From the NCBI GenBank assembly GCA_963555705.1, contig OY743170.1, positions 30,393,362-30,457,361 of the forward strand: DNA of 64,000 nt. Reading direction: 5' to 3'. How positions within the stretch are numbered: the first letter of the stretch is position 1; every line of letters starts with the position of its first letter. A program made the translations under genes and the position numbers. Origin of the DNA: Ligustrum vulgare. Its lineage: Eukaryota; Streptophyta; Magnoliopsida; Lamiales; Oleaceae. The notes under the pieces are model-generated. The model was given only the letters and a program-made list of their open reading frames with translations, ran no database searches and was not told the DNA's origin. This document shows positions 1 through 64,000 of this stretch, one piece after another.

Positions 1-1393
1 CGCTGAAAGGAATTATTCTACCTAAATTGTGTTTAATTGTTGTTATTTCAGATTTTAGTCAAAAAAGAGGAACAGTGAAGCAATTGCGGGAAATAAAGGT
101 CAAAAGTAGAACAATTGAAGAGAAACGGAAGTTCTGGGGTCAAATGGATCAAATCAAAAGTTGGGGATACACTGTGCTAATAAAATCAGGGGACTAACTT
201 GGAAGGCAAGGAAAAGATGAAGAATCGTAGTAAAAAGTCTTAACACGCTATCTCCTTTCTTCTAAATAGCGATCGCGACTTAGGCAAATTTTTCATGCAG
301 AAGCTGAAACGGGTATGTCACGTGATCGCTAGAACCCCTACCACGAGATAGTGTGGGTGTCCGATTGGGCCTAAGTTGGGCTTTTGTGCGCGATTTTGAC
401 AGATTTTACTCGGGAATTTAACCTAAGCTATATATACAGCACTATAGGCGACGAGAGAGGCACTTTTTGCTGAGCTGAATACCAGAGAATTCTTGTCAAT
501 TCAACATCAATTTTGAGGGAGATTCAAGCACGGAAAGGCAGTGGAATTGAAGAGCTTAACACGGGAATTCAATTCTTGGTGCAAGATTTCTTTTTCTTGT
601 CGTTAATCTCTTAAATTCCATCATGTCTAATTCTCAATTTTATTGTTTTTGTTATTCATTCTTGATGTGTAACTAATCTTAACGTTGGGATGATCAATGT
701 AGCCTAGTCAACGATTTCAATTCCGTATTCCTTGTTTTAACGCTTCGATGCATGTGTTGATTTATTATTACTTTTAATGCGTGAATGAACTGGCCACTCT
801 TTCATGATTTAATGTGTTATTTTCATAATCCGAGAGGTGAGTTAATAACATAGATCTAGGTAATAAATCCAATAATTGAATGAGAGATAGAGATATACTC
901 TTGTGATTATTGCGATCGTGTGTGAATTCTTGTGTGTAATGCATCTAGGTAAGGAATATTCAGATCCGCTGTAGAGATACAAGGTTGACTTATTTAGATA
1001 GGATTGATTTAAACTCGAGAGAGGAATCCCAATTTGAATTAGTGAATTTGATCGAGCACATATTTAGGAAATTAAATCTGGAATTGGAATTGAGTTAATT
1101 GGCTAGGTGAACTCTTGAATCCCAACTACATTCAACCATATTTAAAAACAGTAGCAATCTTGAAATCTCGATCTAGTGCAAAAACTTAATCTTTCAGTCA
1201 TCGTTCATAATTTTAGTTTAAAACAATCAAAATTCATTTATTGGTTCAAATAAGGATAAGAATTTACATATTTCGATAATTAGTAAGCAGTCTCTGAGGG
1301 ACGACAATCCAGACTTCTAGATCCATTTTTACTACTCTTCACGACCCGTACACTTGCGGGGATATCTCGCATCGCGAGATATTAGTGAACAAT
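1..1393 (+). repeat. LTR fragment of a Tat/Athila-type Ty3/gypsy element
   Basis: No coding potential. The block matches, at lower identity, 4704-4799 joined to 8119-8590 (shared stretches around 820-905 and 990-1130, and a shared end near TATTAGTGAACA). It also matches 52175 onward on the minus strand, where a Tat/Athila-like primer site follows the LTR. A TATA box (TATATATA near 429-436) lies in the promoter position. The left end is outside the window. At about 1393 it is cut by an unrelated gag remnant, so this is a truncated LTR. Confidence 0.6.
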
Positions 1394-2968
1394 ATGTATG
1401 CCTGCTACGGGCATTTTTATTACCAGAGCATCAATATGGGGCTGGAGGATGTGGCTAGTATCGATCTCACAAAATGTGATACTCTCGGAAACAACATTCT
1501 TCATTGAGTTCCAAGACTGAACCTCGTTGTTTGAATATGAGTGGGCTTCTCTCGCCATCCTTTTTCTGTCTCTCCTTAAGCCCATAAAATTCTGAGTTTC
1601 TCCCACCATCATTTTGATTTCTACTCTTAATCTTTCGCCTTGCTTTCCTTGAGCTCGGGTTGGTAAGTTTACTCCTTCAGCTACCTCTATAGCTTTGGAC
1701 ACGAACTGTCACAGATAAACTCGTCTGATGAGGTTTTCTATTTGTTCTTTCAACTGTCTGTAGTTATTGGTATCGTGTCCCGAAGATTGGTGAAATCGCT
1801 AATATTTTTGTTGGTTTAGATTTGAGGAGCTTGCTTTCAATGGGGGCGGCTTCTTTAAGATGTCCTTATCTTTGATTTGAAAAAACACACTTTCCAGGGA
1901 GGTGTTCAGCAAGGTGTAATCCTAGAATCTTTCCTGATAAGGCCTAGGTCGGTTGATCCTTTCTTTTCTTCGCTCCGAAGTTCTATCCTTCTTTAGAGGC
2001 CTTAGTTCTTCCTTTGATGGTTTATTCTCCACACTTCCTTCGTACGTCGCATCCTCAGTGCTGATATATTTTTTAGCCATGCTTAGGAAATTGGGACATG
2101 ACATTGGGCCATCTTCATGTACTGACCCCCAAAAAAGTGTTTTTGGACACAGACTGGACAATGCGGCCCTAAGTGCAGCATCATCATACACTGTCCATTT
2201 CTACCTTTTGTTTATTAAATCTTTCCAGGTAACTTTTTAGTGATTCAGTTGAGCCATGTTTGATGGAAATAAGGCATTCTTTTGGTGCCATCCTCATCCT
2301 GGCTCCCATGAATTGGCTCAAGAAGATTTTGGCAAAGCCCTCCAAAATTGTTACGGAACCTTGAGAGAGTTGTCTAAACCACCTCTGAGCTCGGTCTCTA
2401 AATGTCAAAGGGAAAGCTCTGCATAAAATAGCATCGCTTGCCCTTTGGAGTTCCATCTAAGAGGTATATTTATAAATATCTCCTACTGGGTCGGTGTTCC
2501 CTTCATAGCCAACGAGGATGGGCATTTTTAATTTTTTCGACAAAGTTTTAGGTAGGATTTCTTTGGAGAGGGAGATGGAAAGCCTTTGTTAATTCCTTGT
2601 GTTGTATCTTTGCCTCTGGATTCACTCCAAAATCTATTTCAGGGCTTCTATTTTGTCCATTTCTTGGAGAGACATTTTCTCCTTATCATGAAAAATCTCC
2701 ATTTTGGTGATGGTGGTTTTTTGAAGTCGCTGACTTGGTTCGCCTAGATGATCGAATACACTTCCTCCTCTTTTGGTGAATAGGTTTCTTTTGGAGAAAC
2801 CTTTCCTTTTCCTCTTGTTTCTTTTGAGGAGTCTTCTTCAAAGCTTAAAGCCCTTCTTGTTTGTTGTGCATTATGTAATGGGGATTGCACTTCAAACTCA
2901 ATTCTGGTGGGCAGAACTATTTGATGATTTTGATCTAGGGGAGCTACAATGTTGACCAAATGATCCAA
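1382..2968 (-). pseudogene. Gag and protease-linker remnant, Ty3/gypsy Tat lineage
   Basis: Decayed polyprotein read right to left in broken frames. At 2456-2184 a retrotransposon gag domain is clear (ASDAILCRAFPLT, then RWFRQLSQGS, FLSQFMGAR, LKSYLERFNKQ). It continues at 2191-1922 (DDAALRAALSSL, then SMAKKYISTEDA). The stretch 1900-1382 holds the gag-protease linker typical of Tat elements (RLRVEIKMMVGE and ITFCEIDTSHILQPHIDALV). Upstream, 2968-2460 gives recognisable N-terminal gag in several frames. Stops and frameshifts interrupt it throughout, and reverse transcriptase and integrase are absent. Gag would form the virus-like particle, but this copy is dead. It is truncated at the left by the neighbouring LTR fragment. 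Confidence 0.8.
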
Positions 2969-3326
2969 TCTGTCAATAATTATATCACACGAGGATCTTT
3001 CAATTCTTTGGATGTTTCTCCTTGATTTTTTTTAAAGTGTGGGGAAATCTCAATTTTGTAGCTTCAAGTTCTTGCATTACTAGAATGTTGACTCATTTTT
3101 TGATGGTTTTGTCAGGAAAATTGTTGGGAACAAAGCTGTTTTTATTTGTTTTGGAGAAAATGATGTGTGATATAAGCTGGATCAATGGAGAACCTCATTT
3201 CTTAGGGGGAGGACTTCCTTCTAGGGCCATATTGTTGATGTAAAAAATATCGTTGACACGTGGTAATTTTCTTATCAACTTAAGTCGGTATTTTTTGGTT
3301 GTATTGGAAAAATATTTGAAGATAAT
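2969..3326. other. Non-coding, probably 5' gag/leader of the Tat remnant
   Basis: No supported gene. Minus-strand translation gives scattered gag-like residues continuing the remnant to the left, and the AT-rich right part shows nothing recognisable. It ends abruptly where a chromovirus LTR begins. Confidence 0.4.
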
Positions 3327-4703
3327 TGTAACACCCCAAGTTCAAAATCTTAAACCTAGACGTGTTAACTTTTCTTTACTTAAATGCGGAAAAGAAATCA
3401 TTTAAAACCTCAACATTTTCATTTTCTATTATGAAATTTTACAAAAATTTCGGCAGAGTCTCCTCTGTAACTTGGACTTAACCAACCTGTAGAGGGACAT
3501 CATACCCAACCTAACAATTTAAAACATCAATCACAATTCAACCACATTCAACACCCAATCACAATTCAATATTAACTCTCACATCACTACATTATCCTAA
3601 AATAAATCCCAAACTCCTCAATACAAAAATTCCAAACCAACAAACTTTAACAAATAAAATAAGAGATAGTTTAATCGCCAATGCGATGCCATTACTTATT
3701 CAAAACTAATCCAATCAAATAATTTTTAAAATAAACGAATAAGGAACGATTAATGAAAAACTTAACTAAATCCCAAATTTACTTTATTTAAAAAGAATGG
3801 CAGCGAGTACTATCTGAGTCAGCTGCCAAGTGCTCTCCTCGGATCACCTAACTTTCATCACCTGAAATGTTGGGGAGGGATTGGGGTGAGCTAAAGCTCA
3901 GTAAGTAAACTTTATGCATGAGATGCATGCTTATGACATGAATGCTTTAAAAATTCCATATATGTATCCCCATTTACTTTACTTTCAAGAACTTTCAAAC
4001 TTTTCAAACTTTCACTTCATTTCCATCGTGAGCTCACTTGATGTAACTTCTAGTCAATCAGATAACAGTGGGAAATTCTTATTTGGAAACAGATTAACTT
4101 TCACATTTCCACCGCAAAGCGGCTCATTCACTTCATTCCACCGCAAAGCGGCTCATTCACTTCATTCCACCGCAAAGTGGCTCATTACATTCGGGTACGC
4201 CGGTCCCCCGCGCCCCATTTCCCACTCGCATCTTTCATGAACTAGAAGTACACCCATTCTTTCTTAAAAAACTTGGGATACATAATCTTTTGAACAAACT
4301 TGCACCTTGACACATTTCTTTCATTAAAACATTTGACTTCCCCATTTCAATGCCAATGCATGCTTAATGATGCAATGTCATGATAACGTGCATGCTTGAA
4401 CATTTCCTTAAATACACATACTTGCATATCGTAATTCAAATACATCAACTTTAAGTAATTAATACGCAATCACTTACGTACATTAATTTCACATTAACTT
4501 TCATCAACTTTAAGTAATTACCACGAAATCACTACGCACATTAATTTCATATTAACTTTCTACCTTCATGAAAATAGGGGAAGTTTACTTACCTGACGTC
4601 CTTAGTATTTACCGTTATCTTGACTTGCAAGTGGGAGAAGCCTCGACTTCCCGTAACGTCAATGTACCAAAAGTCCTAATTATTCACATTCATCAATAAA
4701 TAT
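3327..4703 (-). repeat. Truncated chromovirus LTR
   Basis: It starts with TGTAACACCCC and matches the terminal 1.3 kb of the LTRs at 38188 and 44443 (element sense is the minus strand). It carries three copies of the stem-loop motif CCGCAAAGCGG (about 4110-4180) that typifies this LTR. It breaks off near 4703 inside the LTR and is joined to a Tat-type LTR. No matching partner LTR or internal region adjoins, so it is a relic. Confidence 0.8.
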
Positions 4704-4799
4704 GATGTAATGAGTTATTTTCATAATGTGAGATGTGAGTTATTAACTTAGATCGTGGTAATAAATCCGGTAATTGGATAAGAGATATAGATATACTCT
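4704..4799 (+). repeat. Left part of a Tat-type LTR split by element A
   Basis: Matches 815-902 (TTATTTTCATAAT, then GAGATATAGATATACTCTT). The match resumes at 8119 after the 3.3-kb insertion, which defines the empty site. Confidence 0.7.
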
Positions 4800-5612
4800 T
4801 GATGAGAATCATGGCAGGCTTGACAGAGAGACCTACAAATCAAGCCAAACAAAACTTCAAAAGGTAAGTTCAAAGGTCTCCAATTCAATAATGGAATGTG
4901 AGAAGAAAATTGGAGGCAAAAATTATGGTCAAAGAAGACTTTGGATGAAATTGGCAATCAAAAATCCGCTGGGATTGTGATCCACATTTTTAATCAGATA
5001 TTGAAGCTCGGTTTTTGTTTAGAATACGTCAAAATTTGGAAACAGCTATTTCTGGAATAAATGTAGATATTTGAGTCTTATTTCTGATTCACTTTGAATT
5101 AGCACAATCGGACATCAAGAGAGAAAGTTATGAAAAAATACCAAGAGAGCGTGCTGCTAAGGAAAGTGAAGAAATTATGCTGTCGGGCCATTACGAGCGT
5201 AACTTAATTTCAGCACATTTTAGGTTTAATTTCGTTTTTACTTGTTTTAGGGTTTGTTTTGTGCCCCTATTGCGGCTAGACCTAGTTTTAGTTTGTTTTT
5301 ACATTATTTATATCATTTTCTTTCATTGTAACATTTAGTTTTTGATGAATGAAACATATTGAGTGTTTTTACTCTCTAAAGGTGAGGATTCCCTTTAACC
5401 CGAACTTATCAAAGGAATTGGACAACCTTTGTGGCGTTCACCCATTATGGTTCTTGTTTCCGCATCGTAACGGGTCTCGGGTTTAATATACCCCTGGTTC
5501 TTGCGTCGTGAAGCTCGGGTCGTAATGTTATTGTTCGTTTCAACCTGAATTCGAAACTTTCCTGGCGTTATTCCACGAGTTTCTTTGTGACCCCCTCCCC
5601 GGGATCACATCA
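4800..5612 (+). repeat. 5' LTR of element A
   Basis: Matches 7272-8118, including the segment with TGGCGTTCACCC and the shared end GGGATCACATCA. The right copy has about 40 bp more near 7680-7720, where the left copy has a deletion. Confidence 0.85.
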
Positions 5613-5613
5613 G

Positions 5614-5626
5614 TTGGTATCAAAGC
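5614..5626 (+). other. Primer binding site of element A
   Basis: TTGGTATCAAAGC begins two bases after the LTR end CA. It is complementary to the 3' end of initiator Met-tRNA with one mismatch to the usual TGGTATCAGAGC, and it fixes the + orientation. Confidence 0.85.
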
Positions 5627-6060
5627 TGGACTCTGGATTCAGGTTTTGTTTTTTTATTCTATCCCAGTTTGATTTTGTGTTTTTATCATAGATTCTACAC
5701 AAATCATCCATATCTTGTTTTTGAGTCTTGTTTTCAAGTTTTCTTGTTCTTTGTGTTATTCATAGTTTTCCAGTTTTGATACATTTATTTTATTCGATTC
5801 TTATCCAAATCTCGTTCCGTTTGTTTTGTTGCCTTCGTGTCGAATTTTCGAATTTATATAAAAAAAAACTTATTTTTTTATTTAATTCCGAAAATTCATT
5901 ATTTAAAAAAAAAATGGGAGAGAGAGAGAGAGAGAGTCGTTCAAAAATTCAAGAACCAATTTCTTGAATTTCCTGCTATTACCAATATCTGGACCTTCTT
6001 ATTTTGAGTATCTCGAATTCTTGAAATCCTTATAAAGGGAAGAATTTTGAATTCGATCAT
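5627..6060 (+). other. Untranslated leader of element A
   Basis: T-rich leader with a short GA repeat near 5918-5935 (GAGAGAGAGAGA). It resembles the leaders of element E (9763-10200) and element B (minus, 22280-22000). Most of gag is missing between here and the protease remnant. Confidence 0.5.
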
Positions 6061-6079
6061 ACATTCCAGACTAGATGTC

Positions 6080-6440
6080 ATGTGAGCAGTAAACTGTGCA
6101 ATGTTACTAACGATAGAGAGTATTTTGCTAATCTGGTTAGTACCGCCCTGGTTGAGGAGTTGGGTTTACCTCTACTACAAAATCCCAATCCTTATAGGCT
6201 AACGTGGTTAAAGGAGTGTGCATGGGAAGATAAATGTAACTCATGGGGTTAGGGTGAAATTCACACTTGGGAGATATAGCGATGAACTATGGTGTGATGT
6301 GGCACCTATAGAGTCTTATCACATTTTTTTGGATAAGCCGTGGAAGTCTGAGAGGAAAGTATTCTATGATAAGGGTAGGAATGTGTACAAATTTTTTAAG
6401 GACGGAACTTATGCCATTAACCTCGGAACAAATACTTGAA
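6080..6440 (+). pseudogene. Retroviral-type aspartic protease remnant (element A)
   Basis: Frame-shifted reading gives CNVTNDREYFANLV, then ALVEELGLPLLQNPNPYRL, then the downstream part VRVKFTLGRYSDELWCDV at 6218-6439. This order matches the protease segment of element C (34645-34290, minus). The catalytic Asp region is not visible and frames are broken, so it is non-functional. Confidence 0.65.
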
Positions 6441-6493
6441 GAAAAAATATTGCGACAAAAGAGGGATGAGGAAAAAATAGTGAGAGATGGTGG

Positions 6494-6973
6494 TTGGGGA
6501 TTAAGGATGAATTCAAGGAGATGGAAAAGACATTACTACAATTAGATGAGGAAATGAAGGCGCAAAGAGCGAGGAAAAAATTAGCTAAGTTGCAAGAGAG
6601 AGAGAGAGAGAGTGAAGGAGAGGTTGATGATAAATTACAAAAGGAGAATGAAAGCGAGAATGTGGTGGACTTACAATTGGAGCCTTGGGATAGGATTGTT
6701 GAGATTGAAACTGAGGAGTTGAAATTTGAATTAGTTGATCAAATTCCAAAAATTGAGGTAGAGGGTGAGAACTTGGGTAGTAAGGAAGTGAATGGGCATG
6801 ATGATAAAATTATTGATGAGGTACATGAGAAAAAAACTGATAATCTGGGAGAGGAGGTTGAATGTGAAAAGTTAGAAGATGTGCTTGATAGTAAAACAAT
6901 AGAAGACATTGAGCAAGTAGTTGGAAAGAAGGAGGGAGGGGAAGAGAATAGCTTAGTTGTTGGGGGAAAATGA
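6494..6973 (+). pseudogene. Acidic Glu/Lys-rich coiled-coil ORF (element A)
   Basis: An open frame of 159 codons, highly charged (repeated EE, KE and DE pairs) and without cysteines or known catalytic motifs. Residues 5-50 look like a coiled coil (LLQLDEEMKAQRARKKLAKL). Part of the run comes from a GAGAGA microsatellite. The same kind of acidic ORF sits after protease in element B (21483-21169) and, shorter, in element C (34270-34130). It therefore appears to be a family-specific linker that replaces reverse transcriptase. I do not know a function. It may be only the decayed C-terminal part of the gag-protease protein. Confidence 0.45.
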
Positions 6974-7218
6974 ATTGGAAATAATGTGCCATAAGTACAA
7001 GGATCCATATATTGTACTTTATGAGACTAACATTCCCCACCCTATTTTATTTCAATCTTCCTTGCAGGTGGATTACACTTGGACGCTTGAGTCACACCAA
7101 CCCGAGCCAATTAACCTTGTGTTTCAATACCTTAGTGTCAACCAATTGGAGAAGCATCACTTATTGAATGCATGCCATGGACTTCATAATTTTCCTTTTG
7201 ATCCAGGAGGTTGAATGA
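6957..7218 (+). pseudogene. C-terminal conserved segment of element A polyprotein
   Basis: Overlaps the end of the acidic ORF in another frame, suggesting a small frameshift. The segment reads KDPYIVLYETNIPHPILFQS, then LQVDYTWTLESHQPEPINL, and ends FPFDPGG. A diverged copy is readable on the minus strand at 51105-50900 (element D), and element C has a shorter counterpart (LIYEDPCFALNKSNQPLPNS). No domain is recognised. It directly precedes the purine-rich tract (GAAGAAGGAGGGAAAG, 7258-7273) at the 3' LTR. Confidence 0.5.
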
Positions 7219-7271
7219 AACATCAAGAACAACCTATGATTCGGAACGAATCATCCTGAAGAAGGAGGGAA

Positions 7272-8118
7272 AGATAAGAATCATGGCAGACTTGACAGAG
7301 AGACCTACAAATCAAGACAAACAAAACTTCAAAATGCATGTTCAAAAGTCTCCAATTCAATAATGACATATGAGAAGAAGATTGGAGGCAAATATTATGG
7401 TCAAAGAAGATTTGGGATGAAATTGGCAATCAAAAATCCGCTGGGATTGTGATACAGATTTTTAATTGTAGATTGAAGCTCAGTTTTCGTATAGAATACG
7501 TCCAAATTTGGAAACAGATATTTCTATAATAATTGTATATCTTTGAGTCTTCTTTGTGATGCGCTTTGAATCAGCATAATCGGACATCAAGAGAGAAAGT
7601 TATGACCAAAATACCAAGAGAGCGTGCTGCTGAGGAAAGTGAAGAAATTATGCAGTCGGCCCATTACAGCCGTAATCTCAATAATTACGGCGGTAACTTA
7701 ATTTCTGCTTAGTTTCTGTGCATTTTATGTTTAATTCCATATTTACTTGTTTAAGGGTTTATTTTGTGCCCCTATTGCTGCTAGACTTAGTTGTAGTTTG
7801 TTTTTACATTATTTATATCCTTTTCTTTCATTGTGACAATTAGTTTTTGATGAATGAAACATATTGAGTGTTTTTAATCTCTAAAGGTGAGGATTCCCTT
7901 TAACCCGAACTTACAAAAGGAATTGGACAACCTTTGTGGCGTTCACCCCATTATGGTTCTTGTTTCCGAATTGTAACAGGTCTCGGGTTTAATATACCCT
8001 TGGTTCTTGCTTCGTGAGACTTGGGTCGTAGTGTTATCGTCCGCTTCAACCTGAATTTAGAACTTTCCCGGCGTTATTCCGCGAGTTTCGTCGTGACCCC
8101 CTCCCCGGGATCACATCA
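7272..8118 (+). repeat. 3' LTR of element A
   Basis: Direct repeat of 4800-5612. The first bases are mutated (AGATAAGAATC for TGATGAGAATC); the end ATCACATCA is intact. The purine tract immediately before it is the plus-strand primer site. Confidence 0.85.
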
Positions 8119-8590
8119 CTTGTTATTATTGCAGTTGTTATGAGAGTTCTTGTATTTCATGCACTTAGTTATGGAATAATTCAGACCCACTGTAGAGATT
8201 GATTTAATTTGGTAGAGTTGATTTAAACTCGAGAGAGGAATTTTATATGCATAAGTGAATTCGGCTGAATACGTTATTAGGAAATAAAACCATAATTGGA
8301 GTTAATTTAATTGGATAGGTGAAATTGAGATTCCCAACTACTTTACAATCATTTTTTAAAAATAAAACAATTTCACAATTTTATTACTTTAGTTTAATTC
8401 TTTAGTTCTTAGTTTAAAATCTCAAACTATTTCGTCTGTTTAAATTGAGTTTAGAACTAACATATTTCAGTAATTAATAGCAGTCCTCGTGGGACGATAA
8501 ATTTCGGACTCTTAGATCCATTTTATTATTCCTCACGACCTATACACTTGTGGGCATATTTTGCATCGTGAAATATTAGTGAACATTTAT
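8119..8590 (+). repeat. Right part of the Tat-type LTR split by element A
   Basis: Continues 4704-4799 and matches about 905-1393 (AAACTCGAGAGAGGAAT, then CCCAACTAC, then ATTAGTGAACA). Confidence 0.65.
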
Positions 8591-9589
8591 GCATTAGCAT
8601 TTTATGCATATTTCACGTGTAAGCACATGTCATGGTAGAAGAAATCAAAGGCTCTCACGTCTCTCTTAACTCGTATTGTTACTCGAAGGTATGGAAGTCG
8701 AGATTATGAAATGATATTTTTAGTAAATTCATGAGCAATTAGTATGGAAAGTTATTATTTTGAATGATAGGATAGTTGAGAGAGTTATTAATTATTTATT
8801 AGTATATTGTGGTTTATGTAACCTAGTATATAATAAGCGTGAAATCTTGAACAATTTTTCGACTTAGATTTAGATTTTTGATGATTTTGAAATTGTCTAT
8901 TTATGGACATTCGAAACGATGAAGTATATAACTTCTAAGTATCAATGTATATGTGGGGTTATATGATCATTTGATGTATATATACATAGGAAAATATCAA
9001 GTTATATCTTATTGCATAAGTGCAAGAAATTATTGTTGCAATCATGTGACGAATATTATTATTATTTGGGAGCTAATTATTTATTTATATTATTCGAATT
9101 TTGTGATACATTTTGGCCACTTTTAGAAATCATGATAGTGTACAAATATAATATGTGGTAAGATTTTCACACAGGATAAGCTGATGATATTATGTTAAAT
9201 ATTGATTCATGGATAACAATATGTTGGGTATATTACGTTGAGATGAAATTAATATTCATGTGACTTCTATCATTTTGGTTATTTTGGGTTATTTGATAAT
9301 AAGATGTGGTGTGGGTATAGTTAAAGAAATAGTAAATATTTATATAATTCAAGATTTATTGAGTTTGGAGATTAATATATGAAATCCAGTGTTATATTGA
9401 TGTATGATGGTTCATGTGATAAATGCGATGGTTATTATTTTGTGATCTTAAGGAAATAATATAATTAAATATCAACATGATTACTACAAGTTATGGTGGA
9501 TAGGAAGTGATGGATGTTATGATTGACCTATAAAAGAGTATTATAATGATATTGAGTTATTAAGTTAATTAATCTTATCTTAATCAATC
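8591..9589 (+). repeat. Internal non-coding spacer of a chromovirus relative
   Basis: No gene. The AT-rich sequence matches the reverse complement of 41640-42660 (spacer inside the chromovirus) in its right half, for instance around TTAATTAATCTTATCTT, GATGGTTATTAT and TGTGATCTTAAGGA. The stretch about 9172-9250 also matches 61017-61075 in the cargo element (AAGTTGATGATATTATGTT-like and GGGTATATTACGT). It is therefore retrotransposon interior, not host intergenic DNA. Confidence 0.6.
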
Positions 9590-10590
9590 TTGCATTTTGA
9601 ATATTGGGCCAAGGTCCTATCGTCTACTTTTATCTTTTCTTTCCATTGTTTTTAATTTGGTTCTTGTTAGTTGCTGAATTTAGATCTTTCCTATCGCTTG
9701 TCATTTATTCCAAGTTCTTTGTCACGTTTCTGAAAAGGAACCGCATCAGGCAGTATCAGAGCTTGGATCTAAAATCAATTCTTGATATTTCTTGAGTTTT
9801 CTTCTTCTTCGTGCCTACATTTTTTTCAGTCTTTGATCGATATAAAAATCCAACAAATCTCAGAAAGTGTTTATTTTATTCGATTCTTATCCGAATTCCG
9901 TTATGTTTGTTTTATCGTGTTCTTAGTCAAATTTCAAATTAAAAAAAGTTTCGAAAATTCATTATTCCCACATATATTCTAAGAATTTTCTCAATTTTCA
10001 AAATTTCTTGTTCTTATACATGTCTTTCAGTTTTCCTACTTCTTGAATCTTGATTGGCTCATTAGGTACTTGAAAAGGGATTAAGGGTGATATAAGAGTG
10101 AAAACAAACAGACCAGGGAATTTTTCTTTTCTTTTAAGAACTAACAATGTCTTGTAGGTAAAAATCTTCGTCATCTTCATCATCAGGTGACAACAAGAAT
10201 TTAAAACAGTTGGAGGCCATGCATGAACAAGTTGAGAAGTTAATGGCTAAGATGGATAGTAGGGAACCAATTATTGGCCAATTGCAAAAGGAGCAATCCC
10301 AGGTGGGTTCTAAGGCTAGGAGGGATAAGAGGTGTGAAACAAATACTAAGTTTGGAGATGGGGTTAATAAAAGACCACTGAAGCAAAAAGAGGAATCAAG
10401 GCTATCCCTGTGATCCTATCTTACACCACAATCAAAACAGGAGAGTAGTGATCATGTTCCAAAAAGGAGTGAGGAACCAACACCTAAGGTAAATATAATT
10501 CTGAGTCCAAACCTCCTACGGATAGAAATATTAAATGTTTTAATTGTTTGGATTTGGACCACATTGCACTTTGTTGATATTAGAAAAATT
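9590..10590 (+). mobile_element. Element E: fragment of a gag-protease LTR element
   Basis: The 3' end of an LTR (ends CCGCATCA at 9748) is followed by a primer site (GCAGTATCAGAGC, 9750-9762), a T-rich leader and the N-terminal part of gag, then a zinc-knuckle relic. It has no second LTR and is joined to other LTR-like DNA at about 10590. It is a truncated relative of elements A-C. Confidence 0.65.
10210..10580 (+). pseudogene. Gag N-terminal and zinc-knuckle relic (element E)
   Basis: Codons from 10210 give a charged coiled-coil-like start (MEAMHEQVEKLMAKMDSREP) like the region of element C gag at about 35880-35820. About 10529-10570 reads CFNCLDLDHIALC, a zinc-knuckle pattern close to CX2CX4HX4C but one residue short. 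A stop at 10411 and further stops after the knuckle make it a pseudogene. Confidence 0.6.
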
Positions 10591-11151
10591 TCATCAAGGG
10601 CCAATCCAGAATCTTTGGGCAACATTAGCTCAGCCCATAAAAGAAGGTTCCAAATAAACTGGGCTTGGCCCATCTTGGACCTCCCACTTTGAACAAAGAA
10701 CTTCAATGAGGTCTGTTCACTGACCTGCGACCTTCGTACGTTGTCACCCAAGAAAGAATTCCTAAGGTCGGTAAAATATTAACCTCAATAAAAAAATGGT
10801 CCTCAGGAAGCTCTACTAAAAGCGAAGAATACCTACCTAACGCAAGAGGATTACCTAGGTCGGCACGATTATGATGAATTGATTGCACACGACACCTACT
10901 GTACATATTTGCAGAGAATATTGCAACCGTGGACCCACCATCACATGGTTTATACGTAAACAAGAAGTTATTAACATCAATTTGTATAGATTATTGCGAA
11001 AATCTCTTTATTTTATTTATTTAGCTACAGTAAACCCTAACCCTTTATCTATAAATAGAAGGGTTTATGTCATTGTAAAACATGCCAAATTTAGGCAAAA
11101 ATACTGTTACAATACTTCGAAGAAATAATGAATTTTCCTTCATTTCATTAT
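10591..11151 (+). repeat. LTR-like promoter segment of unidentified element
   Basis: No supported gene. A good TATA box (TATAAATAG, 11050-11058) is followed by a leader-like stretch ending in AATGAATTTTCC, which is the layout of a plant retrotransposon LTR. No partner copy is seen in the window, so the family is unknown. Confidence 0.4.
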
Positions 11152-12838
11152 TGTAAGACCGCTTTTCATTTTATGGACAATTCTGAAATCCCACGTGATA
11201 TTTATGTTAATGTTGTTATAAATTTTAAATTTATAATTTTTAATATCTATAATTTTAATTATTTTGCAGTGGAAGAACTTGGACGCCGTCTCGATCAATG
11301 TACCAATTAAAAGTTTATAAATTGTTTACTTTAATAGCTTACATGAAATTTTATGTGATTAATTGTTTTATTGCCTAAGCTTGCTATTTTCTATTCTACT
11401 TTGTTAAATTGAAAATTTGGGGAAAGTTAAGTGACAATTGGAGAGTAAATAAAACTTATGGGCTTAATTAAACACAGGAGGAGACATGAGGGAGTAAATT
11501 GCAAATTTCAAAAGATTAAACATTAAATCCTATTTCTAACCTAACCTAAAGCCTCGCACTCGGCTCTCTCTCTCTCTCTCTCACCCGACCTCGTCTTCTC
11601 CGCTCTCTCCCTCTCTCGCGACTCACTCCCTCTCACTCGCACACCTCAGGCTCGGCTTCTCTCCCTCTCGAGCAGCCTCTGACCGCCGACCGCCACCACC
11701 AGTAAGACACCTTCCCCTTCACTTTCTGCACACACACCGACTCTAGCGCACCCCACGCTCACACACACAATCGCACACACCCACAGCGCACGCACACGCA
11801 CTACACACACTCGCGCACACATATATGTTTATTGATGTATATATATGTTGAGTGTATGTATATATACTAAGATTCTCAAAAATTCAGATTTCAAAATATG
11901 TAAATTTCAAATTTTGAAGGTTAATTTTGAGATTTGAGTAATGTTTATATATATGTATGTATACATTTGACTCATTTAGTGGAATATATGTATATGTTTT
12001 TATATGCACGTGTGTATGTATTGAGAAATTTCAGATTTAGAATTTGTGAAAAATACCTTTTTTAAATTGAGTTAGTTTAATTGAATTTCTGTTATTTTGG
12101 GTAAATTTGAGGATTTCGAATTTATGAGATTAGTTAACTGTTTAAAATTTTAACTTTTGGTTTGGAATTTGCAATTTTAGATTTAAGAGTTTATTTGGAA
12201 CTCAAAGTTAGAATTTAAGATTTTTGGAATTTATTAATGCAGGTTATTTTAATTGATTTTATTTTAAATTGAGACATTAATTATAATCCTACATTCCTAT
12301 GCTTTTTAAGGATTTAAAATGTAATGTTTTGAGAATTGGGAGTATGAAAGGTGTTTTAACTGGTTTTATGTGCTTTAGTGTTAATGTAAGGTCACATTAG
12401 GTTAAATTGAAGTTTTAACTTTAGTTAGGAACACTTAAAGTCATATTTATTGAAGTATGTGAATATTTCATATTTGATGGGATTATGAAATTAGTTAATT
12501 GTTTGGTAATGTTTGAGTTGTAATGTGAAGTTTGGATTTAGGAATTTATTTACAAATTATTTACAAACTTCAAATTTTAGCAATGTTAATTTTAACCACG
12601 TTGACCTGTAATGGTAAATTGATATTCTGTAAAGTTGAGTTAAGTTAAATATTTTAATTTGAGTTTGAATTTAAAAGATGAGAAGACTTTCTAATGTACA
12701 TTGAGATTCATTCTTTGTCTTGAACATGGGTTTTATGTGTTTTTGTCATATCCTAAAGTCACACTTAGGTTATTTGAAATCTTGATCTCGATTGGATGTT
12801 CTGCCATTATTAAAAAGGATAAGATGACTTTGTAATGT
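11152..12838 (+). repeat. Chromovirus LTR fragment, sense strand +
   Basis: It starts TGTAAGACCGC, matching the reverse complement of the LTR ends at 40869 and 47195, and continues with the conserved ACGCCGTCTCGATCAATGT block (11282-11300). A CT-rich leader (11564-11660) and a candidate splice donor (GTAAGAC, 11702-11708) follow, then a long T/A-rich stretch. It breaks off near 12838, where a second LTR fragment in the opposite orientation begins. Confidence 0.75.
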
Positions 12839-15930
<3,092 letters not shown>

Positions 15931-17394
15931 GACTGTCTCTCTTGTAATGTTCAGACCTACCACAACCATAGCACTTCCTTCTCTTCACCTTACCCTGTGA
16001 CTTAAAACTAATTCCACTCTTCCATCTATCACCCTCATCATTTGACTCATCTCTATTTTTAACTCGTCCACCTCTCATCATGTGGACATCACCACTACTC
16101 CTCTCTTTTCTTTTAGCTTTCATCTCCATCTCTCTACTCTTCAAGGAATCAATGACAATTTCAGGTGTAAGATCATCTCTCCCATATTTTATAGCATTCT
16201 TAATCTCCTTATACATATCAGGAATAGCATTCAATAAAATTATGGCTTTATGCTCTTTAGGTATCTTCTTACCACGGTTAATGATGTCTTGCACAAGTTT
16301 ATTAAAGACATCAAGGTTGTCATCTAAATCGTTAGAGGGGTCAATTTTGAAACTGAAAAACTTTCAAGCAAGAAAATCTTATTAGAAGTAGATTAAGTCA
16401 AATAAAGTTCTTCCAATTTCTTCCAAAGTTTTTCAGTGGAATCGCGTTTACCAATTTCACACAAAAACAGAGTCAGATAGATGCAAGATGATAGAAGTAT
16501 AAGCAAGTTCATCAAAATCCTTTTTCTCATTCTAAGTTACAGTATTTCGGAAAGAATTTTCAATCGCTTTACAAATCTTTTGTTGTACCAAAATACCTTT
16601 CATTTTCTATTGTCATATAGAAAAATCACAATTTCCATCGAATATGTTCAAGTCAAGAAGGAGTGCATAAATATTAACAAATAAGAAACCCACAACTCAA
16701 AAATAAGCACCACACAGAAGATCACACAGAAAATCCTAAAGGTCGCAATATACATCGTTCTAAATTCTCAGGATTCCGTAATACTCAAGGATCTCAACTC
16801 AGGGAAATTTTCGACATGGGTAAAGTCTACGCGACAGTTCTATTTATAACGCAACAAGCAAAAAAATCACAAAATATTTCACAAGACAAACAACTATTAA
16901 AACACAAGTAATGGCAAATAATTTTTATAACAAGCAAAAAGTAATCGCAAGCCTAATGGTCACGTCACACAATGAACAGTTATAACTGGAATTTAAAAGT
17001 GATCAGCCAATTTACCAGAGAGGACCGATCTAAGTCCGTAATATAGGAGAGATGGGAAATTATTGATTTTTGTTTTATGCTTTACAATTAGCAAATTTTG
17101 AAGTGTAAATCAGCACCAAGCTCGAGAGCCTCCAAAATCATTACCTAACAGCAAAAGTTGATAGATTACTAATTAAACAATAATTTCCAGTCACAAAGAA
17201 TCTGAAAGATACAATTGGAACCAAATAATTTCAGCACATTAAAAAAAATAAAAATTCAACTAATGAAAACTAGAACGGGGAAAGAAGAAACTCAGTCAAT
17301 GAGTTCCAATTTTGATTCTAATTCAGCCAATCATGCCACTGAGGCCTTGATACCAATTTGTGGTGAATAAACATCGTCAAAACACAACATGATG

Positions 17395-18262
17395 CAGGAG
17401 TTTGAGATAACTGATTTAGGGTTAATGAAGTATTTTTTAGGAATTCAAGTGAAGCGGAACAAAGGGAAAATCTTCCTCTCTCAAGAGAAGTACACAGAAG
17501 ATTTGTTGAAAAGTTTTACATGTTGGATTGTAAGTCAATTTCTGCTTCCATGGCTCTGAATGAAAAATTAAAGCAGGATGATGGCGCACAAGAGGTTGAT
17601 GCTACACTTTATAGGAAGCGGTTGGTTGCTTAATTTACCTTACAAATATGTGGCCTGATACAAATAATTCAGTGAGTGTTGTTTCCAGATTTATGAACAA
17701 ACAAAGCAAGCTTCATTTTGCAGGAGTGAAAAAATTTTGAGATACTTGCAGGGAAAAAAAAAGAATGGATTCTGTATGAAAAAGAGAATGACTATAGTTT
17801 AATTGGTTTTTCAGACAGTGACTGGGTTGGTTCTTTGGACGACCGCAAAAGAACTTCGAGATATATTTTCTGTATTAGTTCTAATCCTATTGCTTGGAAG
17901 TCAAAAAAGCAAAATTCAGTTGGATTGCTGTTAGCAAAAGCAGAATATATTTCAACAACAGAAGCATCATGTGAAGCGACCTGACTAAGGAGAGTCTTAG
18001 AAGATCTGCAGTTTAAACAAGAAGGGCCTACGAGACTTTTATGTGACAATATGTCAGCCATAGAATTAACTAAAAATCTAGTCTGTCATGCGAGATGAAA
18101 ACATATTGAGCTTCGTCATCATTTCACCTCATATTTGGTCAGCAAAGGAGAAATCATAATGGAATTCATTAGTACAAGCAAACAGTTAGCAGATATTTTC
18201 ACAAAACCACTAACATAGGAGACATTTGAAAAGTTCAAGAGTCAATTAAAGATCACAAATTA
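17395..18262 (+). pseudogene. Ty1/copia reverse transcriptase C-terminus and RNase H
   Basis: Reads FEITDLGLMKYFLGIQVKRN (17401 onward), then SLIGFSDSDWVGSLDDRKRT, LLAKAEYISTTEASCEA and ELRHHFTSYLVSKGEIIMEF, ending QLADIFTKPL. This is the normal order of copia RT thumb and RNase H; the DSDW and EY motifs of RNase H are visible. Several stops and frameshifts (17630-17760, 17984, 18097) kill it. It lies head to head with the copia gag to its left, so it is a second, 5'-truncated element or a rearranged one. Confidence 0.85.
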
Positions 18263-18270
18263 AGAGGGGG

Positions 18271-18574
18271 TGTTGAGAAGTAATCTATGATCAATTAGTG
18301 AAGTGAATTAATGAAGTGTCATTTGGAAGAACAAGGAGACAAATTTGAAAATATAGTAGTAGGATTGGAATTCAAACATAATATTAAATGTCTAGTAATC
18401 TAGAATGATCCTTGTATTTCTATAAATTCATGTAATGCATGAGCATCATGTAAATCAATAAAAACCAGCAACTATGCAATAAAAATATTTTGGAGTAGCA
18501 GTTCTTCAATTGAAATCAAACCACCTTCCATTTGCCCCAACGTGTTGTTCTAGAAAACTTTGCTCAATTCAACA
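18271..18574 (+). repeat. 3' LTR of the copia element
   Basis: Begins TGTTGAGAAG immediately after a polypurine tract (AAGAGGGGG, 18262-18270) and ends at CAATTCAACA. At 304 bp the length is normal for copia. Confidence 0.75.
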
Positions 18575-18917
18575 CGACATCTGAGACATAATCTTTTGTA
18601 TTCCCAGATCCTAAGCTTCCAATACTGATCCAAGCTATTTAGTAAACATCAATAATTAATAATAACCATGCAGTAAAATTTAAGAATATTTTTGTAATAA
18701 AAAACTTTTTTTTTAAATTTGATTCCATGGCCAGGTCCACAAATTATGTTTGTTGCTCAATAGGTAAGCTTCGGAGAAGACCCACTTAATTAGGGCTCTC
18801 TACTTAACCTAATTAAGTTTAACTTATATCTACCCGCCCTCTCACCCTCGGCTAATTAGTGAATACTCATGCCTCTTTTTATCTGTGAAAATGGCTACCC
18901 TCTCTTTGTGAGAAATC

Positions 18918-18962
<45 letters not shown>

Positions 18963-19116
18963 AACCCCACTGTGCATCCCCTTCCTGCCTCCTTTCAGTG
19001 TCAGTGACCTTCATAACTGGGCTTGTGGTTGTGTTCCCTTTGTGTGCATCCTTTGCATATAATGTGAATGGAAGTTAACACGCCTAGGTTTAGACTTTTA
19101 AACTTGGGGTGTTACA
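18575..19116 (+). repeat. Internally deleted chromovirus LTR remnant
   Basis: The last 50 bp (AACACGCCTAGGTTTAG to GGGGTGTTACA) are the LTR terminus of the 38-47 kb chromovirus family in sense orientation. A CT microsatellite (18921-18959) lies in the position of the CT-rich leader. The T/A-rich body between leader and end is missing. The left 150-200 bp are unassigned. Confidence 0.5.
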
Positions 19117-19888
19117 AAAACAAATTGAAAGATTGTGATAGAAATGAGGTCAATGTAGTTAGTTTTATTGATGCTCTTATATCACTTGTTGTAACTACTG
19201 AATTATGTGGATTTGATTGGTTTTAACCCTTTTGCATGTGTGGTCACTTGATTCGTTTACATTTCAATTTGCGTTGATTTGAACATGTGCATGAATTTCA
19301 GAGTGATTTGTTATTTCTATATAACATGGTTACATACATGGTTGTTGGGTTGGCGTGATGTTTTGATACACTGTCTTTGTTCTCACAATAGGCATCAGAT
19401 GTGTCCCTTGGTGGGATGGGTATGTTTGGTAGTTGTGTTAACCATTACTAGCATAAAAATAGAAAAATCCTGAAGGTCTTATTCTACTCTTCAAAAGCCT
19501 TTTTGACTTTAGCAAGTAAGCTTATAAGGGTGTTAAAACTTGGTACTCTAAACTCAACTGAGTTGGGAGCTATCATCCTAAAACTCGTTACAGGGGGTCA
19601 ATTAGAAAGCACGTACGGAGAGTGGACTTACACATAAGACAATCAAACATCTTTAACTTTTCTTTGTCGCCTTTTGACTCTGGTAATTAAGTCCCAGGGG
19701 TTCTCTAAACCTGGTTCCCTAAAGTCATTTAGCTTGGGAGTCACCGACCCTAAGCTCGCTACAGGGGTCACATAGAAAGCAAATGAGAAAAGTATTGCAC
19801 AAAGATGATAAGAGACAAGGACAGGAAAGAAAAAGAAAAGAAAAAGTCATCCACAAAAAAATGATGCATGGTATAAGCTTTGTTGACT
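19117..19888. other. No gene; imperfect tandem duplication
   Basis: No coding signal. Two related blocks at about 19528-19606 and 19700-19781 share the order CTAAA..TTGGGAG..CTAA..CTCG(T/C)TACAGGGG..TAGAAAGCA, with roughly two-thirds identity by eye. They look like the repeated end of an unidentified element. Confidence 0.45.
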
Positions 19889-19889
19889 A

Positions 19890-20251
19890 AAACTGTGGAG
19901 AATAAGAGAATAGGCAATGTATCCGAAAACCTTGATCGATGATCAACTTGAGGCTTTCTGGTACTCCAAGCTACGAGTGGAGTTTTGTTTTTAACAGCTT
20001 TTGTTGGGGATCTGTTTCTGTGTGAATAGCTTTAGTCCATAAATTATTTGACAATCCTTTGCCTTTAAGAATAATTCGTGCCATTTCTACAATTGTTCTA
20101 TTTTTCCTTTCGGTGACACCATTTTTCTCAGGGTTGTGGCGAATAGTGAGCTGCCTCCTAATGAAATTATCTCTACAGCAATTCATGAATGAAGTATAGA
20201 TAAATTCTCTTCCTTTGTCAGTTCACAATTATTTTATCTGATAGCCACTTG
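19890..20251 (-). pseudogene. Ty1/copia integrase, C-terminal core (right of element B)
   Basis: Reads IRRQLTIRHNPEKNGVTERK, then NRTIVEMARIILKGKG, with the catalytic Glu of the integrase D,D-35-E core preserved in NGVTERK. It continues into TPLVAWSTRKP. It is the downstream continuation of 23700-23078, from which it was separated by insertion of element B. Stops and frame breaks are present. Confidence 0.85.
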
Positions 20252-21023
20252 TGATGAGAAATGAATTGTGGAATTAATGCCGGAAAGTTCCAAACCCAGG
20301 TTTGTTTGTGGGCGAAGGAATCTTGACCCAAACTTCACGACGTGAGGATCAGCGATGCGGAAGAAAGAATCAAGACTTTCGAAACGCTACAAGGATTTGT
20401 CCAGTTTCTTTGATAAGTTTCTGATTGTGAACGCCACATTATCAATCTTTGATAAGTTCAAGATGAACGCCACAAGACTATCAATCATGATAAGTTCGAG
20501 TTTGTAATGTGAATCCACACATTTACCAATTGAAAAACAATCAATCTGTTTTATTAAAATCCAAGTCTAACTATTACAATGAGTAAAATAGGATATAAAT
20601 AATAAAAAGAACGACCTAACAACTAGGGTAGCCGCTATAGAGGCACAAAACCCTAACTAAACAATCAAAAATGAAAAAAAATAACATTAAAATGTGAAAA
20701 CCCTAATTCTCGTTTGCGGCACAACTAGAACCTCACTTAAGGTCGTGTAGGATTTGATTTACGGCCATAAGTTAATCTCTGCTTCAAGTTGCATTTTACT
20801 AAATTTCCACAGTTACGGTCGGGACTAAACAACTTAAGGCCATAAGTTGTTTCCTGCTCAAAAATCTTCACTTCGTCCTTGAATTTCAGCTTCCTTTCGC
20901 TTTCATTCATCTTGGGACCTCTTTTATCACTTCTTGTCGGTTCTTTTAAGCCCCTGAGCTTGTGCTTGAATTCTTGGGGCCTAAATTATTGGTCTTTCCA
21001 TCAAGCCCATATGATTCGCATCA
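20252..21023 (-). repeat. 3' LTR of element B
   Basis: Direct repeat of 22302-23077. The plus-strand primer tract on the minus strand (GAAGAAGGAGATAA) adjoins at 21024-21037. Confidence 0.85.
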
Positions 21024-21037
21024 TTATCTCCTTCTTC

Positions 21038-21540
21038 AGGATGATTCGTCTCGAGTTATAGCTTTGTTCATGGTGAATCAGTTCACCTCCTGAATCAAAA
21101 GGAAAATTTTTGTTTCCATGCCTTAGTTTCAAACGATACAAGATATGTATCCTTGTACTCATGGCTCATTATCTCCAAGTCATGTATCCCAAAAATGAGG
21201 CCCTTTTCTTCACATCCCTATTCTTTTCAACTTCTTGCTCAATCATCTCTTTTTCTTTTTTCTCACAGTCAACCACAACCCCTAATTTTCTACAATCATG
21301 TACTACTTCAACAAGGTTATCTTCTTGTTTAAGCACCTCCTCTTCTAGCTCCACATTTTTATCAACATTTTCATACTCAATCACTTCAACCTCATTATCA
21401 TTTTTATCCTCATGCTTCTCATCAATATTTTGGTTGTCTGGTTCATTCACCACCTCTTCACTACCTAATTTTTCATCTTCCACCTCAAAATTCAGGGTTT
21501 CTTCAACTACTTCTAACTCACCATCCTCCTTCTCAACATT
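21038..21540 (-). pseudogene. Acidic coiled-coil ORF of element B
   Basis: On the minus strand, 21483-21169 gives 104 codons rich in Glu, Asp, Lys and Val (MEDEKLGSEEVVNEPDNQNI start, ELEEEVLKQEDNL inside). It is homologous in position and composition to 6494-6973 of element A. It is followed by a broken counterpart of element A's C-terminal segment. No known domain. Confidence 0.45.
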
Positions 21541-21559
21541 CTTAACTTAAGGCTCTATT

Positions 21560-22142
21560 TTAATATGTTTTTCACTCTCCCTTAACCACAGCCTCTCTTT
21601 TCTCTTCTTTCTTTTGCAACGTAGCCAATTTTTTTTCTTTTTGCCTTCCGTTCATACCTCATCCTTTCCTCATAAATTTTTGTTTGAATCTTCAAAATCA
21701 GCTTATCTTCAATATCTTCTCACCTCTTAACCTCAATTCAATCCCTAGGTTTATGATCACGCCTATATTGCCTCTCATAATTAAGGCTTGTTCGAGATCG
21801 CTCCTTTTTCGATTTAGCCCTTTTTTCATCTAGTTTATCTAACCTCATCTTAATACCATTCAAAAACCTCCACACACAATTTGTATTGTTAACCCTCCTA
21901 GATGAACTTGAAATTTGGACATTGTGAAATGTAAAGAAAAGTGGAATAGAATGAAATATTTTGACACAAGACCAAATAATGAATTTTGGAATTATTTGTG
22001 AATTCTGATTTTTTTTTTTATTTTTTTTTTTAGAAATCCAAAAATCAATTATGAGTGTGATGAAACAAATGGAACTGAATTCGGATAAGAATTGAAAAAA
22101 ATAAACACTTTTGAAATTTTGTTGGAATTTTTTACGAATCAA
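21560..22142 (-). pseudogene. Gag N-terminal remnant of element B
   Basis: Minus-strand reading includes IKMRLDKLDEKRAKSKKER, then YERQYRRDHKPRD, basic and coiled-coil-like as in the Gag start of element C (35900-35700). The codons upstream (22142-21960) are leader read as protein. The gag capsid domain is not recognisable, so most of gag is deleted. Confidence 0.4.
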
Positions 22143-22301
22143 AAACTAGAAAATTTTACGGGCTTGAAGAACAAGAAAACTCAAGAAAAGAAACACTTAA
22201 CAACAAGATATGGATAATTCTCATGTGGACTCTATGATAAATACATGGAATTAAACTGGAATAGAATAAACTTGTATTCAGAGTCCAGCTCTGATACCAA
22301 A

Positions 22302-23077
22302 TGATGAGAAACGAATTGTGGAATTAACGTCGAATAGTTCTAAACCCAGGTTTGTTTGTGGACGGAGAAATCTTGACCCAAATTTCATGACGTGAGGATC
22401 AACAATGCTGAAGAAAGAACCAAGACTTTCAAAACACCACAAGGATTTGTCCAATTTCCTTGATAAGTTTCTGATTGTAAACATCACAAAGATTATCAAT
22501 CTTTGATAAGTTTGGAATGAACGCCACAAGACTATCAATCTTGATAAGTTCGAGTTTGTAAAGTCAATCCACACATTTACCAATTAAAAAATAATCAATC
22601 TGTTTTATCAAAACCCACATCTAACTATTACAATGAAAAAAATAGGACATAAATAATGAAAAAAATGACCTAACAATTAGGGTAGCCGCTATAGAGGTAC
22701 AAAACCCTAACTAAACAATCAAAATAGACAAATAACGTAAAATGTGGAAAACCTAATTCTTGTCTGCGGCACGACCAGAACCTCACCTACGGCCGGGAAG
22801 GATTTGATTTACGGTCGTAGGTTAATCTCTGCTCCAAGTTGTGTTTTGCTGAATTTCCACAGTTACGGTCGTGACTAAACAACTTACGGCCGTAAGTTGT
22901 TTCCTGCTCAAAATTCTTCACTTCGACCTTGAATTTCGGCTTCCATTCGCTTTCACTCGTCTTGGGACCTCTTTTATCACTTCTTGTTGGTTCTTTTAAG
23001 TCCCTGAGCTTGTGCTTGAATTCTTGTTCGGCCTGAATAAATTGGTCTTTCTATCAAGCCCACTATGATTCGCATCA
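22302..23077 (-). repeat. 5' LTR of element B
   Basis: 776 bp against 772 bp in the partner, with many scattered differences, so the insertion is old. It contains the family segment TTACGGCCGTAAG-like (22860-22900), also present in elements C and A. Confidence 0.85.
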
Positions 23078-23700
23078 CTTCCCTTCTCTGTAAAAGCCTA
23101 GAATTGAAGAAATGCAAAGAATGTCTTTGATTTTTCCTTTGCGAAGTAAATCCACACCATTCTTCTTAAATCATACACAAATCGGTTGAAATATTTCTTT
23201 CCACCAATAGATGGAGTTCTCATGGGGCTGCACAAATCTGCATGAACAAGTTCAAGAGGGGCTTCGGCCCTCCATGAAGTTTTCGGGAATGGAAGCCTAT
23301 ACATTTTTCTGTAAATACATCATTTGCATACTTTGTCATCTTTCCGGATATTCGGAAGACCGATCACCATATTTTTCTACTTCAATAGAACCAATCCTTT
23401 TGTATGTAAATGTTTATATCTCAAATGCCACTCTCTATGACAAATCTGGATTTTTAGATTGTAGGGCAAAATTCTCCTCAAGTGGTAGATGAAGTGGAAA
23501 AACTTTGCTTCTTGACATCTCAATATTGGCAACTACTGAGTTGTTTTTCTAATCAAAAATTCTGCAATTTCTTTCTTCAAAATGAACTGTGAAGTTTGGA
23601 ACATAAAGGACATTGGATATGAGTTTCCTTTTTCCTCCTTTTGTTCCAACAACAATGGTCACACCAGGAAATTAACACATTCAAATGAGACTAGGATATA
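23078..23700 (-). pseudogene. Ty1/copia GAG-pre-integrase and integrase N-terminus
   Basis: Minus strand, from 23560: pre-integrase residues (EWHLRYKHLHTKGLVLLK-like, then KNMVIGLPNIRKDDK), then LPFPKTSWRAEAPLELVHAD, LCSPMRTPSIGGKKYFNRF and MVWIYFAKEKSKTF at 23304-23098. The first catalytic Asp of the integrase core (VHAD) is kept. The segment ends at the left edge of the copia target, where element B is inserted, and resumes at 20251. Scattered stops are present. Confidence 0.85.
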
Positions 23701-23920
23701 TGGTTTAATTAACATCCTTTGGATTATTATCATATCCCATAAAATTAGGACTGCTGATTTAATTTTCTTATCCTAAAAGGAAATCAATTAAAAAAAAAAA
23801 AAATTATGGAAACTAATAAAATGAGAGGAAGATTGTGCCTATGTGCGTGAACCTTTTCCACATAGTAAGAGTAAAGCTCTCCTACTTGTATCAGTCCATA
23901 ACTCTCTCTACAGGATAAAT

Positions 23921-23940
23921 AACTGCTATATATACTCGTA
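23921..23940 (+). promoter_or_regulatory. TATA box of the NAC gene
   Basis: CTATATATACTC lies about 85 bp upstream of the NAC start codon at 24015, with no other TATA-like run closer. It is placed about right for a transcription start some 50 bp before the ATG. Confidence 0.6.
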
Positions 23941-24014
23941 ATAATCAACAGAATATCCCTACATTTAATTTACCATTACTGCCAGAAACAATTGATAAAA
24001 GCAAGCAATTCGTC

Positions 24015-25384
24015 ATGGCCGCACAAGAAGGTTCTCATTTATATGTCCAAGAAAATCTTCTGCCCGGTTACCGATTCATACCAACCGAAAAGGAGCTATT
24101 TTACTACTTGAACCTCAAGATTCTAAACAAACGTATACCAATTGATGCCATAAAAGATGTTGATCTCTACAAGTACCATCCCCATGATCTTTGCCGTAAG
24201 TTTCATTATTTCTTGACGTTTCTTGGTGTTTCTTTTAATATATCTTCCTCATTTATTATTAATATTTACATTCTTTGGAATTTATTAATGTGATTATCAG
24301 AAAATACGACGAAGGGAATACATGTGGGCTACTTTTTTACTTCTAGAACTAAGAGGTATCAAAAAGGTAGCCGGCCAGACCGAAGGGCTGCTGGTGGTTA
24401 CTGGAAAGCCACTGGAGGCGACATCATTGTCCAGAGCAATGGCCAAGAAATTGGACGGAAAAAAGTTCTTGTCTATTATGAAAGAAAATCTAAGAATAAT
24501 AAAGGAACGAAGACTAATTGGATAATGCATGAGTTTACAATTCATCAAATAAAGGATGTCGCATGTTCATCTACATACGCAATTCCAGATGACAAGATGG
24601 TACGTAAAAGTTTTCGTATATTATTGTTGTTTGTGACACTAGCTCGGGTTTTTAATCATTATCGATTCTAGGTTTTGTTTTTTGTATATTTTTTTTTATC
24701 CCAATCGAACAATAAATAAATGTTGATATAGCAAGGATTTATTGATTTACTTATTTACAATTTTTGCAGTTGGATGTGTGTGTATGCAAAATTTACTATA
24801 GAGCGCCGAAATCGGAAAACAAAGAACAAGACACAGAAAGAAGCATGATCCCAATTCAAGAGACGCATGTCCATAATGAAAATTTGGCATCAACATCATC
24901 TTTTCAATATCCTCTACTGGCACTCGATCAATCATCCTCGCAAGGTGCTTATATTCCCGACCAACAAGCAAGCATTATTGATCAATATCATCCAATCGTT
25001 CATGAACCTGTTACGTACATGCATGAAGATATGGCAATGCAAGGTAATATTATTCAATCTCCTCATCCTCTTGCATACATAATTCCTTGTGATCAAAGCA
25101 ACGATCCTTTGATTCCACCTGAGCCTGGCATGGAAAGCAATGATCGGTATCAACCTAATGCGCACATGAATGGTGATTTGATTCTGGGGACAAGTGGATT
25201 TGCAGCTTCCACTAGCAATGATGATGGAGATTGCTTGGATTTAACGACTCCAAATTTTTCACCTTTATTTGCTTCGTTTCCGGCAATGGATCCTAGTATA
25301 CTAGATTATTCTTTCGGCGAGTCATCTGATCAATCAATTGCACAAATGCAAGGCGAGGAGGGTGGGTGGCTCGAGGATGAGTGA
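24015..25384 (+). CDS. NAC-domain transcription factor, three exons
   Basis: Exons 24015-24195, 24301-24599 and 24770-25384 join in frame to 364 codons. Introns start GTAAGT and GTACGT and end ATCAG and TGCAG. They fall at the two usual NAC positions. The N-terminal NAC DNA-binding and dimerisation domain (about residues 15-173) shows subdomain A (LLPGYRFIPTEKELFYYLNL), B (IKDVDLYKYHPHDL), C (GYFFTSRTKRYQKGSRPDRR, then GGYWKATGGDI), D (KKVLVYYERKS, then TKTNWIMHEF) and E (LDVCVCKIY). The rest is a Ser/Asp/Gln-rich acidic tail ending near LEDE, a likely activation region. There is no transmembrane segment. The protein would bind CACG-type promoter sites in the nucleus. No stop or frameshift is seen. 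The family is sure; the subgroup and target are not. It differs from canonical members in RFIPTEKE for RFHPTDEE and VCVCKIY for VVCRIF, so it looks like a divergent, lineage-specific member. Confidence 0.92.
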
Positions 25385-26640
25385 TTCTGCAGCTTCCATT
25401 GAGTACATGGATTTAACTTCTCCGAAGACGTTCGTGATGTAATTTTATTTCATCCAGTCTATGGATTAATATTTCTAGTTACTAGCAGTCGAAAACTGTT
25501 CCTTGGATTCAACATTAGAGTGAATTATTTGTATTTTTTTCAACATTTGTTTTGAAAGAAATTTTTTCTTGTGGTTTAGTTTTTTCTGTTATTATCTAAT
25601 AAAGACTATATTATATACGGATTTTTCTACCTAATCTTTTCCAGGGAAGAATACTACATTTTTCATTTACAACAATGGATAATACAACTTTTTTTATACA
25701 CGAACCATATGTCATAAATTAAGCAATTAACTATTATTTTAACTGCTACAATCCACACCTTTAATTGGTCAAATTTAATTTCATCAAGTCTAAGTCAACA
25801 TTTATTTGAGAAAGTCAGTGTTAATTTTGGACCAATTTGAAATATTGAAAAACTTGTGGGCTATTTTAATTTTTAGTAGAAGTTAAAGATTAAAGATTTA
25901 ACTTTATGCCCCAGTTTGATAGAGATTAAAATCTGAATTTTAGCGAATTTTGATAAAAGCTGATGAGATGTATGGTTAAAAATTTGTGGGATTCATGAAA
26001 TATGATTGTGATTAATTGTTGACTTTGACTTTCATAAAAAAATGATTTTTAACTAGAAACAAAGAGACACTATATCATATGAAGATTTATAAGTGTCTTC
26101 TTATGCAACTTTATATCATATGAAGTTTTATAAGGGTCTTCTTATGCAATTATTTCTTGAGGGACTTTGCTAGCAAATTCTGTTAGTAAATATCTCCGAT
26201 TTGGGCCAAAAGGATAATGTGATGCAGAAAGCAAACAGAAGCAAAAAACAGGAAAAACGAGAGGAAATGTGAGAAAAAATTTGGAGCCATTTGTTCAAGC
26301 TTGAGCTCCATTGTTCTCTTTTTTTAAGAGGTAAATAGCGTTAAGAGAATAAATCAAAGAATTATATGGTTGGAGGAAATCAAGGAAATACATGATTTGT
26401 GAAAATCAAGAAATTATCATGTTAATTTGAGGTATTGTGATTCATCTTAACATATTTAGCTCTTGTTTGGACCCCTTTTTTAAAACAAAAATTATTCAAC
26501 ACTCAATATCAACCATCCACCCTAGTCAAGTCTGCTATTTTTTACTTTTCAAACATTTTTAACCACACATTCTATCAAAAATACTGTTCAAAACCACATT
26601 ATTCACAAAATAAAAGGAGTCAATCACACCCTTAGCTTAT
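25385..26640. other. NAC 3' flank and non-coding DNA
   Basis: No gene. The T-rich 3' untranslated region has an AATAAA signal near 25598-25604. A 45-bp tandem duplication (TATATCATATGAAG...CTTCTTATGCAA, units about 26069 and 26110) is the only structure. The remainder is AT-rich and unassigned. Confidence 0.5.
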
Positions 26641-26721
26641 TGAATTGTACTACATATACACACATGTAACAAGTAATTAATAAATAGAAACTAATTTTCT
26701 CTCAATTGTGTTATTGACATG
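26641..26721 (+). repeat. End of a copia 5' LTR
   Basis: Immediately precedes a perfect primer site and ends TTATTGACA. The start of the LTR cannot be fixed because no matching 3' LTR is visible. Confidence 0.5.
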
Positions 26722-26734
26722 GTATCAGAGCCTC
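26720..26734 (+). other. Primer binding site of the copia element
   Basis: TGGTATCAGAGCC is a perfect match to the plant initiator Met-tRNA 3' end complement. It sets the 5' end and + orientation of the element to 29410. Confidence 0.9.
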
Positions 26735-26789
26735 CTTCAATTTCCTCATATCTACTCTAAGGATTGAAGTTTGGTTTCTGTTGTTCACG

Positions 26790-27640
26790 ATTGTTTGTTT
26801 GCAACACCTAGACATTCCGCATTAATCACTCTAGAACGAATTGATGGAACTAATTATATTGAATGGGAGTTGAACGCTTAAAATAAGATCCGACGGAGGA
26901 AGTGTTGGGGCTATATCTCAGGGTCTAAAACTGCTCCTGGAGATGTGGAGTCTAATGACCATGAAGCTTGAGAGGATTAAAATTGCTTGGTGAATTTTTA
27001 GCTCCTTGATGCGATGACAAAAGATATCAGATCTCTTTTTCTTCACCTTTCTACTGCCAAAGAAATCTAGGAAGCTGCAAAGGAGTCATATTCAATCGAA
27101 GAACATGATGTATCAAAAGCCTATCAATTACACTTTGAGGTGTATTCTAGTTGTCAAAACAGTGAGTATGTAATCTCTTACTTTGGCGTACTGTAGAAGA
27201 TTTGGCAGCATCTTGACGATATTGATACTTGTTCCATGGAGTGTGCCAACGACATTAAAAAATATACCACACTGGTAAACTCTCAATCGTAGGGAGGCCA
27301 TGCTGGGCGGAGTGGTTGGAGATGGAGTTGTGATGACATCTAGAAAGGTGCCTACTTGAAAGAAAGATAAGAATTATCTGAAGTGTACTCACTGCAAGGG
27401 TACACATCATACTATTGATCATTATTTCGAAATTTATGGGTTTCTAGAGTGACATCCAAAGAGCAAGAAGATGTCAAATTTGTTTTCAAGTATTCAAGGA
27501 GATATTACACCATAATGAGCTTTGGATACAACTCCACCTTTTTCCGCTAAGTCAGGTACATATTTTACTATTAATATAGATTGGATAATTGACTCCGGTA
27601 CAACGAATCGGTTGACTTGTGACCAGTACAAATTACGTCA
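26790..27640 (+). pseudogene. Ty1/copia gag and protease remnant
   Basis: Reads ITLERIDGTNYIEWELNA, then DAMTKDIRSLFLHLSTAKEI and EAAKESYSIEEHDVSKAYQL, then a gag zinc-finger relic CTHCKGTHHTIDHYFEIYGF whose last Cys is lost. It continues to the protease start DWIIDSGTTNRLTCDQ, with the active-site Asp-Ser-Gly kept. At least ten in-frame stops occur in gag. It ends at about 27655, where a second copia sequence begins. Confidence 0.8.
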
Positions 27641-27659
27641 ATTATCCTCTAATTTAGCC

Positions 27660-28130
27660 AATTATCCTCTAATTCCTGTTAACAATTGGGAAAAATTAAA
27701 GATATTCAATGAGTTTAATTTCAAGTGGTGGCGGCAGAAGATGATGTTCTATCTGACCACCTTGAATCTTGCGAAATTCTTGACTGAGAATGCTTTAGTA
27801 CTACAAAAGGGTGAAGGGGAATTTAAGCAATCAGTGCTGTGGACATATGAGTCTATGGTTGAGAATAGCCAGGACCAAAAATCGAAAGAAATTGAGGTTG
27901 AATCAAGACATAGCAAACGAGAAAGGACAAAAAAAATCTTATGGTCCTAATTTTCTGATCTATATGCTAGAAACTAAACATCAAAACTTAAAAAAGCCTG
28001 TGAACTCTTCAGAAGGACCTCAAGTGAAAGGGGCCATTAAAAGTGAAATAGATTCCATTTTGCAAAATCATACTTGGAAGCTAGTGGATCTTTCTTTGGG
28101 AAGAAAATCATTATGCTACAAATGAATTTT
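27660..28130 (+). pseudogene. Second copia: gag N-terminus fused to reverse transcriptase
   Basis: Codons after 27660 read FNEFNFKWWRQKMMFYLTTL, then NLAKFLTEN, the N-terminal gag of a different copia. Within about 60 codons they continue as SRHSKRERTKKSYGPNFLIY, then AIKSEIDSILQNHTWKLVDL, the entry to reverse transcriptase. Gag C-terminus, protease and integrase are missing, so this is a large internal deletion in the source element. A single frame shift lies near 27935. It continues into the RT at 28130-28620. Confidence 0.7.
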
Positions 28131-29410
28131 CAAAGGAAAATGAAAGCAAATGGAACTATTGATAAGTATAAGGCCAGATTAGTAACAAGAAGGCCTTTAT
28201 TACTTTGATACATGTTATCCAGTGATGAGAATAACATCCTTTAGGATGATATTACAAATTGCAGCTTTGTACAATCTCGAAGTACATCAAATGGGTGTCA
28301 AACTACTTTTCTAAATGGAGATTTTGAAGAAGAAATCTGCATGGAACAAACTGAGGGTTTTTCATCACCAAGGTAAGAAAAGAAAGTCTGTAAATTAGTG
28401 AGTAAAGTCATTAAATAGCTTGAAACAAGCACCCAGACAATTGTGTGGAAATTTGATAGTGTCGTGATGGAAAGTGGATTTAAAATCAACTAACGTGACG
28501 AACGTGTGTATACTAAAAATGGCTATGTCATTTTATATCTTTATGGTGATGATATGCTTATCATTGGCAATAATGATTAGATGATTAAATCTACAAAAGA
28601 TATGTTGAACTCAAGACTTGACATAAAATATATAATTTTAGCAGATGATTTAAATCTCAAGAGCTTTAGATGGGCTTGTTCTATGCGAGTCAAATTATGT
28701 GGAAAAAATTCTCTAGAAATATAACAAGGATGATTCTGCAGTAGCTAGAACCATGATAGATACAAGTCAACATCTATTGAAAAATAGAGGCCACAGTATT
28801 TCTCAAGTTGAGTACTCTAGAATAATTAGAAGTCTAATGTTCTTAATGGGTTATACAAGATCAGATATAGCCCATCCAGTTAGTAAGCTGAGTAGATATA
28901 TGAGTAATCCAGGGTCTAACCATTGGAAAGGAATAGTAAGAGTACAAGATTCTTGAGGTATATGGACTGCAATATGCTAGATATCCTACAATTATTGAAA
29001 GATATAGCGATGCTAACTGGATATCTAATACTAAAGACTCGAAGTCTAAAAGTGAATTTGTATTAACATCTGGAGGTGCAGTAATATCATGAAAATACTC
29101 TGAACGGACAGTTTTTGCCAGATTCACTATGGAATCTGATTTTATAGCCCTTTATAAGTGAGGTGAAGAGGTTGAACGGCTATACCAATTCTTAGAGGAT
29201 ATTCCTAGATGCCTGTGCTAGGAATTTGTATACTTCGATGTAGTCAATCAGAAATTTAAAGGGCACATAGCAATATGTATAATGGTAAGACGAGACATAT
29301 ATGTCTCAGACATAATACCATAAGACAACTACTTTCAACTGGAATTATCTCTATTGACTATGTAAAGTCAAAAGATAACATTTCGGATCCGCTAACTAAA
29401 GGGTTAAATA
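28130..29410 (+). pseudogene. Ty1/copia reverse transcriptase and RNase H remnant
   Basis: Contains KMKANGTIDKYKARLV, then FLNGDFEEEICMEQTEGF and the catalytic motif LYGDDMLIIGNND (two Asp kept), followed by [20 protein letters not shown], then [19 protein letters not shown] and at 29395 DPLTKGLNR. Many stops. RNase H (29000-29300) is badly decayed. No 3' LTR follows that I can recognise. Confidence 0.8.
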
Positions 29411-30053
29411 GATAGTTAGTTGCAAATTATCGAGAGGAATGGGACTTAAGCCCTTGAATGAATAAGTTAATACAATGGAAACCCAACCTAGTTGACTGAA
29501 GAACCCAAGATCTAGGTTCAAATGGATAATCTAATTGTAAATACTTAATTGAATCATTGTGTGGGGGATGTCCATTCCTATGATGTAACAATGATTCCCG
29601 TAAAAATGAAGGATAAGTATTAGGCTTTTAATGATTCTTATGCGTTGGGAATCTGAGCGGAGTAGAGGGGCTACTTTTAGTTAAGAGATCACCTATATGA
29701 GAGAGAAATGAGGTTGCTTCTAAAGGAATTGTATTGGGCTTGGTTTTTTGAAACTCTCACAGAACCAGACGTATATTCATGGCCACTAACAAATATAACA
29801 ATGAGAACATAACTATGTCAGGAAGAAAAGAATCTCCTGTGAGGTATATCATCATTTACACAAAATGCAGAACAATTCAAGGATACCACGTCTACTGCTC
29901 AGCAAGTAAAGTAAATATATTTTCATAAGGAAATGTTCAAAGAGTAATACATAACTATCCTATACAGGTTTCAACCGTTGAACTATATCACCAAGTCTTT
30001 ATGTCTAATGTTGTCGTGTCTCTTGCAATTTATTTCATACAGAGGATTTTTGG
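29411..30053. other. Unassigned, probably copia 3' tail
   Basis: No coding signal and no clear LTR. The phrase TTTAATGATTCTT at 29623 recurs at 30346 on the other side of the inverted repeat. Probably element-derived. Confidence 0.3.
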
Positions 30054-30334
30054 AAATAGCATGCATGGAGTTACATAATAGCATGCATTGAGTTACATAA
30101 TAGAAAACCGTATCTTGATACAAAACAAAAGGAACTTCGCGTGGTCCACGTTTTTGTCAATTTTAAAATAGAAACTCTTGAGATTATTACTGTTAATTGA
30201 GGAGTAAATGGCCACATTGAAACCAATGAAACTCCTTGTTTATGACAATTAATTGAGGATTAATTTACCTTGTTAACTATAGAGTTATTATGTAACTCAA
30301 TGCATGCTATTATGTAACTCCATGCATGCTATTT
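30054..30334. repeat. Fold-back repeat with perfect 49-bp arms
   Basis: 30054-30102 and 30286-30334 are perfect reverse complements (49 of 49). Each arm is itself a near-perfect 23-bp tandem duplication (AGCATGCATGGAGTTACATAA, second copy with T for G). The 183-bp loop is not palindromic. The element encodes nothing. It could be a fold-back MITE or the relic of an inverted duplication; I see no clear target duplication. Confidence 0.85.
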
Positions 30335-30872
30335 TTGGAAATAGGATTTAATGATTCTTGAATGGTGGTGGCGGTGTTGGGACTTGTGGGTCCTGATATA
30401 TTTTGTGTTGTGTTTGGATTAAGGTTTTGCTGATTTTATGGTCGGTTAAGTTATAAGGGGAACTCTCTCAAATTCTTTTTAAAATCCTTGAAGTCAAAGA
30501 AAAGTCAACCAGTCATAGATAAGTCCTAGTAGCCTTGATGGTGGTTCTGACTTTCAACTGCATCTATCATAGGTGCATGTGTCGTCTTGAGTCCATAAGG
30601 TGATTCGAGACTGGATTTGCTATTAAGGGTGTGTTTAATAGTGTTTCTTTTTCATGGAAAATAAAACGTTTTCACCCAAGTTCTAACTTATGCTTGTTTG
30701 ATAGTATTTTTTCTCGACAATTGAATTCCATGTTTCATCCCCACGTGACTTCTTTTCCACCAAAACAAGGAATTTGATTTCTTGGGTGGGAGGAGAATAT
30801 ATTTCTTGGTAACTTGTTTAACTTTTCGTCAAGTTTAATCATTCTTATTGTTGTTAATTCATTTATTTATTT
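30335..30872. other. Non-coding; possible MITE start at 30627
   Basis: No gene. GGGTGTGTTTAATAG at 30627 is an imperfect inverse of TATCAAACACAACC at 31138-31151, so 30627-31151 may be a 525-bp hAT-type MITE, the end of which is duplicated at 32896-32909. Confidence 0.35.
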
Positions 30873-31460
30873 TTTAGAAATTAACATTATTATTATCAAG
30901 TACAAATGTCTGAAAAATGAAAAAAGAAATATATTTTTTTTATTAAAATAGCTAAATTTTGTTTTATTTGTCATGAAAAATAGTGTCAATTAAATGACAA
31001 AATTTGAAAAATTTTCATTTTTCCACCTAAAAAATTAAATCAATCAAACACATTAAACTTCCAATTCTCAAGAATTCGATTTCCTATAATTCAATTCCCT
31101 GAAATTCATTTGTTTTTCACCCAAATTTTATCATCGCTATCAAACACAACCAAAATATTCAAATAGAACTTTTTTAAAAATAAAAATAAAAATGATTATT
31201 CAAATAGAACTTAAATAATACACAAGTTCGAAAAACTTGTACGACTTTCGGGATTGATTAAACGTGTCTCGTAGAAGAATGAATTAGCCATTGCAGTTTT
31301 AAAGTAAGACTAGCTTGGGGTCGTGCCAAAGTATCCCAGTTGACAATGGGGTAATTTTTATTTCTTATCACTAAACTTTCAAAACAAATAAATAAGTAAT
31401 TAAACTTTATTTTGCCTCGATTAGATTATTAACTGATCACTCTGAACAACAATTTTAGGC
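30873..31460. repeat. Local duplication, copy 1
   Basis: Matches 32384-33036 continued at 37312-37440, for example AAATTAACATTATTATTAT, AATTAAATCAATCAAA, TCAAACACAACC and GGGGTCGTGCC. It is the uninterrupted version and serves as the empty site for the MITE and for element C. Confidence 0.85.
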
Positions 31461-32383
31461 TTCCTTCTTTTTGCTGTTTTATGATCATTTTCTATTTTTA
31501 TTTTCAAAAATATTAAAAATGTGTTCTATTTATCATTTTCGAAAACGTATTTTAGAGAAAAACAATTGTACACAAAATGCAAAATGCTCAAAAACCTTGT
31601 TTTGAGCATTTTAAGTGTATTTCACCAAAAAAAGTTTCGAAAAGTGGAAAATGTTTTTTTTTTAGAATTATCCTAATTTAAAACTAAGGCCAACATTACA
31701 AAAAAATTCAACGGGAATTCTTGTTATTGTGTTGGCAAAAAACATGAGATTTTTTTTTTCTTGCAAAAAACATTCTACTGGCAAAAAATATTACAAAACA
31801 AAAAAAAAAAATAGAATCTCCAACATTATAAACATGAGTTATTTTCCTTTTATGTATGATGTTGGATCGGTAAACTCTACAGTTAGAGTAATAATTAAAA
31901 AAATGCCTTGAACATGGACTTTATGTATGATTATTTTGGCTTAGGACTACTTGTTTCCATTTTGTTGAGTCAAACTCTTTGTGTGATTATTTTGTTTACA
32001 TGGATTCATATTTAATTGTGATTTGAATATGAATGTGGTAACTAAACAATAATTAAATAAGTTAATTTCTTATAATATTTATGAACTTGATCATTAATGA
32101 CTTTATCTATTTTTATAATATTTTCTAGTCATTTTTAAATGAATCCAATAAAAATTAGATAAGTTAATTTCTTATAATAGAAAGTAAATCTTCAAAAGAT
32201 AATTATTACTTTTTATATAATTTACCCCAAAAGCAAAATTTCAAACAAATCATACTTTCCAGTTTCCAGTTTTTCATATTTAGAAGCAGCTTTCAGAAAT
32301 GACAAACAAAACGTGTTTTTTTCCATATTTAAAAAAGGAAATGAAAACAAAAAATAGAAAACGTTTTCAGTTAATTGATTTTT
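31461..32383. other. AT-rich non-coding spacer between duplicates
   Basis: No gene. Poly(A) and poly(T) runs and short ORFs only; nothing recognisable. Confidence 0.5.
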
Positions 32384-33036
32384 TTCCAGAAATTAACATT
32401 ATTATTATTAAGTATAAATTTGTAAAAAAAAAAATGATTAAAATAACTAAATTTTCCTTTATTTGTCATGAAAAATAATATAAATCAAACAACAAAAGTT
32501 GAATTTTTTTCATTTTTACACCTAAAGAATTAAATCAATCAAATACTCCATCCGTCCCAATTATATAGGCTTGTTTGACTTTTCACACAGATTAAGAAAA
32601 TATATTTAATATCATTAACAAAGTAATTTTTGTAAAGAAAATTCCCAACTTATCCTTATTTAATATAAAAACTATTGTATTGAAAATAATAAATATGGGT
32701 ACATTGGTAAATATGCAAAATAAATACCTCGAAATGAAGAAACAAGTCTATATTATTGGGACAAACAACAAAGAAAAAACAGTCTATATAATTGAGACGG
32801 AGGGAGTACATTAAACTTTCAATTCCCAAGAATTCAATTCCCTAAAATTCAATTATCTGAAATTCATTTTCTTTTCACTCAAACTCCACCCTCGCTGTCA
32901 AACACAACCTAATATTTAAATAAAACTTAGATAATACACAAGTTTTGAAAACTTGTATCACTTTCGAAATTGATTAAACATGTCTAGTTGAAGAATGAAT
33001 TAGCCAATGGAGTTTTGAAGTTAGACTACCTTGGGG
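32384..33036. repeat. Local duplication, copy 2 (left part)
   Basis: Diverged copy of 30873-31320, interrupted by a Stowaway-like MITE and cut at 33036 by element C. It resumes at 37312. Confidence 0.85.
32546..32806. mobile_element. Stowaway-like MITE (Tc1/mariner type)
   Basis: 261 bp with inverted ends CTCCATCCGTCCC and GAGACGGAGGGAG, flanked by TA on both sides (32544-32545, 32807-32808). The other duplicate reads CAAACACATTAAAC without the insert, an empty site differing by one base. Non-coding. Confidence 0.9.
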
Positions 33037-33854
33037 TGACGCGATCTCACTCGAAAATATCAACCGAAACGCGGAATAACACAATTAATGAGCTAGGAAA
33101 GATCTAAATCAAATTAAAATTAAGAAACAATAAATAAATTAGACGATAGGATTCCAACCCAAACCTCACGGCGCAAGAAATTGACGATACGAAGGAAATA
33201 ACTGAAATTATTGAACGCCATAAGGATTGCCTAATTCCTTAATAAGTTCAGAGTATATGCCACAAAGATTTAATCTTTGATAAGTTCTAAATAAAAGGGA
33301 ATAACTCAACTTTTAACAAGATAATCATCTCTCAACAATATCAATAAACTCAAAACTATCTTTACAATGAATGAAAAATGATAATATAAAGTAAAACTGA
33401 CCTAAAGCTAGCCCTAACCGCAATTAGGGTTTAAAATATGGAAATAAATAATCAAAAACAGTAAAATAACAAAATACGCGAAAAGCTACAAAATTAAGGT
33501 TACGGCCGTGAAAGTGCTTCTTACGACCGTAAGAAGCTCTCGGCTTGATGTTACAGCCGTGATAATTAGACTTACGGTCGTAAGTCATGGTTTCTGAACT
33601 TCAATTCCACCCTTGAACATGCTATGGCCGTGAGTCCTTGATTTACGGTTGTGAATATTAAAATCTTGGAATTCTTGTTTTAGACCCTAGATGATGTTAC
33701 AGCTATGACCAACTTCCTTTACGGCTGTGAAAGTCCTTCTGGCCTTCAAACTTTGATCTTTCGACTCGACTTGATCCCGTCGTCTTCTCAGCTCGACCCC
33801 AGCATGGAACTTTTGCTCGACTTCTCCTTTCAATGCCTAGTTCGGATCACATCA
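33037..33854 (-). repeat. 3' LTR of element C
   Basis: Direct repeat of 36451-37306, with scattered differences and several deletions; it lacks about 40 bp (37220-37255 of the partner). Confidence 0.9.
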
Positions 33855-33892
33855 TCCCCCTTCTCTTGAAAATGATTCGACCTTGAATCAAT

Positions 33893-34720
33893 TTATGGTT
33901 GGCTTTTCAAACACCTCCTGTTGTTGTGGGCTTGATGATCATGCTTATGTCTCGTACTTTCTTTCAACCTTTTGGGCTGCTCCTTTATGTCAATGAATCT
34001 CATCCTTGTTTTAGGATCATGATTTGATTTAGGCACCTGCAAAAAAGATTTTATAGAGTTGGGGAGGGGTTGGTTAGATTTGTTAAGTGCAAAGCATGGA
34101 TCCTCGTATATCAACCTTTTTACAAAAAAAACTCCTTTGGGGGTGAACTCTCTTTTCTTTTTCTTTTTGCTCTCAAGCTCTCCTATTTCTAAGGTCGTGG
34201 CCCCAACTCCCTTGTTTTCAAATTTCACACACTCTACTTTTTCTGAGATCGTGGCCTCAACACTCTTATTTTTTCTCTCAAACTCACTTTTTATTTTTAA
34301 TTGATCCTCTCGGACCTCTTTAAGAGATAAAGGCACAAGAGTAATTTTTCTCCCACCTTTCACAAACGAATTTTTGTTCTTAAAACCATCGTGCACCACC
34401 CTCCCATCATGTTTCCTTGACCTTCTCAAAAAAATACGACGAACATGCATAGGCACTACATCGTAAAGGACCTTATCCTTGTAACCCCCAATGCTAAATT
34501 TGACCTCTACCTGCCGGTTCACCTTGATTTCCCTCGACTCAGTCAACAACTGAAATATATAAGGGTTCGGATGTTTCAATTTTGACAGCCCCAACTCCTC
34601 AACGAACAGTGTACTAACTACATTAGTACAATTACCCCCCATCAATCACCATTCCACATACTTTCTCACCAAGTAAGCACCTAGTGTGAAAGAGATTATC
34701 CCTTCACTCATCAATTTCAC
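33893..34720 (-). pseudogene. Protease and C-terminal extension (element C)
   Basis: Minus-strand frame from 34645 gives 250 codons without a stop: GGNCTNVVSTLFVEELGLSK, then VEVKFSIGGYKDKVLYDVVP, SFVKGGRKITLVPLSLKEV, a Lys/Glu-rich middle, and DPCFALNKSNQPLP near the end. The first part is the retropepsin fold that follows gag in Ty3/gypsy elements. The usual catalytic D-T/S-G lies upstream of the frame start (about 34700), where the reading is broken. In autonomous elements reverse transcriptase would follow; here the ORF ends 38 bp before the 3' LTR. This is the best preserved version of the family's C-terminus. Confidence 0.75.
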
Positions 34721-34859
34721 CTACTTTAACCCGAGAACTAAGGACACTTCTATTGACTAGTGACCCCTTCACCGCATAAGTTAGACCCTCTTCATCGCTA
34801 CTACTAGCCCCGACATCCTGTAATCTAGGCACCCCTTTAAACTCATCCTCCGAACTAAT

Positions 34860-36034
34860 ATTTTCATTATCACATAAAATCATGACCCGCTTATTTAGAC
34901 AATTTGAAGCAATATGCCCCTAACCTAAGCATTTAAAACACTTAATATTCATATCCCTAGTAGGTTGGGGTTCAGCAATATTTTAACCTTTTACAGTCAG
35001 CTCCTCCTTTACCTTCAGGACATGATCATCGTTGACTTCCTGTTTTGGATACGAACCCAAAGGTTACCTTGCTGCTCCCTTCCGCCTTAGCAGTCTTTCC
35101 ACTTTCATGGTCATGTGTACCATTTCACCTAGTTTCACATAGTGTTGCAGCTTGATGATGTTGGCAATGTCCCTGTTCAACCCGCTCATAAACATTTCCA
35201 TTGTAGCCTCCCGATCTTCTACCATGTTGGTCCTGGTCATTGCCACTTCCATGTCGTTCTGATAATCCCCCACACTCCTCATCCTCGAGTCAAACCTTGC
35301 ATCCTCTGATATATATCCCTATAATAGTGAATTTACACAAACCGCTTCCTCATTATAGCCTTTAGTTCGCCCCAAGTCTCAACTGGACTCTCCAGATTCC
35401 TCCTCATACTCATCACCAATTGATCCCACCAGCTGATTGCATAGTCTGTGAATTCAACCATTGCCAATTTCACCTTCTTCTTTTCAAAATAATGATGGCA
35501 ATCGAAAAGTAACTCCACTTTAGCTTCCCAATCCAAATATGCCTCTGGATCACACCTACTTTGGAACGCAGGTATTTTCATTTTAATGCTCCCAAGGTCC
35601 CCATCCTCAACATCTCTATCTTCATGCCTCCTTCTATGTCCCATTTCATGCATATCACCTCGCTATCTTCTCCTACCTAAGCTGGCCATAGACACATCCC
35701 CGCTATCACCATCACTATCAACCCTTCCGTCATCAAAACCATATCCGACCCGATGATTATCTTCCCTCCTATGCTCCCTCTCTTCGCCCCTCCAAACCCT
35801 ATGAGTTCGCTCCCTACACAATTGATTAATAGTCTCCTTCTGCCTATCCATTCTAGTAATCAACTTCTCAAAGTCCTCATTTAAAGTAGCCATTACTCCT
35901 ACATCATTCTCACCCACATTATTCATACCTCTGGGTCGTTTGTTGTGGCTCATTGTTGAAGCTGCTGGTTCCCTCCGTTCCATTCCCTTGTTGTCACCAA
36001 CAGATGAAGAAGATAATTCTCGACCGCTAGACAT
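34860..36034 (-). pseudogene. Gag of element C, frame-broken
   Basis: Three consecutive minus-strand frames make up a Ty3/gypsy gag. 36034-35663 is a basic start (MSSGRELSSSSVGDNKGMER, then EDFEKLITRMDRQKETINQL). 35653-35333 is the capsid domain (IKMKIPAFQSRCDPEAYLDW, then VKLAMVEFTDYAISWWDQL). 35282-35064 is the capsid end (MFMSGLNRDIANIIKLQHYV). A zinc knuckle CFKCLG-stop-GHIASNC follows at about 34943-34900. Breaks at 35655 and 35290 and a stop inside the knuckle inactivate it. Confidence 0.88.
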
Positions 36035-36437
36035 TGTTAGGGATCAAAGACACAAAAGGAGTAACCTCACGTGTTTAGTTTCGCTTGTGTATATTGCTCA
36101 ATTCCCTTTTCAATATCACCCAAGAACTAATCAAGGAACAATAAGTAAGGAATTTATGGAAGACACGAAGAAAGAAAACTAAGATTGAGAATTTCAATGA
36201 ATTTTGCCGAATTTTCCAGCAATTTTCGATTTTTTTTTTTAATCTGGAAGAAAATTCGACTACGAGTATGACAGAAAAAAAGGAATTGGATTTGGACGAA
36301 AATTGAACAAGAAAAACAATTTTGAATTTTTTTGGAAGATTTTTAATGGATCAAAATAAGGACAACTTGACTGGCACGAAGAACACAAGAAAAACTCAAC
36401 AAAACAAGAAAAGGAAAGAATCTGAAATAGATCCAAG
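36035..36437 (-). other. Leader of element C
   Basis: Non-coding leader between the primer site and gag. It resembles the leaders of elements A, B and E (CTTGTTTTGTTGAGTTTTTC-like on the minus strand). Confidence 0.6.
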
Positions 36438-36450
36438 CTCTGATACCAGA

Positions 36451-37306
36451 TGACGCGATCTCACTCGGTAATCTTGACGAAAACGCAGAATAACACAATT
36501 AATGACCTAGGAAATATCTAAATCATATTAAAACTAAGAAACAATAAATAAATTAGACGATAGGATTCCAACCCAAACCTTACGACGCAAGAAATTGACG
36601 ATGCGAAGGAAAGAACTGCAATTTTTGAACACGATAAGGATTGCCTAATTCCTTGATAAGTTCGGGGTGAACGCCACAAATATTTAATCTTTGATAAGTT
36701 CTAAATAGAATGAAATAACTCAACCTTTCAACAAGAGAATCATCTCTTAACAATATCAATAAACTTAAAACTATCTTTACAATGAATGAAAAATGATAAT
36801 ATAAAGTAAAACTGACCTAAAGCTAGCCCCAGCCACAATTAGGGTTCAAATTATGGAAATAAATAATCATAAACGGTAAATTAACAAAATATGCGAAAAT
36901 CTGCAAAATTAAGGTTACGGCCATGAAAGTGCTTCTTACTCCGTAAGAAGCTCTCGGCTTAGATGTTACGGCCGTGATAATTAGACTTACGGCCGTAAGT
37001 CCTGGTTTGCTGAACTTCAATTCCATCCGTGAGCATGTTACGGCCGTGAGTCCTTGATTTACGACCTTAAATATTAAAATCTTGGAATTCTTGTTTCACA
37101 CCCGAGGCAATGTTACGGCTGTGACCAACTTCCTTTACGGTCATGAAAGTCCTTCTGGCCCTCAAACTTTGATCTTTCGACTCGACTTGATCCCGTCGCC
37201 TTCTCGGCTCAACCCCAACATGGAACTTGTTCCCTTTCTCACGTAGATCACTGTCGTAATGCCTAACTCGACTTCTCCTTTCGACGCCTAGTTCTTATTA
37301 CATCAT
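36451..37306 (-). repeat. 5' LTR of element C
   Basis: 856 bp. Contains repeated TTACGGCCGT-type palindromes (36915-37050), a family trait also present in the LTRs of A and B. Confidence 0.9.
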
Positions 37307-37311
37307 GGGGT

Positions 37312-37440
37312 CGTGCCAAGGTATTCCCAGTTAACAATGGGCTAATTTTTATTTGTTATCACTAAACTTTCAAAACAAATAAATAAGTAATTAAACTTTA
37401 TTTTGCCTCAATTAACTGATCACTGAACAACAATTTTAGT
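37312..37440. repeat. Local duplication, copy 2 (right part)
   Basis: Matches 31318-31460 after the element C insertion. Confidence 0.85.
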
Positions 37441-37966
37441 TTCCCTCTCATCTGTCCTATCTAAGATTGATTAATATTGTGAAATTGGTACACCAAAAGA
37501 ATTTTTATATAATCCTTGTGTGATGTCAACTAACCACTACGCAACATTATATAAGTGTTAAAATTGAAATATAACCTTGATATTAAGGTGATCAAACTGA
37601 GAAAAAATGTGAAAAGAGTGATAAAATCTAACAACGAAGTGATACCCAGTAATCAAATATTATGACAAATTTAAATTTTTTATAGATCAAATTGAAAATT
37701 TTGCTTAATATTCGGTGACCGGATGAAATTTACCATTGACAATGTGAAACATAGCCAATGTTGTTTTGTATTTTTTATTTTCTTTGGCAGGTATGAAGTT
37801 GTAATTACTATCATGAAATCCTATGGAAGGATCCGGTCACTAAATTTTGAGTGAAATCCCAATTAAGTAATTAACTTTAAAATGTTACAATTGTTGTCAA
37901 TTATATAATCAATATTGAATAACAATTATATACAGTCGAATTTTTTGTTGTTGTTGTTGTTATTAC

Positions 37967-37997
<31 letters not shown>

Positions 37998-38182
37998 GAA
38001 TAATAACAATTAAGCGTTTATAACTATTGCTACGCTTGAGGGTTTATAATTTGAAAATAATGTAGTAAAGTACTCTGTGAGAACCATATTACATTTGAAA
38101 AATCAAAAGTAACTTTTTGTCAAATTATGATTCCTCAACTGTTATATAATTTCGATGAAGAATTTATAGATTTATGCAGGTT
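37441..38182. other. Non-coding, with trinucleotide microsatellite
   Basis: No gene. A (GTT)n-(ATT)n tract occupies about 37943-37997. The rest is AT-rich and unassigned, and is probably the host side of the chromovirus insertion. Confidence 0.5.
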
Positions 38183-38187
38183 CTTTG

Positions 38188-40869
38188 TGTAACACCCCAA
38201 GTTCAAAATCTTAAATCTAGGCGTGTTAACTTTTCTCTACTTAAATGTGGAAAAGAAATCATTTAAAACCTCAACATTTTCATTTTCTATTATAAAATTT
38301 CACAAAAATTTCGGCAGAGTCTCTTCTATAAATTGGACATAACCAACCTGTAGAGGGACATCAAAACCATTTTAAGGTACACATCTCAACTCATTCAATC
38401 CCAAATATCATCAAAACCATTTCAATAAGTCCCAAACTCCTCAACAATATAATTCCAAGTAATAAACTTTAGCAAATGAAATAAGAGGTAATTTAACCTC
38501 TAATACTACACCCATACTTATTCAAAACTAATTTCAACCAAAAAATTAACAATAATATATGAATTAGGGAATAATTAATGAGAAACTTAAATACATTCTA
38601 ATTTAACTTTATTTTCAAAGATTGAAGGTGGGTATAGCCTGAGTCTGTCACCGAGTGCCCTCCTCGTCTCATCTAGTTTTCATCACCTGAAATATTGAGG
38701 AGGGATTGGGGTGAGCTAAAGCTCAGTAAGCAAACTTCGTGCAAGTGATGCATGCTTATGACATGAAATGTTTTAAACTTTGAAATATGTATCCCCATTC
38801 ACTTTAACCTTTCAAAACTTTCAAACTTTTCAAGCTTTCACTTGACATTTCAAAACTTTTACTTCCTTCCATCGTGAGCTCACTTAGTGTATCTTCTAGT
38901 CAATCAGATAACAGTGGGCAATTCTTATTTGGAACCATATTAATATTCAAATTTCCACCGTAAAACAGTTTAACATTCACTTTCCCACCGCAAAGCGGTC
39001 ATTCACTTTATTCCACCGCAAAGCAGCTCATTTCATTCGGGTACGCCGGTCCCCCGCGCCCCATTTCCCACTCGCATATTTCATGACATAGAAGTACACC
39101 CATTCTTTCTTGAAAAACTTAGGATACATAACTTTTGACAAAATTTGCACTTTGATACATTCTTTTCATTAAAACATTTGACTTCCCCATTTCGATGTCA
39201 ATGCATGCTTAATGATGCAATGACATGATAACGTGCATGCTTGAACATTTCCTTAAATACACATAATTGCATATGGTAAACCAAAAGCATTAGAATTCCG
39301 TAATGAACACGAATGTCAATTAAGCACATAATTCCACATTGAACATTCAACTATGCTGAGAGAAGGAGAAGTTTACTTACGTGTTGCCCTTAATATTTAC
39401 CGTTATCTTGACTTGCAAGTGAAAGAGTCTCAGATGCCCGTCACGTCAATGTGTCCAATAATCCTAATTTATATCCATTCATTAAATAAAATATGCTTTA
39501 AGTTTGAAAGCACATTTCACGATTCATTTCAATACTAAAAAAAAGAAAAAAAACCTATCAATTTAACTCAAACGTGACCTTACGTTTAGATTAAAGAACA
39601 TAAACCAGAAGGAGTCTTTCATGCTTCCAATTTCCAAAATATTACATTCTAAATCCCTAAATGCATAAGAATGTAAGATTATAATCAAGGTCTCAATTTA
39701 TCTAAAATTAATCAAAACAATTGCATTAATAAATCCCAAAACTGAAATTCCAACTTAAAGTTCCAGATAAACTCTTAATTTGAAAATCATAAAATTTTCA
39801 TCCAAAAGTTAAAGTTTAAACGATTGACAAATTTCATAAATTCAAAACTCTAAAATATGAAAAAGATTTTTATTATAATTTAAACTTTAATCAAATAGTT
39901 AACTAAGCTACAAATTTCATGAATTAGATTTATAGCACAATCTATACATACGTTTATATACATTAATCAACCTGAAATTTACAATACAACTCAAATTAAG
40001 GTAGAAATTTAAATAAAGTAATTAATTTTTACGAATCCATAAAATCTGAAAAGTACACACACACACACACGTATGTGTATATATATATATTGCCCAAAAT
40101 CTGGATTTAACTGTTTAAATTTCAAAATTTTAAAAAAATCCAAATCTGAAATGTTCACATAAATACATACATTCAACATATATACATCAATACATATAAA
40201 CATGTGTATGCGTGTAAAAGAGTGTGTTGTGTGTGTAAAAGAGTGTGAGTTGCAGACCGTGGGTACGGGCTATGGTGGAGCCCGACCAATGCGTGTGGAA
40301 GGGAGAGAAAAAGGAAGTCTTACCGTGGGAGGGGAGGTGGTGGTCGCTGCAGTGGGCGGAGAACTCCGGTGGGGTGGCGGTGTATCGAGAGAGTGAGGGT
40401 GGTTCGGTTGGGGTGTGAAGCGAGAGAGAGACAGAGAGGCTGAGAGAGAGGAGTGAATGAGAGAGGGAGAGAGAGAGAGAGGATCGAATCTGAGGTGATT
40501 GAATTAGGTTTAAACATAATCTTTTGAAATTTGCAATTTGGTCCCTCGTTTCTCTCTATGTACATAACTTAATCCATAAGTTCTATTTACTCTCCAATTG
40601 CCACCAACTTTCCCCCAACTTTCGATATAACACAATAAAATAGAAAATAACATGCTTAAGCACTGAGAAAAATAATCACATAGAATTGCTCGTAATAATT
40701 TATGAACTTTCTAATTGGTACATTGATCGAGACGGCATCCAAGTCCTTCCACCGCAAGATAATTCAAATCATTGACATAAAATTTATCAAATTTAAAATT
40801 TATAATAACATTAATATAAATGTCACGTAGAATTTAAAGATGCACGTAACAATGAAAAACGGTATTACA
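38188..40869 (-). repeat. 3' LTR of the chromovirus
   Basis: 2682 bp. Carries three stem-loop units (38950-39030), a short CA-TA microsatellite (40055-40091), a GA tract (40420-40480, CT-rich on the sense strand) and a sense-strand GTAAGAC at 40317-40323. Confidence 0.95.
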
Positions 40870-40899
40870 ATTCCTTACCCCCTAAAAAGAAATTTCGTC

Positions 40900-41460
40900 C
40901 TCGAAATTAAAACTTACCAAAAAGGTGTGGATACTTGGCACGCATTTCATCTTCGCGTTCTCAAGTAGCTTCTTCTACTGCATGATTCCTGCAAAGGGCT
41001 TTAACTAATGTTACCTTCTTTCTCCTAAGTTCCTTATTAGCCTTTTCTAAGGTTCTCGCATGTGACTATTCATATATCAATTTCTCACGAAGACCTAATT
41101 ACTCATAGCTGAGAATATAAGATGAGTCTGGATAATACTTCCTCAGCAATAAGACGTAAAACCCTTTTGTATTCCAGATGGTTTTGGTAGCAATGCAATC
41201 AGATAAATTAGGTCACTCATCATTTCTAGCCTCTCAAGGGGCCAACAAAAAAGCTCAACCTTCCTTTCTTTTCGAACCTCATAATTCATTTCATTGGAGC
41301 TACCTTCAAAAAGATCATATCGCCTGCGGCGAATTTCAAAGATTTCCTTCTTTTGTTCGCATAGCTTTTCTGTCTACTCTGTGTAGTTTTCATCCGCTGA
41401 CGAATCTTTTCAACAACTTTTACTATTTGTTGTACTATTTCTAGATCCAATAACTTTCTT
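40900..41460 (-). pseudogene. Integrase C-terminus with chromodomain-like end
   Basis: Reading from 41444 gives VQQIVKVVEKIRQRMKTTQS, then RQKSYANKRRKSLKFAAGDM and FLKVAP (the SH3-like integrase tail). Further down, RRKKVTLVKALCRNHAVEEA, then REDEMRAKYPHLF at about 41030-40935 is the chromodomain-like terminus typical of Tekay/Del elements. The protein would have guided insertion to chromatin. Stops are present, and the catalytic core upstream is replaced by non-coding spacer. Confidence 0.8.
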
Positions 41461-42659
41461 TATCCTAGTGAACTGACGATCTACACTTCCTATCGTATAG
41501 TACTCAATACGGATCGAAGTTTGATAGTTATTGTTGCAGGAGACCATCAACCGACATTATCCCACTTATGAATCCATTCACTAACTTTCTATTTCCAGCC
41601 TTTCATAGGATCTATTCTAACATCTAAACCTTATTATATATATATATTGATTGATCACATTCTTAAAACTAAAATCAAGAAGATTGACCAAAGTAAGACT
41701 TTATAATCCAGAATTAGTGAGACTTGACGTCCATACCAAAATATACAGTAGAAATACTAAAACTTTGACAGAATCTTTCTAGAAAGATTTACAAACGAAA
41801 TCCTTTCTAAACATGCTAACATTTCTTTTAAAATCGGAGGATCAAACTTAAATCCTGTAACACATACTTATATATTCTAATCAAGTATTCAGCATCATAC
41901 ACTCATCTTAAAACTAAAGCCAAGGTACTAATTTAAGAATCCATGCTTTCAAAATCATCATAAGATCAATATGACGTTCTTAAATTTTATTATTATTTTT
42001 TTTTTCCAAAACCTCAATGTATGCCATATTTCAACAATACTCTAACCAAGTATTTTATAAATAAATTATTGACCTATCACTAATGAATAAGACTTTTGCG
42101 ATTCATATAGGATTCATCATCAAGTTTACTTAACCCAAAGATACAATTCCACGATAAGTAAAAGTTACACTAATGATCATTAGATTTTTAAACAATCCAA
42201 ATTTATGTATATTCCATGGAGATCTCAATATGTACAATATACTTTATTCACATCTAATGCATAACCAACAATGAGTAATCCCAACTACATCACCAAAATT
42301 TTAAATAAATTCATCTATCTTATCATAAACAAATGAAGTTTCCCGACCATAGATCATATTTAGCGATAAACAAACCATTGATCAAGATAAGATTAATTAG
42401 TTCAAACATATCATCACACTATTCTTCCATAGGACAATCATAACATTCATTAACTATCTATTCACCATGACTTGTGGTAATCATGTGACATGCCACTAAT
42501 CACCATACCATATGACCTCAACATTTAATCATATCAATCTCCTTAAGATCACAGTATAATAACCATCATATATATCACATGAACATTTCTACATCAATAA
42601 ATCACTTAAATCTTATATATACCAATCTCTCAATCTCAAAAAATCTTAAATTTTTACAA
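41461..42659 (-). other. Non-coding spacer inside the chromovirus
   Basis: No reading frame. It sits where the integrase catalytic core should be. Its left-to-right reverse complement matches 8900-9570, so it is an inherited part of this element lineage and not a private insertion. Contains a short TA run at 41636-41647. Confidence 0.6.
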
Positions 42660-43940
42660 TTCTTTACTCCCTCAGTTGCCTAGAAGCGTAGGCCATCACC
42701 TTGTCATATTGCATAAGAACACAACCGAGCCCTTTTTATGAAGCATCACTGTATATGACCAACCATTCATTTCCTTGTGGAATAGTTAAAATGGGCGCGG
42801 TTGTCAACCGTGTTTTTTTTTTACTCCTCAAAACTCTGTTCACAATCCGAACTCCACTGAAATTTTGTATTATTTCTAGTCAACTTAGTCAACGGTGAGG
42901 CAATCTTGGAAAACCTTCCACAAATCTTCGATAGTAACCCGCTAACCCAAGGAAACTGCGGACTTCCTTAACATTAGAATACATCGGCCAGTTCCAAATT
43001 ACCTCAATCTTACTCGAATCCACTTCAATACCTTCCCTTGATACAATATGCCCCTAGAATAACACTCTACCCAGCCAAAACTCACACTTCTTTAACTTAG
43101 CAAATAATTTCTCTTCTCTAAGCTTCTGAAGCACGATTCTCAAAACACTTTCATGCTCTTACTCGGACCTTGAATATATCACTATGAAATCAATGAAAAT
43201 GGTAACAAATTGATCTCGATATTCTTTAAAGATCCAATGTATTAAGTTCCTAAATGCCGCAGGAGCATTTGTTAACTCGAACAGCATCACCAATAACTCA
43301 TAATGTCCATATCTAGTACGAGAAACTGTCTTTGGAATGTCCTCTTCCTCGATCTTCAACTAATGGTAATCAGATCGCAGATCGATCTTGGAAAAATACC
43401 CTGCACTTTGAAGCTGATCACACAAATCGTCAATTCTTGGAAATTGATATTTTTTCTTAATTTTCACCGTGTTCAATTCTCTGTAGTCTATGCAAAGCCT
43501 CATATGACCGTCTCGCTTCTTTACGAATAGCATAGGCGCACCCCATGGTGGAAAGCTACGTTGAACAAAACACTTGTCCATAAGATCATGTCTGCTCATT
43601 GAGCTCTTTAAGTTCAGCAAGAGCCATTTGATATGGAGCCTTAGACATTGGGGCTGTTCCAGGAAATAAATCAATGCCGAAGTCAATCTCTATTTCAAGT
43701 GGTAGATCATAAAGATCTTCTGGAAACACATCTTGATATTCTCGAACGATCGCAGTTTGTTCGAGAGAGAGGTTTGTCGACTGTCTTAGTGATCTCAATT
43801 AGTGCCAGCCAAGTAGGCTTTACAATCTTATTCCATCAAGTGACGAGCCTTCATTGTAGACATAATTGGAGTAGAAGGTTTTACCTAAACTCCTATAAAG
43901 CAAAAAGGGCTCGTCTTCAAATGGTGTTGACAATCTAAAC
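42660..43940 (-). pseudogene. Chromovirus protease end, reverse transcriptase, RNase H
   Basis: From 43798 downward: IVREYQDVFPEDLYDLPLEI, then [50 protein letters not shown], then [20 protein letters not shown]. The catalytic box reads [14 protein letters not shown], so the second Asp of the Tyr/Phe-x-Asp-Asp motif is Phe and the enzyme is dead. 43130-42890 gives KCEFWLGRVLF, then [14 protein letters not shown], and 42790-42670 gives the RNase H start (VIYSDASYKGLGCVLMQ). Several frame breaks. Confidence 0.92.
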
Positions 43941-44424
43941 TTGGTCTCCAATTACGGAGATGGATAACTCAATTTTTTTCTATGAAGGTGAGACTACCAA
44001 TTCAGTGGTTAGTCCCACAATCAAACATGATAAGTGTCTAACATTAAGTTCGATGCCTTCTCAACTTCCTGTCGATGTAGACTCAATAACTCAAAGTACT
44101 ATTCGCATTCACTTCATATCCTTCACATAAGGAACTTACAAATATTACTCAATTTTATAATAATCACTACCATCTCATTTTCTCGTTTACATAATCAAGG
44201 TATACATGTCATATCCATTAACAACATCCTTAACCTCTAACTTTACAACATTGCATGTTAACATGCAAAAATTTACAATACTGGAAACATTACTAAGCAT
44301 TTAATAACATGAACAGAAATTTAACTTACCAGATGATCGAGGGAGACGCCCTTGAGGCGTGACTCAGTACCCGCACCATTTTCAAATAAATTTTAAAAGT
44401 CTACAGAATCGCTTTTAAAACTCC
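43941..44424 (-). other. Chromovirus leader, gag deleted
   Basis: No gag capsid or zinc-knuckle motif is found between the primer site and the protease end. Only non-coding leader remains, so gag has been deleted. Confidence 0.55.
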
Positions 44425-44440
44425 TAGCTCTAATCCCAAA
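44425..44440 (-). other. Degenerate primer binding site
   Basis: The reverse complement reads TTTGGGATTAGAGCTAG, two changes from the family form TTGGTATCAGAGCTAG, directly beside the 5' LTR end. Confidence 0.7.
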
Positions 44441-44442
44441 AA

Positions 44443-46351
44443 TGTAACACCCCAAGTTCAAAATCTTAAACCTAGGCGTGTTAACTTTTCTCTACTTAAA
44501 TGCGGAAAAGAAATCATTTAAAACCTCAACATTTTCATTTTCTATTATAAAATTTTACAAAAATTTCGGCAGAGTCTCCTCTATAAATTGGACATAGCCA
44601 ACCTGTAGAGGGACATCAAAACCATTTTAAGGTACACATCTCAACTCATTCAATCCCAAACATCATCAAAACCATTTCAATAAGTCCCAAACTCCTCAAC
44701 AATACAATTCCAAGTAAATAAACTTTAGCAAATGAAATAAGAGGTAATTTAACCTCTAATACTACACCTATACTTATTCAAAGCTAATTTCAACCAAACA
44801 ATTAATAATAATATATGAATTAAGGAATAATTAATGAGAAACTTGAATACATTCTAATTTAACTTTATTTTTAAAGATTGAAGGTGGGTATAGCCTGAGT
44901 CTGTCACTGAGTGCCCTCCTCGTCTCATCTAGCTTTCATCACCTGAAATATTGAGGATGGATTGGGGTGAGCTAAAGCTCGGTAAGAAAACTTCGTGCAA
45001 GTGATGCATGCTTATGAAATGAAATGCTTTAACCTTTGAAATATGTATCCCCATTCATTTTAACCTTTCAAAACTTTAAAATTTTCAAGCTTTCACTTAA
45101 CATTTCAAAACTTTTACTTCCTTCCATCGTGAGCTCACTTGGTGTATCTTCTGGTCAATCAGATAACAGTGGGCAATTCTTATTTGGAAACAGATTAACA
45201 TTCAAATTTCCACCGCAAAGTGGTTTAACATTCACTTACCCACCGCAAAGCGGTTTAACATTCACTTTCCCACCACAAAGCGATCATTCACTTTATTCCA
45301 CTGCAAAGCCGCTCATTTCATTCGGGTACGCCAGTCCCCCACACCCCATTTCCCACTCGCATATTTCATGACATAGAAGTACACCCATTCTTTCTTGAAA
45401 AACTTGGGATACATAACTTTTGACAAAATTCGCACTTTGATACATTCCTTTCACTAAAACGTTTGACTTCCTCATTTCGATGCCAATGCATGCTTAATGA
45501 TGCAACGACATGATAACGTGCATGCTTGAATATTTCCTTAAATACACATAATTGCATATGGTAATCCAAAAGTATTAGAATTCCGTAATTAACACGAATG
45601 TCAATTAAGCACATAATTCCACATTGAACATTCAACTATGCTGAGAGAAGGGGAAGTTTACTTACTTGTTGCCCTTAATATTTACCGTTATCTTGACTTG
45701 CAAGTGGAAGAGTCTCAGATGCCCGTCACGTCAATGTGTCCAATAATCCTAATTTATATCCATTCATTAAATAAAATATACTTTAAGTTTGAAAGCCCAT
45801 CTCACGATTCATTTCAATACTAAAAAAAAAAACCCTATCAATTTAACTCAAACGTGAACTTACGTTTAGATTAAAGCACATAAACCAGAAGGAGTCTTTC
45901 ATGCTTCCAATTTCCAAAATATTACATTCTAAATCCCTAAATCATAAGAATGTAAGATTATAATCAAGGTCTAAATTTAACTAAAATTAATCAAAACAAT
46001 TGCATTAATAAATCCCAAAACTGAAATTCCAACTTAAAGTTCCAGAGAAACTCTTAATTTGAAAATCATAAAATTTTCATCAAAAAGTTAAAGTTTAAAC
46101 GATTGACAAATTTCATAAATTCGAAACTCTCAAATCTGAAAAAGATTATTATTATAATTTAAACTTTAATCAAATAGTTAACTAAGCTACAAATTTCATA
46201 AATTAGATTTATAACACAATCTATACATACGTTTATATACATTAATCAATCTGAAATTTACAATAAAACTCCAATTAAGCTACAAATTTAACTAAAGTAA
46301 TTAATTTTTACGAATCCATAAAATCTGAAAAGTACACACACACACACACAC

Positions 46352-46403
<52 letters not shown>

Positions 46404-46754
46404 CCCAAAATCTGGATTTAACTGTTAAATTTCAAAATTTAACAAAAATCCAAATCTGAAATCTTCACATAAATACACACATTCAACATATATACATCAA
46501 TACATATAAACATGTGTGTGCGTGTAAAAGAGTGTGAGTTGCAGACCGTGGGTACGGCTATGGTGGAGCCCGAGTGATGCGTGTGGAAGGGAGAGAAAAA
46601 AAGGAAGTCTTACCGTGGGAGGGGAGGTGGTGGTCGCGGCAGTGGGCGGAGAACTTCGGTGGGGGTGGGGGTGGCGGTGTATCGAGAGAGTGAGGGTGGT
46701 TCTGTTGGTGTGTGAAGCGAGAGAGAGAGACAGAGAGGCCGAGTGAGAGGAGTG

Positions 46755-46809
<55 letters not shown>

Positions 46810-47195
46810 CGAGTCTAAGGTGATTGAATTAGGTTTAAACATAATCTTTTGAAATTTGCAATTTGGTCCCTCATTTCTTTCTATGTACATAACTTAGTCC
46901 ATAAGTTCTATTTACTCTCCAATTGCCACTAAACTTTCCCCCAACTTTCGACATAACACAATAAAATAGAAAATAACATGCTTAAGCACTGAGACAAATA
47001 ATCACATAGAATTGCTCGTAACAATTTATGAACTTTCTAATTGGTACATTGATCGAGACGGCATCCAAGTCCTTCCACCGCAAGATAATTTAAATCATTG
47101 ACATACAATTTATCAAATTTAAAATTTATAACAACATTAATATAAATGTCACATGGAATTTAAAGATGCACGTAACAATGAAAAACGGTATTACA
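44443..47195 (-). repeat. 5' LTR of the chromovirus
   Basis: 2753 bp. Differs from its partner mainly by longer TA (46356-46401) and GA (46759-46806) tracts, one more stem-loop unit (45209-45310) and scattered substitutions, so the insertion is moderately young. CT-rich leader and GTAAGAC on the sense strand at 46608-46614. Confidence 0.95.
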
Positions 47196-47200
47196 CTTTG

Positions 47201-47422
47201 AGTAGTAGATTAAAAACTCAACTTTGTACAAATTATGCATGATTTTGAAAATTGGATGAAAGTTAACACGTAAAAGAAAAAACAAAAAAACGACAAAAAT
47301 AGTCTGGCCATAAATTAAGAGTGACTCAAAACTCTCTCTTATAAGATAAATAGGAAAGTAAGAGAGGGAAACAAAATTAAAGTTCACTTACACAATAAAA
47401 ATAAATTGAAGTTAATAATATA
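47201..47422. other. Non-coding flank
   Basis: No gene; host side of the chromovirus insertion, beside a CACTA end. Confidence 0.5.
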
Positions 47423-48060
47423 CACTACAAGAAAATTAATCTTATGCTACAAAATTTCTACATATAAAATGAAATTTGTATGCGGAGACTACTTTTTCCT
47501 ACAAAACGCTCGTTTATAGGAATAAGAGTTTGGTTCAAAAAATATTTATACTTAAACTACAAACTTTCCGCATAATTTGTATGCAGAGGCTACTTTCTCA
47601 TATAAAATGAATTTTTTTAGGGATAAGAATTTGGCTCCAAAAATATTTATACTTAAACTACAAATTTTTCACATAAAAATTTTATTTGTACTCAGAGTCT
47701 ATTTGTTCCTACAAAACGAGTTTTTGTAGGGATAAGAATTTAGCTCCAAAAATATTTATACTTAAATACAAATTTATCCGCCTACAAAATTAGATTTGTA
47801 GGCGGAATTTTATTTTTCCATGCAAAAAATAATTTTCGTAGGGATATGATTTAACTCCTAAATTTTCAAACTGAAATAATTCGAGCTCACGAACACGTGA
47901 ACTATTCCTAACAACAAATTTATCGACCATATATATCTACAACAAATTTTCATTTATCCTACCAAATTCTCGTAAAAATGAGGATTCATAGGGCTAACAT
48001 TTGGCTCCAAAAATTCCAAAGTTAGAGGTCTTGTGTTCATGAACATGTATATTTTTCGAG
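47423..48060. mobile_element. One end of a CACTA (En/Spm-type) transposon
   Basis: CACTACAAGAAAA at 47423 is the classical plant CACTA terminus. Behind it come about four direct subterminal repeats of 105-115 bp (starts about 47510, 47625, 47733, 47840) with the phrase TTGGCTCCAAAAATATTTAT and hairpins such as CCGCCTACAAA/TTTGTAGGCGG at 47778-47805, the usual transposase-binding layout. The opposite end is not in the window. Confidence 0.8.
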
Positions 48061-50132
48061 AAAAAATTCGTGAATAGAGAAAAATCCTCAATTTTTTCAC
48101 TAGTCTCCATAAAAAAAGAGTCAAAATTTAGTCTAACCTGGATGACCAAAAAAAGAAAAAAAACAAAATAAGAATGAAAAACTTCTCCCCCAAATTACAT
48201 TCCTTCCCTTCACCCTCTCGGTACTTTCCACTGTGCCCTAGGGCTACCCTACCCAAATATCATAAACCTTGTTGAAGAGTTTGGCCTCTCAATCTGATAT
48301 TTGTGAAGGTGAAAAAAAAGTATTAGGATGTTTATGATCCCCTTCAAGCCTCCAAATTCAATTAATTTTTCAGTAAGCATCGTTTAAAATTTAAGAAGGC
48401 TTGCTAATAAGCATCTTTTCAGATTTAGGAAGGCTGGCTAAAAAAAGTATTAGGAAGTTTATGATCCCCTTACAACTTTCTAGGCTTAAGAAGATATTCA
48501 ACAACTCCCTCGGGTTAATGCTGAGAGAAGAAAACGAAAAACGACATAATTTTCGTCCAATTTTTAGTAACTTTATTGTAGTTCATTCCAAAGTCTTATG
48601 CATAGGCTGTATAAGCTCAAATTAGTTTTTAGATACATGAGGAACAACTTGTTTAACTAGGTAATAGGGTTTTGGTGAAACTTGTTTTTTGATTTGATGT
48701 ATGACATATTCCGTCGATCAATTTTGAAACGGGCATAACTTTTGATCCGGCCGTTGGATCGGGCTGAAATTTAAATATGTCATCCAATGGGAAGGGCCTC
48801 AATTTTAGCTCTTAAGTTTATCTAGCATTAGTCTCATAGTTTTAACAAGTTCCCTAGTTTTATTTGCTTCTTTTTCATATTTAGTCTTCTATTTTGATTC
48901 TAATTAGGACTTTTGGCTTCTTCTCGTATAAAAGGAGCCTTTGTAATTCTTTTTAATACGCAGTTTTTTTATTATAAAATACAGTAATTCACATTCAAGA
49001 TTCTTCAAGTTTTGAGTTTTTCATTTTATCTTAAATTGATTAATTTTTGTTGTCAATTTTTATACTTCTTGCTTTGTTATGATTAAGGTAGCTAAGCACG
49101 TGCAGTAATTATTTAGTTGTGTGTGTGTTCTTCTGATTTTGTACTCAAAACAATATGCATATTTTTGAATAAACTCATTCTCTTATCTCATGGTTTACTG
49201 ATTTAAAAGGAAAATATTTTTATTCTAAAATGACGTGGGAAATACCCAGTCTATGTATAACATTCATTAGTAGATTCATAGGTTGTTAGTTATTTATTTT
49301 CTCAATAATGATGCATTATCTTCCAAATCAACTTTGTTGTTTAAGAAAATTGGGACTCGATCAACCACTGAAACTATTCCCACTTGCTTTGATCCATCAA
49401 TAAAGGCTATTTTTGCTACTGCACACACTGAGACACCTGCGAAAACTCTTCCTAATCCAAGTGCACAAAATGCTACCTCTAGAGATATTCTTGATGAGCC
49501 AAATTCTCGTCCTATAAGATTTGTCCGTCGTTAGCAAGGTGGTAAAAAAGTTCTAGGTACTATGCAATTGTTTTATTTTTAATTCCTAATCTATAATAAG
49601 CAATATAGATGTTGTTGATGTGGTTAGATTTTGTTTATGAGCCTTTGGGATTATTATTTTTCAATTTGTTATGTTAATGAGATTTTTGTTGACTACATTG
49701 TGAAACGTAGTTGCCTTGTGAAATAGTAACTCCATCTGATAAGCTAATTTATGTTTTTCTTTTCTTTTCTGGTAGAAATAATTAAATATTATTTGTTTTG
49801 GTAAGTTCTTTTTGTGCAAATATATACGGAATGATCAGCATACCCACTGAAGCACATTATTATTGATTTTTTCATAACCTGAAGGGACATTGGATGATGA
49901 AATAGGAGGGGCTGGAGGTAGGACGCATATCTTTTTAATAGTTAATTTTATTACCCAATTAAGTAACAGATTTGTGTTCGAGGAGTTCATATTATTGGTT
50001 TTGAATGAAGAGGCGTCGGACACTTGCCACAGACTCCTGATGATACTCCTACTCGAGGGACATGTAAACAAATTAAGACTTCTCATATCGTACGTACGAC
50101 TCGAGAAAAAAATCGAGTTTTACACAACCCAA
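48061..50132. other. Unassigned; possibly CACTA interior or LTR remnants
   Basis: No protein domain recognised. A TATA-like box (CGTATAAAAGGAGCC, 48926-48940) followed by a leader-like segment suggests an LTR or gene promoter. The open frame 49283-49534 (83 codons, ending RPIRFVRR) has no family I know. 49880-50130 has weakly coding-like composition but no domain. Confidence 0.3.
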
Positions 50133-51105
50133 TGATGACGTGATCCCATTCGGGATCTCTTGCAGAATTAATATTGCACGCCGAGAAAGTTCAGAGTTTA
50201 GGTTGTTGACGGACAGTAACATGGAGACTCGAGCCTCACGACTCAAGAACCCAAGGTATATTAAACCTTGGACCCGTTAAGACGCGAAGACAAGAACTCA
50301 CATGGGTTGAACGCCACAAAGTTGCCCACGCCTTTGGTAAGTTCGAGTTTTGTGAACGCCACAAAGAGTCGAATAATCTTTGATAAGTTCGAGGATGTTC
50401 AACAAGAACAATATTTAAGAGAAAACACTCAATAGAATTTTTATTAATCAAAAGTTTGCGTTGTATTACAATGAAGACGCCTTTATATAGGCTACCAGAA
50501 TAAAAACCCTGGTCTACTTAGGAAACTAAATAAAATCTAATCTAATTAGGGAATACATAAAATCTCTCATAATAAATTCCTAATTAATTGGAAACAATAA
50601 TAAAAAGAAAGTAAATATAATCTTGAAATTATGAAAATATTGTAAATTTCTGTCTGCACAATTGACTTGTCAATTTGAAGCCCCAAACGACAGAATTTAG
50701 CCATAAAATTAGTGGGATCAAGGTTTGCTCAGTGGCCCGTTTTTACTCGAAAAACATATATTATGCATCTAATTCTGGCATATTCAACTGGACTGCACTT
50801 TGTTTGGCTTGAATATTTAGTCTTTCTAACAAGTCCGCTATGATTCTCATCATTCCCTCCTTAAGGATGATTCCTCCCGAATCATAGCTTTGTTCATGAT
50901 TTACAGCTACCCCACCTGGATCAAATGTGAAATTATGGACTCTATGACATGAATTCCTCCAATTGATGAACACGAATGTATTGAAACACGAGGTTAATTT
51001 GTCAAGGTGGATTTGACTCAAGCTTCCATGTGTAATCAACCTGCAAAAAAGAGTCAAATAAAATGGGGAGGGAAATGTTAGTTTCATGAGGTACAAAGTA
51101 TGGAT
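50133..51105 (-). mobile_element. Element D: 3' end of a gag-protease LTR element
   Basis: LTR 50133-50852 (TGATGACGTGATCCC...ATTCTCATCA) with the adjoining interior on the minus strand. The interior 51105-50860 is the diverged copy of element A's C-terminal segment (LPILFDSFLQVDYTWKLES) and ends in the purine tract GAAGGAGGGAATG. The rest of the element is lost to the right, where GC-rich hAT-like DNA begins. Confidence 0.75.
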
Positions 51106-51340
51106 AGAGGTGTCAATCCGGGTGATCCGGGCCAGGTTGGCTTGCCAACATAAAATCCCGGTAACGGCCCGCTTGAACAAAAGCCCGCCCGTTGCGCATT
51201 CCGGGCCGATTCCGGGTCAGCCCAAAATTTTGAACTACAACCCAGGCCCACCCGCTAGCCCATCCGGGTCAAACACATGCGAGTCGCGGTTCGTTCTGAT
51301 TTAGCCGGTATGAATAAAAACATATATTTTTTCATATTTA
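51106..51340. mobile_element. hAT-like terminal fragment
   Basis: An island of GC-rich sequence, TAGAGGTGTCAATCCGGG followed by repeated CCGGG, GGCCCG and AGCCCG words, as in subterminal regions of plant hAT elements. It has no partner end and no transposase. Confidence 0.4.
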
Positions 51341-51399
51341 TAGCAATTTTTTGTCTATTCATTTAAATTTAGCTTTAAATAAGTTGTGGTATTTCTAGT

Positions 51400-51750
51400 A
51401 TTGTTTATATTATCCCTTATTTCACCTAATTGAAGTTTATTGATATAAATTTTTGGGTCGAGGAGTTTGGGATTGATTTTAGAATAATGTTGTGATGTGT
51501 GGGTTGATACTGAATTGTGGTTGGATGTTGAATATTGAATATTGAATGAGTTGAGATTTATACTTTTAAAATGGTTATGATGTCCCTCTACAGGTTAGAT
51601 AAGTCCAATTTATAGAGAAGAATATGTCGAAATTTCTATAAAATTTTATAATGTTTAAATGAAAATTTTGATGTTTTAAATGATTTATTTCCGCATGTAA
51701 AGGAAAGGGAAGTTAACACGCTAGGTTTAAGATTTTAAACTTGAAGTGTT
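51400..51750 (+). repeat. Chromovirus LTR terminal fragment
   Basis: Sense-strand end of the 38-47 kb family LTR: GATGTCCCTCTACAGGTTAG, then GTTAACACGCTAGGTTTAAG, then GAAGTGTTACGG. Truncated at the left. Confidence 0.75.
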
Positions 51751-51754
51751 ACGG

Positions 51755-52145
51755 CTGAGCTTGATGTTTAAAAGGACAATCTTGTATGACATGATTTTCA
51801 AAGCAGAAGTCACAAATAAAATGGCTCTGAACTACATGCACTGGCTATTTACCCAAATTGTCTACTTTTTATGTAATAGCATCTAAATATGCATCAAGTT
51901 TGGCATACAATGCTATGACCTCTTCCATCTCAAGTGTTGTTCGACAAAATACCAATGATAACTATTCACTGCCATCTTGCTGTGATGCCTCCAATTGTTT
52001 GCAAGTCAGTTCAATACCTGAAATGGAGAAAATTCACAACTTTTAAAAATTATCCAAAACAAAAATTAAGAAATAAAAATAAAAAACAAAAATAAAGAAA
52101 GATTTCAAACCAAAGCAAGAACTAATTAGTATCGATATTAATTAA
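51755..52145 (-). pseudogene. Tat/Athila-type gag zinc-knuckle remnant
   Basis: The reverse complement of about 51770-51830 reads CDFCFENHVIQDCPF, the CX2CX3HX4C knuckle characteristic of Athila/Tat gag. The remainder up to the primer site is broken gag and leader. Orientation agrees with the primer site and LTR to the right. Confidence 0.6.
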
Positions 52146-52172
52146 CAATCCTTGACAACGGTGTCAAAAACT
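52146..52172 (-). other. Tat/Athila-type primer binding site
   Basis: The reverse complement reads TTTTTGACACCGTTGTCAAGG, a decayed form of the family's characteristic TTTTTGGCGCCGTTGCC sequence directly after the LTR. Confidence 0.65.
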
Positions 52173-53640
52173 TGATGTGCTAAATCGTAAGTGTACGATG
52201 TCGCATCCAAGTAATAAAGTGGACTTTTTGAGTCCGAGTTATTGTTCCACAGAGATTGTAATTAAGTACAGAAATTGTGTTAGTTCTCGCCTTATCTGAA
52301 CGGTAGAACTTGGATTTTTGAATTGAACTAAACTATTAAACTAGAAATCAAAAGAAAATAAAGACATTTAAATATTTTAAATTAAAGTTTGTAAGTGTTG
52401 GGACATCCGATTTTACATAGTCAATACTTTTAATTTCAATTTTCTAGTTTTCTTCCTATTATAGTGCTCGATCGAATTCACTTATGCATATGAAATTCCC
52501 TTCTTGGGTTTAAATCAACTCTACCTAATTAGTCAACCATGTTAACAAAGAGCAGGTTGTAATGACTAGGTGCATGGGACACAAGAATTCATGTAACGAT
52601 TGCAATAACAATAAACGTATATCTCTATCGTTGTTGAATTACTGAATTTTATCCCTAGATCTAAGTATTAGCCCACCTCTCGAATTATGAAAACACCCAT
52701 TAAATCATGAACAAGTGATTAATCATTCACGAATTAAACACAGAATAAAATCAACACATGCAATCATAAACATAAACTAGATTTATAGAATTAAAACCAT
52801 AAAACTAAGCTATATGGAATATCCCAACTATGAAATTAATCGTTCATCAATAAAGAGATAAAAACACAGTAAAAATAAATATTACGCATGTTGAGTTTAT
52901 CAAATTAACAAATAAAATAAAATCTTGCATCAAGTATTTCGCTCCCCATTGATAACCTTCAATTCCCAAGTCTTTGCCTTCAATTTCCTCTCAAGAATTT
53001 GATGTTAAGAGCGTGAAATTATGATGTTTAGAAGCTGTACAAAGATTCTCTAATTCGTGAATGAGAAGTTGTATATATAGAGGAGGAGAAAACCTAGGAA
53101 AATGAGAAACAAATCAAGTTAAAATCCCCACATGGGCTTGAGCTGAAAAGCTGCGCGGCCAGGAGAAAGTGTGGTGGCCGCACAATTGAGCAAAATATGG
53201 TTCTGTAAAATCTATAAATCTTGCTCCACCAACAGGTCTAGAATCCGTGGCTCTAGAGTAGACAGTTAACAGCACGATTTCCATATTTTCCCTTGTGTTT
53301 AGTAGGTCCCTAAGCTTTATTTGCACATGAGTTCTTCATCTTTTAATTGTAACATTTTGGTCCCTGAACTTTCAAAAATCTTCAAATCTTCTTCCAAACT
53401 TCAAGCAATCCTCAATTAAACTCTCGAATTCTGATTTCTTCCACTTAGCTCTCCTTAGAAATCTCGGTTGACAACAACTCCCAATTTCTTCTTTCTAGCA
53501 CCAATTAGCTTCCAAATGTGCATTATTCCACTTTATTGCTTCATTCTTCCATGTTTGGGAAAAATTCTACAATGCAAACAAATATAAAGCAATGTGCAGC
53601 AATTATCCAAAAATGACGATAATTTATTCTAAGTTAGATG
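52173..53640 (-). repeat. Tat/Athila-type 5' LTR
   Basis: In minus orientation it ends CGTACACTTACGATTTAGCA beside the primer site and shows the blocks also found at 1-1393 (GTCCCAT-like, CTCGAGAGAGG-like forms). A TATA box on the minus strand lies at 53072-53079 (TATATATA). The left-to-right start near 53640 is not precise, and no TG terminus was fixed. Confidence 0.6.
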
Positions 53641-53650
53641 TATAGATAAG

Positions 53651-53707
53651 TGATGAGATTCAAAACGAGAAAGAAACACCGGAAAGTTCCGAACTCAGGT
53701 TGTGGTT
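53651..53707 (-). repeat. 57-bp stub of a gag-element LTR
   Basis: TGATGAGATTCAAAACGAG, then GGAAAGTTCCGAACTCAGG. It matches the end of the element B LTR at 20252-20310. Stub only. Confidence 0.6.
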
Positions 53708-54564
53708 GTGTGACGACCCGAATTCTCGACCATTCCAGTGCCACAAAAAGTGACTCATATCATATTATCGAGACTTAAATAGTAATGTAAAATTATTCAA
53801 AAGAATAATTAGAATCCCATAATTTAATTTGTGAATAAAAATAGAACATAATTTTCTTACATAAAGTTCAACATAATTATCTCATCAATCTTAACCACTT
53901 TTGCCACTTCCATGTTGACCGCCTCGAACCTTCAATTATCTGAAAATGGTAAATATCGTGGAGTGAGATTTATAAAATCCCAGTAAGTATACCAAGCATA
54001 ATTTTCTTTTGAAAGCATATGGATCATTTTCATCATAACATAGGATAGGATCGAAATCCTCATAAACATAGAGAGACACAAGAATTTTACCGAACTTAGA
54101 TGGCAAGAATTCTTATGTGTAGCGCTACTAAACTCCGGTCCCCTTAGCATAATCATAAACATATCATATGGGACCAATAGCAATCTTGTGAGATTGATTT
54201 CATAGCAATGATCCAAACATTTTCGTAAAAACATATGGTATATCTAATTTTCATAAAAACATACTTACTTTTCTTAAAAATATAAGGTATTTTACTTTAA
54301 ATAAAAACATGCTTACTTTTCTTAAAAATATAAGGTATTTTACTTTTCATAAAAACATACTTACTTTTCTTAAAAACATAAGGTGTATTTACCTTTCATA
54401 AAAACATACTTACTTTTCATAAAAACATAAGGTAATACCTTTCATAAAAACATACTCACTTTTCATAAAAACTTAAAGTATATTTACATTTCATAACAAC
54501 ATACTTAATTTTCATAAAAACATAAGATATACTTACCTTTTAAAAGATTAAAATGAAGTGTAGT
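53708..54564 (-). repeat. Reversed LTR fragment related to the cargo element
   Basis: The reverse complement matches the 3' third of the LTR at 56640-57340: CAATGATCC, GGGGACCGGAGTTTAGTAGC, the CCACC/AGTTCGGTAAAATTC block and TAGGATAGGATCGAAATCC. Its terminal sequence, minus strand, is GGGTCGTCACA. It contains a minisatellite of five to six units of about 57 bp (54216-54545; core CATAAAAACATACTTACTTT), expanded relative to the two or three units at 56640-56760. It directly abuts the 5' LTR of the cargo element in opposite orientation. Confidence 0.8.
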
Positions 54565-57500
54565 TATAGCGACTCAGAATTTTTATGCAATAAATAATTA
54601 TTTTAATATTTAGAAAATTGTGTCGCTACTATTTCATTTATTATTTTGAAATTAATGCCGCGACGGATTCGTCTAGCCAAGTCAAGAAATATCGAATTTG
54701 TTCGATTTTAAATTAAAATCCGAATTTCTAAAATTATATTATTTTAATTATTTATTTAAAGTATTATTTTCAAAATCATTTTTCAGTCCAAAATATATCA
54801 GTTTTAAATACTTTTCTTGATCGAAGTTAGTCCAATATTTATCAAAATTGTATCATGAACCCACATATTTTTCTTCCTTCTTTATTACTCTTTCCACCTC
54901 AATATACCATAATCAAAGCATCTTCATCATATCATTACACCTAACAAAGAACACCACTACCAATTAATCAAAGCTATCACAATTCAATCCTACCCCATGT
55001 GTATACTAAACATAATGATGAATTACCCATATTCCACCCTTTTCATACCTAACTATTCATCATTTTTCCTAAATTTATACGTTCTCCATCTCCTCAAAAT
55101 ACACACAACAAACTACCAAACCACTGCAAAGTCATCACACCCTAACCGTCCCTGCTTAACCAACACTGCCCTTCACTGCACCACCTGCAATACACAATTC
55201 AATTCCAAGTTCAAGCACAGCCACCGATTTCAATTCTTCCTAGCATCACCATCACTACCGCCTATTCACTACCACTGTTTCATCAATGTCAAAACCACCA
55301 CTATCCATTTCCACCTTCATCACCTGCAACTCACAATCAGACACCTCCATATCCACACAATCACAGTCCAGATCACCACGAACCCACACTGCCACTACCA
55401 AGCTGAACCAGAATCACCACCCACACTGATTCATCTCCCTCACGCAGTTAACCTCACATAACCATCTCAACATCACACAATTCTCAATTCCATCAAGTTT
55501 TCAGAAATCATTCTCATTATCAATAACCTCACCACTGCAAATCACCATTTATCATCATCACCAAATTGGCAAGCCATAACCAAGATCCACAGCCTGCATA
55601 TACAATAACCAAATACAACCAATGCCACCTTCAACACCATTTCAGTATTATCTCCACCACCGGTAGCATCACCAGCCCTTTCACTGTCACCACCGCACTC
55701 AGCCGAACCACAGTCTCAACGTCACCCACAACCACCTACTGCCCAACTCCAATTCAGTATAAAGTTGTACCAAAATCAAACCCAAAAACCCACGAAGGAC
55801 AAGAAATAAATCAATTACCTACCTAAACTGTTGATTCACCATCGGAAATTATGATTCCAGCCGCGATGTAACCTCGGTTTAACCATCGATTTCGGCCTCA
55901 AATCAGCACCAAATTCTGTCTTTTTGCTACCAATTCTTTCCCTTAGTCACCGCCACCCAACGGCGGTGATAGCGCCGCATTGTCGCCGACGAATCGCCGG
56001 CGGATTTGATAAATCAGTCGATCGCACCTCCGTTGCCTTTTCTCCTTTTTTTTCGCCTTGGTGAAGTGAGAGAGAGAGTATAACGAGAGACTGGTTAGAG
56101 AGAGAGAGAAAGATCTGATATATTTAACTTTCCAGAATTTGCAAATCAGTCCCTGACATTTTAATTTGTTTCCATTCAGTCCTTTTAGTTTTAAAATCAT
56201 CAATTTCAGCCCTTAAGTTTTAAATGATTTTAATCAGCCCTTTCATTTTAAAATTCTGATCAATTCAGTCCCTGCTGATTTACTTTATTTGATTTTAAGC
56301 TCAAGTTTCAAAAGTATTCATTTTAATCCCTCAAGTTTCAAAAGTATTCATTTTAATCCCTCAACTTTCAAAAGTATTCATTTTAGTCCCTCAACTTTCA
56401 AAACATCAATTTTAGTCCTCAAATTATAATTTATCATTTTGAACTATATATTCGATAGACTAAAGTGACTTATTGGCTAAGACGAAGCGTACGGAGAATT
56501 TAAAGAAATTGAAGTCATTCCCGCTCAACTTTGCACTCGTCGGATTTGAGGTAGACTCGCACTTATTAATTGATTTAAATTATGATTTCATATGAATGTC
56601 ATGTGACTTGTGAAAGTCAATTTTTAAGAAAAACAAGTATGTTTTTATGAAAGGTAAATATACCTTATGTTGTTATGAAAAGTAAGTATGTTTTTATGAA
56701 AAGAAAATATACTTTATGTTTTTACGAAAAGTAAGTATACCCTATGCTTCACGAAAATGTTTTTTTGGATCATTGCTATGAAATCAATCTACCAAGATTG
56801 TTTTGGGTCCCATATGATAAGTTATGATATGTTAAGGGGACCGGAGTTTTAGTAGCGCTACACATAAGAATTCTTGCCACCTAAGTTCGGTAACATTCTT
56901 GTGTCTCCTATGTTTATGAGGATTTGCCACGAAGTTCGGTAAAATTCCTGTCTTTCCATATGTTTATGAGGATTTACCACCTAAGTTCGGTAAAATTCCT
57001 GTCGCGTATGTTTATGAGGATTTCGATCCTATCTTATGTTATGATGGAAATGATCCCTATGAATTTCATGAATTATGTTTTGGTATACTTACTGTTATTA
57101 TGATCTTACTACATAAGAATTCTTACCACCTAAGTTCGGTAAAATTCTTATATTTATGAGGATTTCGATCTTATCCTATGTTATGATGAAAACTTACTGT
57201 TATTATGATTTTACTGCATAAGAATTCTTGCCACCTAAGTTCGTTAAAGTTCTTGTGTCTATTTATGTTTATGAGGATTTCAATCATATCTTATGTTATG
57301 CTTTCAAAAGAAATTATGCTTGGCATAATTAAAATATTTTTATAAGTATATGGTTTTCAAAGAGCTGTTTTCAAAGAGCCTATGATTTGCAAAATATGTC
57401 CCGTGCTGTAATGCACAATATGAGTTTTATCAAGAGCAGTTTTATAAAGAAGCTCTATCAATGCCCGTTTTATAAAGAGCCGGGATTTATGTGTTTAATC

Positions 57501-57922
57501 ATCTTATAAATTAAATTAATATGCGATGAGTCTACTGAGTATTTCCCCCATGAAATACTCACCCTACTTTTAACAGTTTTGCAGATTTCGGAGACGGTGG
57601 CGAGCGATGAATGATGGTGGCAATAATCGTTGAACGGTTGAAAGTTTGACGTTAATGATTTCCGTATTTTCCAAACAATCGAATAATTTAGAGAAGTTCA
57701 TTTATTTGAAAAATTATGATATTGGCAATTTCTTTACAATATTAATGGTTCGATTTACTATTTCAAATGGTTTCATAAATGTTTTCAATTTTAGCGGCCA
57801 TTACAGTTTATTTAATGTTGCCAAAAATGAATTTCAATTATTTCTTCCGCAAAAATATTATTCGAAAAATTTAGACAGAAAATGACGTAGTGAATCGGGT
57901 ATACGGAACTCGGGGCGCTACA
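54565..57922 (+). repeat. 5' LTR of the cargo element
   Basis: 3358 bp, starting TATAGCGACTC (TG of the usual terminus replaced by TA) and ending GGGGCGCTACA. Left third AT-rich; 54880-55830 is ACC/CAT-rich with long but low-complexity open frames. GC-rich block and GA tracts at 55960-56110. 32-bp tandem units (TTTCAAAAGTATTCATTTTA) at 56310-56410, three here against two in the other LTR. Tandem blocks with AAGTTCGGTAAAATTC at 56880-57260. Confidence 0.95.
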
Positions 57923-57925
57923 AGT

Positions 57926-57937
57926 TGGTATCAGAGC
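57926..57937 (+). other. Primer binding site of the cargo element
   Basis: TGGTATCAGAGC, perfect complement to the 3' end of plant initiator Met-tRNA, three bases after the LTR end CA. Confidence 0.95.
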
Positions 57938-58780
57938 TAGTCTGCGTTTCTGTAGACTGGAAAAATTTTCAAAAAGAATTTTCAAGAAATATTTTCCATT
58001 ATAAAATTTTATTGATGAAGATTGCCACTGCCATCATTCGTTCCACCAACTCCGAGGTAAAGAAGTTTATGATGTTTAAAGTTATTTCAGTATTTCGAAA
58101 ACTCATTTTATTGATTTATGAGAAAGAATGAAGAGTATTTCGGATACTTATGATTTATGAGAAATAAGAATGTATTTCTTCGAAAATAATGATGTTGTTA
58201 TGCTTTGTCATAACTTATATGCTTTAATGTATGATTATGAGAAATTTTTTTAAGTAAACGAGTGTTGAGCATAATGGGAATAATGTGATTTTATTGAGAA
58301 TTAAGTAATGGATATTATGTTGAGTTAATTTATTATGCCTCTATGTTGAAGAGAAATTTATTATGAAGTTTGGCTTTGTGAATAAATTTTGGGAATATGA
58401 TTTATGGCATATATTTATAAGTATGAGTAACTTTTGAGCCAATTAAGGTATGGAAGGAAGTAATATTGTGACATTGAAAAATATGATTTGAAATTTCTAT
58501 ATTGAGGAATTATGAATTGAATTATGGGATATTTTGATGATATTGAAGTGTTGGAATTGTTTTCAATATTTTTAGATCGTTGTGATCAAATGTGGAGTTA
58601 TTTATTATTGTGAGTTATGAAGTATGCTTATGGTTTGGATAAGTCCAAATTACAAGGGAGACTCTATCCAGAATTTTATCATTTGGAATTAAGAGCATAA
58701 TATGATAAGCATCCACTAAAGGAATTAAGGTTAGACATGCAAGATCATTTACATCACAAACGAGATTTAGTAGATGATAG
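57938..58780 (+). other. Leader and left spacer of the cargo element
   Basis: No gag or other domain. AT-rich sequence of the same style as the chromovirus spacers at 8591-9589 and 41640-42660. The two short open frames here (57646-57885 and 57925-58131) cross the LTR boundary or lack any similarity and are not credible. Confidence 0.6.
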
Positions 58781-58787
58781 CAGAGAT

Positions 58788-58793
58788 TTTATT
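58788..58793 (-). terminator. Poly(A) signal downstream of LOG
   Basis: AATAAA on the minus strand within GAAAATAATAAAATC, about 320 bp after the LOG stop codon. It would end a minus-strand transcript of the cassette. Confidence 0.5.
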
Positions 58794-58867
58794 ATTTTCT
58801 CATAAGGAGAACACACAAGAGTCACACTGGAAAGGAATACATGAAACACACGAAAGCATAAGAGAAA

Positions 58868-59106
58868 AACATGGAAAGATCCTCAGAATGAGAGATGTGT
58901 TTCCGGAGTAGCCGTATCCTACCACCTCTGATCTTTTGAGGAAATAAAGAAACCTTCAAAGAGGTGTGTTTCGAGAGTAAGAATACTCCGTAATCTACCA
59001 CCTGGAATCTTTGAAGTACACACAAGATTTAAACATTAAGGAAATCCTAGTAAATGGAGGGGTGTCTCGAGAGTGAGAATACTCCATACTCTACCCCCAC
59101 CTATTC
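58868..59106 (-). repeat. Three diverged tandem units 3' of LOG
   Basis: Units of about 65-85 bp at 58880-58945, 58955-59018 and 59060-59106. Each has the order GTGT(T)TC..GAGAGT..GAATACTCC..CTACC. The core GAGTNNGAATACTC can form a short hairpin. They begin 7 bp after the LOG stop, so they would lie in its 3' untranslated region. Confidence 0.65.
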
Positions 59107-59112
59107 TAAGAT

Positions 59113-59766
59113 TCAAAGAGTTAAATTTACATTAACCGGACTCCATTTTCGCTTGATTCCCCTTCCTTGCGACCAATCTATTTTAACTCCTGCTGGATCT
59201 TGTATTGAGATATATGACTGCAGCTTATCCAGTAGTTCATCAATAGTAGGAGCAGAAATAAGAAGCCTTCTGGAAAATGGAGAGATGAATCCCTGTTCCA
59301 CAGCATAATCAAGAAAGGTTAACAAACCATCAAAGAAATTGTTAACATTCAGAAGCCCAATAGGCTTAGTATGGAGATCTAGTTGAGCCCATGAGGTAAT
59401 GTTAAAGATTTCTTCTAAGGTACCAAAACCTCCGGGCAGGGCTATAAAGGCATCAGAACCATATAGCATACAAGTTATGCGTTCATGGATGGATAAAGTT
59501 TGAACTTCATGCCCTCGTGTTTTGCCTGCAACATCTACCAAAGGGACAGGTATGACACCGATTACTTTTGATTTCTCTGCAAGAGCAGATTGGGAAACAC
59601 AACCCATTAGACCACTGCTACCACCCCCATATACAAGAGTGATACCTTTTTCCCCCAGTTTCTTTCCAAGATCTACAGCCGCTTCTAGATAACCGAAGCC
59701 TTTCCCTACTTTTGATCCACAAAATACACAAATAGTTTTGATCTGTCGAAGTTTTGGTGCTTCCAT
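59113..59766 (-). CDS. LOG-like cytokinin riboside 5'-monophosphate phosphoribohydrolase
   Basis: 217 codons, uninterrupted, ATG at 59766 and stop at 59113; plant LOG proteins are usually 200-230. The family releases active free-base cytokinin and ribose 5-phosphate from cytokinin nucleotides, as a cytosolic and nuclear dimer. Visible hallmarks: KTICVFCGS (residues 10-18), LVYGGGSSGLMG (44-55), KVIGVIP (67-73), DAFIALPGGFGTLEE (105-119) with the signature PGGxGTxxE, TSWAQLDLHTKPIGLLN (124-140), EQGFISP (157-163) and SAPTIDEL (171-178). The substrate-site pair Arg-Lys, normally in an H-x-R-K stretch, is Arg96-Ile97 here, so activity or specificity may differ. The basic tail (204-217) is not typical. 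Plant LOG genes have several introns; this one has none and probably arose from a processed mRNA. It lies antisense inside an LTR element, 300 bp after the Cys-rich ORF. Family certain, activity unknown. Confidence 0.93.
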   Translation of the reverse strand: MEAPKLRQIKTICVFCGSKVGKGFGYLEAAVDLGKKLGEKGITLVYGGGSSGLMGCVSQSALAEKSKVIGVIPVPLVDVAGKTRGHEVQTLSIHERITCMLYGSDAFIALPGGFGTLEEIFNITSWAQLDLHTKPIGLLNVNNFFDGLLTFLDYAVEQGFISPFSRRLLISAPTIDELLDKLQSYISIQDPAGVKIDWSQGRGIKRKWSPVNVNLTL

Positions 59767-59840
59767 CTTTGATAGTAAAGAAGGGAAAACTTACGAAGAA
59801 GATGTGATTTTGGGATGCCTGAACTATGAAATATGTTTGG

Positions 59841-59849
59841 CTATTTAAA
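59841..59849 (-). promoter_or_regulatory. TATA-like box upstream of LOG
   Basis: TTTAAATAG on the minus strand, about 75-80 bp before the LOG ATG, flanked by the short palindrome GGCTTTAAATAGCC. The identical nonamer precedes the Cys-rich ORF at 60650-60658. Confidence 0.5.
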
Positions 59850-60065
59850 GCCGGAAAAATTTACTGTTTTTGATTGATTCTGAAAAAGTAAAGATTTACT
59901 TTTGACAAAATCAGCCCACTTTTGAATATTTTTATCGTATCGAGGCTGTCACCTTTCGGCGATTAAATATTTTATTTCCAGCTTTATCAAACCTCGAGAA
60001 AGGAAAATATATTTTATTTTCAAAACGCGTGAAAGAAAGCAGCAAAATATTTTAAAAGATTTACC

Positions 60066-60617
60066 TTATATCATTGCTGAACTGCCAGAAGCCTCATTTT
60101 GTAAAACAGACTGGCAAACAGGATCTTTCGATATTATATTTTGGAGACTATAACGATTTTTGTCCTCGTTAAACTGAGCGTATAAGGAGAGAAGTTCACG
60201 TTGTACATAACCACTTGGGTGCGTCTCAAGAGTCAGTCGAATATCATCCAAAGACTCTTTACTCAGTCCACCCTTTATGAATTCGATTTTATCATCCCGA
60301 TTAGTAGAAGAATATCCTACTGATTTGCAACGAGTATTACAGTTCCAACGAGCACATTTGTAGCAACCACCCAGTCTTTTTGCTCTTCGTTTCTTTGCAA
60401 ACGTGCTTTTGCCTAAACCAGGCATGTGCTTTGGAAATGTTGATGGTAATTCACCAGATAGTCGAACCTTTGCTTCTATCAACCAGCGAACATCTTCTGG
60501 AATATCATGAGCCATTAGCAACCTCAATCTTTCGAGCCTTATTTTATAGATCTTTCTCAGATCATTCATAGGAAGACTGGAATAATACTTGCGAATGTTA
60601 GAAAGAATGATATCCAT
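60066..60617 (-). CDS. Basic Cys-rich protein resembling viral nucleic-acid-binding proteins (Viral_NABP type)
   Basis: 183 codons from the first ATG at 60617 to a stop at 60066; no break. The frame is open upstream to a TTG at 60632, but that is not a plant start. Residues 1-60 are predicted helical and charged. Residues 69-81 are a glycine-then-basic run (GKSTFAKKRRAKR). Four cysteines follow as CX2CX4CX3C (Cys85, 88, 93, 97: GGCYKCARWNCNTRC), then IEFIKGGLSKE and an acidic, helical C-terminus. The order basic KRRAK run, Cys pairs, then a short FI-x-G segment is the layout of the nucleic-acid-binding proteins encoded near the 3' end of carla-like flexuous plant RNA viruses, where they suppress silencing or bind host promoters. 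It lacks the His of a retroviral zinc knuckle. The assignment rests on motif layout only. It sits just upstream of LOG on the same strand, so the two may be expressed together or from paired promoters. Alternatives: an unknown plant zinc-finger protein. Confidence 0.6.
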   Translation of the reverse strand: MDIILSNIRKYYSSLPMNDLRKIYKIRLERLRLLMAHDIPEDVRWLIEAKVRLSGELPSTFPKHMPGLGKSTFAKKRRAKRLGGCYKCARWNCNTRCKSVGYSSTNRDDKIEFIKGGLSKESLDDIRLTLETHPSGYVQRELLSLYAQFNEDKNRYSLQNIISKDPVCQSVLQNEASGSSAMI

Positions 60618-60649
60618 TGTTTGATGATTCAACCTCTTCTCAGCATGAA

Positions 60650-60658
60650 CTATTTAAA
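60650..60658 (-). promoter_or_regulatory. TATA-like box upstream of the Cys-rich ORF
   Basis: TTTAAATAG on the minus strand, 33 bp before the ATG at 60617. It is the same nonamer as before LOG. A five-codon upstream ORF (ATG at 60645) lies between box and start. The short distance suggests either a very short leader or use of the internal Met at codon 18. Confidence 0.45.
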
Positions 60659-60779
60659 AGCGCAAAGGATCTGAGTGAATCCGCGTGATGTTGTGACCAG
60701 CAAGAAAGAGCAGGATTATTTTAATGAAAAGAGGAGACAAGAAGTAATGCGCTGTTAAATTTTATCGATAAAGGAGATT

Positions 60780-61100
60780 TGATTGGAGATTTGGAATATT
60801 TTCTTGGATTATGGGTACTGATATTTTGTTTTAATAATGATAATCTTGGTATAATGTGATGATACGTGGAAAGTAAAATGAGTACCGTATTGAATCAGAA
60901 TTCATACGTATATACAAGTGAAAGAAATACTTTGCAGGAAATGTGGTGACATTTAAGTATAGAATCTTAGTTTTGGGAGATATTTGTTTACTGAATTTTG
61001 GGTTACAAATATTGGAAAGATAAGTTGATGATATTATGTTGATATGTTTGGGTATATTACGTAGAGAAAATATTCAGAAAATTATAAGATTAAGTAAGTT
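60780..61100 (+). other. Right spacer of the cargo element
   Basis: Non-coding; 61017-61075 matches 9172-9250 (GATGATATTATGTT, then GGGTATATTACGT). It shows that the cassette replaced or was inserted into an existing retrotransposon spacer. Confidence 0.6.
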
Positions 61101-61101
61101 T

Positions 61102-61138
61102 AATTTCGAGGACGAAATTATTTTTAAGGAGGTAAGAT
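61102..61138 (+). other. Vestigial pol end and polypurine tract
   Basis: AATTTCGAGGACGAAATT encodes Asn-Phe-Glu-Asp-Glu-Ile, the conserved end of Tekay/Del-type pol. It is followed by AAGGAGGTAAGA just before the 3' LTR, the plus-strand primer. The same arrangement, reversed, lies at 40870-40905. Confidence 0.85.
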
Positions 61139-64000
61139 TATAGCGACTCAGAATTTTTATGCAATAAATAATTATTTTAATATTTAGAAAATTATGTCGC
61201 TACTATTTCATTTATTATTTTGAAATTAATGCCGCGACGGATTCGTCTAGCCAAGTCAAGAAATATCGAATTTGTTCGATTTTAAATTAAAATCCGAATT
61301 TCTAAAATTATATTATTTTAATTATTTATTTAAAGTATTATTTTCAAAATCATTTTTCAGTCCAAAATATATCAGTTTTAAATACTTTTCTTGATCGAAG
61401 TTAGTCCAATATTTATCAAAATTGTATCATGAACCCACATATTTTTCTTCCTTCTTTATTACTCTTTCCACCTCTATATACCATAATCAAAGCATCTTCA
61501 TCATATCATTACACCTAACAAAGAACACCACTACCAATTAATCAAAGCTATCACAATTCAATCCTACCCCATGTGTATACTAAACATAATGATGAATTAC
61601 CCATATTCCACCCTTTTCATACCTAACTATTCATCATTTTTCCTAAATTTATACGTTCTCCATCTCCTCAAAATACACACAACAAACTACCAAACCACTG
61701 CAAAGTCATCACACCCTAACCGTCCCTGCTTAACCAACACTGCCCTTCACTGCACCACCTGCAATACACAATTCAATTCCAAGTTCAAGCACAGCCACCG
61801 ATTTCAATTCTTCCTAGCATCACCATCACTACCGCCTATTCACTACCACTGTTTCATCAATGTCAAAACCACCACTATCCATTTCCACCTTCATCACCTG
61901 CAACTCACAATCAGACACCTCCATATCCACACAATCACAGTCCAGATCACCACCAACCCACACTGCCACTACCAAGCTGAACCAGAATCACCACCCACAC
62001 TGATTCATCTCCCTCACGCAGTTAACCTCACATAACCATCTCAACATCACACAATTCTCAATTCCATCAAGTTTTCAGAAATCATTCTCATTATCAATAA
62101 CCTCACCACTGCAAATCACCATTTATCATCATCACCAAATTGGCAAGCCATAACCAAGATCCACAGCCTGCATATACAATAACCAAATACAACCAATGCC
62201 ACCTTCAACACCATTTCAGTATTATCTCCACCACCGGTAGCATCACCAGCCCTTTCACTGTCACCACCGCACTCAGCCGAACCACAGTCTCAACGCCACC
62301 CACAACCACCTACTGCCCAACTCCAATTCAGTATAAAGTTGTACCAAAATCAAACCCAAAAACCCACGAAGGACAAGAAATAAATCAATTACCTACCTAA
62401 ACTGTTGATTCACCATCGGAAATTATGATTCCAGCCGCGATGTAACCTCGGTTTAACCATCGATTTCGGCCTCAAATCAGCACCAAATTCTGTCTTTTTG
62501 CTACCAATTCTTTCCCTTAGTCACCGCCACCCAACGGCGGTGATAGCGCCGCATTGTCGCCGACGAATCGCCGGCGGATTTGATAAATCAGTCGATCGCA
62601 CCTCCGTTGCCTTTTCTCCTTTTTTTTCGCCTTGGTGAAGTGAGAGAGAGAGAGTATAACGAGAGACTGGTTAGAGAGAGAGAGAAAGATCTGATATATT
62701 TAACTTTCCAGAATTTGCAAATCAGTCCCTGACATTTTAATTTGTTTCCATTCAGTCCTTTTAGTTTTAAAATCATCAATTTCAGCCCTTAAGTTTTAAA
62801 TGATTTTAATCAGCCCTTTCATTTTAAAATTCTGATCAATTCAGTCCCTGCTGATTTACTTTATTTGATTTTAAGCTCAAGTTTCAAAAGTATTCATTTT
62901 AATCCCTCAACTTTCAAAAGTATTCATTTTAGTCCCTCAACTTTCAAAACATCAATTTTAGTCCTCAAATTATAATTTATCATTTTGAACTATATATTCG
63001 ATAGACTAAAGTGAATTATTGGCTAAGACGAAGCGTACGGAGAATTTAAAGAAATTGAAGTCATTCCCGCTCAACTTTGCACTCGTCGGATTTGAGGTAG
63101 ACTCGCACTTATTAATTGATTTAAATTATGATTTCATATGAATGTCATGTGACTTGTGAAAGTCAATTTTTAAGAAAAACAAGTATGTTTTTATGAAAGG
63201 TAAATATACCTTATGTTGTTATGAAAAGTAAGTATGTTTTTATGAAAAGAAAATATACTTTATGTTTTTACGAAAAGTAAGTATACCCTATGCTTCACGA
63301 AAATGTTTTTTTGGATCATTGCTATGAAATCAATCTACCAAGATTGTTTTGGGTCCCATATGATAAGTTATGATATGTTAAGGGGACCGGAGTTTTAGTA
63401 GCGCTACACATAAGAATTCTTGCCACCTAAGTTCGGTAACATTCTTGTGTCTCCTATGTTTATGAGGATTTGCCACGAAGTTCGGTAAAATTCCTGTCTT
63501 TCCATATGTTTATGAGGATTTACCACCTAAGTTCGGTAAAATTCCTGTCGCGTATGTTTATGAGGATTTCGATCCTATCTTATGTTATGATGGAAATGAT
63601 CCCTATGAATTTCATGAATTATGTTTTGGTATACTTACTGTTATTATGATCTTACTACATAAGAATTCTTACCACCTAAGTTCGGTAAAATTCTTATATT
63701 TATGAGGATTTCGATCTTATCCTATGTTATGATGAAAACTTACTGTTATTATGATTTTACTGCATAAGAATTCTTGCCACCTAAGTTCGGTAAAGTTCTT
63801 GTGTCTATTTATGTTTATGAGGATTTCAATCATATCTTATGTTATGCTTTCAAAAGAAATTATGCTTGGCATAATTAAAATATTTTTATAAGTATATGGT
63901 TTTCAAAGAGCTGTTTTCAAAGAGCCTATGATTTGCAAAATATGTCCCGTGCTGTAATGCACAATATGAGTTTTATCAAGAGCAGTTTTATAAAGAAGCT
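61139..64000 (+). repeat. 3' LTR of the cargo element (incomplete at window edge)
   Basis: 2862 bp visible, collinear with 54565-57454. Single-base differences noticed near 61193, 61476, 61953, 62296, 63015 and 63789. One 32-bp unit fewer at 62880-62950 and two extra bases in the GA tract at 62642-62655. About 470 bp of the right end is missing. Confidence 0.95.
62590..62705 (-). promoter_or_regulatory. Possible antisense promoter/leader in the 3' LTR
   Basis: On the minus strand a TATA-like run (TTAAATATATCAG, about 62690-62702) is followed by pyrimidine tracts (CTCTCTCTCTCT) and a GC-rich leader-like block, the usual look of a plant core promoter and 5' untranslated region. It points toward the Cys-rich and LOG ORFs 2 kb away. 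The same element exists in the 5' LTR (56010-56130). Inferred from composition only. Confidence 0.35.

Follow-up and report, generated by a model that had tools for sequence, protein, structure and literature searches.

An antisense pair of NABP and LOG-derived genes in a young LTR retrotransposon of Ligustrum vulgare, shared with unrelated LTR families and likely a host-manipulation kit

The locus raises the question of what an LTR retrotransposon that encodes no retroviral enzymes does with two intact genes read against its orientation, one of which is derived from the cytokinin-activating LOG family. The window (the whole stretch of DNA analysed, 64,000 nucleotides from Ligustrum vulgare) holds most of a complete, young LTR element spanning 54565-64468, the right LTR of which extends 468 bases beyond the window end. 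The features of this locus are as follows:

54560-54564, no strand assigned: target site duplication GTAGT (5 bp), with the partner copy immediately after the right LTR, just past 64468
54565-57922, plus strand: left LTR, 3,358 nt, TATAGCGACTC..GCGCTACA
57926-57937, plus strand: primer binding site TGGTATCAGAGC
58781-60854, minus strand: cassette block, the portion that can be aligned among unrelated LTR families (~79-84% identity; precise ends differ per copy)
58880-59112, minus strand: LOG 3' flank, with three imperfect ~40-nt repeats
59113-59766, minus strand: LOG-derived ORF, 217 aa, PF03641
59841-59849, minus strand: TATA-like box of the LOG gene, TTTAAATAG on the minus strand
60066-60617, minus strand: NABP ORF, 183 aa counted from the ATG, PF05515 and PF01623
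60650-60658, minus strand: TATA-like box of the NABP gene, TTTAAATAG on the minus strand
61105-61138, plus strand: polypurine tract region, TTCGAGGACGAAATTATTTTTAAGGAGGTAAGAT
61139-64468, plus strand: right LTR, 3,330 nt (61139-64000 in the window, the remainder on the same contig)

Both LTRs start with TATAGCGACTC and finish with GCGCTACA. Over 3,328 aligned bases, 7 substitutions separate them, together with two gap runs, which bears out the initial annotation of a young element with near-identical LTRs of about 3 kb. The primer site named there was also present, and we take it to be of the initiator-Met tRNA type, while the polypurine tract is presumably chromovirus-like. An ORF search found no gag or pol ORF of at least 90 aa between the LTRs, in agreement with the claimed lack of retroviral enzymes, and both ORFs proved intact and antisense to the element. 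With two LTRs, a primer binding site, a polypurine tract, a target duplication and no intact gag-pol, the element has the make-up of a non-autonomous (LARD-like) LTR retrotransposon. The annotation would have fallen if no complete right LTR or target duplication lay past 64000, or if the direct repeats reflected an assembly duplication around an ordinary LOG locus; the first were both found, with GTAGT on both sides, and the second is ruled out by these two features together with many further copies. The start of the LTR was unmatched among the 16 chromovirus 3' ends with the best chromodomain scores, which are not a fair sample of the Tekay lineage, and no gag-pol partner was found there.

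The annotation had also proposed a search of the genome for other copies of the cassette, and these were abundant. LOG and NABP occurred in the same order at 19/19 loci around high-scoring LOG matches elsewhere in the genome, a selection by LOG domain score that is biased toward intact LOGs; among them, L013 and L028 have a broken or partial NABP, L015 a truncated one, and L011 a shortened LOG. When loci were chosen by the leader DNA alone, the cassette was present in the same order in 12/14 and absent from the other two, and of these 12 copies one had a stop in LOG and another a LOG split by a frame change. The leader itself was listed at 100% (rounded) identity in 40/40 scored matches. For NABP, all 150 scored places, a subset of 8,797 first-look candidates, were 99% identical and free of stops, and for LOG a stop was found in one of the 150 places scored among 7,995 candidates. 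In the loci read where LTRs were found, the cassette sits between them, and the closely read flanks have target duplications.

The second ORF, which the annotation had called virus-like, turned out to be more specifically viral than was claimed. It matches PF05515 (Viral_NABP; E 3e-7, 30.9 bits against a cut-off of 23) and PF01623 (Carla_C4; E 5e-6, 26.8 bits against a cut-off of 20.9), families that comprise nucleic-acid-binding proteins of carla-type viruses. Among 30 aligned members of the NABP family, PF05515 was matched by 29 and PF01623 by 26. The protein has a basic patch, KKRRAKR, followed by a C-x2-C-x4-C-x3-C cluster. A TTG at 60632 was considered as its start and replaced by the ATG at 60617 as the usable one. 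Its predicted structure was poor (pLDDT 58), a search of solved structures returned two chance-level matches, and the IMG/VR search found no relative of NABP.

The LOG-derived ORF matches PF03641 with an E value of 1e-33, and its nearest relative among solved structures is Arabidopsis At2g37210 (E 2e-57), which we take to be LOG3. The host LOGs used as controls in all comparisons here are LOG1/LOG3-type proteins, with At5g11950 added in the tree. In that tree, a branch with 100/100 support set the window-type LOGs of several eudicots apart from 19 host LOGs. Judged by its sequence, the window LOG is a member of an old, high-copy clade and no recent capture; the one-off acquisition of a host LOG that the annotation had envisaged is ruled out by the tree and by divergence at the family level. 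At least some Diospyros, Populus and Primulina database entries named LOG fall within this clade, and such names call for caution, as the clade has an altered active site.

Does the element then spread a source of cytokinin, as was first proposed? On this reading the LOG ORF would activate cytokinin nucleotides, and every insertion would be an added hormone source driving cell division. The family match and the nearest solved relative speak for it, as does the retention of the catalytic R96 and E119 and the phosphate-binding residues within the PF03641 fold and its PGGxGTxxE motif; both catalytic residues are retained in 107/116 relatives. The prenyl/adenine pocket, however, is changed. The prenyl-binding positions of CgLOG are M96, H97, K100, E125 and W129 in the available portion of PMC4979012, and if the residue roles given there are adopted, the window LOG, with I93, H94, I97, N122 and W126, matches at just H and W and thus lacks the M/H/K/E/W pocket of cytokinin-type LOGs. 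The two charged residues (K to I97 and E to N122 in the window) are both replaced in 111/116 relatives, whereas both are retained in 114/114 aligned host LOGs. The C-terminus also argues against a plain hormone enzyme, as it combines a basic patch (KRK) with an EAR-like VNVNLTL. If the EAR motif is taken as LxLxL, after the part of PMC9956375 at hand, such a tail is present in 92/120 relatives and 0/120 host LOGs, the window copy being VxLxL and not strictly LxLxL. We therefore consider a mobile cytokinin source doubtful.

Is the pair instead a set of passenger genes, captured by chance and multiplied along with an element family that was itself successful? Any sequence can ride on a young burst of near-identical copies, and the leader-matched copies without the cassette and those with damaged genes are what such a process would leave. 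The cassette is, however, not bound to the window element; it is carried by other, unrelated LTR families. At least three LTR families whose LTRs are unrelated carry the NABP-LOG block, and they have essentially just the cassette in common. In one of these, family B, a copia-type gag (E 9e-24) lies 5' of the cassette, and L017 is a composite element that also contains the block. In Orobanche, NABP and LOG are fused in three gene models. A comparison of dN/dS for LOG between copies, which the annotation had suggested, gave between-family means of 0.074-0.128, and those for NABP were 0.122-0.169 (dS 0.4-0.7); within families the ratios were higher (0.12-0.26), and the group of pairs between L017 and family B includes one pair with dN/dS >1. 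This pattern of substitution shows purifying selection on both proteins. With low between-family ratios for both genes, conserved TATA-like boxes and 3' repeats, and the same pair recurring in unrelated families and as a fusion, the passenger reading is already disfavoured, and we regard it as improbable.

The non-coding parts of the cassette bear on a further reading, in which the antisense transcription is itself the function, the reverse genes giving dsRNA or siRNA that regulates the element, with the proteins secondary. Regulation of the element through antisense transcription is one proposed role of antisense ORFs (PMC7264820). The orientation of both genes fits this, as do their promoter-like boxes, of which that of the LOG gene is kept across subfamilies, with variants, and that of the NABP gene is likewise conserved, with variants in other copies. 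In part of the LOG 3' flank (58900-58999), the window and the more distant copies share 94-96% identity, a value above that of nearly all coding windows. A known structured RNA in the cassette is ruled out by Rfam, which gave no match in the LOG 3' flank and one weak match upstream of LOG, far under gathering, and by ordinary folding energies of the flank (z-scores -0.8 and -1.0). Against antisense transcription as the function, selection acts at the level of protein sequence, and elements otherwise unrelated in sequence encode these same proteins; we give this reading little credence. That the cassette is a plant gene module, for example antiviral or developmental, merely spread by retrotransposons is very improbable: going by their families, NABP would influence silencing or transcription and LOG would influence hormones, and many copies are intact, but there are at least 150 near-identical NABP copies, and the cassette lies between LTRs, with target duplications, as described above.

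Overall, we favor the interpretation, with a probability of about 0.55, that the window holds one copy of an antisense NABP and LOG-derived cassette that is carried by several unrelated LTR families as their host-manipulation kit. A shared kit is likely because the cassette lies antisense in several unrelated families and is under purifying selection, and its function is likely host manipulation through silencing suppression and nuclear repression. Each gene would be transcribed from its own antisense promoter. By analogy with the cysteine-rich proteins of carlaviruses, NABP may dampen RNA silencing, shift host transcription, or both. The LOG-derived protein would enter the nucleus and hydrolyse a nucleotide, either a cytokinin nucleotide or another, and its tail may recruit a TOPLESS-type corepressor. 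The outcome would be a cellular state permissive for amplification of the elements, for which other elements would have to supply gag-pol proteins in trans. A trans-acting product of the cassette benefits every copy, and the kit reading leaves unexplained how selection retains it in each element.

Beyond this, we tentatively put forward the possibility that unrelated LTR families, including Ty1/copia-type ones, trade a portable two-gene virulence cassette in the way that viruses and pathogens trade effectors. Such a cassette would pair a viral-type silencing suppressor with a nuclear LOG-derived hydrolase of altered substrate and TOPLESS-hijacking tail; its carriers would be accessory-only genomes beside separate gag-pol elements, constituting a multipartite retrotransposon system, and the composite L017 would represent cassette uptake by another LTR element. 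If true, retrotransposons would be carriers of effector-like genes with a link to plant RNA viruses.

The closest viral counterparts of the window NABP are the carlavirus cysteine-rich proteins, such as CVB p12 and SPCFV NaBP. As far as the accessible part of PMC12172455 goes, viral CRPs act as silencing suppressors and CVB p12 is a transcription factor that induces hyperplasia; these proteins share with the window NABP the Pfam families and an NLS-like basic patch adjoining the cysteine cluster. Unlike them, the window NABP is encoded by a DNA element, is ~183 aa long, has a LOG-derived gene as partner and is only a putative suppressor. For the tail, the pathogen effectors HaRxL21 and Jsi1, EAR-motif proteins reported to interact with TOPLESS, offer a parallel in a short EAR-type motif, here proposed to hijack a plant corepressor; unlike in those effectors, the motif stands on a retrotransposon-encoded enzyme, and TOPLESS binding is putative.

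Among retrotransposons, antisense additional ORFs (aORF-3R) are found in Grande (gene23), RIRE2, Retand and PvRetro13, and gene23 of Grande is nuclear and transcribed from its own promoter (PMC7264820). As in the window, these are extra conserved antisense genes present in most copies of a family. An aORF-3R lies antisense between pol and the 3' LTR; the window ORFs are antisense and conserved, but the element has no pol, and in family B the gag lies 5'. The window differs further in that its two genes have recognisable relatives and that the same pair occurs in unrelated LTR families. The antisense ORFs of Retand mostly have TRP28 domains (PMC11963269), and the main text of that paper makes no mention of lysine decarboxylase, lonely guy, nucleic acid binding or carlavirus. 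The functions of plant retrotransposon antisense ORFs were described as not yet known (PMC7264820), and because this pair has recognisable relatives, purifying selection, conserved promoter-like boxes of its own and unrelated LTR families that carry it, the role of such genes can now be tested directly, in terms of silencing suppression, corepressor binding and nucleotide hydrolysis.

The novelty claimed initially holds in part: a LOG (YgdH) domain in LTR elements had already been reported, whereas the literature searched contained no report of the NABP partner, the sharing of the cassette among LTR families or the EAR-like LOG tail, which are new to that extent. Steinbauerova et al. reportedly described two Athila-like elements similar to LOGL4. 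The relevant passage of PMC9289625, citing Steinbauerova et al., places a YgdH (LOG-family) domain within LTR retrotransposons of Citrus and Populus, as in the window, and is silent on a viral partner, a tail, a pocket change, a selection test or sharing between families; these elements are probably members of the window LOG clade. The same source, in the part available, describes an AlkB-type m6A RNA demethylase in Ty3/gypsy (Ogre) elements of orchids and cites work on viral AlkB. This, too, is an acquired functional domain with counterparts in plant RNA viruses, and it likely serves to manipulate the host; it is one enzyme domain in one lineage, whereas the window cassette comprises two antisense genes found across several plant orders and in LTR families unrelated to one another.

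The window carries two ORFs antisense to a complete LTR element, one derived from a LOG gene and one related to plant-virus nucleic-acid-binding proteins (NABP):

54565-64468, complete LTR element, 9,904 bp, target duplication GTAGT
Primer site of the element, TGGTATCAGAGC
Polypurine stretch of the element, TTCGAGGACGAAATTATTTTTAAGGAGGTAAGAT
59113-59766, minus strand, LOG ORF, 217 aa, PF03641 E 1e-33
ATG 60617 to 60066, minus strand, NABP ORF, 183 aa

The left (3,358 nt) and right (3,330 nt) LTRs differ by 7 substitutions over 3,328 aligned bases plus two gap runs (K2P 0.0021), giving an insertion age of ~0.08 My at the rate in common use for LTR dating, 1.3e-8. An ORF scan found no gag/pol ORF of at least 90 aa within the element. 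The primer site and polypurine stretch are presumably chromovirus in flavour. Directly left of the element, an inverted piece at 54016-54520 (~87-97% like the LTR, matching 56620-57307) reads as the remains of a related LTR in opposite orientation. Elsewhere in the window, 15830-16294 (minus strand) holds a copia-type gag fragment just under the cut-off (PF14223, E 5e-6). The solved structure closest to the window LOG is Arabidopsis At2g37210. The NABP passes the curated thresholds for both Viral_NABP (PF05515) and Carlavirus C4 (PF01623) and has a basic KKRRAKR followed by C-x2-C-x4-C-x3-C; among 30 aligned members (the window plus 29 out of 349 homologues), 29 matched Viral_NABP and 26 matched Carla_C4 at E 0.01.

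Twenty copies, the window and 19 loci (L010-L028) read around high-scoring LOG matches, were sorted by self-comparison, termini, Pfam and pairwise alignment. All but L017 fell into three families:

Family A: window, L027, L016
Family B: L010, L013, L014, L019, L020, L022, L023, L026
Family C: L011, L012, L015, L018, L021, L024, L025, L028

Family A LTRs are long (3.36 kb in the window; read over 3.1 kb in L027), and L016 was placed there by its internal region, which is 90% identical, and by a short stretch of matching LTR. Family B has LTRs of ~1.8-1.9 kb where read whole (termini in L014 TGTTGACC..GGTCAACA), the same primer site as family A, and a sense gag ORF that in L014 matches copia-type gag PF14223 (E 9e-24). 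Family C has LTRs of ~230-260 nt in two subgroups, seen only in L018, L021, L024 and L025, and a primer site different from that of A and B; L011, L012, L015 and L028 were assigned to it via long internal alignments (C pairs 84-97%). A host LRR receptor-kinase-like ORF (L025:1502-2959, minus strand) adjoins one family C element. The longest alignments reached 1.2-2.1 kb at 78-82% for A-C or B-C and 2.0-2.1 kb at 82-84% for A-B, except for L026, which an A-type element adjoins. The block common to the three families is the cassette (NABP plus LOG) with its 3' flank.

The remaining copy, L017 (element 2691-9800), has LTRs of 860 nt that resemble none of the others, a TAAAC target duplication and its own 181-aa sense ORF; its bases 4357-8738 match L014 of family B, 3' LTR included, at 96.7-98.8% identity. 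L017 is thus a composite, with the LTRs and ORF of one family around a family B cassette and 3' LTR, so that the cassette now lies inside an unrelated LTR element. Template switching would yield this structure, as would a nested insertion accompanied by a deletion. In the window, an ORF at 35663-36034 (minus strand) is 59% identical over 111 aa to the L017 sense ORF; it matched no Pfam family above its cut-off and is probably a gag-like remnant of L017's LTR family.

Across the 20 copies, a TATA-like box (TTTAAATAG, with variants such as TTTAAAAAG) precedes the ATG of each gene, by ~80 nt in LOG and ~40 nt in NABP, and the sequence around both boxes is less conserved than the boxes themselves. 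This conservation suggests that NABP and LOG may be expressed independently of the sense transcript. The LOG 3' flank (window 58880-59112, minus strand) contains three imperfect 40-nt repeats. Between the window and 17 more distant copies, 58900-58999 showed 94-96% identity, compared with 79-94% for LOG and 68-90% for NABP in 50-base windows; almost no coding window is as well conserved across subfamilies as this stretch. The repeats might be a regulatory or processing signal; the flank matched no Rfam family, and its folding was ordinary.

Copy searches covered the whole assembly (1.385 Gb, 51 contigs), and the figures are lower bounds because only the best candidates were scored. All of the best 150 of 8,797 first-look NABP candidates had equal score, 99% identity and no stop; the best 150 of 7,995 LOG candidates were all above the cut-off, one with a stop; and the best 40 of 721 candidates for the leader DNA 3' of the primer site all matched at 100% (rounded). 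Forty-five of the 150 scored NABP places belong to 21 tandem arrays, whose repeat period (6,175-6,881 bases) corresponds to one LTR plus one internal region (for example C2:76948041/76954573/76961104 and C8:22921778/22928360/22934943, on two contigs). NABP-LOG order was identical in all 19 loci read around LOG matches. Three of their NABPs are damaged (split in L013, partial in L028, cut short in L015), and the LOG of L011 terminates early. So that gene quality played no part in selection, 14 of the 40 leader matches were also read. Both genes were present in 12; NABP was stop-free in all 12 (three run off the piece edge), and LOG had a stop in L040 and was split by a frame change in L034, with L033 and L038, counted clean, read only up to residue 200. 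The other two (L035 and L042) have the same leader DNA followed by other DNA with no ORF >67 aa.

We calculated dN/dS (Nei-Gojobori) from reading frames at least 90% long, with by-family values on gap-free prefixes, for 20 LOG sequences (L011 shortened) and 17 NABP sequences (without L013, L015 and L028). Mean values between families were as follows:

A-B: LOG 0.128, NABP 0.147
A-C: LOG 0.074, NABP 0.143
B-C: LOG 0.083, NABP 0.169
L017 vs A: LOG 0.124, NABP 0.122
L017 vs C: LOG 0.083, NABP 0.169

Between A, B and C, dS was 0.38-0.51 for LOG and 0.47-0.71 for NABP. Within families and for L017-B, family B being the source of the L017 cassette in this grouping, values were higher (LOG 0.12-0.24, NABP 0.21-0.26), at low dS where single pairs reach 2.2. 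The LOG values are biased low because copies were picked by LOG score; NABP quality was no selection criterion, yet damaged NABPs were excluded.

In a tree of 44 hand-picked proteins, whose bootstrap was not fully settled, a 100/100 branch parts 25 window-type LOGs (six own copies plus Diospyros, Populus, Reevesia, Diplodiscus, Primulina, Xanthoceras and others) from 19 host LOGs; judged by its sequence, the cassette LOG is an old, changed LOG. Active-site residues were mapped onto CgLOG as described in PMC4979012 (window LOG: I93, H94, R96, I97, E118, E119, N122, W126). The window-type set comprised the best 120 of 7,230 matches to the window LOG minus 4 proteins >260 aa (116), and the host set the best 120 of 7,997 matches to At2g37210 minus 6 such proteins (114). 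Both catalytic residues are retained in 107/116 window-type LOGs, and 111/116 have other residues in place of both the pocket Lys and the pocket Glu, whereas all 114 host LOGs retain both pocket residues. Five proteins depart from this pocket change: P0161, P0189 and, from Xanthoceras, P0212, P0237 and P0239. The three Xanthoceras proteins have no LxLxL tail either, and in the tree P0239 branches first within the window-type clade. LxLxL occurs within the last 14 residues in 92 of the 120 best window-type matches vs none of 120 host LOGs, and 88 of the 92 have a basic KKRK-like patch within the last 34 residues (for example ..KKRKLDLTLRL and ..SNKRKLNLTLSL). Among 120 NABP matches, the tail was found in P0017, P0023 and P0089, the first two being NABP-LOG fusions. 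The window LOG ends in KRKWSPVNVNLTL, a VxLxL form, and 18 of the 20 copies end in VNVNL(T/S)L, the exceptions being L011 (shortened) and L023 (W). The EAR repression motif has two consensus forms, of which LxLxL is one (PMC9956375), and we infer that the tail could bind TOPLESS. Beyond this genome, where no LTRs were seen, putative cassette membership rests on the clade, on three fused Orobanche gene models (P0017, P0018, P0023) and on NABP and LOG matches paired only by equal contig size (8,723, P0012/P0141; 4,511, P0015/P0220).

Carlavirus cysteine-rich proteins act as suppressors of RNA silencing; one of them, CVB p12, works as a transcription factor and induces hyperplasia (PMC12172455). 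By homology, the NABP may shield the RNA of the element or reprogramme transcription in the host. The LOG-derived protein combines a remodelled pocket and an intact hydrolase core with a tail of nuclear/EAR-like type, and its predicted targets are a nucleotide and, in the nucleus, transcription. Since it has no gag-pol, the window element would depend on other elements; this genome contains open reading frames with a chromodomain, the longest 1,611 aa, and among 16 chromovirus 3' ends no partner with the window LTR was found.

Steinbauerova et al. reportedly found two Athila-like elements similar to LOGL4. The matches listed by our literature searches included no report of a viral-type partner, of a cassette common to several LTR families, of the pocket change or the tail, or of the selection result. 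Plant LTR elements are already known to carry additional antisense ORFs (PMC7264820), Retand among them (PMC11963269). For betaflexiviruses, a replicase-like sequence has been reported in cucumber (PMC3136472). A LOG-family (YgdH) domain is already known from Citrus and Populus LTR elements (PMC9289625).
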